DNA of 64,000 nt, from assembly GCF_024398015.1 (NCBI RefSeq), contig NZ_CP073747.1, forward strand, positions 2,346,001-2,410,000, written 5' to 3'. Of the stretch, positions 1 through 64,000 are shown in pieces. How positions within the stretch are numbered: position 1 is the first letter of the stretch; the number at the start of each line of letters is the position of its first letter. The notes under the pieces are model-generated. The model searched no databases and had not been told where the DNA came from. It worked only from the letters and a program-made list of their open reading frames with translations. Origin of the DNA: Kordiimonas sp. SCSIO 12610 (GTDB taxonomy: Bacteria > Pseudomonadota > Alphaproteobacteria > Sphingomonadales > Kordiimonadaceae). The translations under genes were made by a program, and so were the position numbers.

Positions 1-2
1 TG

Positions 3-455
3 ACCGTTCAAGTTCATTTGGCCGTGGTTATGGCAATTGACGCCAAACTATTAGTTTTGGACGAGCCAACACTTGGCCTTGATATCATCTTCCGCAAACA
101 ATTTTACCAAAGCCTACTCGAAGAATATTTCGATGAAGAACGCACAATCATCATCACGACCCATCAGGTCGAGGAAGTTGAGCATATCTTATCGGACGTC
201 ATCTTCATCAAAGGCGGTAAAATCGTTCTTGAAGAAGAGATGGAAGACCTGACACAGAACTTCATTGAACTAATGGTAGCACCAGGCAATGAAGAAAAAG
301 CTCAGGCCTTGGGTCCAATCAGAAAAGGTGCCAACTTTGGCCGCACAACATGCATCTACAAAGGCGTTTCACGCGAGGAATTGAACGCACTTGGCGAGAC
401 AAGAAGACTTGGCCTTGCTGATATCTTTGTAGCGACAATGACAGGAGAAGGGTAA
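3..455 (+). CDS. ABC transporter ATP-binding protein, C-terminal part (5' end outside window)
   Basis: The reading frame is open to the window edge, so the Walker A region is missing. Visible are a degenerate signature region (TVQVHLAVVMAI), Walker B with the catalytic Glu and D-loop (LLVLDEPTLGLD) and the H-loop His (ITTHQVEEVEHI). After it comes a short C-terminal regulatory-like segment. This layout is typical of CcmA/YtrB-type ATPases of two-component ABC exporters. The stop overlaps the start of the permease by one base (TAATG), implying translational coupling. The ATPase would energise the downstream permease; the substrate cannot be inferred. Confidence 0.9.
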   Translation, partial: TVQVHLAVVMAIDAKLLVLDEPTLGLDIIFRKQFYQSLLEEYFDEERTIIITTHQVEEVEHILSDVIFIKGGKIVLEEEMEDLTQNFIELMVAPGNEEKAQALGPIRKGANFGRTTCIYKGVSREELNALGETRRLGLADIFVATMTGEG

Positions 456-1384
456 TGAACAATAATTATATAGCCCTCATTAAACGCGATTATTTGGAAG
501 GAAAAGGTGGGTACTTCTGGGCGCCATTGGTTGCTCTTGGTATTGCAGTATTCTTTTCCCTACTTCCAATACTTGGCCTTACTGACAGCGGGAATGTCTT
601 TGTTATCAATTCTGATAATATCGACCTACAGGAATTCTTGCGACGGATTAATGAACACACTCCTGAAGAAATAAGTGCAGGAGCAACATTTATCCTGAGT
701 GGCTTTGCATCACTTGTATGGGTACCGCTTCCTTTCGTGATTGTGTTTACATTGCTTGATCAGCTTTATAGCGAACGTAAGGATAAATCAGTTTTATTCT
801 GGAAATCCATGCCAGTGTCTGACACTGAGGAAGTTCTAGCAAAGTTCATCATGCCAGTATTCATCGCACCTGTAATTTACTTGGCTATCTTCTTTGTTGG
901 AACGTTGATCTTTGCTTTCATCTTAAGCATTGTATCGCTTTTCCTAGGTGGGCCACTTGTTGAATTATGGCCAATTTGGAACCTTATCCAAGGATGCATT
1001 GTCTTTATACTAACCTTCTTCACAATGATTTTGTGGGCTGCCCCATTACTTGCATGGTTCATGCTAGTATCAGCATATGCTCCGAAGGTTCCCTTTATCT
1101 TTGCCTTCGCACCACCAGCGTTCATTATGGCACTTGAAGGTATTATGTTTGAAGGCACAAACTTTGCTGAATGGATTGGCACGCGTCTTGGTGGCTGGCT
1201 CGGCAGCGTAGAAGGCATTCGCCACTATAACGTAAACGATGTTGAAGACTTGTTTACTGTTGGATGGGACTTCTTGGGCACAATAGTTGGCCATAGCCTC
1301 ACAAGTGGAAATTTCTGGGTAGGTATTATCATCGCTGCAGCCTTCCTTTTCGGAGCAATCGAAATCCGCAAACGGGCGATGTAG
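455..1384 (+). CDS. ABC transporter permease, ABC-2-like
   Basis: This 309-residue protein has about six hydrophobic segments: near residues 22-42, 85-105, 130-165, 178-205, 215-235 and 285-302. An extracytoplasmic stretch lies after the first. The segment LYSERKDKSVLFWKSMPVSDTEEVLAKF is the cytoplasmic motif seen in ABC-2 permeases of the YtrC/CcmB-like export group (family knowledge). It pairs with the overlapping upstream ATPase to form an inner-membrane exporter. The substrate is unknown. A 33-codon reading frame follows 10 bases downstream and may belong to the same transcript, which ends at the hairpin near 1511-1539. Confidence 0.85.
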   Translation: MNNNYIALIKRDYLEGKGGYFWAPLVALGIAVFFSLLPILGLTDSGNVFVINSDNIDLQEFLRRINEHTPEEISAGATFILSGFASLVWVPLPFVIVFTLLDQLYSERKDKSVLFWKSMPVSDTEEVLAKFIMPVFIAPVIYLAIFFVGTLIFAFILSIVSLFLGGPLVELWPIWNLIQGCIVFILTFFTMILWAAPLLAWFMLVSAYAPKVPFIFAFAPPAFIMALEGIMFEGTNFAEWIGTRLGGWLGSVEGIRHYNVNDVEDLFTVGWDFLGTIVGHSLTSGNFWVGIIIAAAFLFGAIEIRKRAM

Positions 1385-1394
1385 GAGAGAACAG

Positions 1395-1496
1395 ATGACA
1401 CAGAAACTATCACTTCTTTCCAAGCTGACGCGAAATAATGCAAAAACCGAAATGCCAGTACATTTGATACGGCACGCAGAAAAAAAGAAACGCTAA
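1395..1496 (+). CDS. Possible 33-residue basic small protein
   Basis: An ATG at 1395 lies a few bases after AGGAGAG and opens a 33-codon frame starting MTQKLSLLSKLTRNN and ending in a Lys/Arg-rich tail (EKKKR). It sits 10 bases after the permease stop and before a terminator, so it would be on the ABC transcript. The ribosome-binding site and position are the only support. I recognise no family. The end of the frame overlaps a short direct repeat (CGCTAAACAA twice, 1491-1510). Confidence 0.3.
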   Translation: MTQKLSLLSKLTRNNAKTEMPVHLIRHAEKKKR

Positions 1497-1510
1497 ACAA
1501 GCGCTAAACA

Positions 1511-1539
1511 AAAAAAAGGCAGGGTAACCTGCCTTTTTT
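1511..1539 (+). terminator. Rho-independent terminator after ABC operon
   Basis: The stem AGGCAGG/CCTGCCT with loop GTAA is flanked by an A-run and a T-run. It can work in both directions, ending the ABC transcript and possibly the convergent rlmB transcript. Confidence 0.85.
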
Positions 1540-1614
1540 ATTTGCCCGATTATTATTTATTGAGCACTTATTTGCCTGCCTTTTATTTGTAAGGTTCCTA
1601 TTTGCCCAACTCTT

Positions 1615-2499
1615 TTATTCTTTGGGCGTCCCCAACATTTCATAAAGCGCAATCGCAGCTGCGTTGGAGACATTCAGGCTTTCAACCAGCCCTGTCATCG
1701 GAATTTTCGCAATAAGGTCACAGCTTTTTCGAATAAGCGGTCGCATCCCCTTGCCTTCTGATCCCATAACAAGAACGATATTATCTCCCATAGAAATATC
1801 ACGGATCGACTGATTAGTACCCCCGTCTAGCCCCACATGCCAGTACCCCATATTCTTTAACGTATCGAGGGCCTGCGCCAAGTTTGCAACTTGCACCCAC
1901 GGAAGCGTTTCAAGGCCGCCCGCAGCGGCGCGTGCTAAAACACCACCTTCAATCGGGCTATATCGGTCCTGCGTTATAATAGCACGAGCACCAAGCGCGG
2001 CCGCAGAACGTATACAGGCACCAACATTATGCGGGTCTGTTACCTGATCCAACATCAGAATAATATTTTTCCTATCCGCAAGCGGTTCCAAATCGAGTAA
2101 ATCAAAACCGGCCAAGGGTCTGACTTCAAGCACGATACCTTGATGCGGACTATCACTGGAAACCAAACCATTAAGGTCATCACTGCTGACTTCTTCTATT
2201 TTAAGCGAAGGTTTTAATAGTTCCCGCTTTACGCCCATCAACGCCTTTTTTGTACCCAGCAACCTCAAGCACTCGCGCTTACTATTTTTCAGCGCTGCTT
2301 CCACAGGATGGCGGCCATGCAGGAAAATACTATCCTTGCCAAGTGGCTTGATTACCCGTGTTTCAACATGTGCAGGCTCCGACGATGGGCGACGCCCTTG
2401 GCTATGGTTGCTATGGGCCTGCTTGCCAGAAGCACTTTTATTCTGTCTGGCCTTAGGGTTAGATCGCTTAGCTTTATTAGGCTGTGGCTTTTTAGCCAT
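1615..2499 (-). CDS. rlmB: 23S rRNA 2'-O-methyltransferase RlmB / TrmH-family SPOUT methyltransferase
   Basis: This 294-residue protein has a basic, low-complexity N-terminus (residues 1-45, rich in K/S/N/Q). A substrate-binding L30e-like domain follows (from FLHGRHPVEAAL, about residue 58), then the SPOUT domain. The three TrmH motifs are visible: LDQVTDPHNVGACIRSAAALG, IVLVMGSEGKGMRPLIRKSCD and IPMTGLVESLNVSNAAAIALYE. RlmB methylates the ribose of G2251 in the 23S peptidyl-transferase loop using S-adenosylmethionine; family members can instead modify tRNA, so the exact target is inferred. It is convergent with the ABC operon. Confidence 0.92.
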   Translation of the reverse strand: MAKKPQPNKAKRSNPKARQNKSASGKQAHSNHSQGRRPSSEPAHVETRVIKPLGKDSIFLHGRHPVEAALKNSKRECLRLLGTKKALMGVKRELLKPSLKIEEVSSDDLNGLVSSDSPHQGIVLEVRPLAGFDLLDLEPLADRKNIILMLDQVTDPHNVGACIRSAAALGARAIITQDRYSPIEGGVLARAAAGGLETLPWVQVANLAQALDTLKNMGYWHVGLDGGTNQSIRDISMGDNIVLVMGSEGKGMRPLIRKSCDLIAKIPMTGLVESLNVSNAAAIALYEMLGTPKE

Positions 2500-2636
2500 A
2501 AACTTATCCTGTCATCATGTTCTCTTTGTACCGTTCTATGCCACAAGCGCCTTCACGGTAAAATGATTATATTTATTGACCCAAAAATATACTGATACGG
2601 TAACATCCATGAAAAGGGAAAACTGGGAGGCTGGAT

Positions 2637-3437
2637 ATGAAAGCACATACTAAAATTTCGGTCGCTGCTACACTGTTTGCAGCTATGTCATTTCAAAGTG
2701 AGGCACAGGTCATTGACCTTGGAAAATCAAAGATTGTCGATTTAAGTCATACATATGATGAAAATACTCTCTATTGGCCAAATTCGCCTTCCAAATTTGA
2801 CCATAAAACACTCGCATACGGCCCAACCGACGCTGGTTATTTTTACTCAGCTTACACTTTTGCAACGCCTGAACACGGCGGTACACATCTGGATGCGCCG
2901 ATCCATTTTCACAAGGACGGCGATACAGTTGAAAAAATCTCGACAGAGAAACTGGTTCTTCCTGCAATCGTAATTGATATTTCCGAGAAGGCCAACAAAA
3001 ACCACGATTACCGTTTGCAATTATCAGACATAAAAACGTTTGAAGAAAAACACGGTACGATCCCATCTGGTGCAGCGATTTTACTGCGAACAAAATGGGA
3101 TCGTTTCTGGCCTGATGCTAAATCCTACCTGGGTGATGATACACCTGGTAAAACAACTGATCTACATTTTCCAAGCTTTGGTGCCGAGGCAACGCGCTTT
3201 CTTGTGAATGATCGCGGTGCTGCAATGATCGGGATTGATACAGCCTCAATTGACTATGGACCAAGTCAGGATTTTATCGTGCATCAGATCGTTGCCGAAA
3301 AAAACATCCCTGATCTGGAAAACCTAACCGGACTGGATAAACTGCCAGAAACCGGCGCAACGATTATTGCCCTACCGATGAAAATTGCCAAGGGTTCGGG
3401 CGCGCCTGTTCGGGTTATCGCGGTGGTACCAGAATAA
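2637..3437 (+). CDS. Exported cyclase-family (kynurenine formamidase-like) hydrolase
   Basis: This 266-residue protein has a signal peptide (residues 1-23, ending QSEAQ). The cyclase-fold motif HGGTHLDAPIHF holds the metal-binding HxxxHxDxPxH pattern typical of PF04199, and DLSHTYDENTLYWPNSP is the family N-terminal motif. Members include KynB-type formamidases and isatin hydrolases that use a divalent metal to hydrolyse amide or lactam bonds. Export to the periplasm argues against the cytosolic kynurenine formamidase role, so the substrate is left open. GGGAGG precedes the ATG at a proper distance. The gene appears monocistronic. Confidence 0.85.
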   Translation: MKAHTKISVAATLFAAMSFQSEAQVIDLGKSKIVDLSHTYDENTLYWPNSPSKFDHKTLAYGPTDAGYFYSAYTFATPEHGGTHLDAPIHFHKDGDTVEKISTEKLVLPAIVIDISEKANKNHDYRLQLSDIKTFEEKHGTIPSGAAILLRTKWDRFWPDAKSYLGDDTPGKTTDLHFPSFGAEATRFLVNDRGAAMIGIDTASIDYGPSQDFIVHQIVAEKNIPDLENLTGLDKLPETGATIIALPMKIAKGSGAPVRVIAVVPE

Positions 3438-3480
3438 TAACCTAATCACTGACACTCATGGTGATCAAACAAACCCAATA

Positions 3481-3510
3481 CACTAAGTCCAGTTCTGACT
3501 GGGCTTAGTG
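3481..3510. terminator. Hairpin between convergent genes, overlapping a stop codon
   Basis: A near-perfect stem (CACTAAGTCCAGT against GACTGGGCTTAGTG) lies over the stop codon of the dehydratase gene, between two convergent genes. It has no strong T-run, so terminator function is inferred from position and stem strength. Confidence 0.4.
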
Positions 3511-4541
3511 GGCTCAAGAAAGCCATCATACAGCGGATCATCATTTTCAACATGATAGGTACTTTTACCCGCGTAATATCCACGTCCACAAATTTCAGTA
3601 ATTACGCCACTGGTTCCATTTTCCTCGGCACTTCTAATAATTTCACCATCAAAAGCGACGCCAGAGACACCAGAGAAACTGACCTTCTCCTTTAAACCCA
3701 CCTGTCCTTTGGCGTGAGCAAGCGCAAGCCTAGCGGTTACACCGCTACCCGTTGGGCTACGGTCTAATTGTGCTTCTGCAAAAAAGCATAAATGATTATT
3801 GCATTCGCTCGGTTTCACGCCGTCGTTTTCCGTAACAATCGTACCGTATAAAAACCCAAGGTCCGAAGCGTCAGGACTTTCAATTTTGACCTGTGTACGA
3901 ATAGTGTCGGTAAGCAAGGTGGCGCGCGCGCGAACCTCGGACAGGTCACTTTTATCCAGATCAAGCCCAAGCTCTTGGGCTGCTATAAATGCATAATAGG
4001 CACCACCATACGAAATATCGTACGTTACGTTACCCAACCCATCCAATTCGATCTTTTGATCAAGGCTATGCGCGTAGCCACGTACGCTTTCAAAACTGGT
4101 TTGCCCTATGACACCATTTTCAACCTGAGTTGTGACATAAACAAGACCGCATGGGCATTCGAGTACAAACCTGGTTTCTGGTTCAGTGACCTCAACCAAT
4201 CCTTCATCTAATGCCCACCGACCAATGGCGATCGTCGCGTGTCCACACATTGTGCTATAACCAGAGCAATGCATGAAGAGAACAGCAAGGTCGGCATCAG
4301 GATGGCTAGGCTCAACAGGGATAACACCGTACATATCCTTGTGCCCACGAGGTTCCAGCATCAACAAACGCCTGATATGATCGTGATTTTGTTCAGCGTC
4401 ACGACGTTTTTCTAAAATAGTGTTTCCCTGTAGTTCAGGATATCCACCGGTTACGATACGAACAGGCTCACCAGCGGTGTGCATATCGGTCACTGTCAGA
4501 TTTAACTGTTCCAATTTATGCCTCGTATCCAAAGGGGTCAT
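3483..4541 (-). CDS. trans-3-hydroxy-L-proline dehydratase (proline racemase superfamily)
   Basis: This 352-residue protein has the proline racemase fold. The first catalytic Cys is present (Cys99 in STMCGHATIAIG). The second position is Thr264 (DRSPTGSGVTARLAL), where racemases and 4-hydroxyproline epimerases carry Cys. The Cys-to-Thr change is the known hallmark of trans-3-hydroxy-L-proline dehydratases, which form delta1-pyrroline-2-carboxylate. HTAGEPVRIV is the conserved N-terminal motif. Its start overlaps the end of the upstream peptidase gene by 26 bases, so the two are co-transcribed. Together they would release and degrade prolyl or hydroxyprolyl residues from peptides. A pyrroline-2-carboxylate reductase is not nearby. 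Confidence 0.88.
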   Translation of the reverse strand: MTPLDTRHKLEQLNLTVTDMHTAGEPVRIVTGGYPELQGNTILEKRRDAEQNHDHIRRLLMLEPRGHKDMYGVIPVEPSHPDADLAVLFMHCSGYSTMCGHATIAIGRWALDEGLVEVTEPETRFVLECPCGLVYVTTQVENGVIGQTSFESVRGYAHSLDQKIELDGLGNVTYDISYGGAYYAFIAAQELGLDLDKSDLSEVRARATLLTDTIRTQVKIESPDASDLGFLYGTIVTENDGVKPSECNNHLCFFAEAQLDRSPTGSGVTARLALAHAKGQVGLKEKVSFSGVSGVAFDGEIIRSAEENGTSGVITEICGRGYYAGKSTYHVENDDPLYDGFLEPTKPSQNWT

Positions 4542-5730
4542 CGATTGAATAGCTGGGCTCAGTGAACCATTTAGGCCCGTTGTCGGTCATGTAAAAATGA
4601 TCTTCCAAACGCACACCAAATTCGCCGTAAATACAGATCATCGGCTCGTTGGAAAAACACATGCCTGTTGCAAGCGGTGTATCGTCGCTGCGAACCAAAT
4701 ATGGCCATTCATGAATATCAAGGCCAATACCATGCCCTGTGCGGTGCGGAAGTCCAGGCACGGCATAATCAGGGCCATACCCTTCCCTCTCTAAATAACT
4801 GCGTGCGGCAATATCCGCATCACCGCAGCGCACACCAATTTTTGCTGCGTCAAACGCCGCTAACTGCGCTGTTTTTTCATCGTTCCAAACCTTGCGCTGG
4901 CGCTCAGTTGGGGTTCCAAACACATAAGTGCGTGTGATATCACTGTTATAGCCATGAAGCTTACACCCCATATCAATTAAGACCATATCACCGTCTTTTA
5001 ATATCTGCGGGTCTTTCACACCGTGCGGGTATGCTGTTGCTTCCCCGAACAAAACGATACAAAAACTTGAACCGGCTGCTCCAACAGCTTTATGTGCTTC
5101 ATTGATAAAGGCAGTAACCTCGGTTGTAGACATGCCTGCTTTGAGTATTTTTGCCGCTGATTTATGAACCTCTAGGGTCATGTCCTTCGCGCGCTGCATC
5201 AAGGCAATTTCACCATCGGATTTACACATGCGGCACCCAGCTGTCACGGGCTTGGCATCTACATAATCATAGGTATTTGCTGATTTGCGCATGCCATCAA
5301 ATAAGAAGAAAGAGGCACTTTCATCAACACCAACTTTGCCAGACACTACACCAAGGCGTTTCAATGTATTGGCAAATAAATCATAAGGACTTTCATCTTC
5401 CTGCCATCCATTCACAGGCCCCTTGACAACCATGAAACTCTCAAGCGTACTGATCTCAAAGTATGGAGCAATATACTCAAGAATACCCTCTTTTGTTAGG
5501 ATTGCCCCGACCATACGTTCGCTTGCATGCCAACTCGTGCCAGTGAAATAGGTAAGACTTGATCCAGCATTCAGGTATATTGCTTCGATATCATTATCGA
5601 CCATAAGACCACATGCTTTTTCCAAGCGCGCTTTATATTCTGCGTCTGTTATTGGATTTACACCCGCTGTCATATCCTTAAGCTTCGAGAGCTCGGTTTT
5701 TATATCCGATCCACCAACACCAATTGTCAT
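4516..5730 (-). CDS. M24-family metallopeptidase (Xaa-Pro dipeptidase/aminopeptidase P-like)
   Basis: This 404-residue protein has a creatinase-type N-terminal domain (about residues 1-170) and a pita-bread catalytic domain. All five metal ligands can be placed: Asp253 and Asp264 (LIDMGCKLHGYNSDITRTYVFG region), His333 (HRTGHGIGLDIHEWP), Glu362 (FSNEPMI) and Glu376 (RLEDHFYMT). The family cleaves peptide bonds next to proline using two divalent metals. No signal peptide is seen, so it should be cytosolic. It is the first gene of a two-gene unit with the hydroxyproline dehydratase, which supports a role in proline or hydroxyproline scavenging. Confidence 0.88.
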   Translation of the reverse strand: MTIGVGGSDIKTELSKLKDMTAGVNPITDAEYKARLEKACGLMVDNDIEAIYLNAGSSLTYFTGTSWHASERMVGAILTKEGILEYIAPYFEISTLESFMVVKGPVNGWQEDESPYDLFANTLKRLGVVSGKVGVDESASFFLFDGMRKSANTYDYVDAKPVTAGCRMCKSDGEIALMQRAKDMTLEVHKSAAKILKAGMSTTEVTAFINEAHKAVGAAGSSFCIVLFGEATAYPHGVKDPQILKDGDMVLIDMGCKLHGYNSDITRTYVFGTPTERQRKVWNDEKTAQLAAFDAAKIGVRCGDADIAARSYLEREGYGPDYAVPGLPHRTGHGIGLDIHEWPYLVRSDDTPLATGMCFSNEPMICIYGEFGVRLEDHFYMTDNGPKWFTEPSYSIDDPFGYEA

Positions 5731-5759
5731 CGTTTATCCTTCATATTTACATATGCCTT

Positions 5760-5787
5760 CAAGCCTAAGCCAACAGTTATAGGCTTG
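5760..5787. promoter_or_regulatory. Inverted repeat upstream of the peptidase/dehydratase unit
   Basis: A perfect 8-bp inverted repeat (CAAGCCTA ... TAGGCTTG) with a 12-base spacer lies 30-57 bases upstream of the peptidase ATG. It could be an operator for the proline-use unit or a short hairpin; function is inferred only. Confidence 0.35.
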
Positions 5788-5800
5788 AATTTCAGGTAAA

Positions 5801-5831
5801 AAATAACCCACCCTAAAAGGTGGGTTATTTT
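5801..5831 (-). terminator. Strong Rho-independent terminator
   Basis: A 12-bp perfect stem (AAATAACCCACC/GGTGGGTTATTT) with a 6-base loop and flanking A/T-runs ends the transcript of the 1091-residue propeller gene on the minus strand. Confidence 0.85.
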
Positions 5832-5848
5832 ACCATTTTTCCCTCAGT

Positions 5849-8800
5849 TTATTCGCTTAACAGACTAAGTCCGCTTGCAGCATAGGCATCACGGAACGCC
5901 TTAAGATCACCTGCATAAAAGGCGTCAATATCAGCGCGGATAACCTTCAACGCGTTCTCAGCTTTTGTGCGATATACCATAGAAGCTGGGCCAGGTTTCC
6001 CTGCATAGCTACCGGCATGGAAGGTCGCGTCACCGATAATCGCCATAACCTTATCTGCGTTATAATGAATGCCCTCTTCCCGTGTCTGCGGTACGATACG
6101 GTCCTCAAGCTTTTTAATCGCTTTGGTCACATCGCCCGCCTGTTTCACAAGATCTTTAAGCCCTTTCTTGGCGTCTTCGCCTTCTGCCTTTTTCATTGCG
6201 GCTTCGGCAATTGCCTTGATTGTTGCAACATCTTTAGTGGTGGCACGAAGGCGCTTAACAGCCTTAATCGCAGTATCACTAAGGTCACGCATTTCAAGCA
6301 TATAAGTTCTGCGTTCCTGACGGTCTGCCATTGAATAACTGACACGTGGGTCATCCATAACTTTCAGACTACCCTCAGCCGTGCTTTCACCAAGCGTAAG
6401 CTTCACTGTATAATCACCCGGCAAGGCCGTTAAACCGCCAGGCAAATCAGCGTCAGCTTGACGGTCCCGGAGGCTATGTTTACTACCATCTTCTTCCATA
6501 CCCCATACGATACGGTTAATACCTTTATGGACAGGGCGCGTGAATGTACGAACAAGCTTTCCGGATGCATCAAAGATTTCAGCCTTTACCTTAGCTGGCT
6601 TTTTCGCTTTCTTATCTTTTTTGTCCTTATCATCCTTATCTTTATTAGGCTTCCTGTTCGCAGCTTCTGCACGTTTTGCAATTTGACGCTCTTTTTCAGT
6701 TTCTGCATCTGGATGCGGAAGATCATCACCAGAGGCCATGAACGTAATCATCGCGCCTCGTGGCTGATTATCACCAATGAAGGCCGTGCTTGCAACAAAC
6801 CGTGTGCCCGGCGTTTGCTCAGGGTCATACGTGATACCATCAGTTGTCGACAGAAGCTTTAGAGGAGCGTTGAAATCATCCTCGCTAAGGTTTCTAAGGC
6901 CAGAATAATCATCAATGACAAAAATTGCACGGCCATGCGTTCCAAGAACAAGGTCATTTTCACGCTCTTGAATAGCCATATCCATAACAGATACCGTCGG
7001 CACACCAGCGGTCCATTTCGTCCATTTCTTCCCATCGTTATGAGACACGAACAGGCCAAACTCTGTTCCAAGGAACAAAAGGTTAGGGTCAACATGGTCT
7101 TGCTGGATAGAAAGCGCATACCCTTTTACATCATCGGTCGCGATATCCTTCCAACGCTTACCAAAACGTTCAACCTTGTAAACATGTGGGTCTTTATTGC
7201 CGCGGCGATGATCATCAAAAACAACATAGGCAACGGATGCATCATGTGGACTTGGTTCAATATGTGGTACCCATGACCCTTTCACGGAACCACGTTTGCT
7301 GTCTGCAATGGCTTCCCATGTTTTACCACCGTCTTGAGTTACATGAACACGGCCATCATCCGTACCAACCCAGATAACGCCTTCTTGCAGTTTGCTGGGT
7401 GCAATCGCTGTTATGGTTTGCCAGTTCTCAGCGGCAGTAACATCAGCCGTAATACCGCCTGATTTTTTAAAGCGCTGGAGTTCTGGATTGTTTGTTGTCA
7501 AATCACCCGAAATCGTTTCCCAACTGTTTCCTTTATCCGTTGACTTATGAAGGAACTGCGATCCGTAATAAATTGTTGAATTATCAAATGGGTCTTGCGC
7601 AAAGCCGGAGTTCCAATTGAAACGAAGTTCTGTATCAGGGGTTGGTGGGCTTGGCCTGATATAGCGTCTTTCACCGGTGTGAAGGTTCCAGCGATTGAGC
7701 GATCCACCCTGGCTCATACTATAGCCTTTTTTACTGTCATCAGGGTCCGGTGCCGCGTCAAAGCCATCACCAAAACCAATTTCCTGCCAATGGAAATTGC
7801 GAATGCCGCCGTTTTCCCAAACTTCTGATGGACCGCGGAAAGAGCCATTATCCTGAAGGCCGCCATAGATATTATACGGTAGATCATTGTCCACATTAAT
7901 TTGGTAGAACTGAGCGAGCGGCAGGTTCGCAACAAAGCGCCAGGTTTCGCCCTTATCATATGTGATACCAAGGCCGCCATCATTCCCCAAAATCATATGA
8001 TTGGAATTTGCCGGGTTGATCCATAAACTATGCAAATCAATGTGAAGACCGCGTGGGTTACCACAACAATTTACGCTTGAGATATTTTCAAAGTTTTTCG
8101 CGCCATTGTTCGAAACATTTAGTGTCGTTGCGATATTATAAACTGTTTCTTTGTCATTCGGGTCAACGAGCAATTCCATATAGTAGAATGGTCGGTTTGC
8201 AATTCCCCTGTCGTTATTAACCTGACGCCAGGTACGTCCACCATCGTCTGAGCGAATGATCGCACTTTTCTTTGCTTCAACCAGAGCGTAAACCGTGTTT
8301 GTATCGCTTGGGGCGATTGTAAAAACACTTCGACCCAGATCACCCTTCGGCAAGCCATCTTCTTCAGTAAGTTCTCGCCATGTTTCACCGCCGTCATGAC
8401 TGACATGAAGGCCTGATCCCGGTCCTCCAGATTCAAAATAATCCGGGTACCTGCGAAACTGCCACATACTGGCAAATAGATTATTCGGGTTTTCGGGATC
8501 CATTTTAATGTCGGTTGCGCCAGTTTGCGCGTTTTCACCGGCAAGAACCAATTTCCAGGTCGCCCCACCATCCGTGGTTTTATAGACACCGCGCTCGCCG
8601 CCATCAGACCATAAATGCCCCATTGCTGCTACATAAGCGACATCAGGGTTGGTGGGATCAAGTGCAATTCGGTTAATATGCTCACTGTCAGGCAGTCCCA
8701 TATTTTTCCATGTTTTACCGCCGTCCATGGATTTATAAACGCCGTCACCAACGGAAACCGAGTTACGAACATTTCCTTCACCGGAACCAACCCAAATAAT

Positions 8801-9124
8801 GTCTGGATTGCTTTGGTTGATCGCGAGGGCGCCAATTGATGCCACAGGCTGATCGTCAAAAAGTGGTTCCCATGTTGCACCCGCGTTTATTGAGTGCCAC
8901 ACGCCCCCCGATGCAGAGGCAACGTAGATGTGGTTTGGATCATTTGCGACAACATCGATCGCTGCAACACGGCCTGACATTGTAGCAGGACCAATTGTTC
9001 GCGCCTCCAACCCTTTGTAAAGATGACTATCCTGTGCCCCCGCTGGTGCAACAGTACCAATCGTTGCAGCAAGTGCCACCGCGATAATCGCTGATAATGA
9101 TGATGATCGTTTTTGCCCAAACAT
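5849..9124 (-). CDS. Secreted BNR/sortilin-like beta-propeller protein
   Basis: This 1091-residue protein has a signal peptide (about residues 1-30, ending PAGAQ). Two seven-bladed propellers follow, marked by many Asp-box/BNR motifs such as SINAGATWEPL, SMDGGKTWKNMG, TTDGGATWKLV, SHDGGETWREL, STDKGNSWETI and TQDGGKTWEAI. A Lys/Asp-rich linker lies near residues 790-820. After it comes a beta-sandwich and a C-terminal helical region. The architecture matches a widespread group of large exoproteins annotated as VPS10/sortilin-like or glycosyl hydrolase. No catalytic residues of a defined hydrolase can be assigned, so enzyme activity is not claimed. It is transcribed alone. Confidence 0.82.
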   Translation of the reverse strand: MFGQKRSSSLSAIIAVALAATIGTVAPAGAQDSHLYKGLEARTIGPATMSGRVAAIDVVANDPNHIYVASASGGVWHSINAGATWEPLFDDQPVASIGALAINQSNPDIIWVGSGEGNVRNSVSVGDGVYKSMDGGKTWKNMGLPDSEHINRIALDPTNPDVAYVAAMGHLWSDGGERGVYKTTDGGATWKLVLAGENAQTGATDIKMDPENPNNLFASMWQFRRYPDYFESGGPGSGLHVSHDGGETWRELTEEDGLPKGDLGRSVFTIAPSDTNTVYALVEAKKSAIIRSDDGGRTWRQVNNDRGIANRPFYYMELLVDPNDKETVYNIATTLNVSNNGAKNFENISSVNCCGNPRGLHIDLHSLWINPANSNHMILGNDGGLGITYDKGETWRFVANLPLAQFYQINVDNDLPYNIYGGLQDNGSFRGPSEVWENGGIRNFHWQEIGFGDGFDAAPDPDDSKKGYSMSQGGSLNRWNLHTGERRYIRPSPPTPDTELRFNWNSGFAQDPFDNSTIYYGSQFLHKSTDKGNSWETISGDLTTNNPELQRFKKSGGITADVTAAENWQTITAIAPSKLQEGVIWVGTDDGRVHVTQDGGKTWEAIADSKRGSVKGSWVPHIEPSPHDASVAYVVFDDHRRGNKDPHVYKVERFGKRWKDIATDDVKGYALSIQQDHVDPNLLFLGTEFGLFVSHNDGKKWTKWTAGVPTVSVMDMAIQERENDLVLGTHGRAIFVIDDYSGLRNLSEDDFNAPLKLLSTTDGITYDPEQTPGTRFVASTAFIGDNQPRGAMITFMASGDDLPHPDAETEKERQIAKRAEAANRKPNKDKDDKDKKDKKAKKPAKVKAEIFDASGKLVRTFTRPVHKGINRIVWGMEEDGSKHSLRDRQADADLPGGLTALPGDYTVKLTLGESTAEGSLKVMDDPRVSYSMADRQERRTYMLEMRDLSDTAIKAVKRLRATTKDVATIKAIAEAAMKKAEGEDAKKGLKDLVKQAGDVTKAIKKLEDRIVPQTREEGIHYNADKVMAIIGDATFHAGSYAGKPGPASMVYRTKAENALKVIRADIDAFYAGDLKAFRDAYAASGLSLLSE

Positions 9125-9435
9125 TAAAGAAACCCCTCTGATCTGAAATAATATAAGTATGCAGCCCCCACCAGCTATACCGCACCCTATTCAACAATAG
9201 TTTTGACTGTCAATGTCAGACGCGTCAAATAGTTTTCCAGAGGCGATAAACAGTTACCCTGAAACCCTAGCCAAAATTTATTTTTCACGGATAGCGTCAC
9301 ATCAAAGAATAATTTTCTATTTCCAACAGTGAAAACTTCTGTAAATATATGGAAAATTCAGTTTTGATTAATAAAGAAACAGGTAAATCTGTCCGACAGT
9401 AGCGAACGTAAACAGGGAAACAGGAGCTTAACCTC
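9125..9435. other. Divergent intergenic region, no gene seen
   Basis: These 311 bases separate the divergent propeller gene and the DUF6134-like gene. They are AT-rich and hold no convincing reading frame. The TGATC-N18-TA element found elsewhere in the sigma/ChrR cluster is not present here with the right spacing. Confidence 0.6.
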
Positions 9436-10143
9436 ATGTCGTTTCGTATAGTACCGCTGTTATTGCTTGTATCGAGTTTTTCGCTTTTAACTGCAACATT
9501 AGAGGGAAAAGAGCCCTCTGAGGCCGAAATTGAATACGGCCCAGCCATTGCCACAAACAGCTACGAAGTATTGCGCAAAGGCAAGAAAATCGGCACGCAC
9601 ATCATTCGCTTTTATGATCAAGGCGATACCCTAAAAGTCCTCGCTGAAACGAATATGAAGGTCAAAGTTCTCTTCATCACGGCCTTCAAATATAAATATG
9701 TCTCAGAGGAAACGTGGCAGAACGGCGAACTTATGGGCGTTGAAACTGCGGTTAACGACAACGGCAAAAAACTGACGACATTGATTAAACGTATCGATGG
9801 CGGCTTTCAGGTAAACACGGATGAAGATGAAATCTTTATTGAAGACGAGTTTATGACAACCAATCACTGGACCAAAACCGTTGTAAACTATGATGCGCTC
9901 CTCAACACTGTTACAGGCGATATCATGCCCGTTGAAATCAACCCGGATAGCAATGACGAAAAACGTTATCTGGTCCGCGGTAAATTAAATATTGATACAT
10001 TCTACAACGCAAAAGGCGATTGGCTGGGTATGGAATTTGAACACCCCAAAGGTGGAAGAATTGAATTTCGTTGCCTAGACTGCGAAAACACACCAATCGT
10101 AACCGCACCACAGCTAGCGGATAATGCTCAAGCGATATTATGA
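9436..10143 (+). CDS. Exported DUF6134-like protein
   Basis: This 235-residue protein has a short hydrophobic leader (residues 4-22). Its predicted beta-rich body starts with SYEVLRKGKKIGTHIIRFYDQGDTLKVLAET, which I recognise as DUF6134-like; the function of that family is unknown. The last four bases overlap the start of the SDR gene (ATGA), so the two are translationally coupled. The pairing with an SDR inside a sigma-E/ChrR cluster suggests an envelope-lipid or oxidative-stress role, by context only. Confidence 0.7.
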   Translation: MSFRIVPLLLLVSSFSLLTATLEGKEPSEAEIEYGPAIATNSYEVLRKGKKIGTHIIRFYDQGDTLKVLAETNMKVKVLFITAFKYKYVSEETWQNGELMGVETAVNDNGKKLTTLIKRIDGGFQVNTDEDEIFIEDEFMTTNHWTKTVVNYDALLNTVTGDIMPVEINPDSNDEKRYLVRGKLNIDTFYNAKGDWLGMEFEHPKGGRIEFRCLDCENTPIVTAPQLADNAQAIL

Positions 10144-10901
10144 CGCGCCAGCGCGTGATATGGATAACCGGGGCAAGCTCTGGTATCGGTGAAGCACTCG
10201 CGCTAGAATATACCCGCCGCGGTAATATTGTTTATGGTAGTGCACGCTCTGCGGACAAATTGAACGACGTGCGGGAAAGATCTAAGTCTGCCAAAGGTAC
10301 GTTTCATCCTGTTACAGCGGACGTCTGTGACCTTGATGCACTAAAGCGTGCCTATCAATCAATACAAGCGCAAAGCGGCACACCTGATCTTGTCATACTC
10401 AATGCGGGCACACACAAGCCCACATCAGCACTAGAATTTTCGTTAGCCGATCATAGAAGCCTGATTGAGATCAATTATATGGGCGTCCTAAACTGCATGG
10501 ATATTATCCTGCCATCGTTCCTCGAGCGCAGGTCAGGCCAGATAGCGATCGTGTCCTCGGTCGCGGGCTATCGCGGTCTTCCAAAGGCCAGTGGATACGG
10601 GGCATCAAAGGCAGCACTGATCAACTTTTGTGAAAGCATAAGGGAGGAACTCAAATCTCAAAACGTTGACTTACGCATGGTTAACCCTGGGTTTGTAAAA
10701 ACCCCTTTAACCGATTTAAACGAGTTTCCAATGCCGTTCCTTATGCCAGTTGATGATGCGGTTAGAGCCATGATCAAAGGGCTGGAAAGCAAGAAATTTG
10801 AGATTACTTTTCCCGCGACCTTTGCTTTTCTTATGAAACTCTTGAGGCGGCTGCCTACATTCATTCATATGGCGATTACGCGTAAAATAGTGGGTAGCTA
10901 A
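10140..10901 (+). CDS. Short-chain dehydrogenase/reductase of the sigma-E/ChrR cluster
   Basis: This 253-residue protein is a classical SDR. It has the NAD(P)-binding motif TGASSGIGEALA (residues 10-21), a LNAG motif (residues 85-88), catalytic Ser in IVSSVAGYRG and the YxxxK motif in YGASKAA. The Arg/Lys-rich segment after the first strand suggests NADPH preference. The C-terminus ends in a hydrophobic stretch common in membrane-associated SDRs acting on lipids. SDRs of this kind are a regular member of ECF11/ChrR-controlled gene clusters (established knowledge). The substrate is unknown. Confidence 0.88.
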   Translation: MTRQRVIWITGASSGIGEALALEYTRRGNIVYGSARSADKLNDVRERSKSAKGTFHPVTADVCDLDALKRAYQSIQAQSGTPDLVILNAGTHKPTSALEFSLADHRSLIEINYMGVLNCMDIILPSFLERRSGQIAIVSSVAGYRGLPKASGYGASKAALINFCESIREELKSQNVDLRMVNPGFVKTPLTDLNEFPMPFLMPVDDAVRAMIKGLESKKFEITFPATFAFLMKLLRRLPTFIHMAITRKIVGS

Positions 10902-10955
10902 CCTGCCAATTAGAATTTAAGATCAACAAATGATTGATGATAACGCGTTCAATCC

Positions 10956-11447
10956 TCAGGGGTTCTTCGCTAAATCCGGGATATCTTTCGCGAAGGAAAT
11001 GAACACAGTTCCCAGTTTCACTCCCCACCTGGTGACTGTTGCTTTGTTCAGTAAAACTCCATCCGGCTGAAGGAACATCCAGTCATCAAATTTAACTTTC
11101 CAAAAATTATCGCCAACCTTTAAATTGAACGTGTATCGCCAGTTAAAACTATTGGCGACAACCTCGCCTTTAGCCGCACCAACAACGCTATCTGTATATC
11201 CAATATAACCACTATTGCCCTGCTTCTTTAACTCCCACCGTCTGCATTCTGTTTCACCGTCGGAGTATAAGAAATCTTCGTCTAATACTAATGTTTCCCC
11301 GTCCCAAGTGCCTTCAATTTGAACAGTAAACTGGTTTCTAACCTTGCCAAAGCGGTCCTCGAACAATCCATAGGCTCTCGTCTTGCCTTGAAAATAATCT
11401 TCAAGCGTAAGTGTAGGGCTGATTGATTTGAAATCTTGGACTGTCAT
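10956..11447 (-). CDS. DUF3833 family protein
   Basis: This 163-residue protein matches DUF3833 by its typical pattern: a start of SPTLTLEDYFQGKTRAYGLFEDRFG, then WELKK, then FNWRYTFNLKV and WMFLQPDGVLLNKATVTRWGVKLG. Homologues are usually lipoproteins; this copy shows no clear lipobox at its predicted start. The function is unknown, but the family is a recurrent partner of sigma-E/ChrR with SDR, MFS and cyclopropane-fatty-acid synthase genes. It lies 93 bases after the MFS gene on the same strand and has its own candidate sigma-E promoter. Confidence 0.82.
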   Translation of the reverse strand: MTVQDFKSISPTLTLEDYFQGKTRAYGLFEDRFGKVRNQFTVQIEGTWDGETLVLDEDFLYSDGETECRRWELKKQGNSGYIGYTDSVVGAAKGEVVANSFNWRYTFNLKVGDNFWKVKFDDWMFLQPDGVLLNKATVTRWGVKLGTVFISFAKDIPDLAKNP

Positions 11448-11532
11448 TATCGCACCACAATATAAAGACCATTAATCGTTCAAAGCTGATTTAAGCGTTA
11501 TCACTTGTCGCTGTATCGCTGGTTCTCTATAC

Positions 11533-11562
11533 AGTTTACGCTAATTTTCGTTGATTAGATCA
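11533..11562 (-). promoter_or_regulatory. Candidate ECF sigma-E promoter for the DUF3833 gene
   Basis: On the minus strand it reads TGATCT-N18-TAAACT. It overlaps the 3' end of the MFS gene and starts about 86 bases upstream of the DUF3833 start. It matches the spacing and hexamers of the element in front of the sigma factor gene itself. Confidence 0.6.
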
Positions 11563-12836
11563 CGCTCAGCGTCCGTGAAAGGGAAGCGCTTCAATAACAA
11601 AATTGTTGGTATTTTAAATATAACGGGCAACCCTGCATATAAGATCGCAACAGCAAACGCATACGCTGAATTCTCAAAAATAATTTCTGCCAGTTCAAGA
11701 AACCCAAAGGCAAACAAAACTGCAAACGCTAACGCAAGCTTACTGACAACACCCCAGCAGGCAAAATGAATACCGGTTCGATCATATCCTGTTTGGATAC
11801 GCGACAGATGGGTCAAGTCGGCAAGGATTGACGGCGCCAACACCAATTCCGCCGCCAGCGCAAAGCCTGTTATAATGCACACAATATAGAATGCATAAAC
11901 GGCACCACTCGGCAGAAATGCCGCCACCGGGAAGCCAAGGCAAACGATAGTAATACTAACCGCCATGATCTGATGCTTGAAGCTGCCTTTTGCAATTAAG
12001 TTCCAGAAAGGCATTCCCGCCACCGCAGCAGCAAAATATATGAATATCGAGAGGTTTTGCTCATTTTCAGTCCCTTCCAGCACACTCGAGACATAAACAG
12101 GGAACAGTACTGAAGGGATTGCACTTGCTGTTGATGTTAAAAACCAAATACTCAGTATTTTCTTCATCAAAGGCTGGTTAATGACATCCTTAAATACACT
12201 AAACTGGATCGCATTTTCATTTGCCTTCAAATCAGTTTGTGCCGCTTCCGGAACAAAAACAATAAGGCAAAGCAAGCTTACAAAACCAAAGGGCAGAATA
12301 TAGTAAGGAATAGACTGAAGTATCGGGCCTTCGATGATCAAGGGAAGCGATAACGCCGTCAACATGCCAATAAGAGAGAATACTTCCCTAACAGAAACAA
12401 ACGCGGTTTTGGCATCATACCCATCTGCAATATCAGCCCCTAATGCTAGATAGGGAACCATCACAAAAGTCCAGCCAATGTATAGAATAGCTGACCATAG
12501 CCCCAGATATTCTACACTCACGCCCGCACTTGCCGTTGCTAATTGATAGAGTGCGAACCCGGCCACAAGCCCACCTAAAAACATCCAGATTTTCCGGTGA
12601 CTACCAAATAATGAAAATTTATCGCTTACAAAACCCGCGACTGGGTCACTTACGACATCAAACAGACGCGAAATGAACAAGGCTATACCAACACTCAAAA
12701 ATCCAAGCCCCAAGTCTTCTGCATAATATTCAGGAAGAAACACCGCAAACGGGATCAAAGGAAAGGATAAAGCTATGGAAGGCAACCCGTAAAAGAAGAG
12801 ATGAACCAAGCTAGGCTTGCGGCGTTCGGTGTTCAT
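11541..12836 (-). CDS. MFS transporter, GPH/MelB-like (MFS_2)
   Basis: This 431-residue protein has about 12 transmembrane helices. The family motif SRLFDVVSDPVAGFVSDKF near residue 54 is the GPH cation-symporter signature, and FGSHRKIWMFLGG follows. Members import glycosides or act on lipid-like substrates. In ECF11/ChrR clusters the equivalent MFS gene is a common member with unknown cargo, so sugar transport should not be assumed. It is divergent from the sigma gene and upstream of DUF3833 on the same strand. Confidence 0.85.
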   Translation of the reverse strand: MNTERRKPSLVHLFFYGLPSIALSFPLIPFAVFLPEYYAEDLGLGFLSVGIALFISRLFDVVSDPVAGFVSDKFSLFGSHRKIWMFLGGLVAGFALYQLATASAGVSVEYLGLWSAILYIGWTFVMVPYLALGADIADGYDAKTAFVSVREVFSLIGMLTALSLPLIIEGPILQSIPYYILPFGFVSLLCLIVFVPEAAQTDLKANENAIQFSVFKDVINQPLMKKILSIWFLTSTASAIPSVLFPVYVSSVLEGTENEQNLSIFIYFAAAVAGMPFWNLIAKGSFKHQIMAVSITIVCLGFPVAAFLPSGAVYAFYIVCIITGFALAAELVLAPSILADLTHLSRIQTGYDRTGIHFACWGVVSKLALAFAVLFAFGFLELAEIIFENSAYAFAVAILYAGLPVIFKIPTILLLKRFPFTDAERDLINEN

Positions 12837-12968
12837 AGTTAGGACCCAATTCCTTCGTTAAAGCGACACTTCCTGAAGTCAGAATTCTCACTCGTCGATT
12901 ATATCCGTAGCAATAATGTTCAACGTCAGTGACCTGTCAACATTCGCAAAAATTATGAATGCACACAA

Positions 12969-12998
12969 TTCGTACGCATGCCCACGGTGGCCAGATCA
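12969..12998 (-). promoter_or_regulatory. Candidate ECF sigma-E promoter for the MFS gene
   Basis: On the minus strand it reads TGATCT-N18-TACGAA. The -35 element and spacing match the sites for sigma, DUF3833 and MATE, but the -10 is weaker (TA kept only). The leader would be about 125 bases. Confidence 0.4.
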
Positions 12999-13030
12999 TT
13001 AGTCTTGAATAGTTAAATTTTTCAAGACCT

Positions 13031-13060
13031 TGATCTATTTCATCCACTATTCCGTAAAGA
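13031..13060 (+). promoter_or_regulatory. Candidate autoregulated sigma-E promoter
   Basis: The site reads TGATCT-N18-TAAAGA, directly upstream of the sigma gene. It fits the known ECF11 pattern TGATC(C)-N18-TA from Rhodobacter RpoE. Transcription would begin near 13067, after the first ATG of the long frame, which helps choose the downstream GTG start. Confidence 0.65.
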
Positions 13061-13190
13061 CTTTATGCAAACAGTAAGCGTTAAAATTAAAAGCCAGTCA
13101 CTATCCTCTCGTTTGGATACAGTTCAAAGCTTGACACCAGCCAAGCCTAATGTGAAACATTGCGGTATGCACAACCGCAAGGGATCGATA

Positions 13191-13757
13191 GTGGCATTAA
13201 ATTTAAAAACTGACTCTGTCACTCATGAGGACCTTGTCCTCAGGATCGCCAAAGAGCGAGATCGTGCAGCCTTCAAGCAGTTATTCGCGCACTTTGCACC
13301 CCGTGTAAAATCATACCTGCTAAAATTGGGTTTGGATGACCATAAGGCAGAAGATTTAGCACAGGATGTTTTGGTTACCGTTTGGGTTAAAGCAGAGCAA
13401 TTTGACCCGAAAAAAGCAAAACTTTCCACTTGGATATTCAGGATATCCAGAAACAAATTTATTGATTTAACCCGAAAACAGAAATACCCGGAAGTCAACG
13501 CTGATGACCATCTGCCAGATATGGTAGCACCGGAGGAAACAGACAGACCAGTAGAAGCTATGCAAACGGCTTCCATTGTCGGTTCTGCCCTTACAAAGCT
13601 AAACCCAGACCAGCAGAAAGTGATTAAACTTTCATTTTATGAAGAAATGTCACATTCGGAAATTTCAGCACATCTTTCGCTACCGCTTGGAACCGTGAAA
13701 TCCAGAATAAGAATGGCGTTTCAGGCACTACGTAAAGAGTTAGGAGAAAAAGAATGA
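13191..13757 (+). CDS. rpoE: ECF RNA polymerase sigma factor, RpoE/ECF11-like
   Basis: From GTG 13191 the protein is 188 residues, the usual size. It has region 2 (FKQLFAHFAPRVKSYLLKLG ... KAEDLAQDVLVTVW ... STWIFRISRNKFIDLTRK) and region 4 (LTKLNPDQQKVIKLSFYEEMSHSEISAHLSLPLGTVKSRIRMA, partly quoted from memory of the frame). AAGGGA lies six bases before the GTG. The frame stays open back to ATG 13065, but that codon sits at the predicted transcription start. Alternative starts are ATG 13167 and ATG 13065. It overlaps the anti-sigma gene by four bases. ECF11 sigmas respond to singlet oxygen and organic peroxides. Confidence 0.88.
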   Translation: MALNLKTDSVTHEDLVLRIAKERDRAAFKQLFAHFAPRVKSYLLKLGLDDHKAEDLAQDVLVTVWVKAEQFDPKKAKLSTWIFRISRNKFIDLTRKQKYPEVNADDHLPDMVAPEETDRPVEAMQTASIVGSALTKLNPDQQKVIKLSFYEEMSHSEISAHLSLPLGTVKSRIRMAFQALRKELGEKE

Positions 13758-14407
13758 AACCACATGGTCTCATTCCAGATGAATGGCTTTTGTCCTATGC
13801 CGCAGGTGCACTAAGCGAAGCGCATGCACTTTTGGTAGCCAGCCATGCCGAATATCACCCAGAGCTTAAAAGCAAGATCAAGGATGCGGAAGACATCGGC
13901 GGTAGCATGATGGATGAATTCGAGCCATCTGACATAAACCAGGATGCCCTGGATAACGTGTTCGCACGGATTGACGCATTGCCTGCTGACACTCCGGTGG
14001 ACGTTACTGACAAATTTGATAGTAACCTGCCCTTACCTTTAGCAAATTACCTTGATGGTGATTTAAGTGACCTAAAATGGCGTATAATGGGGCCAGGAAT
14101 GTCGCAAGTTCGCCTCTGGACAGGCCCGAATGATGAACGTCTTTGGCTGCTTAAGGCTCGCGGTGGTACAGAAATCCCTAAGCATGATCACTCAGGGAAC
14201 GAAATGACTTTAATCCTGCAAGGAGGTTACCGCGTTGGTGATAAGCATTTCACTGTTGGTGACCTAGAGCTCGCCGATAATGAAATGGTTGAACATCAAC
14301 CTATCATCGATGAAGGGGAAGACTGCATTTGCCTTGTGGTAACTGAAGCCCCAATCAAACTGCACAGTTTCATTGGCCGCATGATGCAGCCATTCATTGG
14401 CCTCTAA
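13754..14407 (+). CDS. chrR: ChrR-type cupin anti-sigma factor with altered zinc site
   Basis: This 217-residue protein has an N-terminal anti-sigma domain (residues 1-90) and a C-terminal cupin. The cupin keeps the metal ligands of ChrR: His144, His146, Glu150 and His181, plus Cys191 and Cys193. In the N-terminal domain His31 is kept, but the two zinc Cys expected at 35 and 38 are His35 and Leu38 (ASHAEYHPELK). In Rhodobacter ChrR those Cys are needed for zinc and for sigma-E binding, so this copy must bind its sigma differently or use a changed site. Co-translated with the sigma gene (ATGA overlap). Confidence 0.88.
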   Translation: MKPHGLIPDEWLLSYAAGALSEAHALLVASHAEYHPELKSKIKDAEDIGGSMMDEFEPSDINQDALDNVFARIDALPADTPVDVTDKFDSNLPLPLANYLDGDLSDLKWRIMGPGMSQVRLWTGPNDERLWLLKARGGTEIPKHDHSGNEMTLILQGGYRVGDKHFTVGDLELADNEMVEHQPIIDEGEDCICLVVTEAPIKLHSFIGRMMQPFIGL

Positions 14408-14435
14408 GTCCTGATAAGAAAATCAATAATTTCCG

Positions 14436-14461
14436 CACCTACTCTCATACAAGGGTAGGTG
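14436..14461. terminator. Hairpin between convergent chrR and MATE genes
   Basis: A perfect 7-bp stem (CACCTAC/GTAGGTG) with a 12-base loop is followed by a T-rich stretch. It lies between two convergent genes and could serve both. Confidence 0.5.
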
Positions 14462-14476
14462 TATTTCGTTTTGGCA

Positions 14477-15973
14477 TTATTCGGACTGTTCAATAATGTC
14501 TTTCGACGAATAATTGAATGTACGTGCTGAGGAATATGGCATCAACTGCGGCTGGTCGTTATCAGCCGTTTCCATTTGTGCTTTGCGCTGATCATTGTTG
14601 CGCCTTGCTGCAACCACCTTGTCGATCGTATATAGGCAAAAAATAACGCCGACAAATCCAAAGATTGCTGCCCCAATGGCTTGTCCGATCAACACACCTT
14701 CTGCCCCGTACAATTTTGACCCATAGTATGCAAAGGGAATGGTTCCGATCGTTGCTTTCCCCACATTAAAGAAGGTTGCTCTAAGGGGGTGACCAAGGTT
14801 GTTAAACGCAGCATTCGAGAGGAACAGGATACCAAGAAACATGGTCAACGGCACAACCCAATTACAAAATACTCTTATCATCGCGCCAGCGTCTTCACTC
14901 GCACCGAACAGAGCAATAATCATATCCTGACTGAGATAAAAAATCGGCCATAGAATGACGGTATAGCCGATAATAAACTTTAATGAAGCGTAGATACTCT
15001 CTTTTACCCGATCATACTCTTTTGCGCCTAAATTCTGACCAATGATGGGACCAATTGAACCTGAGAGCGAGAAGAACAAAGCAAATGCCACAGGGGTTAT
15101 TCTGGCGACAATGGTATTACCCGCGATTGCGGCATCGCCGAACATTGAAATTTCAGTAATTACATAAGCGTTCCCAATCGGCGTAGCGATATTCGTGAAT
15201 ATGGCAGGCATCGCAACCTTAAGCATCGGAGACAGGTTCCGTTTAAAAATCCTGAAATTGATCCGAATACCGAGATCATGTTTCCTAAAAATCAGATATA
15301 GCCCAACGCCTGCAAGCGTAATGCGTGCAGAAACAGAGGCTAGTGCCGCGCCCTGAATATGCAGATCGAGACCGAAAATAAAAATAGGATCAAGCACCAA
15401 GTTAACTGCGCTACCAATCAAGGTTACCATCATAGCGCCCTTTGCGTCACCGACGGCGCGCAAGACCCCTCCTGTACTCATGCCAAGGCCAAGAAAGCCA
15501 AGTGTCGGCAACAGGATTTGTAGATAATCCATAGCAAGCGAATGTGTGCGCCCGGCTGCACCGAGCATTTCAAGGATCATCGGAGTGAGCGGAAAGATAA
15601 CAATCGATGTTGCGATCGCAATAATCGCGCTAAAAAACAGGGCTGTCATAACGACTTGCCTTGTTCTACGATCTTTGCCTTCGCCCACAGCTTTTGCTGT
15701 TACAACACCCGTTGCAATCGAAAGTCCGATAGAAATAGACGCTGTAAAGAATAGAATAGTTCCCGCGTACCCGATTGCCGCAGCCAGCTCTGTTTCACCC
15801 AACAAACTCAGGAAATACATATCAGCCAAATCGACAAAAAATAGCGCCAGCAAGCCGATACCGCCGGTCACACTCATGACCACAATATGGTTAAAGATAG
15901 ACCCCGAAGTAAATCTTGAATGGACTGTTTTTTGTCTGCTGTCAGCCAACTGGGGCTCCATTTTATTAGACAA
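14477..15973 (-). CDS. MATE family efflux transporter
   Basis: This 498-residue protein has 12 predicted membrane helices in two homologous halves. MATE motifs include FVDLADMYFLSLLGETELAAAIGYAG near residue 45, VGDAKGAMMVTLIGSAVNLVLDPIFIFG near residue 175 and GPIIGQNLGAKEYDRVKE near residue 305. MATE proteins expel cationic drugs or metabolites in exchange for Na+ or H+. The N- and C-terminal tails (about 30 and 40 residues) are polar and longer than usual. A TGATCA-N18-TAAAT element lies 63-92 bases upstream, so it probably belongs to the sigma-E regulon. Confidence 0.88.
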   Translation of the reverse strand: MSNKMEPQLADSRQKTVHSRFTSGSIFNHIVVMSVTGGIGLLALFFVDLADMYFLSLLGETELAAAIGYAGTILFFTASISIGLSIATGVVTAKAVGEGKDRRTRQVVMTALFFSAIIAIATSIVIFPLTPMILEMLGAAGRTHSLAMDYLQILLPTLGFLGLGMSTGGVLRAVGDAKGAMMVTLIGSAVNLVLDPIFIFGLDLHIQGAALASVSARITLAGVGLYLIFRKHDLGIRINFRIFKRNLSPMLKVAMPAIFTNIATPIGNAYVITEISMFGDAAIAGNTIVARITPVAFALFFSLSGSIGPIIGQNLGAKEYDRVKESIYASLKFIIGYTVILWPIFYLSQDMIIALFGASEDAGAMIRVFCNWVVPLTMFLGILFLSNAAFNNLGHPLRATFFNVGKATIGTIPFAYYGSKLYGAEGVLIGQAIGAAIFGFVGVIFCLYTIDKVVAARRNNDQRKAQMETADNDQPQLMPYSSARTFNYSSKDIIEQSE

Positions 15974-16035
15974 TACTATTGCGTAGGATTGAATATGCTT
16001 TTTCTATTTTTGTATTTCAGACGTTATAGGTGGAC

Positions 16036-16065
16036 AATTTAGTATGACACGAACTTTTTTGATCA
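16036..16065 (-). promoter_or_regulatory. Candidate sigma-E promoter for the MATE gene
   Basis: On the minus strand it reads TGATCA-N18-TAAATT. The predicted start point is near 16029, giving a leader of about 55 bases before the MATE ATG. Confidence 0.62.
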
Positions 16066-16148
16066 GGTAATCTGTTACACATCGCTGAAATTAAATTTTA
16101 TTCAATAAATTCAACACCCTAAGGTCCATTTTTTGAAAAAGGTTTACA

Positions 16149-16178
16149 TGATCAAAATTCCGTCAACACAAGTAAATA
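16149..16178 (+). promoter_or_regulatory. Candidate sigma-E promoter facing the DUF1826 gene or a small RNA
   Basis: The plus strand reads TGATCA-N18-TAAATA, the best -10 match of the five. The next annotated start is at 16453, so the leader would be about 270 bases unless a small RNA is made. Confidence 0.55.
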
Positions 16179-16407
16179 TAAGAAAACTGATCGATTTATA
16201 AATTTCCAATGACACCCCTAAACGGTCTGGCCCGAGATCGATTCCCTATCATTAGAAATTCAACTATCCCACCTCGTCGTTACGTAGTCCAACAAAGCCT
16301 GAGAGGCACCTCCCAGACAATTTAAAGCCATGAAAACTAAAGGCAATCACCGTGGCCAATATGAAAAACAGAGCTTTATCAGATAAACACTTTCTTTCTA
16401 AAAATGT

Positions 16408-16421
16408 TATGGTATACCATA
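16408..16421. promoter_or_regulatory. Palindrome TATGGTATACCATA, possible Zur-type operator
   Basis: A perfect 14-bp palindrome preceded by GT lies 31 bases upstream of the DUF1826 start. DUF1826 genes are often in Zur regulons, whose boxes are AT-rich inverted repeats. The match to any Zur consensus is partial, so this is an inference. Confidence 0.4.
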
Positions 16422-16452
16422 TACAAAATTAATTAATGGCAAAGTCAAACCC

Positions 16453-17055
16453 ATGATTTTAGAGACAAGCGCAGTAGCGTCGGATCACGCGAGCGTCTTT
16501 GGCGATATCCAAAGCGCGAACTGCAATTTGTGTATTTGGCAAAGGCCACCGCCGGTAACAGCATCGAACCTCCTCGATATGGAACCAAAAAGCTTTCGAT
16601 TACTTGTGGGCCCAAACACGATCGAGTCCAGGCTACGCTTGGCTATACTGCAAGCAGGTTATAGTTTATCTAAGCCGACATCGGACCTTATCGATGATAT
16701 CCTTCAACTTTATGATTTATTTCGACCACATACCGATACGCCTGAGATGCAGTTGCGTCTAGAAATCATCGACGATGATGCATGCAGGAAATTTCACAGC
16801 GATTTTGTCAAAGTTCGATTGATCACTACCTATATCGGCCCCGGCACTCAATGGTTGGATATAAGTGCAAAAAGCCAACCAGGTGAAATCGAACCAGAAA
16901 TGATCAATGAAATGAGCGCTGGTGACGTTGGAATTCTAAAAGGACGTCAATCCACCGACAACCCTGCCATTCACAGATCACCACCGATTAGTGGTACTGG
17001 CAAAAAACGACTAGTTCTTGTTCTAAATCCTGCGGATGAGGACTGGTGGTCATGA
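16453..17055 (+). CDS. DUF1826 family protein
   Basis: This 200-residue protein matches DUF1826 by NCNLCIWQR near the N-terminus, RLEIIDDDACRKFHSDFVKVRLITTYIGPGTQWL in the middle (partly quoted) and AIHRSPP plus RLVLVLNP at the end. The FHxD ... HRSP pattern resembles metal-ligand placement, but no activity is established. The family often occurs with zinc-limitation genes such as CobW-type metallochaperones. Here the following genes include a zinc-linked ABC set, in agreement. Codon and base use are like the neighbours. Confidence 0.78.
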   Translation: MILETSAVASDHASVFGDIQSANCNLCIWQRPPPVTASNLLDMEPKSFRLLVGPNTIESRLRLAILQAGYSLSKPTSDLIDDILQLYDLFRPHTDTPEMQLRLEIIDDDACRKFHSDFVKVRLITTYIGPGTQWLDISAKSQPGEIEPEMINEMSAGDVGILKGRQSTDNPAIHRSPPISGTGKKRLVLVLNPADEDWWS

Positions 17056-17335
17056 TTTCTATGGTTACAGTCGTCGCAAATTATAAACAGAGAGCCTTCT
17101 TTGCAAAATTCCCTGAGGTTCTCGACAATAAGCTCGGTCAAAACGAGCATTATACCCAAGATCCAAATCACATTCTTGAGTAGTTTTACTTCTCCCACTC
17201 TCAGACATTCCAAAAATGATATTCCCACCCATCACTTTATGGAGTTGTCTGGGAGAGTTTTTTTAGGATACACTAGGATAAATACTTTTTGCGATTATTG
17301 GAACCAATAGCACACCCAATGCCGAGGCGATCACT

Positions 17336-18712
17336 ATGGATATAAATCGACGTCATTTCACCCTTCTTGCAGCTGCTTTTGCCTTTAGTGGATTAGCGAA
17401 ATGCACCAATGCCCGTGAACAGAACATGTCACAAATAGTTAAGGGCTACGGCGACCTAATCCCTGATCCTGACGGGCTGCTCGATCTACCAAAAGGGTTT
17501 TCTTATGAAATCATTTCCGCTTTCGGCGAAACCATGGATGACGGGCTAAAAGTACCAGACGCAGCCGACGGTATGGGCTGTATACCATTATCGGATACTT
17601 CTGTAGCCCTGATCAGGAACCACGAACTTAGAGTCAATAAATATGAAGAAGGCCCACAAACCGAAACAGTGAGCAAAATTACGAAAGCATTTGATTTCAT
17701 TGAAGATGATGACCTGGCTTTACCTGGTGGCACCAGTACACTCATTTATGACCTCGAACAAAATAAAGTAACACGGCAGTTCCTAAGCCTTTCGGGCACA
17801 ATTCGTAACTGTGCTGGCGGCGTTACTCCTTGGGGTAGCTGGCTAACCTGCGAGGAAGATGTTACAAAAGCGGGCGACGGTGTCACCAAAGACCACGGCT
17901 GGGTGTTTGAAGTTCCAGCCAGTTCAGAAACACTGATAGACCCGGTCCCCTTGAAGGACTTGGGGCGTTTCAACCATGAAGCCACCGCAGTAGACCCCGA
18001 AACCGGTATCGTTTACATGACGGAAGACCGGGATGACAGCCTGTTTTATCGTTTCATACCTGATACTTACGGCAAGTTGAACGAAGGTGGACGTTTGCAG
18101 GCGCTTGGGTTCAAAGACACTTCAATACCCTCTGATAGCCGTAACAGTGATACGCTTGTCTGGAAAACTGGTGATTGGCAGGATGCGATTTGGATCGACC
18201 TAGAGGATACCCACAGTCCTGAGGACGACCTTCGTAATAGAGGTCATGCCAAAGGTGCCGTTATCTTTGCTCGCGGCGAAGGTATTCACTGGGGTGATGA
18301 TGAACTCTATTTTTGCTGTACTTCCGGCGGTGAAGCGGGCCTGGGACAGATCATGCGCTACAAACCTTCACGAGATCAAGGGCTTGAGAATAAAGGCGCG
18401 AGCACAGGAAAAATTCAACTGTTTCTGGAATCAACTGACCCAACACACTTTAACTTCGGTGATAATTTAACGATCGCAAGCAATGGACATCTATTTGTGT
18501 GCGAGGACCAATATAGTTTCCTACCTGAAAATCATATTCGCGGTGTAACCAACAGCGGCGCGATCTATGACTTTGCCCGTATCCGCGTCGATACGGAACC
18601 CGCGGGGGCATGTTTTTCACCGGATGGTTCGATATTATTTGTTAACCTCTACAGTCCTGCAAAAACACTTGCAATCAAAGGCCCTTGGGCATCCGTATCA
18701 GAACAAGCTTAA
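17336..18712 (+). CDS. PhoX-like (DUF839) alkaline phosphatase family protein
   Basis: This 458-residue protein begins with a Tat-type leader (NRRHFTLLAAAFAFSG), then a propeller-like body. Family motifs include RNHELRVN near residue 100, GTIRNCAGGVTPWGSWLTCEED, RFNHEATAVDPETGIVYMTEDR and FVCEDQY. PhoX enzymes are periplasmic Ca/Fe-dependent phosphatases; related DUF839 proteins lack proven activity. A Cys after the leader (LAKCTNA) could allow lipidation. It lies between DUF1826 and the zinc-like ABC genes and ends before a hairpin. Confidence 0.85.
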   Translation: MDINRRHFTLLAAAFAFSGLAKCTNAREQNMSQIVKGYGDLIPDPDGLLDLPKGFSYEIISAFGETMDDGLKVPDAADGMGCIPLSDTSVALIRNHELRVNKYEEGPQTETVSKITKAFDFIEDDDLALPGGTSTLIYDLEQNKVTRQFLSLSGTIRNCAGGVTPWGSWLTCEEDVTKAGDGVTKDHGWVFEVPASSETLIDPVPLKDLGRFNHEATAVDPETGIVYMTEDRDDSLFYRFIPDTYGKLNEGGRLQALGFKDTSIPSDSRNSDTLVWKTGDWQDAIWIDLEDTHSPEDDLRNRGHAKGAVIFARGEGIHWGDDELYFCCTSGGEAGLGQIMRYKPSRDQGLENKGASTGKIQLFLESTDPTHFNFGDNLTIASNGHLFVCEDQYSFLPENHIRGVTNSGAIYDFARIRVDTEPAGACFSPDGSILFVNLYSPAKTLAIKGPWASVSEQA

Positions 18713-18748
18713 CGGGAAACGCAGTTCTGTTTCATGCAAAATCATGTT

Positions 18749-18780
18749 ATGGACATGGGATAACAACCATGTCCATTTTT
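18749..18780 (+). terminator. Rho-independent terminator after the PhoX-like gene
   Basis: A 10-bp perfect stem (ATGGACATGG/CCATGTCCAT) with an 8-base loop is followed by TTTTT. It separates the PhoX-like gene from the ABC genes; the TTG at 18779 lies at its edge, so ATG 18794 is the better ABC start. Confidence 0.8.
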
Positions 18781-18793
18781 GAGTTTTGATATT

Positions 18794-19465
18794 ATGACCA
18801 CCAAAACACCCTTGATTGATATCGTCAGCCTTCGCCATGCATTCGGGCAGAAGGAAGTCCTGTCAATCGATCAATGGTCAATGATTAAAGGTCAAAACCA
18901 ATTGCTGCTTGGTCCTTCAGGAAGCGGCAAAACCACTTTCCTTTCGATCATTACGGGCCTTTTAAAGCCGACAAGTGGCGATGTTTTCATTCATGCTGAA
19001 GGCAATGACCACAAGCTACCTCATGAACAAATTGAAAAACATATAGCAACGTTATTCGGGATTGTGTTTCAGGACCATCATTTAATATCAAGTTTGAACC
19101 TGGAAGATAATCTAAGACTAGCGCAGCAACTGTCGCAGAAAGGCATCGACAATGAGTGGTCAATGCACCTGCTCGAAAAATTGGGCCTATATTCAAGGCG
19201 CAAGGACAAGCCTGTTGCCTTCAGCCGGGGCGAAATACAGCGTGCTGCAATTGCCCGCGCTGCGGCAACAAGGCCTGCTATTTTAATTGCTGACGAACCG
19301 ACCTCCGCGCTTGATGACCGCAATAGCGAACAGGTTATGGATATCCTAACGGATTTATCATCACATGCTGGATCAACATTATTGGTTGCAACACACGATA
19401 AGCGAATAATGCCTTATTTTTCAGAACATTTGAAACTCAAGCACCATGCCGATGGGGGCCAATAA
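18794..19465 (+). CDS. ABC transporter ATPase, LolD/MacB-like, zinc-linked set
   Basis: This 223-residue ATPase has Walker A (LLLGPSGSGKTTFLS), Q-loop (IVFQDHHLISSLN), signature (FSRGEIQRAAIARA), Walker B (ILIADEPTSALD) and H-loop (VATHDKR). The signature Ser-Arg-Gly-Glu is slightly non-standard. It belongs with FtsX-type permeases. The gene order ATPase, FtsX-like permease, DUF3299 protein matches Zur-controlled sets known from Pseudomonas (PA4064-PA4066) and Vibrio. It overlaps the permease start by one base. Confidence 0.87.
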   Translation: MTTKTPLIDIVSLRHAFGQKEVLSIDQWSMIKGQNQLLLGPSGSGKTTFLSIITGLLKPTSGDVFIHAEGNDHKLPHEQIEKHIATLFGIVFQDHHLISSLNLEDNLRLAQQLSQKGIDNEWSMHLLEKLGLYSRRKDKPVAFSRGEIQRAAIARAAATRPAILIADEPTSALDDRNSEQVMDILTDLSSHAGSTLLVATHDKRIMPYFSEHLKLKHHADGGQ

Positions 19466-20805
19466 TGTGGATTGCATTTAAGCTTACCTGGGCAAATCTG
19501 ATCAGCCGACCATTATCAAGCTTGCTCACCATCATAACGCTTTCTGTTGCAGTCGCATTGATATCGCTTTTATTGCAGTTTTCAGCCATCGTTGAAGAAC
19601 GACTGGAGAAAGACACTGCAGGCATTGACTTAATCGTAGGGTCCAAGGGTAGCCCACTTCAGCTTATTTTATCTGCGCTGTTTCATGTTGATGTTCCCAC
19701 AGGCAATATTCCCCTTGCTGATGCACAGCCGATCATGAAACACCCAATGATCAAAAGCGCTACACCGCTCGCCCTCGGTGATAGTTTTCGTGGCTTTAGG
19801 GTTGTCGGCACTACACCAGACTTCATTACCCTGTATGGCGCTAAACTGACTGACGGACGCGTTTGGGAAAGTGCACAGGAGGTGATCATTGGATCCCGCC
19901 TTCAAAAAGAATTGGGTTTGGGTATAGGGCAGCAGTTTGTGACTGCCCACGGCCTCAACATATCTGACGGTGACATAAATCAGCACGCGCATGCCCCCTT
20001 TGAGGTTGTTGGAATTTTGGAGCAAACCAATAGTGTCATTGATCGCCTAATCGTCACCTCCGTAGACAGTGTATGGCGCGCACATGGCACCCTGCCGGAT
20101 CACGAGCATCATGATGATAATGAAGGGCACCACGAAGCTGACGATATTCACGAAGATCAAGATGCACACGATGAACACCAAGATGAACACGAAGAGCATG
20201 ACACACATCAAAACCGTGATGGAGAGCTAACAAATCTCAGAACTATCGACCCGGATGATTTGGAAATCACAGCCCTTTTAATTCAATATAGAACCCCTAT
20301 CGCGGCCGTAAGGCTTCCCCCAACCATCAACAGCCTCAAAGGCATACAAGCCGCAGTTCCCGCTATCGAAATTACCAGACTGTTTCGTCTTTCAGATGGC
20401 CTCGTGAACAGTACACAAATTCTAGGTTTCTTATTGGTCTTGATCGGCGGACTTGGTATTTTCGTTACCATGAGCAACACTGCAGCCCAGAAGGCGTATG
20501 ATATTGCGTTACTACGGTCGATGGGCGCCCGGCCAATTATAATCATGCTTCAACAGATAATCGAAGGCAGTATAATCGCCGCTTTAAGCGGTATTACAGG
20601 AGTAGCATTTGCCCATAGCCTGCTATTTTTCGCATCACAAATTTCTGCCCCCTTGCAGACAATCGGAATTGATGGTGGATTATTTTCCAGTTCCGAATAT
20701 TATCTGTTCTGGGCAACATTACTGATAGGCATAATCGCCTCGGCGTGGCCCGCGATTAAAAACTACAGATTGGACCCAATCATCCTACTTCAGAGAGGTC
20801 GTTAA
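19465..20805 (+). CDS. FtsX/MacB-like ABC permease with a His/Asp-rich loop
   Basis: This 446-residue protein has one N-terminal membrane helix (residues 18-42), a periplasmic domain and three C-terminal helices (about 315-340, 360-390, 410-430). The FtsX domain shows AYDIALLRSMGARPI. Between about residues 212 and 253 the periplasmic part holds a stretch in which nearly every second residue is His, Asp or Glu (for example HEHHDDNEGHHEADDIHED). Such stretches bind zinc or similar metals in many transporters. This supports a metal-linked role together with the DUF3299 gene two bases downstream. Confidence 0.86.
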   Translation: MWIAFKLTWANLISRPLSSLLTIITLSVAVALISLLLQFSAIVEERLEKDTAGIDLIVGSKGSPLQLILSALFHVDVPTGNIPLADAQPIMKHPMIKSATPLALGDSFRGFRVVGTTPDFITLYGAKLTDGRVWESAQEVIIGSRLQKELGLGIGQQFVTAHGLNISDGDINQHAHAPFEVVGILEQTNSVIDRLIVTSVDSVWRAHGTLPDHEHHDDNEGHHEADDIHEDQDAHDEHQDEHEEHDTHQNRDGELTNLRTIDPDDLEITALLIQYRTPIAAVRLPPTINSLKGIQAAVPAIEITRLFRLSDGLVNSTQILGFLLVLIGGLGIFVTMSNTAAQKAYDIALLRSMGARPIIIMLQQIIEGSIIAALSGITGVAFAHSLLFFASQISAPLQTIGIDGGLFSSSEYYLFWATLLIGIIASAWPAIKNYRLDPIILLQRGR

Positions 20806-20806
20806 A

Positions 20807-21328
20807 ATGAATATTGTTCAGAGTTTCATCATTACGACGATTTGTGTGCTTGGATTATCTATCACATCGCACGCCCAATTCTTTAAGCAAGAACGTGGCC
20901 TCGACCTTCTTGATGATGGGGAAACGCAAATCTGGCTCCCCGCACCACCACCGCCCGGAGCAATCGATTGGAATATATTGATTGATGTCGAAACCCGCGA
21001 AGAAGTTGTTGATGATTTTATCCAAGCCATTCCAACCTTCCCAGCTCATGTGAAGGTTCTTGATAAAACAACGGTTAAACTAAACGGCTATATGTTGCCC
21101 CTTGAAGCGGGTGACAAACAAAGTCATTTCATCCTACAGGCCTTTCCCCATTCATGTCCTTTTCACCTGGCTGGCGGCCCCGGCGGCTACGTTGAAATCA
21201 TGGCAGATATTCCGATAGAGTTCTCTTATGAACCTGTTTTGATTGAAGGATATTTTCAATTACTTGAGGATTTTTCAGGCGGCGTGTTTTATAGGATTAG
21301 CGCGGCAAGAGTAGTCAAACAAAAGTAA
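20807..21328 (+). CDS. DUF3299 family exported protein
   Basis: This 173-residue protein has a signal peptide (residues 1-23, ending SHAQ). The DUF3299 pattern is clear: IPTFPAHVKVLDKTTVKLNGYMLPLE followed by FILQAFPHSCPFHLAGGPGGYVEI (partly quoted). The SCPFH Cys-His pair is well placed for metal binding. The family accompanies ABC/FtsX genes in zinc-responsive loci; its biochemical role is not established. It follows the permease by one base, so the three genes form a tight operon. Confidence 0.84.
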   Translation: MNIVQSFIITTICVLGLSITSHAQFFKQERGLDLLDDGETQIWLPAPPPPGAIDWNILIDVETREEVVDDFIQAIPTFPAHVKVLDKTTVKLNGYMLPLEAGDKQSHFILQAFPHSCPFHLAGGPGGYVEIMADIPIEFSYEPVLIEGYFQLLEDFSGGVFYRISAARVVKQK

Positions 21329-21412
21329 ACTCAAAAATTTCATCCAAGTTTCTAAGCGGTTTTCGTTCATTCAGGGTTGGCTAACCTATGCCTTATGACT
21401 GAACAAAAATCA

Positions 21413-22126
21413 TTAGCCATAGACATACCCAAGGCCATGAACTGTTCTTATTACCGAGGGCTTTGATGGATCAGTTTCAATCTTGCGACGAAGCCTTGAA
21501 ATACGCAAATCTATTGATCGGTCAAAAGGCTCCCAACCTCTATCATGCGCTTGCTCCAACAGCTGATCTCGGCTTAATACTCGCCCCCTATTCTCAGCAA
21601 AAACACAAAGCAGCCTGTATTCCATTGCAGTGATCGGAATTGGCTCGCCTTGCCGATCATATAGTTTCGCTGTTCCCGTATCTAGGCGACAACCGCCAAA
21701 ATCTATGTCGCCCTCATTTTTACTGCCCTGGTGACTATCACCTTGTGGCACTTTACCCCGGCGAATTGCCGCTTTCACCCGTGCCTGTAATTCCCGAAGG
21801 TCCACGGGCTTAACCAGATAGTCATCAGCCCCAAGTTCCAAGCCCAATACTTTGTCAACAATTTCGCCAGCTGCCGTCAACATCATAACTGGAACATTTG
21901 ATCCTTTTCGTATCTCCCGCAAAGTCTCTAAGCCATCAACGCCGGGCATTCGAACATCCAGAATAATGAGGCTAGGTTCACTGGCACCCAGAAGCGAATT
22001 AAGAACGGATGCATTTTCTGCTTCATCCACCTTGTAACCACATTCCCCAAGATGATCTTTCAACATTTTACGGATTGGGGCTTCGTCATCACAAACAATG
22101 ATATGATCTGCGGATACCTGCATCAA
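21413..22126 (-). CDS. OmpR-family response regulator
   Basis: This 237-residue protein has a receiver domain (residues 6-120) with the acidic pair in VCDDEAP, phospho-acceptor Asp in LIILDVRMPGVDG, a Thr in MLTAAGE and Lys in DDYLVKPVD. A winged helix-turn-helix domain follows (residues 140-237; ITAMEYRLLCVFAENRGRVLSRDQLL, YVYG end). It overlaps the hybrid kinase by four bases and is co-transcribed. The linker (about 120-140) is rich in Gly/Gln/Ser. Signal and targets are unknown. Confidence 0.92.
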   Translation of the reverse strand: MMQVSADHIIVCDDEAPIRKMLKDHLGECGYKVDEAENASVLNSLLGASEPSLIILDVRMPGVDGLETLREIRKGSNVPVMMLTAAGEIVDKVLGLELGADDYLVKPVDLRELQARVKAAIRRGKVPQGDSHQGSKNEGDIDFGGCRLDTGTAKLYDRQGEPIPITAMEYRLLCVFAENRGRVLSRDQLLEQAHDRGWEPFDRSIDLRISRLRRKIETDPSKPSVIRTVHGLGYVYG

Positions 22127-24534
22127 TGCACCTCATCATTAGGTGATAATAGCGAAACAAGTTCCATGAGTTCTTCATTCAAAATCGGCTTTTCAATATG
22201 AGGGCGACCTGACATTTCAAAAAACTTCATGACTTTTTCACTCATCGCATCACCGGTGATAAATCCAATTCTGTCTACACACTCAGGTGCGATTACCTTT
22301 AAGGCCTGATAAAAATCTTCGCCGTCCATACCCGGCATTTTAAAATCACTTAATATAAGATCAAAGGTCTGGCTTTCGAGGATATTCAGCGCCGATTGCG
22401 GGCTAGTGCTTTGCATCGGCTGGAAGCCCTGTTCGGATAAAAGGTCGTAAATCAATTGCGCAACGCCCTCCTCGTCATCAACAATCAATACCGTCTTTTG
22501 TTTTGGCCCCTCGTCCATTTCTTCCGATACAGTTGCCGAACATATATATTCCTCTGACGCAGGTAATATCACTTTGAACATAGCCCCCTCGCCCGGCCTT
22601 GATATAAGCGTCAGTTCACCGTCATAACTGGTAATAATCCGGTGACTGAATGCCAAGCCTACCCCCGTTCCTTCACCAACTTCCTTGGTCGTGAAAAAGG
22701 GTTCGAAAATCCTGGTTTGTATTTTTTCAGGAATACCAAGGCCATTATCCTTAATCTCAACAATAACGCGGTCCGCTTTTTTATCGAAATACGAACAAAT
22801 ACTAAGCTGACCTCTATCCCCCAGATCTTTCAGGGCATGCCCCGCATTGACGATAAGGTTACTGAAAACTTGTGCCATTTGATCAAAGTCTGCATCGACA
22901 AGCGGAAGGGCTTGATCAAGGTTAGTATAAACCTGAGTTCCGTTCGCTTTAAGGCTATAGCTTGACACTTCCAATGCTGTATTAATGGCATCATTCAGTG
23001 AAAACGCGACCGTTTTAATTGGCCGTTGCCGGGCCATTGCCAAGAAAGTTTTAACAATTTTTGCTGCGCGCTCTGACGACTGGCGGATCAAGCCGATACG
23101 CTCATTAATGACAGGATCATCAACCTTGTCTTCCAACATCTGTGCGTATCCAAACACAACCGACAATGGGTTGTTTAATTCATGGGCAACACCAGCCAAA
23201 AGTTCACCAAGCGCAGACAATTTCTCATTTTGATGTGATATCGCTTGCTGTCTTTCAAGCTCTTTTTCAGTTTCAATCTGCTTTGTAACGTTTCGGCATG
23301 ATAACAAATATCCGCCTAACTCCGTCGCATGGGACGATCCCACAAGATAACGCCCATCGGCAGTTTCCAGTTTCAATCCCTTTGTATAAGACATTATCGC
23401 ATTCAGAACTGAAGCAATGAATTCAGGGCGTGTCACCCCCTCGGGCCATGAATAAAAACCCCTGTCAATAAGGCTGTTCAGAATGTGACTGGCGTGATCA
23501 CCGAACTCAGGCCTGTTGGTGCCCCAATAAATATCTGCCCAAGCCTTATTGGCAGCAACAAACCGCATGTCTTTGTCATAGAGGCATAGACCTTCATCAA
23601 GCGAGTGAATGGCATCCAAAAGCATAGTCTGTGCTTTTGCTTCGCTGTTTCGCTCCTCAGTAATATCAAGCAGGGTAATCAAATAACCACCAAGGCCTGT
23701 TCGTTTTATCGAAACCCGCAAGACCGCGCCGTCTCTGCGGTGAAAATCCATATTTTCGTTATAATTTTTTAACTGGTTTACGGTCGCGGCTGCAAATTCA
23801 TGAATGGAGGTCCCCTCAGGCGACTTGAAATACTCATATAATCTGCGCGCAAAATCATAAGCGCTTTCACCCACGCTGGGACCTTGTTCACCAGGCGGTA
23901 GCTGCATATCGATATATTGCTGATTACACAGAATAAACCGCAAATCTTCGTCCCATAGGGCTACCCCTTCCTCGAGAGCACCAACAGCATCATTGATTGT
24001 CTCCAGTTTCTTCTCGGCAGTCTTTTCAACTTCTTTTCTATCTGTAATATCGCGGAAACTTAATAAATACCCACCCAGTGACGTTTGGCGCGACGACACA
24101 CTCAGGTGCCTGCCATCAGCGCGTTCCAATTCAAGTTCCAAGGTACAGGACCGTATAAAATTACATATAAATTTCGCCATTCCCTCGGCATTTGTGCCAA
24201 TAGGTGCTACAAAAAATCCAGAGGAAAACACCTCTTTCCCTATTCCAAAGGCACTTTCCCCTGACCTTAGGGCACGGAAGTCATCCGGAAACGCGAGCTG
24301 ATTATATTGACGATTACAGAGGACAAAGTTCAGGTCCTTATCGTAGAGAGCGATCCCATCCTCCATGGCCTCAAAGATATCTTCGAGTAACGCACTAGAG
24401 GCATCACCGTGCGAGTGGGAAAAATGCTTATCTAACCCCTTTAAATTCGACGTTGCAGATACCTTATCATCAACCATCAAGAATAAATCACGATTGTCTT
24501 TACCAATAGCTTCTATCTTCATCTTAAACGCCAT
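22123..24534 (-). CDS. Hybrid histidine kinase with three tandem PAS domains
   Basis: From the ATG at 24534 the kinase is 803 residues. Three PAS repeats of one subtype follow each other (AMEDGIALYDKDLNFVLCN, ALEEGVALWDEDLRFILCN, SLDEGLCLYDKDMRFVAAN). Then come HisKA (phospho-His in AGVAHELNNPLSVVFG), HATPase_c (DNGLGIPEKI, GTGVGLAFSH) and a C-terminal receiver (LILSDFKMPGMDG). No membrane helix is evident, so it is probably cytosolic. The frame is open to 24669, but that extension overlaps a PEP-CTERM gene and has no family features. The final receiver suggests a phosphorelay with the co-transcribed OmpR-type regulator. Confidence 0.88.
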   Translation of the reverse strand: MAFKMKIEAIGKDNRDLFLMVDDKVSATSNLKGLDKHFSHSHGDASSALLEDIFEAMEDGIALYDKDLNFVLCNRQYNQLAFPDDFRALRSGESAFGIGKEVFSSGFFVAPIGTNAEGMAKFICNFIRSCTLELELERADGRHLSVSSRQTSLGGYLLSFRDITDRKEVEKTAEKKLETINDAVGALEEGVALWDEDLRFILCNQQYIDMQLPPGEQGPSVGESAYDFARRLYEYFKSPEGTSIHEFAAATVNQLKNYNENMDFHRRDGAVLRVSIKRTGLGGYLITLLDITEERNSEAKAQTMLLDAIHSLDEGLCLYDKDMRFVAANKAWADIYWGTNRPEFGDHASHILNSLIDRGFYSWPEGVTRPEFIASVLNAIMSYTKGLKLETADGRYLVGSSHATELGGYLLSCRNVTKQIETEKELERQQAISHQNEKLSALGELLAGVAHELNNPLSVVFGYAQMLEDKVDDPVINERIGLIRQSSERAAKIVKTFLAMARQRPIKTVAFSLNDAINTALEVSSYSLKANGTQVYTNLDQALPLVDADFDQMAQVFSNLIVNAGHALKDLGDRGQLSICSYFDKKADRVIVEIKDNGLGIPEKIQTRIFEPFFTTKEVGEGTGVGLAFSHRIITSYDGELTLISRPGEGAMFKVILPASEEYICSATVSEEMDEGPKQKTVLIVDDEEGVAQLIYDLLSEQGFQPMQSTSPQSALNILESQTFDLILSDFKMPGMDGEDFYQALKVIAPECVDRIGFITGDAMSEKVMKFFEMSGRPHIEKPILNEELMELVSLLSPNDEVH

Positions 24535-24575
24535 CACTGTCAAATTTGTTATGGATAGAGAAAAGGCCTCAGGTT

Positions 24576-25148
24576 CTAACCATTCCTTGCAGTCCCGATC
24601 GCGTTTTGTCGTATCCGGCGACGATACAAAAGCCCCGTTAAGGCAAAGCCTATAATCATCATCAGCCAAGTGGCCGGTTCAGGAACGGCACTAACATTTC
24701 GAATTAGCGTTCCTTTAAAGGTCTCAAAAGCATCGATACCTCCAAGATCTCGCGGGAAAAAAGTATCAATACGCTGTAAATTTATAACTCCATCCAAAAC
24801 AGTAAATGTAGCAAAAAAGGTGTCTGATATTGGTACTAAGCCGTCAACATCATGAAACGTGACAGTATTGGTATCCAGACCAGAAGGGCCAAACTGGGGA
24901 AGATAGAACAAATCATTTAGCCCAGGAGCAGTTCCAACCGTTAAACTGAACGAGTCCTCAGGGTTCAATCTACCGGGGCCCTCGAAGTCAAAAATAACTC
25001 GTACTGATGCTGCTTGAAGACCTACAAAATCAACATCCAGATCGTAATCGTTGTCAAATTGAAATGTGTATGTGGTTGCTGCATGCGCAGACACTGACAA
25101 TGTTATGAACAAGCCCGCAAACACTAGCATCTTTGTAATATGTTTCAT
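24576..25148 (-). CDS. PEP-CTERM exported protein (copy 1)
   Basis: From the ATG at 25148, preceded by GGAAGGA, the protein is 190 residues. It has a signal peptide (VSAHAA), a beta-rich body and a C-terminal sorting signal, VPEPATWLMMIIGFALTGLL followed by YRRRIR. This signal is recognised by exosortases, which cleave and anchor or release the protein at the outer envelope. The body does not resemble the two neighbouring copies, but its upstream region carries the same TATCAA-rich element. No exosortase is in the window. Confidence 0.82.
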   Translation of the reverse strand: MKHITKMLVFAGLFITLSVSAHAATTYTFQFDNDYDLDVDFVGLQAASVRVIFDFEGPGRLNPEDSFSLTVGTAPGLNDLFYLPQFGPSGLDTNTVTFHDVDGLVPISDTFFATFTVLDGVINLQRIDTFFPRDLGGIDAFETFKGTLIRNVSAVPEPATWLMMIIGFALTGLLYRRRIRQNAIGTARNG

Positions 25149-25206
25149 GACAGAATTCCTTCCAATCAAATGTTTCCTTGTCTGATGGCAGAAGTATGTA
25201 ACCCAG

Positions 25207-25250
25207 ATGTATCAATGGTATGTCGAGATATGTATCAATTGTATCAACCG
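25207..25250 (-). promoter_or_regulatory. TATCAA-rich element upstream of PEP-CTERM gene 1
   Basis: The element contains ATGTATCAATGGTATGTCGA followed by GATATGTATCAATTGTATCAA in two overlapping halves. The same stretch recurs at 26101 and 26993, each time upstream of a PEP-CTERM gene. On the coding strand it gives tandem TTGATACA units, like a multi-site operator. Confidence 0.55.
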
Positions 25251-25272
25251 TCGTTTCATCCATGATTTATAT

Positions 25273-25300
25273 AAAAAAACACCCCGACTATGTCGGGGCG
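25273..25300 (-). terminator. Terminator of PEP-CTERM gene 2
   Basis: The stem CCCCGAC/GTCGGGG with a 3-base loop is followed by seven T on the minus strand. Confidence 0.85.
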
Positions 25301-25346
25301 ATCAAAGTTTCAGGGAGTATGTTTGAAGAACAAAATCGAATAATAG

Positions 25347-26021
25347 TTAGCAGAGTTCGATATTACGGCGCCTGCGTAAACTTAATCCCACCCCTGCAAA
25401 GCCAATAATCATCATTAACCATGTCGCAGGCTCAGGAACTGCTGGAACTGTTGGCGAAAATGATCGAGCGAGAAGCAGGTTATCAAACCCGACAACGTCA
25501 TCAAGATTACTATCACCGATGAAATAGGAATTATAAAAAGTAAGCGAAGTAATCCCTTCCACAGACGTTAATCCAGAGAACAGGCTATTACGGCGCTCGC
25601 CGAAAAAGTCCTCTGCAATCAAATCCACATCGCCATTTGAGGTTGTAACCGTAAAGGTTGATCGCGCTTGCGTGCCCAAATCAAAAATATCAAGGCCAAC
25701 AGCATGTACAGGACTATCAAATTCGAATACGAAAGTGTTATCACCCTGAATTCCACTGTTTCCGATAGATATCCCATCCCCGAAGTTCACATCAATTCCC
25801 GCATCCTCGTCAAAGGTCCGGGCAAGGGCCGTTGAAAATGTTCCCGTACCAAAATCGATTGTGTCTCCATTATCGACAACAGTATCAAACGTGTTCAATA
25901 CCAGCCCCGTAACAGCGGCTTCAAAGTCCATTCGGTCCGAATAAAAAGTGGTTTGTGCAAATGCGTTACTCGATAGCCCAAAGGCTATAATAACGCTGAT
26001 CAAATAATATTTCAGTTTCAT
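25347..26021 (-). CDS. PEP-CTERM exported protein (duplicate copy A)
   Basis: This 224-residue protein has a signal peptide (ending NAFAQ) and a body starting TTFYSDRMDFEAAVTGLVLN. A beta-sandwich-like core (FVFEFDSPVHAVGLDIFDLG) follows, then VPEPATWLMMIIGFAGVGLS and an Arg-rich tail. It is nearly identical to the copy at 26240-26914 except for a variable patch near residues 70-85. The body resembles exported proteins that decorate or bind the extracellular matrix, by analogy only. Confidence 0.85.
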   Translation of the reverse strand: MKLKYYLISVIIAFGLSSNAFAQTTFYSDRMDFEAAVTGLVLNTFDTVVDNGDTIDFGTGTFSTALARTFDEDAGIDVNFGDGISIGNSGIQGDNTFVFEFDSPVHAVGLDIFDLGTQARSTFTVTTSNGDVDLIAEDFFGERRNSLFSGLTSVEGITSLTFYNSYFIGDSNLDDVVGFDNLLLARSFSPTVPAVPEPATWLMMIIGFAGVGLSLRRRRNIELC

Positions 26022-26100
26022 AATACATCTTCTTTCAGTCTTATCTTTTACTATTTCGCCAACTGTTTTTTGATGGCTTCGATAGCGTTTTAAGCGTGCG

Positions 26101-26144
26101 ATGTATCAATGGTATGTCGAGATATGTATCAATTGTATCAACCG
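26101..26144 (-). promoter_or_regulatory. TATCAA-rich element upstream of PEP-CTERM copy A
   Basis: Second copy of the TATCAA element, about 80 bases upstream of the copy A start at 26021. It is almost base-for-base equal to the copy at 25207. Confidence 0.55.
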
Positions 26145-26166
26145 TTGTTTCATCCATGATTTACAT

Positions 26167-26194
26167 AAAAAAACACCCCGACAATGTCGGGGCG
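26167..26194 (-). terminator. Terminator of PEP-CTERM copy B
   Basis: CCCCGAC/GTCGGGG stem with loop AAT and a T-run on the minus strand; duplicate of the hairpin at 25273. Confidence 0.85.
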
Positions 26195-26239
26195 ATCAAG
26201 GTTTCAGGGAGTATATTTGAAGAACCAGGTTAAAAATAG

Positions 26240-26914
26240 TTAGCAGAATTCGATATTATGGCGTCTGCGTAAACTTAATCCAATCCCAGCAAAGCCAATA
26301 ATCATCATTAGCCATGTCGCAGGCTCAGGGACTGCTGGAACTGTTGGTGAAAATGATCGAGCGAGAAGCAGATTATCAAACCCGACAACGTCATCAAAAT
26401 TACTGTCACCTATGAAATAAGAATTATAAAAAGTAAGCGAGGTAATCCCTTCCACAGATGTTAAGCCCGAGAAGAGACGATTACCACGTTCACCAACAAA
26501 GTTTTCTGCTATCAGATCAACATCACCATTTGACGTCGTAACCGTGAAAGTTGACCGTGCCCGTGTGCCCAAATCAAAGATATCCAAACCAACAGCATGA
26601 ACTGGGCTATCGAATTCGAATACAAAGGTATTATCGCTTAGAACCGTTTCATTGCTGATCGAAACACCATCGCCGTAAAAGGAATCGAAAGGGCCACTGC
26701 CATCATTGACCGTTGCAATGGGAGTAGAAAATGTTCCCGTACCGAAATCGATTGTGTCTCCGTTATCGACAACAGTATCAAATGTGTTCAATACCAATCC
26801 CGTAACAGCGGCTTCAAAGTCCATTCGGTCCGAATAAAAAGTGGTTTGTGCAAATGCGTTACTCGATAGCCCAAAGGCCATTATGACGCTGATCAAATAA
26901 TATTTCAGTTTCAT
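26240..26914 (-). CDS. PEP-CTERM exported protein (duplicate copy B)
   Basis: From the ATG at 26914 the protein is 224 residues, the same length as copy A. The frame extends upstream to 27001, but the homologous start and signal peptide begin here (MKLKYYLISVIMAFGLSS). The only marked divergence from copy A is near residues 70-85 (TVNDGSGPFDSFYGDGVSIS here). The C-terminal sorting signal is VPEPATWLMMIIGFAGIGLS plus RRR. The variable patch flanked by conserved sequence suggests diversification of one exposed loop. Confidence 0.85.
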   Translation of the reverse strand: MKLKYYLISVIMAFGLSSNAFAQTTFYSDRMDFEAAVTGLVLNTFDTVVDNGDTIDFGTGTFSTPIATVNDGSGPFDSFYGDGVSISNETVLSDNTFVFEFDSPVHAVGLDIFDLGTRARSTFTVTTSNGDVDLIAENFVGERGNRLFSGLTSVEGITSLTFYNSYFIGDSNFDDVVGFDNLLLARSFSPTVPAVPEPATWLMMIIGFAGIGLSLRRRHNIEFC

Positions 26915-26992
26915 GATACATCTTCTTTCAGTCTTATCTTTTACTATTTCGCCAATTGTGTTTGATGGCTTCGATAGCGTTTTATGCGTGCA

Positions 26993-27034
26993 ATGTATCA
27001 AAGATATGTCGAGAAATGTATCAATTGTATCAAT
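26993..27034 (-). promoter_or_regulatory. TATCAA-rich element upstream of PEP-CTERM copy B
   Basis: Third copy of the element, more diverged in its first half (ATGTATCAAAGATATGTCGA) but keeping the TATCAATTGTATCAA half. Confidence 0.5.
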
Positions 27035-27064
27035 AGACTTCGGTGAGGATTTAAACCGAAAAAC

Positions 27065-27655
27065 CTATTTGTCTTTGAAACGTGTCTTGGAGTTCAGGAT
27101 TTCCTCTATCCAGGGAAAATGTTCCCTGCCGATGAATAGCTGTTGATCAATGAAATATGCTGGGGCTTCCACAATTCCACTCGCGTAGGCTTTTTCTAGG
27201 TCGCGGTCATACTGTTGTCGGACTTTATCCTCATCAAAGCTATCCTGTGGCAAACCACATTTACCCAGCAACGATTTGACAACATCAGCGTCATCAAGAT
27301 TTTCATGAGCTTCCCAGAAGGCCTTAAACGCCAATTTCACAAAATCAGTTCGCTTTGCTGAAAGCTGGTTTAGGACTGCAAGTGCCAAGCTAGGTTCTTG
27401 CGATCGCGAGGGGAATTTTAAATCTATCCCCTGCCGTTCCGCATATTTTTCAAACAATTTTCGCTTTGAAAGGTCACGAACTTGATTATGCCTCAGGCTA
27501 AGTTCTTCACGACCAGCCAACTTTGGTATCGGGCGTTCAACCGTCTTAAATGCTCGCCATTCAATATCCACCTGATATTTTTCAGCAAGGGCAAGTGTGG
27601 GCAAAAGTGCCAAATAACAAGCAGGGGATTTAAAGTCGATATATACTGTCAACAC
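27065..27655 (-). CDS. DsbA-fold 2-hydroxychromene-2-carboxylate isomerase-like protein
   Basis: This 196-residue protein begins LTVYIDFKSPACYLAL, the family hallmark where SP-A replaces a CxxC. It ends with YFIDQQLFIGREHFPWIEEIL, the DsbA-like cis-Pro/substrate region. Family members (kappa-class GST-like) use glutathione in aromatic degradation or unknown reactions. It overlaps the upstream, longer homologue by seven bases. No aromatic-degradation genes are adjacent, so the substrate is open. Confidence 0.82.
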   Translation of the reverse strand: MLTVYIDFKSPACYLALLPTLALAEKYQVDIEWRAFKTVERPIPKLAGREELSLRHNQVRDLSKRKLFEKYAERQGIDLKFPSRSQEPSLALAVLNQLSAKRTDFVKLAFKAFWEAHENLDDADVVKSLLGKCGLPQDSFDEDKVRQQYDRDLEKAYASGIVEAPAYFIDQQLFIGREHFPWIEEILNSKTRFKDK

Positions 27656-28329
27656 GGCGCGATCTCATATGCAATATCAGGCATTTCGCCCTTACAGCCA
27701 GAAAGCATCCACCGGATATATGGGATATGCTCGCGGCCAAACAAAACTTCACCGTCCAGCACAAATGTGGGAACACCGTATATGCCGTTATTATGAAAAT
27801 GCTCACTCAATCGGTCATGAATTTCGCGCCCTTCATCCGCTTGATAGTCTTCAAACCCGTCAGAATTAACACCCGCCTGCTCCAAACATTCCATCACCAC
27901 ATTGGTATTTTCGATATTTAACTCTCTGCGCCAAAAGGCAGGATAAACAGCTTCGAAATACTGACTCAGGTTTTTGCGATTTTTTTGGGCAGCCCATAAA
28001 ATTCCAATATTTACGATACTGGAATCCCAAATCTTTTCGGTTCCTTTAAGCACTAATCCTTGTCGTTCTGCATAGCGGCGGGCGTCATGATATGAATATT
28101 TGATCATGTTCCACGTATGCTGGCTACGCGCCTTCGAGGATATTACCTGACCATCTTTCTTTTCAGCAGATCCCAAATAGCTTGGGATATCAAGGGTGAG
28201 TGGCCGCCAATCAAACTCAAGACCTAGTTTTTTTTCTAACGCCAAAATTTGCCGATATGCGACAAAGGCATAAGGACTTTTAATATCCATATACACGATT
28301 AGTGGCGAGCTACTTTCCAGTATTTTCAT
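27649..28329 (-). CDS. DsbA-fold isomerase-like protein, second copy
   Basis: This 226-residue protein starts LIVYMDIKSPYAFVAYRQILALEKKLGLEFDWRPL and ends with VPTFVLDGEVLFGREHIPYIRWML. It is a distant paralogue of the downstream gene (SPxA start, similar lengths of helical insert). Such tandem pairs may form heterodimers. The middle contains an extra stretch with QHTWNMIKYSYHDARRYAERQG. It is first in a two-gene unit. Confidence 0.82.
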   Translation of the reverse strand: MKILESSSPLIVYMDIKSPYAFVAYRQILALEKKLGLEFDWRPLTLDIPSYLGSAEKKDGQVISSKARSQHTWNMIKYSYHDARRYAERQGLVLKGTEKIWDSSIVNIGILWAAQKNRKNLSQYFEAVYPAFWRRELNIENTNVVMECLEQAGVNSDGFEDYQADEGREIHDRLSEHFHNNGIYGVPTFVLDGEVLFGREHIPYIRWMLSGCKGEMPDIAYEIAPC

Positions 28330-28434
28330 AACATAAAGCAGTAGTTCAGAAGCAAGTGCGCGTCAACACTAGTGGAAATACTCAAATAGTATTGGGGTTA
28401 ACTAATGCAGATTAACATTACACTTCTGCATTCA

Positions 28435-29244
28435 TTATCCAACAAACGCTTTTTCCACGACAAATTCGGCGGGTGCCGCGTTTGACCCTTCGGTTAATCC
28501 AGCCGCTGCCAATAGGGTTTTGGTATCTGCAATCATCTGGTTAGAACCACAAATCATAGCGCGGTCTGTTTGAGGGTTTAGGCCATTTAATCCTAGCATC
28601 TGGAACAGTTCTCCATTTTCAATAAAGCTGGTGATACGACCATTTCTGAAATATTGCTCGCGGGTAACACTATCAAAATAGTAAAGCTTTCCATTGGCAA
28701 GCTCACCCAGATATTCATGCTCTATCACGCTACCAACAACCTGCTTGCTATAATCAAGCTCAATCGCTTCACGGCATGTGTGAGTTACGATAACCTTATT
28801 AAATTTCTCATAGGTTTCAGGATCGCGGATAATACTGGCAAAGGGTGCAAATCCCGTCCCTGTTGAGAAAAGATAAAGGTTCTCACCAGGTTTCAATGCA
28901 TCATGAACAAGCGTGCCAACGGGTTTACGCCCTAACAGGACTTTATCACCCGGGTTAATTTTCTGCAGACGTGAAGTTAGCGGACCATCCGGCACTTTAA
29001 TCGAAAAAAACTCAAGCTCATCATCCCAATTTGGACTCGCGATCGAATAGGCACGCAGCAACGGTTTCCCATTCACCTGAAGGCCCATCATAACAAATTC
29101 GCCGGATCTAAATTTAAACCCACTGGGGCGCGTTATTCTGAAAGAAAAAAGAAAATCTGTATAGTGAGTGACGGCAATCACCGTTTCCTCTGTCGGGCCA
29201 TTTGAAGCCGGCTGTTTTGCTTTTAAATCAACATTGATATTCAT
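28435..29244 (-). CDS. fpr: Ferredoxin-NADP reductase
   Basis: This 269-residue protein has the FAD-binding motif LLRAYSIASPNWDDELEF (RxYSxxS), a second motif at DGPLTSRLQKINPGDKVLLG and the NADP site LFSTGTGFAPFASIIRDPE. It ends VEKAFVG, matching the subclass of bacterial Fpr enzymes with a C-terminal extension after the usual Tyr position. Fpr shuttles electrons between NADPH and ferredoxin or flavodoxin for oxidative-stress defence and Fe-S repair. It is divergent from fur, with a Fur-box-like sequence between them. Confidence 0.9.
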   Translation of the reverse strand: MNINVDLKAKQPASNGPTEETVIAVTHYTDFLFSFRITRPSGFKFRSGEFVMMGLQVNGKPLLRAYSIASPNWDDELEFFSIKVPDGPLTSRLQKINPGDKVLLGRKPVGTLVHDALKPGENLYLFSTGTGFAPFASIIRDPETYEKFNKVIVTHTCREAIELDYSKQVVGSVIEHEYLGELANGKLYYFDSVTREQYFRNGRITSFIENGELFQMLGLNGLNPQTDRAMICGSNQMIADTKTLLAAAGLTEGSNAAPAEFVVEKAFVG

Positions 29245-29353
29245 GGCACTATTCCTTTGCGCATGGTCACATTATTTTCTGAAATGAGTTGTATTTTGAG
29301 CCGAATTTCTGGGGATAACCTTGAAAAGGTCGACAATGACATTTTATCTATTG

Positions 29354-29380
29354 CAAATAATAATAATTATCAATATCATT
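29354..29380. promoter_or_regulatory. Fur-box-like site between fpr and fur
   Basis: CAAATAATAATAATTATCAA followed by TATCATT resembles the GATAATGATAATCATTATC consensus with interrupted symmetry. Its place between fpr and fur supports iron control of both genes. Confidence 0.45.
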
Positions 29381-29495
29381 TTTATTGTTAACTTCATTAG
29401 GAAATATTTTGCATGGAAAACCTAATCTATAATTTGGTTAGCGTTGTTCTAGCCCTCAAAAATACGAATGCATTAGCCAAGAAAGGATAATCCTT

Positions 29496-29924
29496 ATGCC
29501 GAATTCAAGAATTGATATCGAAACCCAATGCATGGAAAAAGGGATGCGCATGACCGAGCAACGCAGAGTGATCGCCGCCGTTCTAACAAATGCGACCGAC
29601 CACCCCGATGTAGACGAAATTTATCGCCGTGCCTCAGAGATTGACAATGAGATCAGTATTGCAACGGTTTATCGAACCGTTCGGTTATTTGAAGACGCAG
29701 GTATTTTGGAACGCCACGATTTTGGTGACGGACGTTCGCGCTATGAGCCCTTATCCGACGATCATCATGATCATTTGATCAATGTGGAAACCGGCGAAGT
29801 ACTGGAATTTAATAATGAGCAAATTGAAAAGCTTCAGGAAATGATTGCAAAGCAAATGGGGTTCAAGCTTGTTGACCACCGCATGGAACTGTACGCAATT
29901 CCACTGGATGAAAGTGACCGCTAA
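29496..29924 (+). CDS. fur: Fur-family metalloregulator (Fur/Mur type)
   Basis: This 142-residue protein has a winged helix with RMTEQRRVIAAVL and the recognition region SIATVYRTVRLFEDAGIL. The metal site includes DDHHDHLINVETG. The two C-terminal CxxC pairs of E. coli Fur are absent, as is usual in alphaproteobacterial Fur/Mur. The regulator controls iron or manganese homeostasis. A zinc-specific Zur would usually keep the Cys pairs, so Zur is less likely. Confidence 0.85.
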   Translation: MPNSRIDIETQCMEKGMRMTEQRRVIAAVLTNATDHPDVDEIYRRASEIDNEISIATVYRTVRLFEDAGILERHDFGDGRSRYEPLSDDHHDHLINVETGEVLEFNNEQIEKLQEMIAKQMGFKLVDHRMELYAIPLDESDR

Positions 29925-30286
29925 AAATAGTTGATGAGAGTTCTGGTATTATGAACCCTCTTTATAGTGACGCTGGTTAGCAAACTACTTAATCAATTCT
30001 GCTTATAAAGCAACATCGCCACAATTAATACTCCGCACCCTATTCTGATAGTACTATACCATCCACAGGGGCAAGTTGGTCAATGTAGCCCCTATTATCT
30101 CAAGTTTATAACTGATTAGTCACCTGTACAAACACACCAAGTTCTGTGAGATGCGACTTACAAACCCAAAAACTGCAGATTTATTTTCAATTATACTCTT
30201 AAGCATCTTGCCCCTTTGGGGGACACAGGGGTATGACTGGGACCAATAAGAAAATAAGCCAATACACAAGAGTAAAAGAGATAACG
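29925..30286. other. Intergenic region, no gene seen
   Basis: These 362 bases hold a 6-bp hairpin (AGGGGC/GCCCCT, 30067-30093) and a second C/G-rich hairpin near 30208. An in-frame extension of the next gene to ATG 30233 exists but lacks a ribosome-binding site and family similarity. No RNA gene is recognised. Confidence 0.5.
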
Positions 30287-30952
30287 ATGAAAATTATAGT
30301 AACAGGTGCTTATGGAGCGCTAGGCAGAGCTGTCTGCGACACACTCGCAAACGAAGGCATCGATGTCATAGCAATTGATCATGCAGCCAGCCCACCAGAG
30401 GGCTTTCAGACACATTCATTATTTAGCGATGTCGATTTGACACTGGAAGCATCCGTGAAGGAAATTACGGATACTCTCGATCAGGAAAAAACTATAATCG
30501 ATGGGATCGTGAACATAGCGGGCGGCTTCGCATGGGAAACACTGCATGATGGCTCAATTAAAACATGGGAGACCATGTGGCAGCGAAATTTGATGACAAC
30601 GCTGAATAGTTGCAAGGAATTTAGTCGCCTTATGTCCAAAAATGGCGGCTCAATTATCAATATTGGTGCGGCAGCAACCGATCGTGCGAACGCAGGCATG
30701 GGGGCGTATACAGCATCAAAATCCGCTGTCAGCAGATTGAGTGAAGCCTTAAGTGACGAATTACGCAGTCAAAAAATCAGAGTGAATACAATCTTACCCA
30801 CAATCATCGATACGCCCGCCAATAGGTCAGACATGCCTGACGCTGATTTCAGTGAATGGGTCACACCTGGGCAGATTGCAAATACGATTAACTTTTTATT
30901 ATCTGAGAAAAGTAGCGGCATCACAGGTGCAGCTATCAGAATGACAGGCTAA
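30287..30952 (+). CDS. Short-chain dehydrogenase/reductase, dihydropteridine-reductase-like
   Basis: From ATG 30287 (AAGAG before it) the protein is 221 residues. It has a glycine motif TGAYGALG near the N-terminus, NIAGGFAWE, INIGAAATDR and YTASKSAVSRL. The short length and the AGGFAW segment resemble quinonoid dihydropteridine reductases. It is followed 10 bases later by an aromatic-type aminotransferase, so a joint role in phenylalanine/tyrosine metabolism is plausible. Substrate specificity cannot be set from sequence alone. Confidence 0.78.
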   Translation: MKIIVTGAYGALGRAVCDTLANEGIDVIAIDHAASPPEGFQTHSLFSDVDLTLEASVKEITDTLDQEKTIIDGIVNIAGGFAWETLHDGSIKTWETMWQRNLMTTLNSCKEFSRLMSKNGGSIINIGAAATDRANAGMGAYTASKSAVSRLSEALSDELRSQKIRVNTILPTIIDTPANRSDMPDADFSEWVTPGQIANTINFLLSEKSSGITGAAIRMTG

Positions 30953-30962
30953 AGGCAAACTA

Positions 30963-32153
30963 ATGCTTCAGGACTTAAAACAACTACCAGCGGACCCTAT
31001 TCTTGGGCTTTCAGCGCGTTATCAACAGGATGAAAACCCAGAGAAAGTTGACCTTGGGGTCGGCGTATACAAGGACGATAACGGTAAAACGATAATTATG
31101 TCTGCTGTGCAGAAGGCGTTTGATCATCTGGCCGCAACCGAAGGCAGTAAGGTTTATGTATCACCTGCTGGCTACCCCGGTTTCATCGAACATGTATCAA
31201 AACTAATCTTTGGTGAAAGCCTATCTGATTTCGGGCATGGAAAAATTGGTGCGGTTCAAACGCCTGGCGGCTGCGGGGCCCTGCGACTAGGGTTTGATTT
31301 AATCGCCGCCAACAGCCCACAATCCAGTGCTTGGGTAAGCAATCCAACATGGGCCAATCATGTTCCCATAATCGGCGCAGCAGGACTAGAGCACCGAGTC
31401 TATGACTATTATGATCATGCCACATCCTCTATAAATTTTGCTGCGATGTGTGATAGCCTTCAAAATGCGAAAGAAGGCGATGTTGTACTTATTCATGGTT
31501 GTTGTCACAATCCAACTGGCGCAGATATATCAACAGACCAAGCAGATAAGCTGATTTCGATTATAAATGAACGGTCTCTTATTCCATTCATTGATATGGC
31601 GTATCAAGGGTTTGCAAACGGACTGGAGGAAGACAGCATTCTGGTACGTTCAATTTTTCAAGCCTGCCCAGAAGCCTTTTTAACATACAGTTGTTCCAAA
31701 AACTTCGGACTATACCGTGAAAGAACCGGGGCTGTGTTTGTTAAAGGCAACAATCAGGATTGTGGATCAGCGATTGTCACACACCTGAATAAAATCGCCC
31801 GTGAAAGCTATAGCATGCCACCTTCGCACGGTGCTGCGATAGTTACAACAATTCTCGAAAGCGAAAATTTACAAGAAGAGTGGAAAAGCGAGCTCATAGA
31901 AATGCAGCAACGCATGCTTCACCTCAGGTCGTTATTCGATGGTCACTTGAAAGCAATAGATATTGGGTCAAACGTTGCTGACGTGGCTAATCAGTCTGGG
32001 ATGTTTTCAATGTTGAATATAAGCCCGCAGCAGGTTGAACTGCTGCAAAAGGACAGTTCTATTTACATGCCGTCTAATGGCCGTGTGAACATTGCTGGCT
32101 TAACCGAACAGAAAATACCGTATGTGGTAAATGCTATCAAAAACTGCCTATAA
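30963..32153 (+). CDS. Aromatic/aspartate aminotransferase (class I)
   Basis: This 396-residue PLP enzyme is of fold type I, subgroup I-alpha. The N-terminus DPILGLSARYQQDENPEKVDLGVGVYKDDNG is typical of AspC/TyrB. The PLP Lys lies in SCSKNFGLYRERTG, after HGCCHNPTGAD and the Asp/Tyr motif IDMAYQGF. The C-terminal GRVNIAGL contains the substrate-carboxylate Arg. It transaminates aspartate or aromatic amino acids with 2-oxoglutarate. It is co-transcribed with the SDR and ends before a strong terminator. Confidence 0.88.
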   Translation: MLQDLKQLPADPILGLSARYQQDENPEKVDLGVGVYKDDNGKTIIMSAVQKAFDHLAATEGSKVYVSPAGYPGFIEHVSKLIFGESLSDFGHGKIGAVQTPGGCGALRLGFDLIAANSPQSSAWVSNPTWANHVPIIGAAGLEHRVYDYYDHATSSINFAAMCDSLQNAKEGDVVLIHGCCHNPTGADISTDQADKLISIINERSLIPFIDMAYQGFANGLEEDSILVRSIFQACPEAFLTYSCSKNFGLYRERTGAVFVKGNNQDCGSAIVTHLNKIARESYSMPPSHGAAIVTTILESENLQEEWKSELIEMQQRMLHLRSLFDGHLKAIDIGSNVADVANQSGMFSMLNISPQQVELLQKDSSIYMPSNGRVNIAGLTEQKIPYVVNAIKNCL

Positions 32154-32231
32154 TTCTTGTAGCGATTTATAGCCTGAATATATTTCAGTGCTTACACATA
32201 TGACCAAAGGTATCTAATAAAGATACAGAAC

Positions 32232-32268
32232 AAAAAACACCCCAGCCACATAGACCGGGGTGTTTTTT
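32232..32268. terminator. Terminator after the aminotransferase
   Basis: The stem AAAAAACACCCC/GGGGTGTTTTTT gives a bidirectional terminator. Confidence 0.85.
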
Positions 32269-32342
32269 ATATTTAAACCTGTGTTTAGTCGGACGCAAAG
32301 TCGGCGCTAGTGCGCTTTCGCTGTAAACTCACACCCAAATGA

Positions 32343-33347
32343 TTATTCCGTTGGGGCTTTGCCAAACCAGCTGCGATAAGCGCGGGTAAAGCTGCTTTGT
32401 TCGCTGTAACCTAGGGCATGTGCTATTTCGCTAAGCGACCTCCCGCCTTCTTCCTTCATAAAATGATAATTCTGGATACGGACATCCTGAAGCAAATCCC
32501 TGAATGACGTCCCTTCCCCGCTTAAACGGCGGGCCAAGGTTTTACTGCTAACATTCAACATATCGGCAACATCTTCAATCTTGGGCGCTTTGGTTGGAAG
32601 CATATGGTTGATACATTGGCGCACCTTGCCTGTGGTTAATTTATCCACTTCCAGATTACGCAGCGCAACATCAAGCCGTGATTTCAGGATTTCCAGTAAT
32701 TCAAGGTTAGGTTGTGGCAATTTTTTCTGGGCAAGCCCTTTTTTATATTCTAGAAAATCGACCTCTTGGCCGTAATAGACTTTGCAGCCAAAATACTCTT
32801 CATAAGGGTCGGGCGTTGATGGTTTTTGATGCCTAAAGTGCACTGCCATCGCCTCTTCCTTAAACGCCCACAATAGCCAGCGCCCCACATTAGCAAGGCC
32901 GGTGAAAACCGCTTCGATAATTGGCCTTAGGGCTTCTGGGTTATCGGCTTCGATATTGGGGTGCCAATAGGTGCGAACCGTATCTTCTTCAACAACTACT
33001 TTCGTTCGGCCAAATTGCTGGTTCAAACTTTCATACTTGGAATTGGTCTTCCCTGCATCCACAAGGGTTGGCGAGCAAATCCCCGCATAACCAACATCCC
33101 CGAATGTGGCAGGCGTAAAGTTTAAACCAGCTTCAAGGCCAATTGATTTACAGCCCGTTTCCAATTCCGCGGCTGCCAGCATTTTAATCACACGGTCACA
33201 ATCAAACCGGAAAACAGGATTGAGGAAAGCATCATCAGTGGCACCTAATACCCCCAACATTGTTTCCCTATCTGCCCCCTTACTAACTGCTGCATCATAA
33301 AAACACTGAATATAAGGGGCCGAAGCTGTGAACATACAAAAAACCAC
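32343..33347 (-). CDS. AraC-family transcriptional regulator
   Basis: This 334-residue protein has an N-terminal ligand-binding domain of the OruR/ArgR-like Arabinose_bd type (residues 1-215) and a C-terminal double helix-turn-helix. The latter reads KIEDVADMLNVSSKTLARRLSGEGTSF and SLSEIAHALGYSEQSSFTRAYRSWFG. The frame allows ATG starts at residue 1 or 5; the second (MFTASAPYIQ) is more natural. It is convergent with the SDR-aminotransferase pair and could regulate it or something distant; no operator was identified. Confidence 0.88.
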   Translation of the reverse strand: MVFCMFTASAPYIQCFYDAAVSKGADRETMLGVLGATDDAFLNPVFRFDCDRVIKMLAAAELETGCKSIGLEAGLNFTPATFGDVGYAGICSPTLVDAGKTNSKYESLNQQFGRTKVVVEEDTVRTYWHPNIEADNPEALRPIIEAVFTGLANVGRWLLWAFKEEAMAVHFRHQKPSTPDPYEEYFGCKVYYGQEVDFLEYKKGLAQKKLPQPNLELLEILKSRLDVALRNLEVDKLTTGKVRQCINHMLPTKAPKIEDVADMLNVSSKTLARRLSGEGTSFRDLLQDVRIQNYHFMKEEGGRSLSEIAHALGYSEQSSFTRAYRSWFGKAPTE

Positions 33348-33539
33348 TAAATCATTAGAACATGTCCATTATTATCAAAAGAATATGGACAAAATTGTCA
33401 ATACATAACGGCATCTCTGCTCTAATCTACCTAAAATAATAATAAAATTTCACTCTTTGCATAATCCAGTGGGTGAAAAGGCAAAAAAATACGTTCGGGC
33501 AAACAGAACAAAGTTCAGACTGAAAGAAGAGTAAATACA

Positions 33540-34241
33540 ATGAAAAAGATATACATGTCTTTAGCCAGCGTTCTTTTTATTGGAACAGCAGTAGCAGCAC
33601 AAAACCAAACATTCCGTTTTCAAGGAGAGGTTGGCTCCATATTCGACACATCGCCTGAAAGTATTGATCTTATTAATTTTGCAACTACTTTTACTGGCCA
33701 ATTCACTATTAATATTGGGACAGAGGCATTTTCTTCTGATCGTAGATCCGATTCTTCTCGCTTCTTGATTCAACAGAGTAGCGATTATGAGTTCACTAAC
33801 TTGACATTTAGAATTGGTGATCAAGAATTATCCTACCAAGGAAATAGTGATCAAGGTAACTTTTTACGTGTTACAGAAAATGAAAGTTTTAGAGGAGGGT
33901 TTAGAAGAAGCACATCTGCGCAATTGCTTCTGGGGGAAGATATGGGGTTATCAACTAGCGGTATAAGCAACCTGTTTTTTATCTTAGGTTCTACCGTTAA
34001 TTTACCCACCAGTTCTACTGCCCCATCACGTTTAATGGAAATACTAGACAGTCCTTTGGTCGGCACAGGAACTGGCTTCATAAGTTTTCAAGATAATAGA
34101 TCGGTATCTCTTAGAAATATAAGCTATTCACTCATTTCAGGTATCCCTGAGCCCTCAACTTGGCTGATGATGATCATTGGTTTTGCTGTTGCTGGCCTTC
34201 AACTCAAACGCAGGCGTTTTGTCAGCAAACAGTCCGCATAA
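33540..34241 (+). CDS. PEP-CTERM exported protein
   Basis: This 233-residue protein has a signal peptide (TAVAAQ), a Ser/Phe-rich beta body (QTFRFQGEVGSIFDT start) and the sorting signal IPEPSTWLMMIIGFAVAGLQ with LKRRR. The DNA of its last 90 bases nearly equals that of the next PEP-CTERM gene, extending past the stop codon. Its leader contains GGGTGAAAAGG near 33469, a weak form of the CCCATATGGGTGACG dyad. Function unknown. Confidence 0.82.
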   Translation: MKKIYMSLASVLFIGTAVAAQNQTFRFQGEVGSIFDTSPESIDLINFATTFTGQFTINIGTEAFSSDRRSDSSRFLIQQSSDYEFTNLTFRIGDQELSYQGNSDQGNFLRVTENESFRGGFRRSTSAQLLLGEDMGLSTSGISNLFFILGSTVNLPTSSTAPSRLMEILDSPLVGTGTGFISFQDNRSVSLRNISYSLISGIPEPSTWLMMIIGFAVAGLQLKRRRFVSKQSA

Positions 34242-34373
34242 GCCGATTAAACTTAAAATGCAGCAAACGGACAGTTGATTGTGGCCAAAGCCATAAATTT
34301 AAGGCCAGGTGAAAGCACCTTTTGATTGTGTCAAAGCTACATCCATCAAATTTATCATATATTTATAGAGGTT

Positions 34374-34395
34374 ATCCCCCATATGGGTGACGACG
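34374..34395 (+). promoter_or_regulatory. CCCATATGGGTGACGACG dyad element (copy 1)
   Basis: The 22-base site is identical to the one at 41811-41832. The core CCCATATGGG is a perfect palindrome. It lies 114 bases upstream of the GTG start of the next PEP-CTERM gene. Confidence 0.65.
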
Positions 34396-34508
34396 GGGGA
34401 GAATAAACGCTTTAACATAAGTCCTAAGAAGGACAAGGCAAATCAAAATAGGCAGCACAAAGACTTATCAGGCGATAAATTAGTACAGATTGAAAACGGG
34501 AGTTTTAA

Positions 34509-35189
34509 GTGAAGAAAATATTTATAACCATTTTTGCATTGTTGTCGCTTGGGACAACTGCAAACGCGCAGTCGCAAACTTTCAGGTTTACTGGTGATGT
34601 GAATTTCCAAAACCTCACGGTAGCTTCGGTATTTGGCTTTGACACATTGGTCGGTAGTGTCGACGGTAATTTTACTGTTGATGCTAACCCCAGAACTCGG
34701 GTTGAAATCAGTAACTCTATACAAGACCTTGTGCAGTTCGAGTATTCTAACCTTAATGTAAATATTGGCTCACAATCTTTTTCATATACTGGAAACATAA
34801 CCGGCGATGTGACCACTTCCAACATAGTTCGACTTATAGATCGAAAAGGAAGCAACATTTCGGGCGACTTCTTACAACTGATCGGAAACTCTGACGTTTC
34901 TGTTGGATCGACCACAATTACAAGTTTCTTTGTAGCTTTCAACTCTTCAGCTGACTTAATCACGTCCGCAGGGATAAATGATATCGGCGCATTTACAACT
35001 ATTGCACCTTCTAATGCAAACCCAGGCGGCTTTGGAAGCTCAGCAGGTTTTGCTCGCTTTGCAAACACTTCTATTTCCGCTGTTTCCGCTATCCCTGAAC
35101 CCGCGACATGGCTGATGATGATTATTGGTTTTGCTGTTGCTGGTCTTCAACTCAAGCGCAGGCGTTTTACGCATAAACATTTCGCATAA
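34509..35189 (+). CDS. PEP-CTERM exported protein, GTG start
   Basis: This 226-residue protein has a GTG start preceded by CGGGAG, a signal peptide ending NAQS, a beta-rich body starting QTFRFTGDVNFQNLTVASVF and a sorting signal IPEPATWLMMIIGFAVAGLQ with LKRRR. Its whole leader (ACTTATCAGGCGATAAATT onward) is shared with the gene at 41949, which also uses GTG. It is a likely target of the LuxR-hydrolase regulator. Function unknown. Confidence 0.84.
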   Translation: MKKIFITIFALLSLGTTANAQSQTFRFTGDVNFQNLTVASVFGFDTLVGSVDGNFTVDANPRTRVEISNSIQDLVQFEYSNLNVNIGSQSFSYTGNITGDVTTSNIVRLIDRKGSNISGDFLQLIGNSDVSVGSTTITSFFVAFNSSADLITSAGINDIGAFTTIAPSNANPGGFGSSAGFARFANTSISAVSAIPEPATWLMMIIGFAVAGLQLKRRRFTHKHFA

Positions 35190-35431
35190 ACGGATTAAAC
35201 TCGCGCATATCGAAACAGTTATGTTTCCTTTGATCACAGCCCTTAATGTGCGCGGGTTCTCCCAATCATCAAATACGCCAATATATATAACAGGGTGGGC
35301 ATAGAATATTCTGGTCTCAATCAACGGTCTCCATCAAAGCTGTTTGACCAAATACAACACTCTCCATTAACGCATTCATCGGGAGAACTCTGGTACCCGA
35401 TTGCCCGCCCCCTTCGATACAGGAGCATCAA

Positions 35432-36064
35432 ATGAAACTATGGCTTATCCTATTATGTTCAGGAATGGCTTGCCTCAATATTCAGCAACCTGTTTATGCA
35501 GCGGAGTTCACACCGCCAACAAACCTTCAGAATACTGAGCAGGCCATCAATGTATCTGGCCGCTCTTATCAATGGCACAATGATGTAAAGACCGCCTACG
35601 GCGACACCCGACAATTTTATTTTGAATATACATTCTTTCCTGATGGTCAGGTCGTAAGACAGAATTGGCAATTTCAAAAACCAAATAACCTGACAGTAAA
35701 CCCCGGTATGGTACGAAACATTTGGAAGCAAAAAGGTGACTTACTGATTATTCAATCACAGGCGGGGCTTGCAAATCGATATGGTGGCGGTAAACAACCC
35801 GTTTGGGCGCACAGCCACTATAAAGTTGCTAATGATAAAATAACCTTGGTCCGTTTATTCATCCATGACGGAAAAAAGATCTGGCACGAATATGACAAGT
35901 TTTCTCATACTGATGTAACATTAGCGTCGCCAATTGGCCCCAAAACTGTCAAAGCCTATTATAGCCGACAAAACAGCCCTAGCCGCGATAAAGATTGGAG
36001 CCCGGCAGCCTATATCAAGCATTACGGCGCCCCATATCAGAAATGGATCGAATTTCGTCAATGA
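35432..36064 (+). CDS. Exported protein of unknown function
   Basis: This 210-residue protein has a signal peptide (residues 1-23, ending PVYAA). The body is rich in aromatic residues (RQFYFEYTFFPDGQVVRQNWQF; IHDGKKIWHEYDKF), suggesting a beta-barrel or lipocalin-like fold. GGAGCATCA precedes the ATG. I recognise no family. It is the last plus-strand gene before the tRNA-tail repeats and may lie just outside the accessory block. Confidence 0.65.
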   Translation: MKLWLILLCSGMACLNIQQPVYAAEFTPPTNLQNTEQAINVSGRSYQWHNDVKTAYGDTRQFYFEYTFFPDGQVVRQNWQFQKPNNLTVNPGMVRNIWKQKGDLLIIQSQAGLANRYGGGKQPVWAHSHYKVANDKITLVRLFIHDGKKIWHEYDKFSHTDVTLASPIGPKTVKAYYSRQNSPSRDKDWSPAAYIKHYGAPYQKWIEFRQ

Positions 36065-36149
36065 TAAAACCTAACCCAAAAGAATTCAGGCTGAATTCTC
36101 GGCACTAAAAACTAATGCTGTGGTCGCGGTCGGGGGGTGCGCCTCCACG

Positions 36150-36285
36150 TGTTATCTCGAAGCTTGGCTGTTGCCCGGCTTTTCGCCCGAACCAGTAGAT
36201 ACAAAGTACCATCTCCACCTACCAGATAAAACAAAAGGCCCACCGGATGGCGGACCTTTGTTTTATTGGTTGCGGGAGTAGGATT
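36150..36285 (-). repeat. Repeat unit related to tRNA-fMet downstream DNA
   Basis: It holds, in the same order as 61208-61336, a 55-bp related segment (CTGTTGCCCGGCTTTTCGCC ... CCACCTAC), a terminator and the 19-bp tRNA tail TGGTTGCGGGAGTAGGATT (36267-36285), which is identical to the functional tRNA gene's 3' end. Confidence 0.75.
36227..36266. terminator. Terminator within tRNA-tail repeat
   Basis: Imperfect stem AAAACAAAAGGCC / GGACCTTTGTTTT with T-rich flanks on both strands, immediately next to the 19-bp tRNA tail. Confidence 0.7.
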
Positions 36286-36384
36286 AGTCTTGTCACGATT
36301 TTGGGTGTCCTCATCATTCCGCTTCGGCTAACGCCTTGCTCCATATGAACCTTTACGGTTCAAAGCTTATTCACGTGACCAAAA

Positions 36385-36427
36385 AAGCAAAAACCCCAGT
36401 CCAAAGGACTGAGGTTTTTTTGCTTTG
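36385..36427. terminator. Terminator next to second tRNA-tail copy
   Basis: The stem AAGCAAAAACC-CC-AGTCC / GGACT-GA-GGTTTTTTTGCTT ends with T-runs in both directions. It ends the minus-strand gene at 36445. Confidence 0.8.
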
Positions 36428-36438
36428 GTTGCGGGAGC
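36425..36438 (-). repeat. Diverged tRNA-fMet 3'-tail copy
   Basis: TTGGTTGCGGGAGC matches the acceptor end of the tRNA-fMet gene before diverging at GCATGC. It follows a terminator, like the other copies. Confidence 0.6.
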
Positions 36439-36444
36439 ATGCAT

Positions 36445-36921
36445 TCATCTTAAACTGCGATAACCAATGCCAGACCAGACAATGAAATTGTCGATCTTCT
36501 CAACCCTGATATTATCCAAATAGATATAGTGTTTCTTGTCTTCAACACAGACCTCTTGATTATCAAAATCACATGTTTTTGAAATGGCTACTGTGCGTAA
36601 GCGCCCTCCGCGTCCAAACAGAAAATCTAGTTCCTCTTGGTCCTGTATGACCTCCTCTAAAGGAGGGTAACCAGCCATTGCAACCCAATCATCTTCGTCT
36701 GGCCTATCCAATCTCGCTTCTTCGCGCATGCATCGTATCGCATAAGCCTCCCATTCAGCTTTTGCCGCATCACAAATCTGTTGGGCCGGTATCTTTAGAA
36801 GAATTTTACAAGGCTGCATACTTGCCCGGCTACTGCTCAAATCCATTGGCGGTATTCTGAGGAGTTTTACAGACACAGATTTTCCATCAACTTGCAAGGT
36901 GGGTTCGATACAGTCAGTCAA
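36445..36921 (-). CDS. Hypothetical protein (158 residues)
   Basis: The soluble, acidic protein starts MTDCIEPTLQVDGKSVSVKLLRIPP and contains several Cys (CKILLK, QICDAAKAEW, RCMREE, TCDFDNQEVCVEDK). No signal peptide or membrane segment is seen. It lies directly against the tRNA-tail repeat and terminator. I recognise no family. Confidence 0.55.
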   Translation of the reverse strand: MTDCIEPTLQVDGKSVSVKLLRIPPMDLSSSRASMQPCKILLKIPAQQICDAAKAEWEAYAIRCMREEARLDRPDEDDWVAMAGYPPLEEVIQDQEELDFLFGRGGRLRTVAISKTCDFDNQEVCVEDKKHYIYLDNIRVEKIDNFIVWSGIGYRSLR

Positions 36922-36986
36922 AATCTATAGCCCCTAGTAATGTCGGCAAAAAATCCCGCGTAATTTCATCAACCCGCATTGCTTGT

Positions 36987-37559
36987 CTATCTCTTCCTCA
37001 GCAAGTAACTTCTTGCCTTCATAAGCGCAAAGCCGAGTAGATTCTCTCCCTTCCAACGAGCTGGATTGCATGCATCACTGTGATCCTCAGTCATGCCAAT
37101 ACCCCAGATTTTATCGTTAGGGCTGGCCTCAACGAGTATACGCTTCCCAGTTGACAGCAGATAATCCTTAAGTTCAGGGTTTTGACTAAACTTTAATACA
37201 TTTCCATCAAAAACCGTATAGTAATTTTTCGCATTCCAAATTGCTGAATCAAAATTGGAGACCTGTCTGCCCAGTTCTTTTGCTCTCGCTGGATCATCAT
37301 CGGCTAGTATCTTTTTCGCAATATCGTAATCGTGAAAAAGAACCGCCTTTTGCACCATCATATAATGTTCAGCCGTAGCATATCTTGTAGAAGATTGATC
37401 ATTAGGGTTATGATAAAAGGGGCTTGGATACCATTGACTAAGGCACGTTTTTGTAACTTCGGGTGTTCGCTGCTTATGCCCCCAAAAAAACAGATACTTA
37501 ACATTCTTCTTTTTAGTGAGGCTAATGAGTTGTTTAACATTGCCGGGCGAATGAATCAT
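36987..37559 (-). CDS. NADAR family protein (YbiA-like)
   Basis: This 190-residue protein has the family hallmarks YLFFWGHKQ, LSQWYPSPFYHN, TAEHYMMVQKAVLFHD, WNAKNYYTVFDGNVLKFSQN (partly quoted) and IWGIGMTEDHSDACNPARWKGENLLGFALM. NADAR proteins act as N-glycosidases on riboflavin intermediates or ADP-ribose derivatives, including reversal of ADP-ribosylation (family knowledge). The N-terminal 20 residues lie upstream of the usual domain start. As an isolated gene in an accessory block it could have a defence or immunity role; no partner toxin is recognised. Confidence 0.85.
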   Translation of the reverse strand: MIHSPGNVKQLISLTKKKNVKYLFFWGHKQRTPEVTKTCLSQWYPSPFYHNPNDQSSTRYATAEHYMMVQKAVLFHDYDIAKKILADDDPARAKELGRQVSNFDSAIWNAKNYYTVFDGNVLKFSQNPELKDYLLSTGKRILVEASPNDKIWGIGMTEDHSDACNPARWKGENLLGFALMKARSYLLRKR

Positions 37560-37617
37560 AAAATTTGTTAGTCCTTATTAGTTAACAAACCTTTTTATCA
37601 CAGTTGATGTTCCATGC

Positions 37618-38544
37618 CTATTTATTGACTGTCCTTGCGGTCCTAAATCCAACATTAAAATCGCGAATATCACGGTTAAACCAATACCGATTTGTCACGC
37701 GCATAAATTTGGGAGGAAAATACCACGATCCACCCCTGATAACGCGCCTTTCGCAATTACCGTATAACCAAGCCTGACCATTAGTTGGAGCTCGCTCATA
37801 ATTGTTATTCCAACAGTCACTTACCCATTCAAATACATTACCATGCATATCATATAACCCCCAAGCATTGGGCTTAAACGACCCAACTGGTGCGGTTGTT
37901 TTTTCGTCCCATATACTTCCGCATCCGTTGCAATTAGCATTATTAGTGCCAAGATACTCGCCCCAGCTATATTGCTCAGGTTGATCAGCGGCGGCCACAT
38001 ATTCCCACTCAGCTTCACTGAGTAAGCGCCAACCACCTGCATCACCTGCTTCCCTAGCAAGACTGTTTAGCCATTTCAGGAAAGACTGAACATCGACCCA
38101 AGATACATTTATAACAGGTCTATTACCTCGCCCCCAACCTTCAGCAACTGGTTGATAGCCATTGCAACCACCATTCTCAACGCAGGCTTCCCATTGATTG
38201 AATGTTACTTCATACAATCCAACCTCGAGTTCATAATCAATTGTAACATTATGCACAGGTTGTTCGTCATCCATCCCGTCTAAAATGCCCATGGAAAACG
38301 ATCCCATAGGAAGTGTTACCGTAGAGCCAACGCTAGTTTTCAATAAACCCTTCAAATGTTTGATATTCATTTCATGAGACTGAGCATCAACCTTATCCGT
38401 AACCATCTGGGCATCTGTATACGGTTCCACCGCCACATGATTAATGCAGCCCTCATCATTCGCTAAAGCCTTCGCCGTTACGAAGGCCAATAAACTCGCG
38501 GATACTACATGAGCGAACAAATGAGGTTTCATTGTCATCGTCAT
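37618..38544 (-). CDS. Exported SUMF1/formylglycine-generating-enzyme-like protein, catalytic Cys absent
   Basis: From the ATG at 38544, placed after GGAAAGAG, the protein is 308 residues with a signal peptide. The FGE-sulfatase fold shows MGSFSMGILDGMDDEQPVHNV, WRLLSEAEWEYVAAA, WGLYDMHGNVFEWVSDCWNN (partly quoted) and RVIRGGSWYFPPKFMRVTNRYWFNRDIRDFNVGFR. The last segment lacks the catalytic Cys pair of true formylglycine-generating enzymes, so it is more like binding or structural members of the fold. A longer start at 38586 is open but has no RBS. Confidence 0.83.
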   Translation of the reverse strand: MTMTMKPHLFAHVVSASLLAFVTAKALANDEGCINHVAVEPYTDAQMVTDKVDAQSHEMNIKHLKGLLKTSVGSTVTLPMGSFSMGILDGMDDEQPVHNVTIDYELEVGLYEVTFNQWEACVENGGCNGYQPVAEGWGRGNRPVINVSWVDVQSFLKWLNSLAREAGDAGGWRLLSEAEWEYVAAADQPEQYSWGEYLGTNNANCNGCGSIWDEKTTAPVGSFKPNAWGLYDMHGNVFEWVSDCWNNNYERAPTNGQAWLYGNCERRVIRGGSWYFPPKFMRVTNRYWFNRDIRDFNVGFRTARTVNK

Positions 38545-38636
38545 ATGCAATACTCTTTCCGCAGCCAAGTTATAAAAAATTAGCACATTGCTGTTACTTT
38601 ATTTTGCTGGCAACCAATGTCTAGCAATAATATTTT

Positions 38637-39014
38637 ATGATAGAGAATAAAGCTATGGACATATTTTTAGTCAGCCGTTGGGGCGTTGGTATATTGTTAG
38701 ATGAGTTAAATCCTGATTTGGAATGTACAAAGGACACTAATTTATTAGTTAGAGCTAAAACCTGGCAAAGAGGCGTTAAAGTAGCAAACGAGTTTTATGC
38801 CAAACATTTCAAGCACATTGAGGTTATCGCTGAAGACATAAAAAACGGCGATGAATTGTGTAACCAAATATATCATATTGGTTCCGATATGCTCAATGAC
38901 ACGGAAGAAGTCATTCATGGGCCATTTATATCTCATGGCATGCTTGTCGGTACCAATAGATACAAAAGCTGGTATCATGACCAAGATAAAACTTGGCGGA
39001 AAACAAGAAAGTAA
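38637..39014 (+). CDS. Hypothetical protein (125 residues)
   Basis: The protein is soluble and starts MIENKAMDIFLVSRWGVGILLDELNP. It contains repeated His/Cys near the middle (HFKHIEVIAEDIKNGDELC) and a Trp/Lys-rich end (YKSWYHDQDKTWRKTRK). The second Met (residue 7) is an alternative start. It is divergent from the SUMF1-like gene. A 19-bp direct repeat starts 25 bases after its stop. I recognise no family. Confidence 0.5.
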   Translation: MIENKAMDIFLVSRWGVGILLDELNPDLECTKDTNLLVRAKTWQRGVKVANEFYAKHFKHIEVIAEDIKNGDELCNQIYHIGSDMLNDTEEVIHGPFISHGMLVGTNRYKSWYHDQDKTWRKTRK

Positions 39015-39417
39015 ATTAAAGCCTAAACTGTCATATCTGTTATCATCCTCAAACCAGAAATAACTTGTTAATACTCAATATACATTGATCACTATTGCCC
39101 AGTCTGATTACTTAGTGATCTATATAAAACCAACCGTATAATGTGAGACAATTTTTGAGATACCCAGAAAGTATGAACCAAAGGCCACATAATTTTCGAA
39201 GTCTCAGCATCTGCCCCATTGCTCTAACAATAGCATTGCCATGAACTGCCAGCGGAAAACTGAAAATGGCACACTTGGGATTAATTGCAGAATGGTCAGG
39301 GCCTATGTTACTAAATAGTCAACCATCAGAATAAGCCCGATTAGTTTGTTGTGCCTATTCTCAGAATGGCCGTTGAACCAATATTATTTTACATGGCTCT
39401 GAAAAGGAATTGTAGAA
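39015..39417. other. Intergenic region with one arm of a direct repeat
   Basis: These 403 AT-rich bases hold no convincing gene. GTTATCATCCTCAAACCAG at 39039-39057 returns at 40047-40065 after the next gene. Confidence 0.6.
39039..39057 (+). repeat. 19-bp direct repeat, left copy
   Basis: GTTATCATCCTCAAACCAG, identical to 40047-40065. Each copy lies 25-40 bases after a stop codon and the pair frames one orphan gene. Confidence 0.7.
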
Positions 39418-40008
39418 TTGAGACTTAAGTTTTTCACGATCATACTGTTTGCGTTGATGTCGCCATGCTTATGTGTGAATGCAACAGATGCACAAGAAAC
39501 TGAGATTAGTAAGAATGAGCGCTTCAATGTACTGGTGGGTGATGTTTGCCGAATGCTCTCATTAGCTTCACGAAGAAACACTTTATCCATAGACATTGAT
39601 ATCGAAAACGCAATTCTAGCTTACAATGGCTGGACCAGGAACACCCCGAACTACGAAGCCAGATGGGTCGAATTCTTCAATCAGAACAGTGCTAAGTTCA
39701 TTTGCACAAACGATCACCATACGTATCGTCCTGAGCATATCTTCCACAGGGCCGTATCTCTTAGGTTTTTTAACGTCGTCTTACTTGAGTTTTTCTTTTC
39801 CGACGAAAAACGTTTTCCTATCGATGCTAATGTAATAACCGTCCGAGATTTCGACCAAACACCAAATACACTATTAGACTATTTAGATCGTATTATAGCA
39901 GAGCCGACTTCGTACAAAACCTTTCCTATGCGGGAGATCAAAGAATTGAGAGAAGTACTTATCACATACTATGATGCTAAACCGGTATCGGAGCTAATCG
40001 TGAAATAG
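39418..40008 (+). CDS. Exported protein of unknown family, paralogue of the gene at 50926
   Basis: This 196-residue protein starts at TTG with a signal peptide (residues 1-25, ending ATDAQ). The body shares a spaced pattern with the 50926 protein: F-NQN---F-C, then HI--R---L-----LL, K--P---N, DY-D-II, EI--LR and AK--SE. Both are helical with a single conserved Cys in the FxC motif. I recognise no named family. The gene is framed by a 19-bp direct repeat. Confidence 0.6.
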   Translation: MRLKFFTIILFALMSPCLCVNATDAQETEISKNERFNVLVGDVCRMLSLASRRNTLSIDIDIENAILAYNGWTRNTPNYEARWVEFFNQNSAKFICTNDHHTYRPEHIFHRAVSLRFFNVVLLEFFFSDEKRFPIDANVITVRDFDQTPNTLLDYLDRIIAEPTSYKTFPMREIKELREVLITYYDAKPVSELIVK

Positions 40009-40046
40009 GCCTATACAAGACCTTTACAAAGGGCAGTGCAGCTTTA

Positions 40047-40065
40047 GTTATCATCCTCAAACCAG
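40047..40065 (+). repeat. 19-bp direct repeat, right copy
   Basis: Second copy of GTTATCATCCTCAAACCAG, 38 bases after the stop of the gene at 39418. Confidence 0.7.
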
Positions 40066-40115
40066 CAATAATTTTCTAGAATATGTATTAATCAATCAAT
40101 TCAATAATTTACCAA

Positions 40116-41756
40116 TTATCGGGCTAGTGACAAAAACTCCTTGAACCTAGCAAACAGAAAGAGCTGCCCTGCATTTGGAACAGATTTGACACTGAGGTTA
40201 GGGAATTGTTTCAGAAAATCCTGAGCATCTTCCAGGGGATTATATCGATCATGCTCTCCAAAAAATGCCCTAATAAGAGTATCAGAGTAATCATCTCTAT
40301 TTGCCCTAAATTCTTTTCGCAAATTAGTAAATTCATAGCTTGGGCCTACACCATTTTGACTGCAGGCAAGTTGTAAAACATTTAATAAGTAGAAACAGTT
40401 TTTGGGATTAGAAACATACTGCTGATCTGGTGGCGAAGAACCATAAGCAGATTGCATGTTTTTAACTACTGACTGATTGGTAAAAGCTGATTTTAATAAT
40501 CGCACCATCGGTCCAACATATTTTGCGTTCTTAATTAAAAGATAAATAAAGTGGTTCCAGATATGTGTTGGATCATGAGGCGGAGAAACGCCCCTAAAGG
40601 AATACAGGTCCAGCGTCTTCATCCTACCTTTCATATAGGGGATGGCTTCCAATACACTTCTACCACTGATTGCCAATGCCAACGCATCTACTTGCTGTAA
40701 ACCGTGTGCATCCAGAAAGTCCTCCGTGCATTCTGCTAATATCTTAGGGCAATAATTATCAATTGGCTCTGATCCCCCATAACCGGGACGGTCGAATGTG
40801 TATATTAACTTACCGGCTTTGTATGCATCATTGATCATATCATCGCTTAAAATCCGACACCCAATGGTGTGATGAAAGAAGAGCAAGGGCTCTCCGTCTG
40901 GATCACCATAACAGGAGTAACAAAGTTTACTGCCGTGCCGTGTTCTGATGTAGGCTGTATGAGTGGTTTGAATACTGTTTTTCTGATTATCGACAAGATC
41001 TAGATTATGTTTACGCGTTACGTCATAGATTGAGGAAGCCGCAGAAATTTGGGTGATAATTCTCACGAGTTCATTTTGACTGTTGATACCCATTTTCTGA
41101 AAGATACGCTTTAAATGCGTTCTATTGGTTTCCGCCCCAACACCTAACTGAACTGCGCTATCTTTTAAGCTTAAGCCCTGCCCCAAATGATTGCATAGAC
41201 GCATTTCTGCCGGAGTTAAATGATACAGCTCCTTGAGTGCATTCATAGCAGACTCTGACAAATCAAATCGGTAAATAGCAATTAAGGTCACAACTATTTT
41301 GTTTTTCAGGCCTTCAATTAATGCCTTATGAATGGGTAAATGATTTTTCGCACCAAACTCGATATAATGAGCCAGGCAGCGCATACCATTTTGATCTGTC
41401 AGCCAATCGATACCCTGCTTGCTTGGTTTAAACTTTTTACCGAGCCAATCCTCGGCTCCCGGTGGAACCAAAGCGATATTACCATGATGATTAACACCGA
41501 CGACAAGTAAACCAACATCACGCGTTATATCTATATCGGGGATATCATGCAGTTTATCTGCTAAACGACTGGCTTCACTGAGTTTTTCAAAGATATCATC
41601 AGCATTTGGATCGATTTCATCAAGCCCAGCCAATCCATCAATCAAGTTCGGCATCAAAGATGTATCATTGATAAAATCATAGATAAGATTTGTAACCTCA
41701 AGGCGCTTTACCGCGATATCTTCCTTAGAGGCCTTGATCGTCGTTTCGTCACTCAT
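40116..41756 (-). CDS. LuxR-type regulator fused to an alpha/beta hydrolase domain
   Basis: This 546-residue protein has an N-terminal sensor-like domain (1-170), a LuxR helix-turn-helix (about 175-240: LYHLTPAEMRLCNHLGQGLSLKDSAVQLGV ... RTHLKRIFQKMGINSQNELVR, partly quoted) and a C-terminal alpha/beta hydrolase (about 265-546). The hydrolase shows oxyanion-side FFHHTIGCR and DRPGYGGSEP. The nucleophile elbow reads ALAISGRS rather than GxSxG, so catalysis may be altered and the domain could bind a ligand. A dyad element lies 55 bases upstream and is shared with the divergent PEP-CTERM gene, suggesting autoregulation. Confidence 0.83.
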   Translation of the reverse strand: MSDETTIKASKEDIAVKRLEVTNLIYDFINDTSLMPNLIDGLAGLDEIDPNADDIFEKLSEASRLADKLHDIPDIDITRDVGLLVVGVNHHGNIALVPPGAEDWLGKKFKPSKQGIDWLTDQNGMRCLAHYIEFGAKNHLPIHKALIEGLKNKIVVTLIAIYRFDLSESAMNALKELYHLTPAEMRLCNHLGQGLSLKDSAVQLGVGAETNRTHLKRIFQKMGINSQNELVRIITQISAASSIYDVTRKHNLDLVDNQKNSIQTTHTAYIRTRHGSKLCYSCYGDPDGEPLLFFHHTIGCRILSDDMINDAYKAGKLIYTFDRPGYGGSEPIDNYCPKILAECTEDFLDAHGLQQVDALALAISGRSVLEAIPYMKGRMKTLDLYSFRGVSPPHDPTHIWNHFIYLLIKNAKYVGPMVRLLKSAFTNQSVVKNMQSAYGSSPPDQQYVSNPKNCFYLLNVLQLACSQNGVGPSYEFTNLRKEFRANRDDYSDTLIRAFFGEHDRYNPLEDAQDFLKQFPNLSVKSVPNAGQLFLFARFKEFLSLAR

Positions 41757-41810
41757 ACGCCACTCTCAGAACCTGTATTTATCAATTTTACATAATATTT
41801 ATTGAAGCGC

Positions 41811-41832
41811 ATCCCCCATATGGGTGACGACG
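41811..41832. promoter_or_regulatory. CCCATATGGGTGACGACG dyad element (copy 2)
   Basis: Identical over 22 bases to 34374-34395. It lies in the divergent region, 54 bases from the LuxR-hydrolase start and 116 bases from the PEP-CTERM GTG start. Confidence 0.7.
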
Positions 41833-41948
41833 AAAAAAAATAATCGCGTTACAAACAATACACACAAAAAATAACGAAAAATGCAAGATAGGCACAACTG
41901 AAACTTATCGGGCGAAAAATTGAGTTCAGACTAAAACGGGAGTTTAAA

Positions 41949-42659
41949 GTGAAAAAGATATTATTAGCAATAATGGTGATTTTATCGCCGTTCGGCATAG
42001 TTAATGCGCAATCGGCAACATTTGAGCTGACTGCAGATGCCAATTTTTTTAATACATCAACTGCAGCAAGTTTTGGTTTTGACGGGACACAATCAGTTGT
42101 TAATGGTGCTTTTGTGCTGTCATTTAGTGTTAATACAACACCCTTTTTAACCGACACACCCGACCCAGTCACCGGAGAATTTAATCGGGCACTTTATGGC
42201 ATCGAAAGCACAATAGCGACTATCGGAAACCAAACCTTCACGTTTGGCGGTGGATCCTCTGAACGTATAGGCATAATTAACAATAGTTTCGGAACCGATT
42301 TTTTTGATATCTTTGTCCAAGGCGGGTTAAGGACTGGTACATTTAATGGCATAACTCGAAATATACTCTTGCCTAGCTTTCAATTCGTAAGCAGACCCGA
42401 TATTGACACCATTGCCTCGCCAAGCATCTTTAATTTTACGGCGGATAATTATAACAGTGGGGCAAGAAATTTTACCTCGCAAACGATTAACATAGGGGGT
42501 TTGGGAAGCGTAAGGCTTCAAAATCATAGAATTTCTAACGTAGTATTTACATCCGCCGTACCAGAGCCAGCGACATGGCTGATGATGATTATTGGTTTTG
42601 CTGTGTTGGGATTGGCCCTTAAGCATCGTGAGCGCGCGCTAGTACGTGAAATATCTTAG
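41949..42659 (+). CDS. PEP-CTERM exported protein, GTG start
   Basis: This 236-residue protein has a GTG start after CGGGAG, a signal peptide ending NAQS, a body beginning ATFELTADANFFNTSTAASF and a C-terminal VPEPATWLMMIIGFAVLGLA followed by a basic tail. Its leader is homologous to that of the gene at 34509, and both carry the dyad. It is divergent from the LuxR-hydrolase gene, the likely local regulator. Confidence 0.84.
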   Translation: MKKILLAIMVILSPFGIVNAQSATFELTADANFFNTSTAASFGFDGTQSVVNGAFVLSFSVNTTPFLTDTPDPVTGEFNRALYGIESTIATIGNQTFTFGGGSSERIGIINNSFGTDFFDIFVQGGLRTGTFNGITRNILLPSFQFVSRPDIDTIASPSIFNFTADNYNSGARNFTSQTINIGGLGSVRLQNHRISNVVFTSAVPEPATWLMMIIGFAVLGLALKHRERALVREIS

Positions 42660-42790
42660 CATGCAAGACAGTTATACCTTTTAAAAGTTGGGATAGCGGA
42701 ACAGGTTTTCGCTACCCAAGTAGGACATCATACCTAACAAGACTATTTGACATTAAGGTGTATTTAAGAAACCTTTGATAACAAAAGTTA

Positions 42791-42806
42791 TATATCAATT
42801 GATATA
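42791..42806 (+). promoter_or_regulatory. 16-bp palindrome upstream of the PDZ/Sel1 operon
   Basis: TATATCAATTGATATA is perfectly symmetrical and lies 18 bases before the first start codon of the operon. The half-site TATCAA also makes up the element in front of the three PEP-CTERM genes at 25-27 kb. Confidence 0.5.
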
Positions 42807-42823
42807 AGGTTAAAAAGATACTC

Positions 42824-43906
42824 ATGAAACATCGTTTGTTTTTAGTAATCTTCCTATGTTTTGGTTTGTGTCCACAAACCGGCTTTGCACAATCCAATAA
42901 TAACGCTCAGGCACGCGCGTTCTATTTCGTTGCAGAAGAGGCATATGAAAATAAAAAATACAGTGATGCCTTTGATGCATTAAAGCGTGCAGAAAAATTG
43001 CGCGGTGAGACCGATGCCAGATTTCTGGGGCTTGAAATCAAAATCCTTTTTGCCCAGAAAAAAGATCAACGGGTCATTAGACTGATCGATAGGTTTTACG
43101 CACATGATGCTCCAGCAGACCTTGCCAGGGATATTGCCAAAATCCAGCTTCAAACCGAGAAGCGAATTCGCTCACAACAACAGGCAAAAGCTAGACGGAT
43201 TGCCGCAGAAAAAAAGCGGGCTGAAGAACGGCGCCGGCAAGAAATTGAGCGCAAACGCCGTGAAGCGGAACGTGAGCGTTTTCGGCTTGAAAAAAAGAAA
43301 CGCGAGGAAGCCGAGAAGTTTCAAAAAGCGCGCGAATCCGACCATAGAGCGGCAAGGATAGCACGCGACAACCAAAGCAACAGCCTCGGCATAACTATAT
43401 CTGACGACGGCGGTATTCTTACTATCATTCAGGCCTCTGAAGATGGTGCGGGATATCTAAATGGTCTGCAAGTTGGCAGCAATATATTAAAAGTGAATGG
43501 GATCGAAATAACATCTACTAAGCAGTTCATTAGACTGTATGATCAAAAGAAAAAGATACGTCTACGCGTAAAACAGCTTAATGCAAAACGAAGTAAACTG
43601 GTCACCAAGACCATCAAAATAGACATGGAAAAGGCGAAGGCCATATTTGCGGCGCGAAAAGGCAAACTAGGTATAGCTTTTGGCCAAGCGCAAACATATC
43701 CGATACTGGCGATGACTGTTACCCCACAAAGTCCTGCAGCCAGGGGCGGCATTCAAGCGGGCGATTTTATTTTAGCGGTTGGTGACACAAAAATTACGTC
43801 AACCGAAGAGTTCTTAAGACAGATAACACTGATAGAAACAGGACAGGTCGTTGTCTTCACCATTGACAGGCTTGGTAAAACCATACTGCTGCCGATTAAA
43901 TTTTAA
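42824..43906 (+). CDS. Exported two-PDZ protein with shared N-terminal helical-repeat domain (1)
   Basis: This 360-residue protein has a signal peptide (1-23, ending GFAQ), then the shared N-domain (about 24-118; ARAFYFVAEEAYENKKYSDA, LKRAEKLRGETDARFLGLE), a Lys/Arg/Glu-rich coiled coil (about 118-182) and two PDZ domains. The PDZ domains start near LGITISDDGG and LGIAFGQAQ, with GLQVGSNILKVNG and GIQAGDFILAVGD as the carboxylate-loop equivalents. No protease domain is present, so it is a binding or scaffold protein in the periplasm. It is the first gene of a tandem run of exported proteins. Confidence 0.84.
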   Translation: MKHRLFLVIFLCFGLCPQTGFAQSNNNAQARAFYFVAEEAYENKKYSDAFDALKRAEKLRGETDARFLGLEIKILFAQKKDQRVIRLIDRFYAHDAPADLARDIAKIQLQTEKRIRSQQQAKARRIAAEKKRAEERRRQEIERKRREAERERFRLEKKKREEAEKFQKARESDHRAARIARDNQSNSLGITISDDGGILTIIQASEDGAGYLNGLQVGSNILKVNGIEITSTKQFIRLYDQKKKIRLRVKQLNAKRSKLVTKTIKIDMEKAKAIFAARKGKLGIAFGQAQTYPILAMTVTPQSPAARGGIQAGDFILAVGDTKITSTEEFLRQITLIETGQVVVFTIDRLGKTILLPIKF

Positions 43907-43911
43907 GGGGC

Positions 43912-45054
43912 ATGATGCATACAAAACTACATAAAATATTAAATGAAGGACTGGTACCCTTATCAATTATATTGTTCCTGATCGGGATACTTATCATTAG
44001 CCCGCAGCATGCGTCGGCGCAGTCATCAGATAAGCAGGCACGTGCATTTTATTTTGTTGCCGAGGATGCATATGAAAACAAAAGGTATGATGAAGCCTAT
44101 AGGGCCTTAAAACGCGCAGAAGCGCTACGCGGGAAAACCGATGGTAGGTTTTTAGGCTTGGAAATCAAAATTCTGTATGCACAGAAAAAAGACCAGCAGG
44201 CCCAGCGTCTAATTGAACGGTTTTATGACTATGAAGCACCACAAGATATCCTGCGTGATGTTGCCAAAATCCAATTGGAAATCGAGGAGCGTATTGAGAA
44301 AAAGAAAAAGGCAGAAGCCCGCAGGATAGCGGCAAAGCGAAGAGCCGATGAAGAGAGGCGACAGAGAGAAGCAGAGCGTAAAAGGCGAGAAGACGAGCGC
44401 AAACAAAAAGAAGCCGAACGAAAACGAAAACAACAGGAAGAATTAAAACGTCAGCATGAGGCAGCGCTTAAACGGCTACAAGAGGCCGACATGGCCGAGG
44501 CCACAGCAGTACGAAGAAGTGGTAATAACCCAATAGGAGTTATTCTGTCGGATGCAGACGGTAAAATAAAAGTCCTTCACGCCTTTAACGGTGATGCCGC
44601 CAATAAAAGCGGCATGAAATCTCGGGATCATATTCTTGAAGTTAATGGCCAAAAAATTTCCAGCATTGAGGATTTTTGGGCTCAGCTCAGGAAAAAGGAC
44701 AAGGCGCGCATTAAGGTGCGTCGTCTGAATTCCAAACGAAATGGCTATAAAACCAAAACAATTAGAATTAACATCAAGAAAGCCCAGAAAAAAATAGCCG
44801 CTGAAAAAGCGAGGCTTGGGGTCAAATTCTATACCGTAAGGGGGTATAGGGTTATAATTAACTATGTTAATCCTAACTCAATTGCATCAGCTGCGGGTAT
44901 CCAACCAGGTGACTATATTGATACTATTGATGGCACACCGATTTCTTCCAATGCACAGCTATTGTCATTAATCCGCGCTGTACCCTCTGGTGGAACCTCT
45001 ATCTACTCAATTGATCGTTTCGGCGAGAAAATCGATATTTCGGTTACGTTTTAG
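43912..45054 (+). CDS. Exported two-PDZ protein with shared N-terminal helical-repeat domain (2)
   Basis: This 380-residue paralogue of the previous gene has the same order: leader, N-domain (ARAFYFVAEDAYENKRYDEA), long charged coiled coil (about 125-190) and two PDZ domains (GVILSDADGKIKVLHAFNGD; GVKFYTVRGYRV). It starts five bases after the previous stop. Sequence divergence is greatest in the coiled coil and in the PDZ peptide-binding edges, suggesting different partners. Heterodimer formation through the coiled coils is possible but inferred. Confidence 0.84.
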   Translation: MMHTKLHKILNEGLVPLSIILFLIGILIISPQHASAQSSDKQARAFYFVAEDAYENKRYDEAYRALKRAEALRGKTDGRFLGLEIKILYAQKKDQQAQRLIERFYDYEAPQDILRDVAKIQLEIEERIEKKKKAEARRIAAKRRADEERRQREAERKRREDERKQKEAERKRKQQEELKRQHEAALKRLQEADMAEATAVRRSGNNPIGVILSDADGKIKVLHAFNGDAANKSGMKSRDHILEVNGQKISSIEDFWAQLRKKDKARIKVRRLNSKRNGYKTKTIRINIKKAQKKIAAEKARLGVKFYTVRGYRVIINYVNPNSIASAAGIQPGDYIDTIDGTPISSNAQLLSLIRAVPSGGTSIYSIDRFGEKIDISVTF

Positions 45055-45064
45055 GGGGGTATCA

Positions 45065-47014
45065 ATGGCTTGCAACACTACACCGTCAGCGATTTTATGG
45101 AATAAGGCCTATTGGCTAGCGTCCTTGATCCTACTCATACTTGTCTCAACTACAACGATACCTGCACAAGCACAGGTCGCCCGTAAAACCGATGATAATC
45201 GTATTAGCACCAAACTAAGTGTCGATGGATCGAGTGGCCTTTATCAAGCCATATATTCAGGCAATAGCTTTGTCAGTGCGGTTGAGCTTGATATCGAATG
45301 GTGGACCCTGTTTGGTGAAATTGTTTATGCACATAAACTAAAATGGGAACGCAGCAACAGTTTCCGCTTTGGGGAAAGTGGCGGTGAATATCCGATAACC
45401 CGTGATAGGTTGTCCGAGTATCCTGATTTATTGAAACGGTTCGATGCGCTAACACCAGAGGATATCCAACTGACGATTACGTTTTATGCTGCTCGTGATC
45501 AACAATCTGACCGTCCTTCACCGTCTCCAAATTTGTTTGAACTCCAATCAGCAGCCACTCAATTTGAGGTGAAATTAAAGAAAACGCCCTATTTTCAAAT
45601 CCCAAAACCTGGCGAAAATGGCTTTGTTTTATCACCTGGTAGGCCAAAGGATTGGCAAACTTTCATGATGCCTATTTTTACGCCAAACGGGGATGTTAAT
45701 ACTTGGATCAAAAACACTTGGACTGCCGCAGACTCACTAACCTTTGATAGATCTACTCCTCTTAAGGTCACTAAAATAGTTCCTCCAACCACTTCCCTTA
45801 ACAATATTGCTGCGGAATATTGGCGCAGAAAAAAAGAAGAGAAAGAAGAAGAGGACGATTTCTGGGACGACAAAGAAGATGCGGATGAGGAAGAAGTGGC
45901 TGAAGAAGATGATTTCTGGAACGAAGCAGAAAAATCTGAAAGTAACGAAAAATCTGACGAAGATGATTTCTGGAAGGAAGCAGAAAAATCTGACGAGGAC
46001 GATTTTTGGGCCTGCCCTGATCAAAGTAATGACTGCTGGAAGAAGCCTGAGCCAAAGGTAGCCCCTGCAAAACCTACGGCATCAATTAATAACACCAATG
46101 GTGAAATTGTCGTCCATTTTGGCGGAGAAGGACGCGAAGATGACCGATACGCGGTGCTGAATGCAAACGGACAGGCCATCATTCCCTTCACCTACAACCG
46201 CATCTACGCCTACGAAAACGGCCGTGCACGTGCGACACAGTTATCATTAGTTGATAAATTTACTACGACCGGCAGGTACCCTTACCCGTGTACTATATTC
46301 GTATGGTTTGATGGAGAAATTAATAAGTTCGGGCACTGGGTCGGCGAACCCGAAACATATTATGCCATGCGCACTCACAAAGCGATCGGCATGAGTGAGG
46401 AAGCTGTTTGTGACAATAATTCCAGTTCAGTGCGAACAAGAGTTAATCGACTTCGCAGCGAAGGCGTGCGTTATATTGGTCAACTACCACAGTCACGTGA
46501 TTATGACTTGCTTGATGTTCATATGACTAAAGGCGCGGGCAACCCTAATTGGTACAAGAGATACACGGAAAAAATTCGCGAAGTTACTTCTCTTGCAAGC
46601 CAAACATTTGAAATTGTCAAAAATGACAACCGCGAATGGGGCGTCAGGGGAGTAGATGGCAGGATGCTTATCCCCTTCTCGAAAAGACTGATCCTTTACT
46701 ACAAAGACGGTATCGCAAAGGCCGCAGAACAGATCGAAGTAATACCTTATACGTGTGTAGAAGGGCGCGGTGCCTTTAGGGGTGCGGCACTAAAAAGCGC
46801 CTATTTCATAGTTTGGGCTGAGGGACTGATTGACCAAAAAGGCAAATGGATCATCGCCCCAACGAAAAAAGGGTATTTCAGTGGGTCTGATCGCCGGTGC
46901 AGGAAATTTATACCGAGGGCCCGAGATCATGCGCGCGCGAACAATATTAAAATTACCGAAGACTATGAAGAGTATGCCAACATCATTGGCAAAATGGACG
47001 GCTGGCGCGAATGA
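45065..47014 (+). CDS. Large exported protein with DDFW repeats and WG-repeat-like segments
   Basis: From ATG 45065, which follows AGGGGGG, the protein is 649 residues. The signal peptide ends PAQAQ. A beta-rich N-terminal half (about 40-255) is followed by an acidic low-complexity stretch with four DDFW motifs (near residues 264, 282, 301 and 314). The C-terminal half has WG/KWG-like segments (YAVLNANGQAIIPFTYNRIY; WGVRGVDGRMLIPFSKRLIL; GLIDQKGKWIIAP). A paralogue lies at 57721-59157 with a single DAFW at the matching place. Function unknown; export and context suggest an envelope structure. Confidence 0.78.
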   Translation: MACNTTPSAILWNKAYWLASLILLILVSTTTIPAQAQVARKTDDNRISTKLSVDGSSGLYQAIYSGNSFVSAVELDIEWWTLFGEIVYAHKLKWERSNSFRFGESGGEYPITRDRLSEYPDLLKRFDALTPEDIQLTITFYAARDQQSDRPSPSPNLFELQSAATQFEVKLKKTPYFQIPKPGENGFVLSPGRPKDWQTFMMPIFTPNGDVNTWIKNTWTAADSLTFDRSTPLKVTKIVPPTTSLNNIAAEYWRRKKEEKEEEDDFWDDKEDADEEEVAEEDDFWNEAEKSESNEKSDEDDFWKEAEKSDEDDFWACPDQSNDCWKKPEPKVAPAKPTASINNTNGEIVVHFGGEGREDDRYAVLNANGQAIIPFTYNRIYAYENGRARATQLSLVDKFTTTGRYPYPCTIFVWFDGEINKFGHWVGEPETYYAMRTHKAIGMSEEAVCDNNSSSVRTRVNRLRSEGVRYIGQLPQSRDYDLLDVHMTKGAGNPNWYKRYTEKIREVTSLASQTFEIVKNDNREWGVRGVDGRMLIPFSKRLILYYKDGIAKAAEQIEVIPYTCVEGRGAFRGAALKSAYFIVWAEGLIDQKGKWIIAPTKKGYFSGSDRRCRKFIPRARDHARANNIKITEDYEEYANIIGKMDGWRE

Positions 47015-47049
47015 ACGCCAGGATGTCATTACGTGAAGGTGGATCGAGA

Positions 47050-48195
47050 ATGAATAATAGAATTTTGGCATTATGTCTTTTTACCGCTGTGTCGATGCTG
47101 ACATTACCCACCATTCAGGCACAGTCCGGTAATTCAGCACAGGCGCGCGCGTATTATTTTGCAGCGGAAGATGCTTTTATGTCTGGCAAATTGAATGACG
47201 CACTGACCGCTCTAAAAAAGGCAGAAGGATTGCGCGGGAAAACCGATGCTCGTTTTCTGGCACTCGAGGTTAAAATTCTTACGCGCCTGAAACGCTATGC
47301 AGAAGCCAAAACCAAGATAAACGAATTTTATTCATATGATGCCGACACAAGCCTACAACGCGAAATCGCACCGATTTTGTTACAGATTGACAAAGGCCTC
47401 ACGGCAAATGCTGCAAAAGCTACTCGGGATGGTTATCGAGAAGCTCAGAAACAAAATTACACTGAAGCAGCAGAATTATATGACGCTGGCTGCATTGGAG
47501 GTAATATGCTTGGATGTACTGCCCTAGGCGAATTATATGAATCTGGACGTGGAGTTAACCAAAATAGACGGCGTGCAAGTGAACTATATGAGAAAGCTTG
47601 TAATGGTGATTATATGAATGCGTGTACTCAGCTAGGCGTACTTCTTTATGACGATGCACGAGAAAATGCTGGGCGCGCAAGTAAGCTTTATGAGAAAGCT
47701 TGCGACAATGGTCATATGATTGGATGTACTGTTTTAGCTCTCCTTTATCGCGAAGGTGAAGGCGTTTCGCAGGACTATGATCGCTATTCCGAATTGATGT
47801 TGCGCGCCTGTGAGAATGGCCGTGACCAAAGTTGTTATACTCTGGGTGATGAATATGAATTTGGCCGACGACTTCCGAAGAGCCCAGAACGTGCGTTCGA
47901 GATATATAGTAAAGCCTGTTATGATAAAAAGGTTGCTGGATGTGTTGGCCTTGGGCACTTAAGTCAGTCGGGAAAAGGTATGCCAAAAGACTATGCTGAA
48001 GCCCATCGCTATTACAAAAAGGCATGTGATGGCGGCAGTTCACATGGCTGCAATGATCTTGCTCATTTATACCGGGATGGATTGGGCGTTACACTGAACC
48101 TCAAAACTGCAGGTCGCTTTTACGATCAAGCCTGTAAAGGCAAATTTCAGGCCGCCTGTGATCAGTTAAAGACACTCAATGAAAATGGTAACTAA
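47050..48195 (+). CDS. Exported Sel1-repeat protein with shared N-terminal domain
   Basis: From ATG 47050 the protein is 381 residues with a signal peptide ending IQAQ. The N-domain (about 24-118; ARAYYFAAEDAFMSGKLNDA) is homologous to that of the two PDZ proteins. It is followed by about seven Sel1-like repeats with paired Cys (for example ACNGDYMNACTQLG, ACDNGHMIGCTVLA, ACDGGSSHGCNDLA). C-x7-C spacing inside repeats matches Hcp-type disulfide-linked solenoids, consistent with the oxidising periplasm. The same N-domain fused to different C-terminal modules marks one gene family. Confidence 0.86.
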   Translation: MNNRILALCLFTAVSMLTLPTIQAQSGNSAQARAYYFAAEDAFMSGKLNDALTALKKAEGLRGKTDARFLALEVKILTRLKRYAEAKTKINEFYSYDADTSLQREIAPILLQIDKGLTANAAKATRDGYREAQKQNYTEAAELYDAGCIGGNMLGCTALGELYESGRGVNQNRRRASELYEKACNGDYMNACTQLGVLLYDDARENAGRASKLYEKACDNGHMIGCTVLALLYREGEGVSQDYDRYSELMLRACENGRDQSCYTLGDEYEFGRRLPKSPERAFEIYSKACYDKKVAGCVGLGHLSQSGKGMPKDYAEAHRYYKKACDGGSSHGCNDLAHLYRDGLGVTLNLKTAGRFYDQACKGKFQAACDQLKTLNENGN

Positions 48196-48281
48196 GAATT
48201 AGGATTAAACTGGGTCAGATTATAACACATCAATCATCGATAAGTTAAAGTTTATACCAACAAGGTTTCAGGGGAATATGC

Positions 48282-49562
48282 ATGTACATGATAAGGTTAA
48301 GTTTGCTTCTCATACTGATATCTGGTTTTTCGAATGTAACAGCACAAAACCTAAAGATCAGCGACAAAGAAATTCATCCTGATGTTGCAACAGGTGATAA
48401 GGCCTATAATCGCGCAAATTATTACGCCGCTGAGCGATCATACAGCAAAGCATGTGACGCTAATATCGGAATGGGATGCCAACGCCTCGCCCGTTTTTAT
48501 GACACGGAAGGGGCGATAAAACGCAGCGAAGTCAATCAACTTATAAAACGCGATATTAACAAAGCACTACCCTTCTATCAAAGAGCATGTACAACCCTAC
48601 GCGACGGCAAAGCCTGTGCAATTATTGGGAATAAATTGTTAAGTGGAGATGGTGGGTTAAAGATGGACATTGCGGGTGGTCAAAACTTTCTACACCACGC
48701 CTGCGAGATGCGCGATACAAGCGGATGTATCCGCCTCGGCGAATTGGCTGAAAAAGAAAAGAAATATGATGATGCTTCCACCTGGTATTTCACCCGTGCA
48801 TGCAAATTGGGTTCAGGCGAAGGTTGTTTTAATTTCATTCGAATGGTCGAAGAAAAAAAGTTATTTGCGAATGAAAAATTCGACCGAGCAAAATGGGTGA
48901 GTGAACAATTGGAAAGTCTTTGCAATGGCACATATGAAAATAACGTTCAGGATGAATATGCCTGCTATCAGATAAATCAAAGGCTAATTGCAAAAGACCC
49001 AGCGAAAGCACTCGACTATTTTGACACGGCCTGTGAGTACCGCAAGAACAAGTTCAGCTGTTGGGAACTAAAAGAACTCATCAATTCCGGCAAAGCTGGA
49101 TATTTACCCTATGCAGCTAAGTATGGCTCAAACTATGCTTATTTTAACGGAGTTTATGGACATAAGTTCGAAAATCTTTTTTTTAGTGATAAAGATGACA
49201 AAACTCAAAAGAATAATTTGATAATTTACCTCAGTGAACGAGCTTGTGAGCATAACAATTATTATGCCTGCATTGAGCGAGGCGAATATTGGATGCAGCG
49301 TGCCAAATATCACAAAAGCCAAAAATCGAAATATATTAATGAAGCGAAAGAGCAGTGCAGCGAAAAAAAACGAAAAGAAAACAAAGAACTTGCAAGCCTC
49401 TTTTGTAGATCAGCTCGTAACAAAGCCGATGGAATTGTTAACGAAAGTTACGAAACTGCATTCAAATATTTTCAAAGAGTATGTACGTCACGTAACAGTG
49501 CGCCTTGCAATCAAATGATCAAAGCTGCACAGGGTTATGATGGACGAATTCTTGTATTTTAA
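48282..49562 (+). CDS. Exported divergent Sel1-like protein
   Basis: This 426-residue protein has a signal peptide (ending VTAQ) and helical repeats with Cys pairs (ACDANIGMGCQRLA, ACTTLRDGKACAIIG, ACEMRDTSGCIRLG, ACKLGSGEGCFNFI, ACEHNNYYACIERG). Repeat length is irregular compared with the other Sel1 proteins and the shared N-domain is absent. It lies 86 bases after the previous gene in the same run. AT content is higher than in the first genes of the operon. Likely a periplasmic scaffold; partner unknown. Confidence 0.8.
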   Translation: MYMIRLSLLLILISGFSNVTAQNLKISDKEIHPDVATGDKAYNRANYYAAERSYSKACDANIGMGCQRLARFYDTEGAIKRSEVNQLIKRDINKALPFYQRACTTLRDGKACAIIGNKLLSGDGGLKMDIAGGQNFLHHACEMRDTSGCIRLGELAEKEKKYDDASTWYFTRACKLGSGEGCFNFIRMVEEKKLFANEKFDRAKWVSEQLESLCNGTYENNVQDEYACYQINQRLIAKDPAKALDYFDTACEYRKNKFSCWELKELINSGKAGYLPYAAKYGSNYAYFNGVYGHKFENLFFSDKDDKTQKNNLIIYLSERACEHNNYYACIERGEYWMQRAKYHKSQKSKYINEAKEQCSEKKRKENKELASLFCRSARNKADGIVNESYETAFKYFQRVCTSRNSAPCNQMIKAAQGYDGRILVF

Positions 49563-49663
49563 AAAGTATACATGAATATCGAGATTAATCGTTAAATGTC
49601 TAACGTTCAAAATGCGAGGATAAGGAGTGTTATGCAATATAATCCTAATAGAGTTGACCTGAT

Positions 49664-49786
49664 ATGCCAACTCCAAAACAGCGCAGCAGTAACAACATTG
49701 ATCGGCGTATAAAGCCCAGGCCGGAAAGGTTGGAAACACGCCATGTTCCAGAGAACTCTTTTCATAATCCACAGGAGCTTCAATGA
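49664..49786 (+). CDS. Possible 40-residue basic small protein
   Basis: An ATG opens a 40-codon frame (MPTPKQRSSNNIDRRIKPRP at the start) whose TGA overlaps the ATG of the next gene (ATGA). The ribosome-binding site is weak. The coupling-like overlap is the main reason to list it; it may be chance. Confidence 0.22.
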   Translation: MPTPKQRSSNNIDRRIKPRPERLETRHVPENSFHNPQELQ

Positions 49787-50817
49787 TTAACCTTTCGGCA
49801 CTTTTGCTATCGTTGACCGTTCTGGGCGTGGACCAAGTTGAAGGGTCTAAAACTGACAATAGTGCCGAAGCTTATATTTTTTCTGAACTTGACGATATTT
49901 TAGAGGATCAAACGTTTGAAACTGCGCTCGCAAAAACGACTGAATTGTTTGTTCGTGCGCACAAAGAAAAATACAAACTCAACAAATTAGAAAATGGTGA
50001 TATTGCACCGCCTTCAATCTGGCGCAATTCTATTTGGCGAACGCTTCATGAAAACCTGATTTCTTTTGATATGAATAAAGGCCTGTCTGACAGACTTTGT
50101 GGCCAGGTTCGAAATCACTATAAAATAAAATGGCGAACGGAACCCGAAAATCTTCCACCACTGGAGCAAAAATTATATGAATTGAAACTCCATATGTGTT
50201 CGCTCCAGGGCTACCGTGATGCCGGGGACGATATCAATGGCTTTGGGGAAAGCAAAGAGGAAGACATGTATGCCAGGTGGCTTGTCAGTAATCTTAATGT
50301 GGAATTAGGTAGCCAACTTAACACACTTCCTGCACCGCCAGCGACCATATCAGAAACATGCCCTTACAATCAGGATTATACTCTTGGCCTTGGCATAAAA
50401 TATATCAACGGCATTAGCTATTACGCATTGTCTGCCCATCACAAAAAACAGAAAACTTCAAAAATCCTATATATGGGACCAATGTATCTGCCCTATTTTA
50501 AGCATGCATACATATTTCACAACCAAGCGAATATTTATGTCTCGGTTACGTCACACTACCTAACCTGTGATTTTGAAGAGCATTCACGCACACACTCTGA
50601 AATACATAATATCGGTGATCAATTCTATTTTGTAGAAGAGACCTCGACCTGGACAGCAGAACAAAAAGCCTTGGAACCTTTACCGACAGAATTACCCATT
50701 ATGGGCACAAACCTGACAGGATGTGTTCTGCGGCCAAAAATCACTGAAGATATAGACGAAGCTAAAGACCTATACATGAAGGACGTAGAGTTATTTAACT
50801 CTGTTAAAGATGATTGA
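49783..50817 (+). CDS. Exported protein of unknown function (344 residues)
   Basis: The ATG follows AGGAGCTTCA. A short hydrophobic leader (residues 2-16) precedes a mature part rich in Asp, Lys and aromatic residues. Several Cys are spread through the protein (LCGQ, MCSL, ETCPYN, LTCDFEE, GCVLRP), enough for disulfides in the periplasm. The stretch EKKLY/EEDMYARWLVSNL is helical and the C-terminal half beta-rich. I recognise no family. By position it belongs to the PDZ/Sel1 run. Confidence 0.6.
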   Translation: MINLSALLLSLTVLGVDQVEGSKTDNSAEAYIFSELDDILEDQTFETALAKTTELFVRAHKEKYKLNKLENGDIAPPSIWRNSIWRTLHENLISFDMNKGLSDRLCGQVRNHYKIKWRTEPENLPPLEQKLYELKLHMCSLQGYRDAGDDINGFGESKEEDMYARWLVSNLNVELGSQLNTLPAPPATISETCPYNQDYTLGLGIKYINGISYYALSAHHKKQKTSKILYMGPMYLPYFKHAYIFHNQANIYVSVTSHYLTCDFEEHSRTHSEIHNIGDQFYFVEETSTWTAEQKALEPLPTELPIMGTNLTGCVLRPKITEDIDEAKDLYMKDVELFNSVKDD

Positions 50818-50925
50818 GCATACCGACATTGTCGAGAGTATTGCCTATAGTAACCAGATAGAATTGATAATTTCGGCATTATCTAATTTAGTTGTCTTCC
50901 TCGTTTCAATTAGGAGGGAATTTTA

Positions 50926-51618
50926 ATGCAAAAAATAATTTTCACGGTTTTGCTTACAATACTATATTCCGTAACAACCATACCATTTTTGCAGCTTCGT
51001 GCAGAAACGTTCTTTTTCCCCTTGAATGCTAGGGCCGATACTATTGAGCCGAATGAGCAAAAACATAATCCGAGCGACATTCGTGCCTTTGCTACTAGAT
51101 TGTGCAGTAGAATATCATCGATTTCACCATCGGAGAAATCAAGCCCCGCAGAAATCATTGATAAAACTATATTGAATTACATAAAACCAGACCTTTCCTA
51201 CTCGCAATTAACCGAGGAATTAAGATCAGAAATTAGATCATTTTGGAATCAAAACGAACGTTATTTCTTTTGCAAAGCGCTAGATGACAAGCCTAATACG
51301 GAAGACGGCCATATTCTCAAAAGAATTATACAGCTACACTTAAATATCCCATTATTGAACGACCTATATTTATCCAGGAATAAAAAAGTAAATCCAAATC
51401 CAATTAATTTTAACCACATAGATAAATTAATGCGCAATGGCATAATGGTTAATGAGACAGTAGTAGATTATATCGATTACATTATAACAAAGAAGAGCGG
51501 CACTAACGAGTTTGGCGAAGAGGAGATATTTGAACTAGAAATACTCCGAGACGAAATATTAATTGGGCACTTCAAGGCAAAACGAGCATCCGAAATTTTA
51601 TCTGTTTCTAAAGAATGA
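50926..51618 (+). CDS. Exported protein of unknown family, paralogue of the gene at 39418
   Basis: This 230-residue protein has a good ribosome-binding site (AGGAGGGA) and a hydrophobic leader (residues 3-22). It shares with the protein at 39418 the motif F-NQN---F-C (FWNQNERYFFC), then HI--R---L---IPLL, a Lys/Pro/Asn segment, VDYIDYII, EILRDEILI and AKRASE. Overall identity looks low but the order and spacing hold over about 130 residues. Fold appears all-helical. Function unknown. Confidence 0.6.
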   Translation: MQKIIFTVLLTILYSVTTIPFLQLRAETFFFPLNARADTIEPNEQKHNPSDIRAFATRLCSRISSISPSEKSSPAEIIDKTILNYIKPDLSYSQLTEELRSEIRSFWNQNERYFFCKALDDKPNTEDGHILKRIIQLHLNIPLLNDLYLSRNKKVNPNPINFNHIDKLMRNGIMVNETVVDYIDYIITKKSGTNEFGEEEIFELEILRDEILIGHFKAKRASEILSVSKE

Positions 51619-51713
51619 ACTCTTCTGTTTAATAGTAGACTAGATATTCAATCATCTTGTAGGTTCTACAATTAACATTTGAATAAGCAACTTGAGTTAA
51701 CGGCTAATTAAGA

Positions 51714-52151
51714 ATGGAACCCATTAAGATAATAAACAACACTACTGACCTTGATGGCACTTGCTATATTGAACTTTCCCTAGGACGTTATTCAGGTAAC
51801 CACTGGGCCCCTAGCAGTCTGTATTTCGCAGAAGAAATTTTTGGTTTTATCGAGCCGATTTTTGAAAAGCATATCCAAAACTATAATCATTATGGAATAA
51901 ATAATCCCGGAGTGAATGAGTGGAATAAAATCACTTCAGCACTTTCTGAGCTGGCAAATTTTTTGCGCTCAGTCAGAGATTTTGAGGAAGTATTGGGACA
52001 TATTGGCTTTATGTTTGGTGATGTTCGTGATTATTTTCAGAGGCATTTCAATACCTGCCAGCGAGATCTTATTCAGTTGATTGGTGACGTGATTGAATGG
52101 GTGAATACAAATCTACCGCACCATAGATACATAGCCATATTAGGTATTTGA
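51714..52151 (+). CDS. Hypothetical protein (145 residues)
   Basis: This soluble protein has no leader. It starts MEPIKIINNTTDLDGTCYIEL and is rich in aromatic and acidic residues in two helical segments (FAEEIFGFIEPIFEKHIQNY; LIQLIGDVIEWVNTNLP). Its size and the mix of Trp/Phe/Asp recall immunity-type proteins, but no family is recognised. The ribosome-binding site is weak. Confidence 0.5.
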   Translation: MEPIKIINNTTDLDGTCYIELSLGRYSGNHWAPSSLYFAEEIFGFIEPIFEKHIQNYNHYGINNPGVNEWNKITSALSELANFLRSVRDFEEVLGHIGFMFGDVRDYFQRHFNTCQRDLIQLIGDVIEWVNTNLPHHRYIAILGI

Positions 52152-52242
52152 GCTCGATTTCTGTACAAAACATCTATCAGTTAAATTTGCATGACTAATA
52201 GTGTTCTATAACACTCAATATTGAACAATACCCATTATCAAC

Positions 52243-52539
52243 TTATTCACTATGCTTTTCCAGCTCGATAATAACATCCCTGATCGTGCCTGCGCCAAAA
52301 CCATCACGGTCAGCATATTCACGAGAGAAGTCTTCGATGCCCTTGGTTAAGGCATCAATGGCGTTATCCGGATGTACATCCTGAAGGATGTTTTCCATAT
52401 ATTCAACCGCAAGCTTAATATCCCGTTGTGGACTGCTCAGGCCAACGAAGGAGGAAGACCCAACGAGCGCTTGATTGCGCACTGATACGCTTCTTATGAC
52501 TTCATCAATAATTCCCAAAACTTTTCCTAAAGCTTCCAA
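52243..52539 (-). CDS. Hypothetical protein (98 residues), TTG start
   Basis: A small soluble helical protein starting at TTG (MEALGKVLGIIDEVIRSVSV) and ending with IIELEKHSE. It lies between two orphan genes, with no recognised family. The unusual start codon and size lower confidence. Confidence 0.4.
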   Translation of the reverse strand: MEALGKVLGIIDEVIRSVSVRNQALVGSSSFVGLSSPQRDIKLAVEYMENILQDVHPDNAIDALTKGIEDFSREYADRDGFGAGTIRDVIIELEKHSE

Positions 52540-52613
52540 TGAATGTGTCGTCGCAGTCGAATAGAATTGTTATGAGTACAGGAGCCGTATCGCAATTGGA
52601 TTACATGCATTGA

Positions 52614-53054
52614 TCAAGCCTCGCTTCCCACACCCCTGAAAAAGTAACGTGCAAAGATTTCACTTATCATAGCGCAAACTAATCCTATCCCACCCGTAAT
52701 GAGGCCGAGCAATAAGGCCCCATCGATAGTTAAGGGATCAGCATATGCGTCACTCACAAAAGATGCAGCGATTAAAATCAATGCGCTATTGATTAGAAAC
52801 ATCAGAAATGCGGTTAAAACCATCCTGGTAGCGCGCTTTTTATATCGAACAAAACCATAGACAACTGCGAATTCAAAAAGGGCGATAAAAAAACCAAAAT
52901 AGAGTGTCTCAATAATCTCGGGCCACCAACGCGCAAAACCATCAACCCCAGTATACAGCGTAAAAATAAACAGCAATATGGTAACTATCGCACCATTCAA
53001 AAGCGCGTATGGCAACCTGCGGCTCTTGGTATCTAGATTTTGATCTTCTTCCAT
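52614..53054 (-). CDS. Membrane protein of unknown function (146 residues)
   Basis: From the ATG at 53054, preceded by AAGGAAGG, the protein has four predicted membrane helices (about 20-38, 48-68, 78-100 and 110-135) and short polar tails. An upstream Met at 53084 is open but lacks a ribosome-binding site. It has no recognised domain. It is divergent from the single-span protein at 53266. Confidence 0.6.
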   Translation of the reverse strand: MEEDQNLDTKSRRLPYALLNGAIVTILLFIFTLYTGVDGFARWWPEIIETLYFGFFIALFEFAVVYGFVRYKKRATRMVLTAFLMFLINSALILIAASFVSDAYADPLTIDGALLLGLITGGIGLVCAMISEIFARYFFRGVGSEA

Positions 53055-53265
53055 GTACCTTCCTTCATACAAGATATACACCAAGGCATAAAGTGCATCC
53101 TATATCGTATGTTAAACATACTTGCTTTGTATGGTGAAAGAAAAAGTAAAATGCTTGCCTAACGGTTTAAAAAGACTGATGATAATCTTAAGTTAAGCCA
53201 TCTATTTTGGATAGTATGGCCAAAACCCAAATATAAACAATCCATCATTAGGGAGGCGGATAATA

Positions 53266-53691
53266 ATGGATCAATCAAAGGGCTCTAAGTTCAATCGCAA
53301 AACAGTCTTTATCATCATGGCCGTCATGTTGGTTGTTGCCTTTAGTCTTTGGTATACTGCCAATTCAGCGTTGGATAATGTATTTGACCCAACACAAAAC
53401 CCTGAATCCGCAGCGGAAGTAACTGTTCCGGCGGCACCCAAGGCGTTCAGCTCTCCGCCCTCTGTTGCGGCGAGAGACTGTATTCTGCAAGCCGCAAAAA
53501 TTGAGGAATTACTCTCTGATTATGACCAGTTGGACAAAGACTTCCTCATCATTTATGCCTCACAGCTCTCATTCGAAGAATTTGCAAACAAAACTAAGGG
53601 CACAAAAACATATTCGGATGATTTGTCTCCTGCCGATATGAAACGACTACAAAATGAGGTTCAGTTTAACAGAGAGTGCAGGCTTAAATAA
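53266..53691 (+). CDS. Single-span membrane protein (141 residues)
   Basis: After GGGAGGCGG the ATG opens a frame with one N-terminal membrane helix (residues 13-33), an Ala/Pro-rich linker and a helical periplasmic part with two Cys (RDCILQAAK, NRECRLK) that may form a disulfide. No family is recognised. Confidence 0.55.
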   Translation: MDQSKGSKFNRKTVFIIMAVMLVVAFSLWYTANSALDNVFDPTQNPESAAEVTVPAAPKAFSSPPSVAARDCILQAAKIEELLSDYDQLDKDFLIIYASQLSFEEFANKTKGTKTYSDDLSPADMKRLQNEVQFNRECRLK

Positions 53692-53712
53692 GTGCACAAG
53701 ATTGATAAATCA

Positions 53713-54110
53713 TGGACCAACAGCAAAACATCATTTTTCAAAACTGGGCTTACGGTAAGAACTTAACCGGCAAATATAACGAACACTCATTTTGCGAAAT
53801 CTTGCATGAGCAACGTATTTGGGATGAGCAGCTCTACTGAGAACTGGATAAAGCCCTTTTCACACTGGGGATGGAACATCGCGGCGCTCTGCATGACAGC
53901 ATGCTTGTGAACGCCATAACTGATATCTTTCTATATGTGCATGGCAGACTTGCTTGGCACCGGATGCCAAGTGATCTATCAAACATAGAAAACCTGGATG
54001 ATATGGAATGTTCAGATTGGTCCGATAGGGTTGAAGGGGCCTTCCGTGTCGCTCTTTACGGCGCAGAATTACCAAATGATATTTTCGAAAAAGTTAATCC
54101 GTTAATTTGA
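53713..54110 (+). pseudogene. Likely frameshifted orphan gene
   Basis: An ATG frame starting MDQQQNIIFQNWAYGKNLTG runs without a fitting end. From about 53820 the sequence with a plausible protein pattern moves to another frame that contains a TGA at 53838 and then continues as ELDKALFTLGMEHRGALHDS to a stop at 54110. One frameshift and one stop would need repair to give a protein of about 130 residues. A real short gene starting at ATG 53871 (79 residues) is the alternative. Confidence 0.4.
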
Positions 54111-54397
54111 TATAATGTGAGGTAACAACCTTAAATTCAGAATAGTAAAATATGAAATTTGTTGTCTGATACTGTCAAAGTTTGAGGTAAAAATTGTCAA
54201 GACAATCGTTTTTAATATTGATAGTTTCATTGTTTAGAGGAAGCTAAATGATGAATTAAGTTATTGAAAGTATAAGTAAATAACTGCACCCTAACTACTG
54301 TTATGCTCCAAATTGTAGATAGTAGCTAAAGCCACTTAACTTAGGTATCGAACCCATTGAAATCTATGAAATCAGGCGGGAAGATGAGGGAATAAAT

Positions 54398-55219
54398 ATG
54401 AAGAAATCGATTATATCTCTGTTGCTAGGAATATTATTTTACACGGTCAGCTCTGCGGCACAGGCAACTAACTCTGGTTATGTTGTTGAAAGTACCCCTA
54501 ATTCATCCTACGCGTCTTCAAATTCCATCACTGGATTATTTAATAACCTGCAAAAAAAGGAACAGAAATCAGCACAATCAATAGCATCTGATCAATACAA
54601 CTCAGGCCTAAAAAATATCGAAGCAAAAAAATACCTCGCTGCACTAAGGGACTTTCAGAGTGCATGTAACGGGAAACACGCCGCTGCATGTACTGAAATA
54701 GCGAATTGGTATAAAACAGGCAAAAAAATTGAGAAAAGCCTCGAGAAAGCAGCATTTTTTTTCGAGAAAGCTTGCAAGCTTCAGGGCGCAGCTGGGTTTA
54801 CAGCATGTCTTAATTTGGGTGAGTTATATAAAGCAGGTGAAGGTGTAGAGGCTAACGCTGATAAAGCCAAAGCATATTTCGATGAGGCACGACGAGGTTT
54901 AGAACGTTTTTGCGGTGAAAAATATCCAGAAGCCTGCACCAGTCTTGGTTCAATTTTTACTTTAGCGCTCGGAGTTGAGAGGGACTTTCTAAAAGCATCA
55001 GTACACTTGAACAAAGGGTGCGAACATGGCAGCGGAGTAGCATGCTATCGCCTAGCGAATTTACAATTATTCGGTATGGATGGTATACCGCGCGACAGAG
55101 CAAAGGCTGTGAAGTATTTTGATAAATCATGTAAGGCTGGACTCTGGGCTGGATGTCAAAGGCATCGAGATATGACCGCTACTACAAGTGAGGAAGATAC
55201 GCCTTTTAGAGATAACTAA
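54398..55219 (+). CDS. Exported Sel1-repeat protein
   Basis: This 273-residue protein has a signal peptide (residues 1-24, ending AAQA). A Ser/Asn-rich linker precedes about five Sel1 repeats with Cys pairs (ACNGKHAAACTEIA, ACKLQGAAGFTACLNLG, GCEHGSGVACYRLA, SCKAGLWAGCQRH). The gene stands alone between clusters, with its own leader of nearly 290 bases. It lacks the shared N-domain of the 47050 and 55537 proteins. Confidence 0.82.
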   Translation: MKKSIISLLLGILFYTVSSAAQATNSGYVVESTPNSSYASSNSITGLFNNLQKKEQKSAQSIASDQYNSGLKNIEAKKYLAALRDFQSACNGKHAAACTEIANWYKTGKKIEKSLEKAAFFFEKACKLQGAAGFTACLNLGELYKAGEGVEANADKAKAYFDEARRGLERFCGEKYPEACTSLGSIFTLALGVERDFLKASVHLNKGCEHGSGVACYRLANLQLFGMDGIPRDRAKAVKYFDKSCKAGLWAGCQRHRDMTATTSEEDTPFRDN

Positions 55220-55536
55220 GTGACTGAAAAATCTATAACCGAACGAATGCAATAAAGCTGTTTTTGCTTGAAAAAGGCTTTCGATCAAATCATTCAATTG
55301 CATGGTATGAATAGCTTGTATCATGCAATACTCATAATAATTATTGATCATGCTGAATCTAATTTCTGACTACTGATAGTAGCTATCGTCTAGTTTTACG
55401 TTGACCTTCAACCCAAATTACTCGAGTAGTTCTGTTTTTAACATTATGATTTTTAAACCTGATTAAATCTAATAAGTTTAATAACCTTGGTGACAACTAT
55501 GCATCACCAAAATAAGCTAAATCAATGTCCGGGTGT
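55220..55536. other. Convergent intergenic region, no gene seen
   Basis: These 317 AT-rich bases lie between convergent Sel1 genes. No strong terminator hairpin or gene is evident. Confidence 0.55.
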
Positions 55537-57579
55537 TCAATTTGATTTGTTCAGGGTTTTACATGCCGGTTCATAACCACCCTCGCAGGCTTTTTTATAT
55601 AGTGAGACAGCGCGACTATAATCTTTAGCAACCCCCCGCCCTTTCAGGTAATTATTACCAAGATTACTGCACCCTCTAGCTAATCCAGCTTCACACGCTT
55701 GATCATACAACAATGACGCTTGCAAATGGTCCTGAGTAACTCCTGTTCCAACGGCATACAATAGACCGAGGTTGTTACATCCTACAGCCCTTCCGCCTTC
55801 ACAACCCTGCTCATAATATTTCGCCGCAAGCTCGTAATCCTGTGTAACACCTCGCCCTATCTGGTAAAGATACCCGAGGTTGGCACAGCCTCGCGTATTC
55901 CCTTTTGTACAACCTTTCTCATAATATTTAGCAGCCTGTGTATAATCTTGGGCAATGCCGTTTCCGTTGTAATAGAGTACACCGAGGTTGGTACATCCAT
56001 ATCCATGGCGCTCACACCCTTTCTCATAGTACTTTGCAGCCTGCGCATAATCTTGAGTAACACCTTGCCCTTTTTCATAATAGTAACCAAGTCGATTACA
56101 TGCTCGCAAAAAGTCATCATTACATCCTTTTTCATACAACTCTGCAGCACGTGAATAATCCTGTTGAACAACGTCTCCATTAGCATAATAATTTCCAAGA
56201 TTATTGCATCCCCAAGCACTCCCATACGAGCAACCTAGATCATAAAGCTTGGCGGCTTGCTTTTTATTCTGCGTCACTCCTGTTCCAACGGCATACATAT
56301 AACCAAGGTTAGCGCATGCCTTGGCATTGCGTCCTTCACACCCTAAATCATAGTATTTTGAAGCCTTCAAATCATCTTTACTAACGCCCCTCCCGTTCTT
56401 GTAGTATTCTCCCAATTCATAGCATGCTTCAGCGTCCGCCCCGTTACAGCCTTTCTCAAATAAGGGGATAGCCTTCTTATGATCAGGGCCTGTACGTGCA
56501 ATACCAACGCCAGTATAACGTTTCGCCAGCTCAGTACACTGTGAAGCCGTCCCTGCTTCACAACCATTTGATAAAGAAACTAAATTACGGATGCTTTTTA
56601 GGTACCCACAGCCAAAACTCTTCCCGCTAATCATGCAGGCTCTTTTAAAAAAACTTTCAGCCCGTTTGAAATCTGGTGCAACTCCCCGGCCAATCATGTA
56701 AAATTTACCAATCTTATGACACGCAAGGCCCTCCTCAGCGTCACAGGCTTGACTGAAAACTGCTATAGCCTGTGAAGTCTCCTTACTTCCCTCGTACATG
56801 AAGCCAACCTCCAAGCAAGAGTCTATTTTGCCACCATCACAGCTTTTTCTATAGAGCCTTTTTGCGCGAGCATAATCGCGAGAAACACCCTTTCCAGACC
56901 TGTACATACTAGCAAGATTGGAACATCCATAGACGTTTTGGCTCTTACATGCCTTTTCATAAAGCTTAAAAGCGCGTTGCAGACTCTTCTGAACGCCGCG
57001 TCCCTTTTCATAAAAAATTCCCAGGTTGTTACAGCCACCGGCATACCCTCCATCGCACGCGTTCTGATATTCGCGAGCTGCCAGTGAATAATTGCCATTC
57101 TTGGCCGCTTTGTACCCCCTGCTATAGGCATACGACGCATCTTTTCGAGCTTTTTCTAATCTTGCTTGTCTTTGACGCTCAGCGTCTATCCTCCCCTTTT
57201 CTATTATTTTCGTCAGCTTTGACACATCTGCACGCTGTGCTTCGCTTGCATCATAATTACTGAACTTTTCTTGAATTGCCTCTGCCTCAGCATATCGCTT
57301 TTGCGCCACAAGAATCTTTGCCTCAAGCGCCAGAAAGAACGCATCCGTTGCCCTGCGAAGCTTGGTTGCCCGCTTTAGTTGGGCGGCCGCTTCATCATAA
57401 TTGCCGTCCTCATAATTTTGTACCGCCGCATAGTAAGCTTCACGCGCCGCTTTCAGTTCTTCGGGCGATTGTGCGGAAGCAACAGAATTAAACGTCCATA
57501 CAAAAAGGCTGAACAGTAGTCCCAGCTTTAGGTATTTTACTGTCCGTGTAAATAAATTTGTATCCAATATGTATCGCAT
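55537..57579 (-). CDS. Large exported Sel1-repeat protein with shared N-terminal domain
   Basis: This 680-residue protein has a membrane/leader segment (about 15-36, ending ASAQ), the shared N-domain (about 37-130; AREAYYAAVQNYEDGNYDEA, LKRATKLRRATDAFFLALE) and about 14 Sel1 repeats of 36 residues. Most repeats carry Cys pairs in C-x7-C spacing (GCEGRNAKACANLG, GCERHGYGCTNLG with one shorter loop). The later repeats are very alike at the DNA level (55.7-56.3 kb), suggesting recent internal expansion. It forms the distal part of a minus-strand set with the two genes upstream. Confidence 0.86.
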   Translation of the reverse strand: MRYILDTNLFTRTVKYLKLGLLFSLFVWTFNSVASAQSPEELKAAREAYYAAVQNYEDGNYDEAAAQLKRATKLRRATDAFFLALEAKILVAQKRYAEAEAIQEKFSNYDASEAQRADVSKLTKIIEKGRIDAERQRQARLEKARKDASYAYSRGYKAAKNGNYSLAAREYQNACDGGYAGGCNNLGIFYEKGRGVQKSLQRAFKLYEKACKSQNVYGCSNLASMYRSGKGVSRDYARAKRLYRKSCDGGKIDSCLEVGFMYEGSKETSQAIAVFSQACDAEEGLACHKIGKFYMIGRGVAPDFKRAESFFKRACMISGKSFGCGYLKSIRNLVSLSNGCEAGTASQCTELAKRYTGVGIARTGPDHKKAIPLFEKGCNGADAEACYELGEYYKNGRGVSKDDLKASKYYDLGCEGRNAKACANLGYMYAVGTGVTQNKKQAAKLYDLGCSYGSAWGCNNLGNYYANGDVVQQDYSRAAELYEKGCNDDFLRACNRLGYYYEKGQGVTQDYAQAAKYYEKGCERHGYGCTNLGVLYYNGNGIAQDYTQAAKYYEKGCTKGNTRGCANLGYLYQIGRGVTQDYELAAKYYEQGCEGGRAVGCNNLGLLYAVGTGVTQDHLQASLLYDQACEAGLARGCSNLGNNYLKGRGVAKDYSRAVSLYKKACEGGYEPACKTLNKSN

Positions 57580-57720
57580 TCTGAGGGTTGCTCCGGTGTT
57601 TCTTTTAAGCGGCCTTTTTACTTGTCTCCGTTTGGCTTATTTGCTTGTGAGTTGATATGATTATTTGCAATCAATGTTTGGCACCAACTAACCACGGAGT
57701 AGTGCACGCCGACATCATAA

Positions 57721-59157
57721 TTACTCTTCGAACAAATTCTGATATCTTTTGTATGCTTTTATATAGGATTCATCATTTGAGTGTCCTCTCAAGTCGTCGA
57801 GAGCCGGCCAACCAAAGACTATATCTTGATTACCCTCGAATGCTTTATGCCAGCTCTGCTTAATATGCGCTACACCGAAAACTACTCTATCAGCCCCCAG
57901 TTTTTTAGCGTCCTTAACAGCCGCAAGAACTGCCTGATAGGGAGTACGATCATTGTAACTGGTAGAACGTGGAATCGTACAGTGGTTATCCCATTGACCC
58001 AGAAAAGCCTTAGGTCTCAATTTGGATATCCATTTGCCCGATCGGTTTATGTAGCCGTCACCCCAAACTTCGAGCACACCTACAACCCAAGGACTGATAG
58101 ATCTTCCATGACGGTTTACTGACGCATCTTTGCAGATAATCTGTTTTTTCGTAATATGCATATCCAATGCTCGAGCGACACCACCCTTATAACTTATGAT
58201 CCTTTTCTTTGTTGGGAGTATCATAATCCTCCCATCCGTAGCGACAACACTATAAAGCTGACTATCAAAATCATATCTAATTTCAAAGGCTTCATCCTTC
58301 GCCGCGAACCTTGGCGGTTCTTTACACGGCGTGGCTTGTTTCACGCTGACCACTCTCTTCCCGGAAGCTTGAGGGCGTTGATTACCCCAAAAGGCATCTG
58401 CTTCTGCCTTTCGAGCGGCTGCAACAGGATCATTGGGGATAGCGGTCCGGCGTAAATATTCGTTATAGATACTCCTGAACTCATGATCAGGTAGCCTCAC
58501 TTCCCTGACAAATACATTTGAAAAGGTCATACTCTTGGCAGCGTTTAACGTATTTTTACTCGCCAAATCGCGGTCTCGAACACTAGTTCGGGAACGCCAA
58601 TCTATAAACTCTGAATGTGAGCGTGGACTACTTGGAACTATATCGCTACTACGGCAACCCGCACGAGCAATAACAAAATGCGGCGTTCGTCTGATTTCCT
58701 TTAAACCACTGGCAAAGTCACCAGGAATATAATGATTATTTGGTTCGCCCCGAACACCTGGACCGGAAAATGCTTTCACTTGAAAGGATAAGACGATGTC
58801 TAATGGTTTTATCGCATCATATCTGGCCATTAAATCTGGATATGATTCCAATGCCTTACGAGAAAGCCTTTTACCATCGGCAAATCGATAGCTACCTGTT
58901 TGTGTCCACCTCAAGGTATATGATTCCACAGGTTGTCCGAAAAAACCAGTCCACTTCAATCCGACCTCTACATTCTTGATGAAATCATTGGAATGACGAG
59001 CAGGCTGATACGGATCACCTTTCAGATAAGCAATAAACGTCCCGTTCTCTTTCTCTGCCGTGTAAGACCGCTTATACTCTCCTTGTGCCAAAATGGGTTG
59101 GGTAACAATCATTGCCAACGCAAACATAATGAATATTCTAAAGTTTATCTTCGTCAT
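57721..59157 (-). CDS. Exported paralogue of the DDFW/WG-like protein
   Basis: From the ATG at 59157, preceded by AAGGTGA, the protein is 478 residues with a signal peptide (ending ILAQ). It matches the 45065 protein in the N-terminal half (VEVGLKWTGFFGQPVESYTLRW; GSYRFADGKRLSRKALESYPDLMARYDAI, partly quoted) and in WG-like segments (LYSVVATDGRIMILPTKKRI; YINRSGKWISKLRP). The acidic DDFW run is reduced to one DAFW. A longer start at 59199 overlaps the upstream gene. Function unknown. Confidence 0.78.
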   Translation of the reverse strand: MTKINFRIFIMFALAMIVTQPILAQGEYKRSYTAEKENGTFIAYLKGDPYQPARHSNDFIKNVEVGLKWTGFFGQPVESYTLRWTQTGSYRFADGKRLSRKALESYPDLMARYDAIKPLDIVLSFQVKAFSGPGVRGEPNNHYIPGDFASGLKEIRRTPHFVIARAGCRSSDIVPSSPRSHSEFIDWRSRTSVRDRDLASKNTLNAAKSMTFSNVFVREVRLPDHEFRSIYNEYLRRTAIPNDPVAAARKAEADAFWGNQRPQASGKRVVSVKQATPCKEPPRFAAKDEAFEIRYDFDSQLYSVVATDGRIMILPTKKRIISYKGGVARALDMHITKKQIICKDASVNRHGRSISPWVVGVLEVWGDGYINRSGKWISKLRPKAFLGQWDNHCTIPRSTSYNDRTPYQAVLAAVKDAKKLGADRVVFGVAHIKQSWHKAFEGNQDIVFGWPALDDLRGHSNDESYIKAYKRYQNLFEE

Positions 59158-59177
59158 TCCTATCACCTTCATCCCAA

Positions 59178-59705
59178 TCATTGTTTCCCTTTTAGCCATT
59201 TGAAGTAAGCTTGATATCGCTCATCCTTTTGAGATGAATTTAACCAGGCACCCGGTTGGTAAATAAAATCCTTCAAACAGTAGATAGAGTGATCTGCGTG
59301 GGATTTGTCATATTGCCCTCGTGGCTTCCACCATCCATGACCACTTACGACGCGATCTTTCGTAGGTGTGAAAATGATCGTATCGCGCCAAGCACCTCGG
59401 ATTTGGTTTGCAATGGGTGGGTACTTTGCTTTGATCGCTTCATAGAATTGAATTCGCACATCGCGCTTTGCAGGCTCGTACCCACCTGATGTTGGGCAGG
59501 GTGTTTCAAAAATATCAGCGTAGAATACAACAAGGGGGACATCCCTTGAACCTTCCACCTGCCCCAGCCGCTTACGTGATTGGGTGGTATTAACATCCGT
59601 CTGTATACCCATAGAAACATAACACGTTTCTTGTGCCGAAGCCGAAGGGGCTGAACCCCAGGCTGTTCCTAAAGCAATACCCAGAACTATAAATAGTCTC
59701 TTCAA
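59178..59705 (-). CDS. Exported protein of unknown function (175 residues)
   Basis: The protein has a signal peptide (residues 1-24, ending ASAQ). The mature part has three or four Cys (ETCYVSMG, ETPCPTSG, IYCLKDF) and a Trp/His-rich centre (SGHGWWKPRGQYDKSHADHS). It is the first gene of the minus-strand set; 20 bases separate it from the DDFW paralogue. A CCCATTTGGGTGACGAC dyad lies 53 bases upstream of its start. No family recognised. Confidence 0.62.
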   Translation of the reverse strand: MKRLFIVLGIALGTAWGSAPSASAQETCYVSMGIQTDVNTTQSRKRLGQVEGSRDVPLVVFYADIFETPCPTSGGYEPAKRDVRIQFYEAIKAKYPPIANQIRGAWRDTIIFTPTKDRVVSGHGWWKPRGQYDKSHADHSIYCLKDFIYQPGAWLNSSQKDERYQAYFKWLKGKQ

Positions 59706-60118
59706 AATTTGTTCCCCCTTTGTTTATTGCATTACATTATGTTAGTTAAAACCTTCATGTCGTCACCCAAATGGGTGACAAAGTAGAAAACACCCGAAAG
59801 AATAAGGAAATATAGCTCCAATAGTTCGCTTCGGATAAATGACCGTGCAGCAAATTGTCTGGCGTAAAACAGAATTGGAAAATGCGTGGAATGTTGTCTT
59901 GGTCATATTTTCAACTTAAGAAAAAAGCGCAATTTATATGCGTTTTCAAATATTCTAATGATGAAGCATTGTTCTGTATTGACATTTTTGACCACATTCT
60001 TTTGATAATAATGGACACGGCAATGTAATTTGCCTCATTAATCGGAACCGATCACACTAACTGCATAGTCACTTCATCCTATTATAATTGATCAATCTGT
60101 TATCGTCTTGGCAGTAAA
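59706..60118. other. Intergenic region with dyad element, no gene
   Basis: These 413 bases hold the dyad at 59759-59775 and otherwise AT-rich DNA without a clear gene. Confidence 0.6.
59759..59775 (-). promoter_or_regulatory. CCCATTTGGGTGACGAC dyad element (copy 3)
   Basis: On the minus strand it reads TCACCCATTTGGGTGACGAC. It differs from copies 1 and 2 in one core base but extends the symmetry to GTCACCC/GGGTGAC. It lies about 53 bases from the start of the minus-strand exported set, similar to the distance before the LuxR-hydrolase gene. Confidence 0.6.
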
Positions 60119-60844
60119 TCAGTTTCTATACTTCGCAGTAAGTTCCAATAATCCATCCACCTCCCATATATCGACCTCTGCTTTGGGCCCCAGTTTTTCA
60201 TATTCCGACCTAAGCCACACCAGGTGTACATGCGCTTGTGCGATACAGCGCTGATCCTTGATCAAACGATCTAATAGAATATGAATTGTACCAAGATAAT
60301 TATCTGGATCTTCTTCTACCCACGGGTCAATCTCTTGTATCGAAGCAATAGTATAATCCAGGTTCGTCTCATCGACATTAGCAACCAGCTTCGCCATCGC
60401 CTGATCTAGCTCCCATTCACCTTCAGTGAGGCAATATTCACGAATTAAGGCTTTAATGATTGGATCATCCGTACGCGGTACTAGCTGATGCATATGAGAT
60501 GTTTTTGCGATCTCGATCAAAGCTTCATATAACTCTGAACGATGAACTCGCGTCGGATCAATCGCGAGAGTTCGATCATAAAGCCAGTGATATGATTTCC
60601 CATATTCTTCAAGCATTCTTCCATAGGGCGCTTGTTCCAAGCCCGGAAACTCACGCAGTTTGTGCATATCACGTTTAGTCCAAAAGAAAATTAAGATGGG
60701 ATCCCCATCTGTAACGCGAAGGAGCATGACATCACTACCCTGCAAATGCACAAAGAATTGGTCCACACCGTCAGCTGAAAAGGCCTCTACCGTGTATTCA
60801 GCATGATTTTCAAAACTTTCCTGTAAATACCGAAACAGAGACAT
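60119..60844 (-). CDS. Hypothetical soluble protein (241 residues)
   Basis: The ATG at 60844 follows GGAGGG at a good distance; a longer frame to 60886 exists. The protein is acidic with Leu/Glu/Trp-rich helices (YGKSYHWLYDRTLAID; LLDRLIKDQRCIAQAHVHLVW) and no leader. The second half resembles a TPR-like helical array, by appearance only. No family is recognised. Confidence 0.55.
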   Translation of the reverse strand: MSLFRYLQESFENHAEYTVEAFSADGVDQFFVHLQGSDVMLLRVTDGDPILIFFWTKRDMHKLREFPGLEQAPYGRMLEEYGKSYHWLYDRTLAIDPTRVHRSELYEALIEIAKTSHMHQLVPRTDDPIIKALIREYCLTEGEWELDQAMAKLVANVDETNLDYTIASIQEIDPWVEEDPDNYLGTIHILLDRLIKDQRCIAQAHVHLVWLRSEYEKLGPKAEVDIWEVDGLLELTAKYRN

Positions 60845-61121
60845 ATTTTCCAACCCTCCCTCCTTTTCGTTGACACATACGCGCACTATTGTTTGTGTAA
60901 TTCTATTTTAGGCAACGATCGAAGGTCATTATCATAAACGTGACTTTATATTTATAATCTTAACTTCATGTAAAGCTCACTCAGTCATAACCACGGACTG
61001 CCACAACAATCAACTCAGATTGAATTTCCGGCTGGACTATACACTTAACAGCTAAATGCCTGAACATACGTCGGTACTGTCCCTTAAGGTTTCAAGTTCT
61101 ACTTAGGCAGGCCATATAAGT

Positions 61122-61149
61122 AAAAAGCGCCTCATAAGGGACGCTTTTT
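61122..61149 (-). terminator. Second terminator downstream of tRNA-fMet
   Basis: The stem AAAAAGCG/CGCTTTTT with inner CCT/AGG pairing and T-runs on both strands. It follows a diverged tRNA tail, as in the other repeat units. Confidence 0.75.
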
Positions 61150-61154
61150 ATCTT

Positions 61155-61176
61155 ATTGGTATCGTGAGTAGGATTT
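61155..61176 (-). repeat. Diverged tRNA-fMet 3'-tail copy
   Basis: ATTGGTATCGTGAGTAGGAT matches the tRNA 3' end with three changes in the acceptor stem. Part of the tandem tail-terminator repeat. Confidence 0.6.
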
Positions 61177-61277
61177 ACCGTCAGTCGCTACGCTTTGTGA
61201 CGTTGTCTCCATGCCTCGCTGTCGCGAGGCTTTCCGTCCGAACCGGTAGACTAAAACACGCTACCCCACCTACAATT

Positions 61278-61315
61278 AAAAGAGCCCCGGGACCCTATGG
61301 GTTCCGAGGCTTTTT
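61278..61315 (-). terminator. Terminator of tRNA-fMet
   Basis: Long stem AGCCCCGGGACCC / GGGTTCCGAGGCT with flanking A/T-runs, directly after the CCA end of the tRNA. Confidence 0.85.
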
Positions 61316-61317
61316 AA

Positions 61318-61394
<77 letters not shown>

Positions 61395-61483
61395 TCATAT
61401 ATATTTTAGGGCACTTGGCCCGGTAGCAGTTTTCCGGCGCCTATGGGCGATGCGGTTGATCTCCACTAGCGTTTCGATCAGGC

Positions 61484-61505
61484 GGGCTGCTCCATCCCGC
61501 GTCAA
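61484..61505 (-). repeat. Partial copy of the tRNA-fMet 5' end
   Basis: CGGGCTGCTCCATCCCGCGT (plus strand) repeats 61377-61396. The rest of the tRNA is missing, so it is not functional. It indicates an old tRNA duplication or insertion 107 bp upstream of the intact gene. Confidence 0.7.
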
Positions 61506-61642
61506 TTGTAGTTTGCTTCCAGTTCGCGACCTATCTTCGATAAGCTCCGATCCCTTGAAGCACGCTCAAGGCTGTATCCATACATACATTCTTGAACATC
61601 TGCCAAAGTTTCAGTTAAGAACTGAGGCTAATCATAAAGACT

Positions 61643-61668
61643 AAAAAACCGCCTGTTAGGCGGTTTAT
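61643..61668 (-). terminator. Terminator after 5S rRNA
   Basis: Stem AAACCGCC/GGCGGTTT with a 5-base loop; on the minus strand a T-run follows. Confidence 0.85.
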
Positions 61669-61706
61669 TTGATCTTTGAGATTGTGAAGATGTTAATTTT
61701 TGTCTT

Positions 61707-62011
61707 ACTTCCGGTATTGCTTACGCAATCCCATGAAGTGTGTTCAAGACTGATTTACTCTTTTGTAGATCTGGCGACGACCTACTCTTCCGCGGCTTAA
61801 GCCGAAGTACCATCGGCGCAAAGACCTTTCACTTCCGGGTTCGAGATGGGACCGGGTGGGGCGATCTCGCTATAACCACCAGATCAACAAAAGAGTAAAT
61901 TGCGAGTAACAGGATATTACCTGCTTAATAAGGTTTCTTTATCACCCAAGTCTGAACATTAGTTTCAGCCTTGGGCGCACTTCATGGGATTGCGTAAGCA
62001 ATACCGGAAGT
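61707..62011. repeat. Perfect 34-bp inverted repeat enclosing 5S rRNA
   Basis: 61707-61740 and 61978-62011 are exact reverse complements. A second near-perfect 21-bp pair lies inside it (61754-61774 with 61879-61899). Together they would fold into a nested stem around 5S, likely an RNase III type processing structure. Confidence 0.85.
61771..61882 (-). rRNA. rrf: 5S ribosomal RNA
   Basis: On the minus strand the gene begins CTGGTGGTTATAGCGAGATC and ends GAGTAGGTCGTCGCCAG, with the conserved CGAACCCGGAAGTGAAA region. Ends are approximate to a few bases. Confidence 0.92.
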
Positions 62012-62049
62012 CATCATAAAGTTTTTATCGTTGGCTATGAAGAAGCTCT

Positions 62050-64000
<1,951 letters not shown>

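What the first reader, a model, noticed from the sequence alone, without database searches (positions are those of the whole stretch)
42824..59705. Modular exported protein family: one N-terminal domain joined to PDZ pairs or Cys-paired Sel1 repeats
Four genes (42824, 43912, 47050, 55537) share a roughly 95-residue N-terminal domain right after the signal peptide. Its pattern is AR-(F/Y)YF-AE-AYE--KY-DA---LK-AE-LRG-TDARFL-LE-KIL. C-terminal parts differ: charged coiled coil plus two PDZ domains in two genes, Sel1 solenoids in the other two. Both loci also carry a paralogue of one large WG/DDFW protein. Domain swapping around a constant exported module suggests one assembly in which the N-domain docks to a common partner while the C-terminal modules bind different clients. 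I know of no described system with this set.
Basis: partly seen in the sequence, partly recalled or inferred. Interest (0 to 1): 0.8.

Follow-up and report, generated by a model that had tools for sequence, protein, structure and literature searches.

The report
TPR-headed exported adaptors with DDFW scaffold
Two Kordiimonas-related bacterial genomes encode a family of proteins, predicted to be exported, that share one small helical head joined to different binding modules, and beside them a large protein whose repeated DDFW-like motifs likely act as the docking site for those heads.

Summary
Four genes share a ~100-residue domain right after a signal peptide (40-66% pairwise identity), fused to paired PDZ domains (two genes) or Cys-paired Sel1 solenoids (two genes). 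A third architecture, head plus beta-propeller-like part, turned up in an unnamed database protein. An AlphaFold2 model and PDB comparison indicate that the head is two TPR hairpins; the 'coiled coil' looks like an ER/K-type single helix. The sequence family is very rare: 2 of 29 genomes of its taxonomic family carry it, and in both the WG/DDFW gene lies directly beside it, so the linkage is not unique to this genome. The DDFW protein is itself modular: a conserved ~220-residue domain, a linker and a variable C-terminus. In the two genomes with heads the linker is acidic with FW motifs; in two genomes without the head family the linker has no FW motif, and a different helical family, predicted exported, sits beside the gene. 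I propose that TPR heads clip onto the DDFW motifs and present PDZ, Sel1 or propeller modules on one scaffold. The docking step is inferred; no co-fold was possible. It is a new, narrow family of a known general kind (TPR adaptor and scaffold).

The parts
42824..43906 (+). Gene A: signal peptide, head, ER/K-type helix, two PDZ domains (360 aa)
42890..43204 (+). N-domain (TPR head) of gene A as aligned
43157..43381 (+). Charged ER/K-type stretch of gene A (residues 112-186), net charge +13
43912..45054 (+). Gene B: signal peptide, head, ER/K-type helix, two PDZ domains (380 aa); starts 5 bp after gene A
44017..44223 (+). Two predicted TPR hairpins of gene B (residues 36-104; helices 36-55, 59-73, 78-90, 94-104; block pLDDT 85-95 from residue 41)
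44242..44517 (+). Predicted 92-residue continuous helix of gene B (residues 111-202)
44524..45051 (+). PDZ pair of gene B (about residues 205-287 and 303-380)
45065..47014 (+). Gene C: 649-aa DDFW protein, proposed scaffold, 10 bp after gene B
45170..45838 (+). Conserved N-terminal domain of the DDFW protein (profile A4)
45854..46009 (+). Acidic linker with four DDFW motifs (45854-45865, 45908-45919, 45962-45973, 45998-46009), the proposed docking array
46154..46237 (+). Best WG repeat match of gene C (residues 364-391; Pfam reports two stretches)
47050..48195 (+). Gene D: signal peptide, head, Cys-paired Sel1 solenoid (381 aa), 35 bp after gene C
47119..47433 (+). N-domain (TPR head) of gene D
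47437..48177 (+). Sel1 solenoid of gene D; best PDB match HcpC 1ouv over residues 130-376, E 3e-39; Cys pairs spaced 8, period mostly 36
55537..57579 (-). Gene G: signal peptide, head, long Cys-paired Sel1 solenoid (680 aa, 30 Cys)
57160..57474 (-). N-domain (TPR head) of gene G
57721..59199 (-). Gene H: paralogue of gene C with one ADAFW motif, directly upstream of gene G
59178..59705 (-). Gene I: 175-aa protein with signal-peptide-like start, directly upstream of H; no Pfam match, role unknown

Best explanation
This is a lineage-restricted family of predicted exported adaptor proteins in which one conserved head, predicted to be two TPR hairpins and joined to paired PDZ domains, Hcp-like Sel1 solenoids or (in a relative) a beta-propeller-like part, likely docks onto the acidic DDFW-motif linker of a scaffold protein encoded beside it. 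Shown: the shared head, its exchanged C-termini, the close gene order A-B-C-D and the pair H-G, the recurrence of the DDFW-head pair in a second genome, and the conserved FW motifs in an otherwise acidic, variable linker. Predicted by model or pattern: the TPR fold, and a straight helix in A and B that would hold the PDZ pair some 11-14 nm away (0.15 nm per residue). Inferred and untested: the heads bind the DDFW motifs in their groove, as TPR domains bind W-acidic peptides in kinesin light chain; the four motifs in gene C would let one scaffold carry several adaptors; the PDZ, Sel1 and propeller modules would then capture different client proteins, likely in the periplasm.
Against: There is no docking evidence: no co-fold, and protein C modelled poorly. 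The motif/head correlation rests on 4 related genomes. H, partner of G, has one ADAFW motif in a linker of net charge +1, a count that 1015 of 20000 shuffles reach. The heads are nearly neutral (net -2 to +3), not strongly basic. Groove residues were not inspected, since coordinates are not returned. Two TPRs make a small groove; KLC uses a longer array (recalled). The neighbours of P0001 and P0003-P0005 are not known.
Confidence: 0.4

Rival explanations
1. The head docks on something other than the DDFW motifs: the conserved globular domain of the DDFW protein, or an envelope protein outside this locus, as the TPR proteins LpoP or CpoB/YbgF do (recalled). The DDFW motifs bind another partner.
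Confidence: 0.3
2. No assembly: these are separate exported binding or quality-control proteins that share a head and a locus because of local duplication and gene gain.
For: A/B and C/H are duplicates. Distribution is patchy: 2 of 29 and 4 of 29 family genomes. The region also holds Sel1-like genes without the head (E 48282, F 54398).
Against: The DDFW-head pair is conserved in G012, while the rest of window 30001-50000 finds no long match beside it there, and the head is kept while C-termini are exchanged, which selection for a common partner would explain best.
Confidence: 0.22
3. The set is an accessory scaffold of a large envelope machine such as a flagellar motor or a secretion system.
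For: The C. jejuni motor scaffold combines TPR proteins PflA/PflB with the PDZ protein PflC (PMC12222027 passages); 9hmf_D from that scaffold is a Foldseek match to B. The MotX model matches D and G far below its cutoff.
Against: Among the 20 window proteins scanned with Pfam no flagellar or secretion family came up; 145 of 147 relatives lack the head at E 1e-3.
Confidence: 0.05

Closest known systems
Kinesin light chain TPR with W-acidic / Y-acidic adaptor peptides (PMC6214655, passages seen)
   Same: TPR concave surface; ligand is an aromatic residue flanked by acidic residues in a short disordered peptide; calsyntenin has two such motifs
   Different: Eukaryotic cytosol; a longer TPR array; no sequence relation tested or claimed; binding here is not shown
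PflA/PflB/PflC periplasmic scaffold of the C. jejuni flagellar motor (PMC12222027, passages seen)
   Same: Periplasmic; a linker between two domains of one protein is predicted to lie in a TPR groove of the other; a two-PDZ protein takes part
   Different: Long TPR arrays; PflC keeps a protease-like domain without the catalytic triad; no sequence relation found by me; no motor genes among the 20 window proteins scanned
Hcp-type Sel1 proteins (HcpC, 1ouv; HcpB, 1klx)
   Same: Sel1 part of D matches HcpC over residues 130-376 (E 3e-39), with Cys pairs in step with the repeats
   Different: The solved Hcp proteins have no such head (recalled); ours are fused to it and encoded beside a DDFW protein
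HtrA/Deg and RseP PDZ tandems
   Same: PDZ pair of B aligns with DegQ over ~198 columns, Foldseek E 4.5e-8
   Different: No protease domain found in A or B
LpoP TPR domain (6w5q)
   Different: 16% identity; lipoprotein activator of a cell-wall synthase (recalled); no lipobox seen by eye in A, B, D or G

Membership tests
TPR (tetratricopeptide repeat) superfamily, for the N-domain | Antiparallel helix-turn-helix repeats of about 34 residues stacking as in CTPR | tested here: met
Hcp-type Sel1 (SLR) family, for D and G C-terminal parts | Sel1 repeats above Pfam cutoff | tested here: met
   91.2 bits in D, 247.6 in G, cutoff 30.7
Hcp-type Sel1 (SLR) family, for D and G C-terminal parts | Cys pairs giving inter-repeat disulphides | tested here: inconclusive
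   Cys pairs mostly spaced 8 with period mostly 36 (14 Cys in D past residue 25, 30 in G); disulphides cannot be tested here
HtrA/Deg protease family, for A and B | Trypsin-like protease domain before the PDZ pair | tested here: not met
   Pfam finds PDZ families but no protease domain; NCBIfam HtrA/Deg models score far below cutoff
WG-repeat proteins, for C | WG_beta_rep above Pfam cutoff | tested here: met
   32 bits, cutoff 25.6, two stretches
WG-repeat proteins, for H | WG_beta_rep above Pfam cutoff | tested here: not met
   0 families at E up to 1
Known anti-phage defence systems | Match to a PADLOC-DB model | tested here: not met
   0 matches for 6 of 6 proteins at E 0.01
TPR receptor of acidic-aromatic peptides (KLC-like mode) | Groove binding of the DDFW peptides | not testable with these tools
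   No co-fold or binding assay available

The most novel reading that the evidence does not exclude
A bacterial periplasmic plug-and-socket system: repeated DDFW motifs on one scaffold are generic sockets, a 70-residue two-TPR head is the universal plug, and evolution exchanges the tool behind the plug (PDZ pair on a 14-nm helical arm, disulphide-locked Sel1 solenoid, beta-propeller), much as cohesin-dockerin does in cellulosomes but with a linear motif and a TPR.
Probability: 0.3. Interest if true: 0.75.

Novelty: new variant of a known kind. Interest (0 to 1): 0.52.

Why it matters
If heads bind the DDFW motifs, this would be a compact, modular way to build multi-tool assemblies in the bacterial envelope, and a bacterial case of acidic-aromatic peptides read by a minimal TPR. 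It would also give a small plug and socket for protein engineering. The narrow distribution (two genomes with heads, plus a few unnamed database proteins) limits its general weight.

Tried and rejected
Common TPR used everywhere: rejected at the sequence level. The head profile found 2 of 147 relatives, 2 of 29 family genomes at E 1e-3 and 3 of 385 class genomes; the two besides our own (E 2e-5, 5e-4) are ordinary TPR-like proteins of another architecture. With whole protein B, 9 of 41 genomes match: our own, G012 by the head, and seven by PDZ parts only. Of 16 places above E 1e-3 I could read 5 in the matching strand (L037, L039, L042, L043, L048): all ordinary TPR proteins (which printed only the + strand, so L040, L041, L044, L050 and L051 were not judged). 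One of the 16, at E 0.46, lies in a helical protein beside the G009 DDFW-family gene.

Homology of the head with those helical proteins beside the DDFW gene in G009 and G011: not supported (hhalign probability 6.8, 23 columns, E 0.005 for one comparison). I had recalled that such a domain is widespread in front of other modules; its profile found only G009 and G011, 2 of 59, so I dropped that.

Mobile element or phage carriage: no match in viral contigs, plasmids (C and B) or phages (C domain). Defence system: none. PHROGs was not scanned.

Limits of searches: the search with D's head found one protein of 101 candidates and missed both D itself and the G012 protein, so its absences mean little; searches with C and A2 scored only the ~8000 candidates sharing most words, probably filled by acidic low-complexity words. 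The genome-contig scan needs near-exact words: 38 stretches matched, 1 was a relative. The DDFW-pair pattern is strict and misses the G012 linker, whose motifs are spaced and spelt otherwise. The model of protein C was poor, so I did not search with it; a PDB sequence search with its domain gave one chain at E 1.3 only. In the VIA-align listing many unrelated TPR and PDZ proteins are tied, so no family is claimed from it.

Literature (listings unless said): 80 papers hold two of WG repeat, Sel1, PDZ; the 20 listed hold at most two of them and, by title, none treats such a system; three hold Sel1, PDZ, tetratricopeptide and periplasm, none on such a system by title and abstract start; none holds DDFW with motif; 15 hold WG repeat and bacteria, 8 listed. 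Searches were also listings.

Full report
Observation. The head domain is shared: the six pairs are 40-66% identical over about 100 columns, and the four pairs that share nothing else (A/D, A/G, B/D, B/G) have BLASTP E-values from 1e-12 to 2e-25. In an alignment of the four, 23 columns never change. Pfam recognises the PDZ pairs and Sel1 repeats but for the head gives only sub-threshold TPR matches; NCBIfam gives no match of note for it (weak T3SS-chaperone and other models far below cutoff).

What the arm is. This is the signature of a single ER/K helix (recalled) rather than a coiled coil; 75-92 residues would span about 11-14 nm.

What the Sel1 parts are. D matches HcpC (1ouv) from residue 130 to 376 at E 3e-39; G has 11 Sel1 stretches. 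Cys residues come in pairs mostly spaced 8 with period mostly 36. In Hcp proteins such cysteines tie neighbouring repeats (PMC3851747, passages), which fits an oxidising compartment.

A third architecture. The only protein found with D's head as query, P0001 (583 aa, unnamed source), joins the head and an ER/K-type stretch to a part with weak delta-60/SBBP beta-propeller matches. In a six-sequence tree the D/G012 heads separate from the rest with 100% bootstrap, A/B/G group with 82%, P0001 branches between, and Sel1 occurs on both sides: at least two exchanges of the C-terminal part, the minimum for three kinds.

The DDFW protein is modular as well. C, H, P0003-P0007 and genes in G009 and G011 share a ~220-residue N-terminal domain of unknown fold. 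Behind it comes a linker, then WG-type parts (longer in C and P0003, shorter in P0004-P0006; H aligns to the shorter form but has no Pfam match) or, in P0007, G009 and G011, other ends that look beta-rich to me. In 6 of 9 proteins the linker carries 3-4 FW dipeptides, mostly in D/E-rich context, with 0 to 2 of 20000 shuffles reaching that count; H has one; G009 and G011 have none and an ER/K-like linker instead. F and W of one motif are invariant in the seven motif-bearing proteins. Closely spaced DDFW codon pairs occur in gene C and in 0 of the 28 other family genomes, but that pattern is too strict to see the G012 linker.

Distribution and linkage. DDFW domain: 4 of 29 family genomes, 1 of 385 class genomes (own), 2 of 398 phylum genomes (own and G009). 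The congener G001 has neither. In G012 the DDFW gene directly precedes the head-Sel1 gene; of the 20 kb of window compared (30001-50000), the C/D stretch is conserved there as DNA at 69% over about 800 bp, with two further pieces in C and D and only short scattered pieces elsewhere. In G009 and G011 the DDFW-family gene is divergent from 3 and 2 tandem copies of another helical protein, predicted exported, whose profile matched no other of 59 genomes; that family is not detectably homologous to the head. So each version of the proposed scaffold has its own helical neighbours.

Mechanism. The simplest reading is that C is a scaffold and the heads are its plugs. FW motifs and heads occur together, and are missing together, in the four genomes with the scaffold domain; this is suggestive, not strong, because four genomes are few and related, and H with its single motif fits poorly. 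The basic arm is unlikely to be the common docking part, since head-Sel1 proteins lack it and the only head found in G012 is of that type. The tools behind the head are modules that commonly bind peptides or proteins (general knowledge). Precedents are the kinesin light chain, where a W flanked by acidic residues sits in the TPR groove, and the C. jejuni motor scaffold, where a linker of PflA was predicted to lie in a TPR groove of PflB and the heterodimer was measured. Shown: domain sharing, gene order, linkage, motif conservation. By model: the fold. Inferred: docking, number of sites, periplasmic location, client capture.

Novelty. None of the libraries searched names the head or the DDFW domain (Pfam, NCBIfam, PADLOC, PDB sequences; PHROGs not searched), and the paper searches found no such set. 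It is a new family, but of a known general kind: TPR adaptor and scaffold. Interest is reduced by the very narrow distribution and by the untested central step.

Noticed in passing
L025 5251-7036 (-), L026 9281-11780 (+): In G009 and G011 tandem ~258-284-aa helical proteins with signal-peptide-like starts lie divergent to the DDFW-family gene; their profile was found in no other of 59 genomes.
   Followed up: partly
39418-40008 and 50926-51618 (+): Two proteins with signal-peptide-like starts, 29% identical over 148 residues, lie on either side of the A-D genes; no Pfam match above cutoff.
   Followed up: partly
48282-49562 and 54398-55219 (+): Two more Cys-rich Sel1-like proteins (18 and 10 Cys) without the head domain lie between the two head loci; the first is below the Sel1 cutoff.
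   Followed up: partly
41949-42659 (+): A PEP-CTERM protein gene stands 164 bp upstream of gene A; exosortase was not looked for.
   Followed up: no
40116-41756 (-): A protein with a LuxR-type DNA-binding domain followed by an alpha/beta-hydrolase-like stretch (just below its Pfam cutoff).
   Followed up: no
P0007 (442 aa, source label ena): A distant DDFW-family protein with three DFWSG motifs and a different C-terminal part; organism and neighbours unknown.
   Followed up: no
61321-64000 (-): End of an rRNA operon: 23S (cut by the window end), 5S and a tRNA, close to the second head locus.
   Followed up: no
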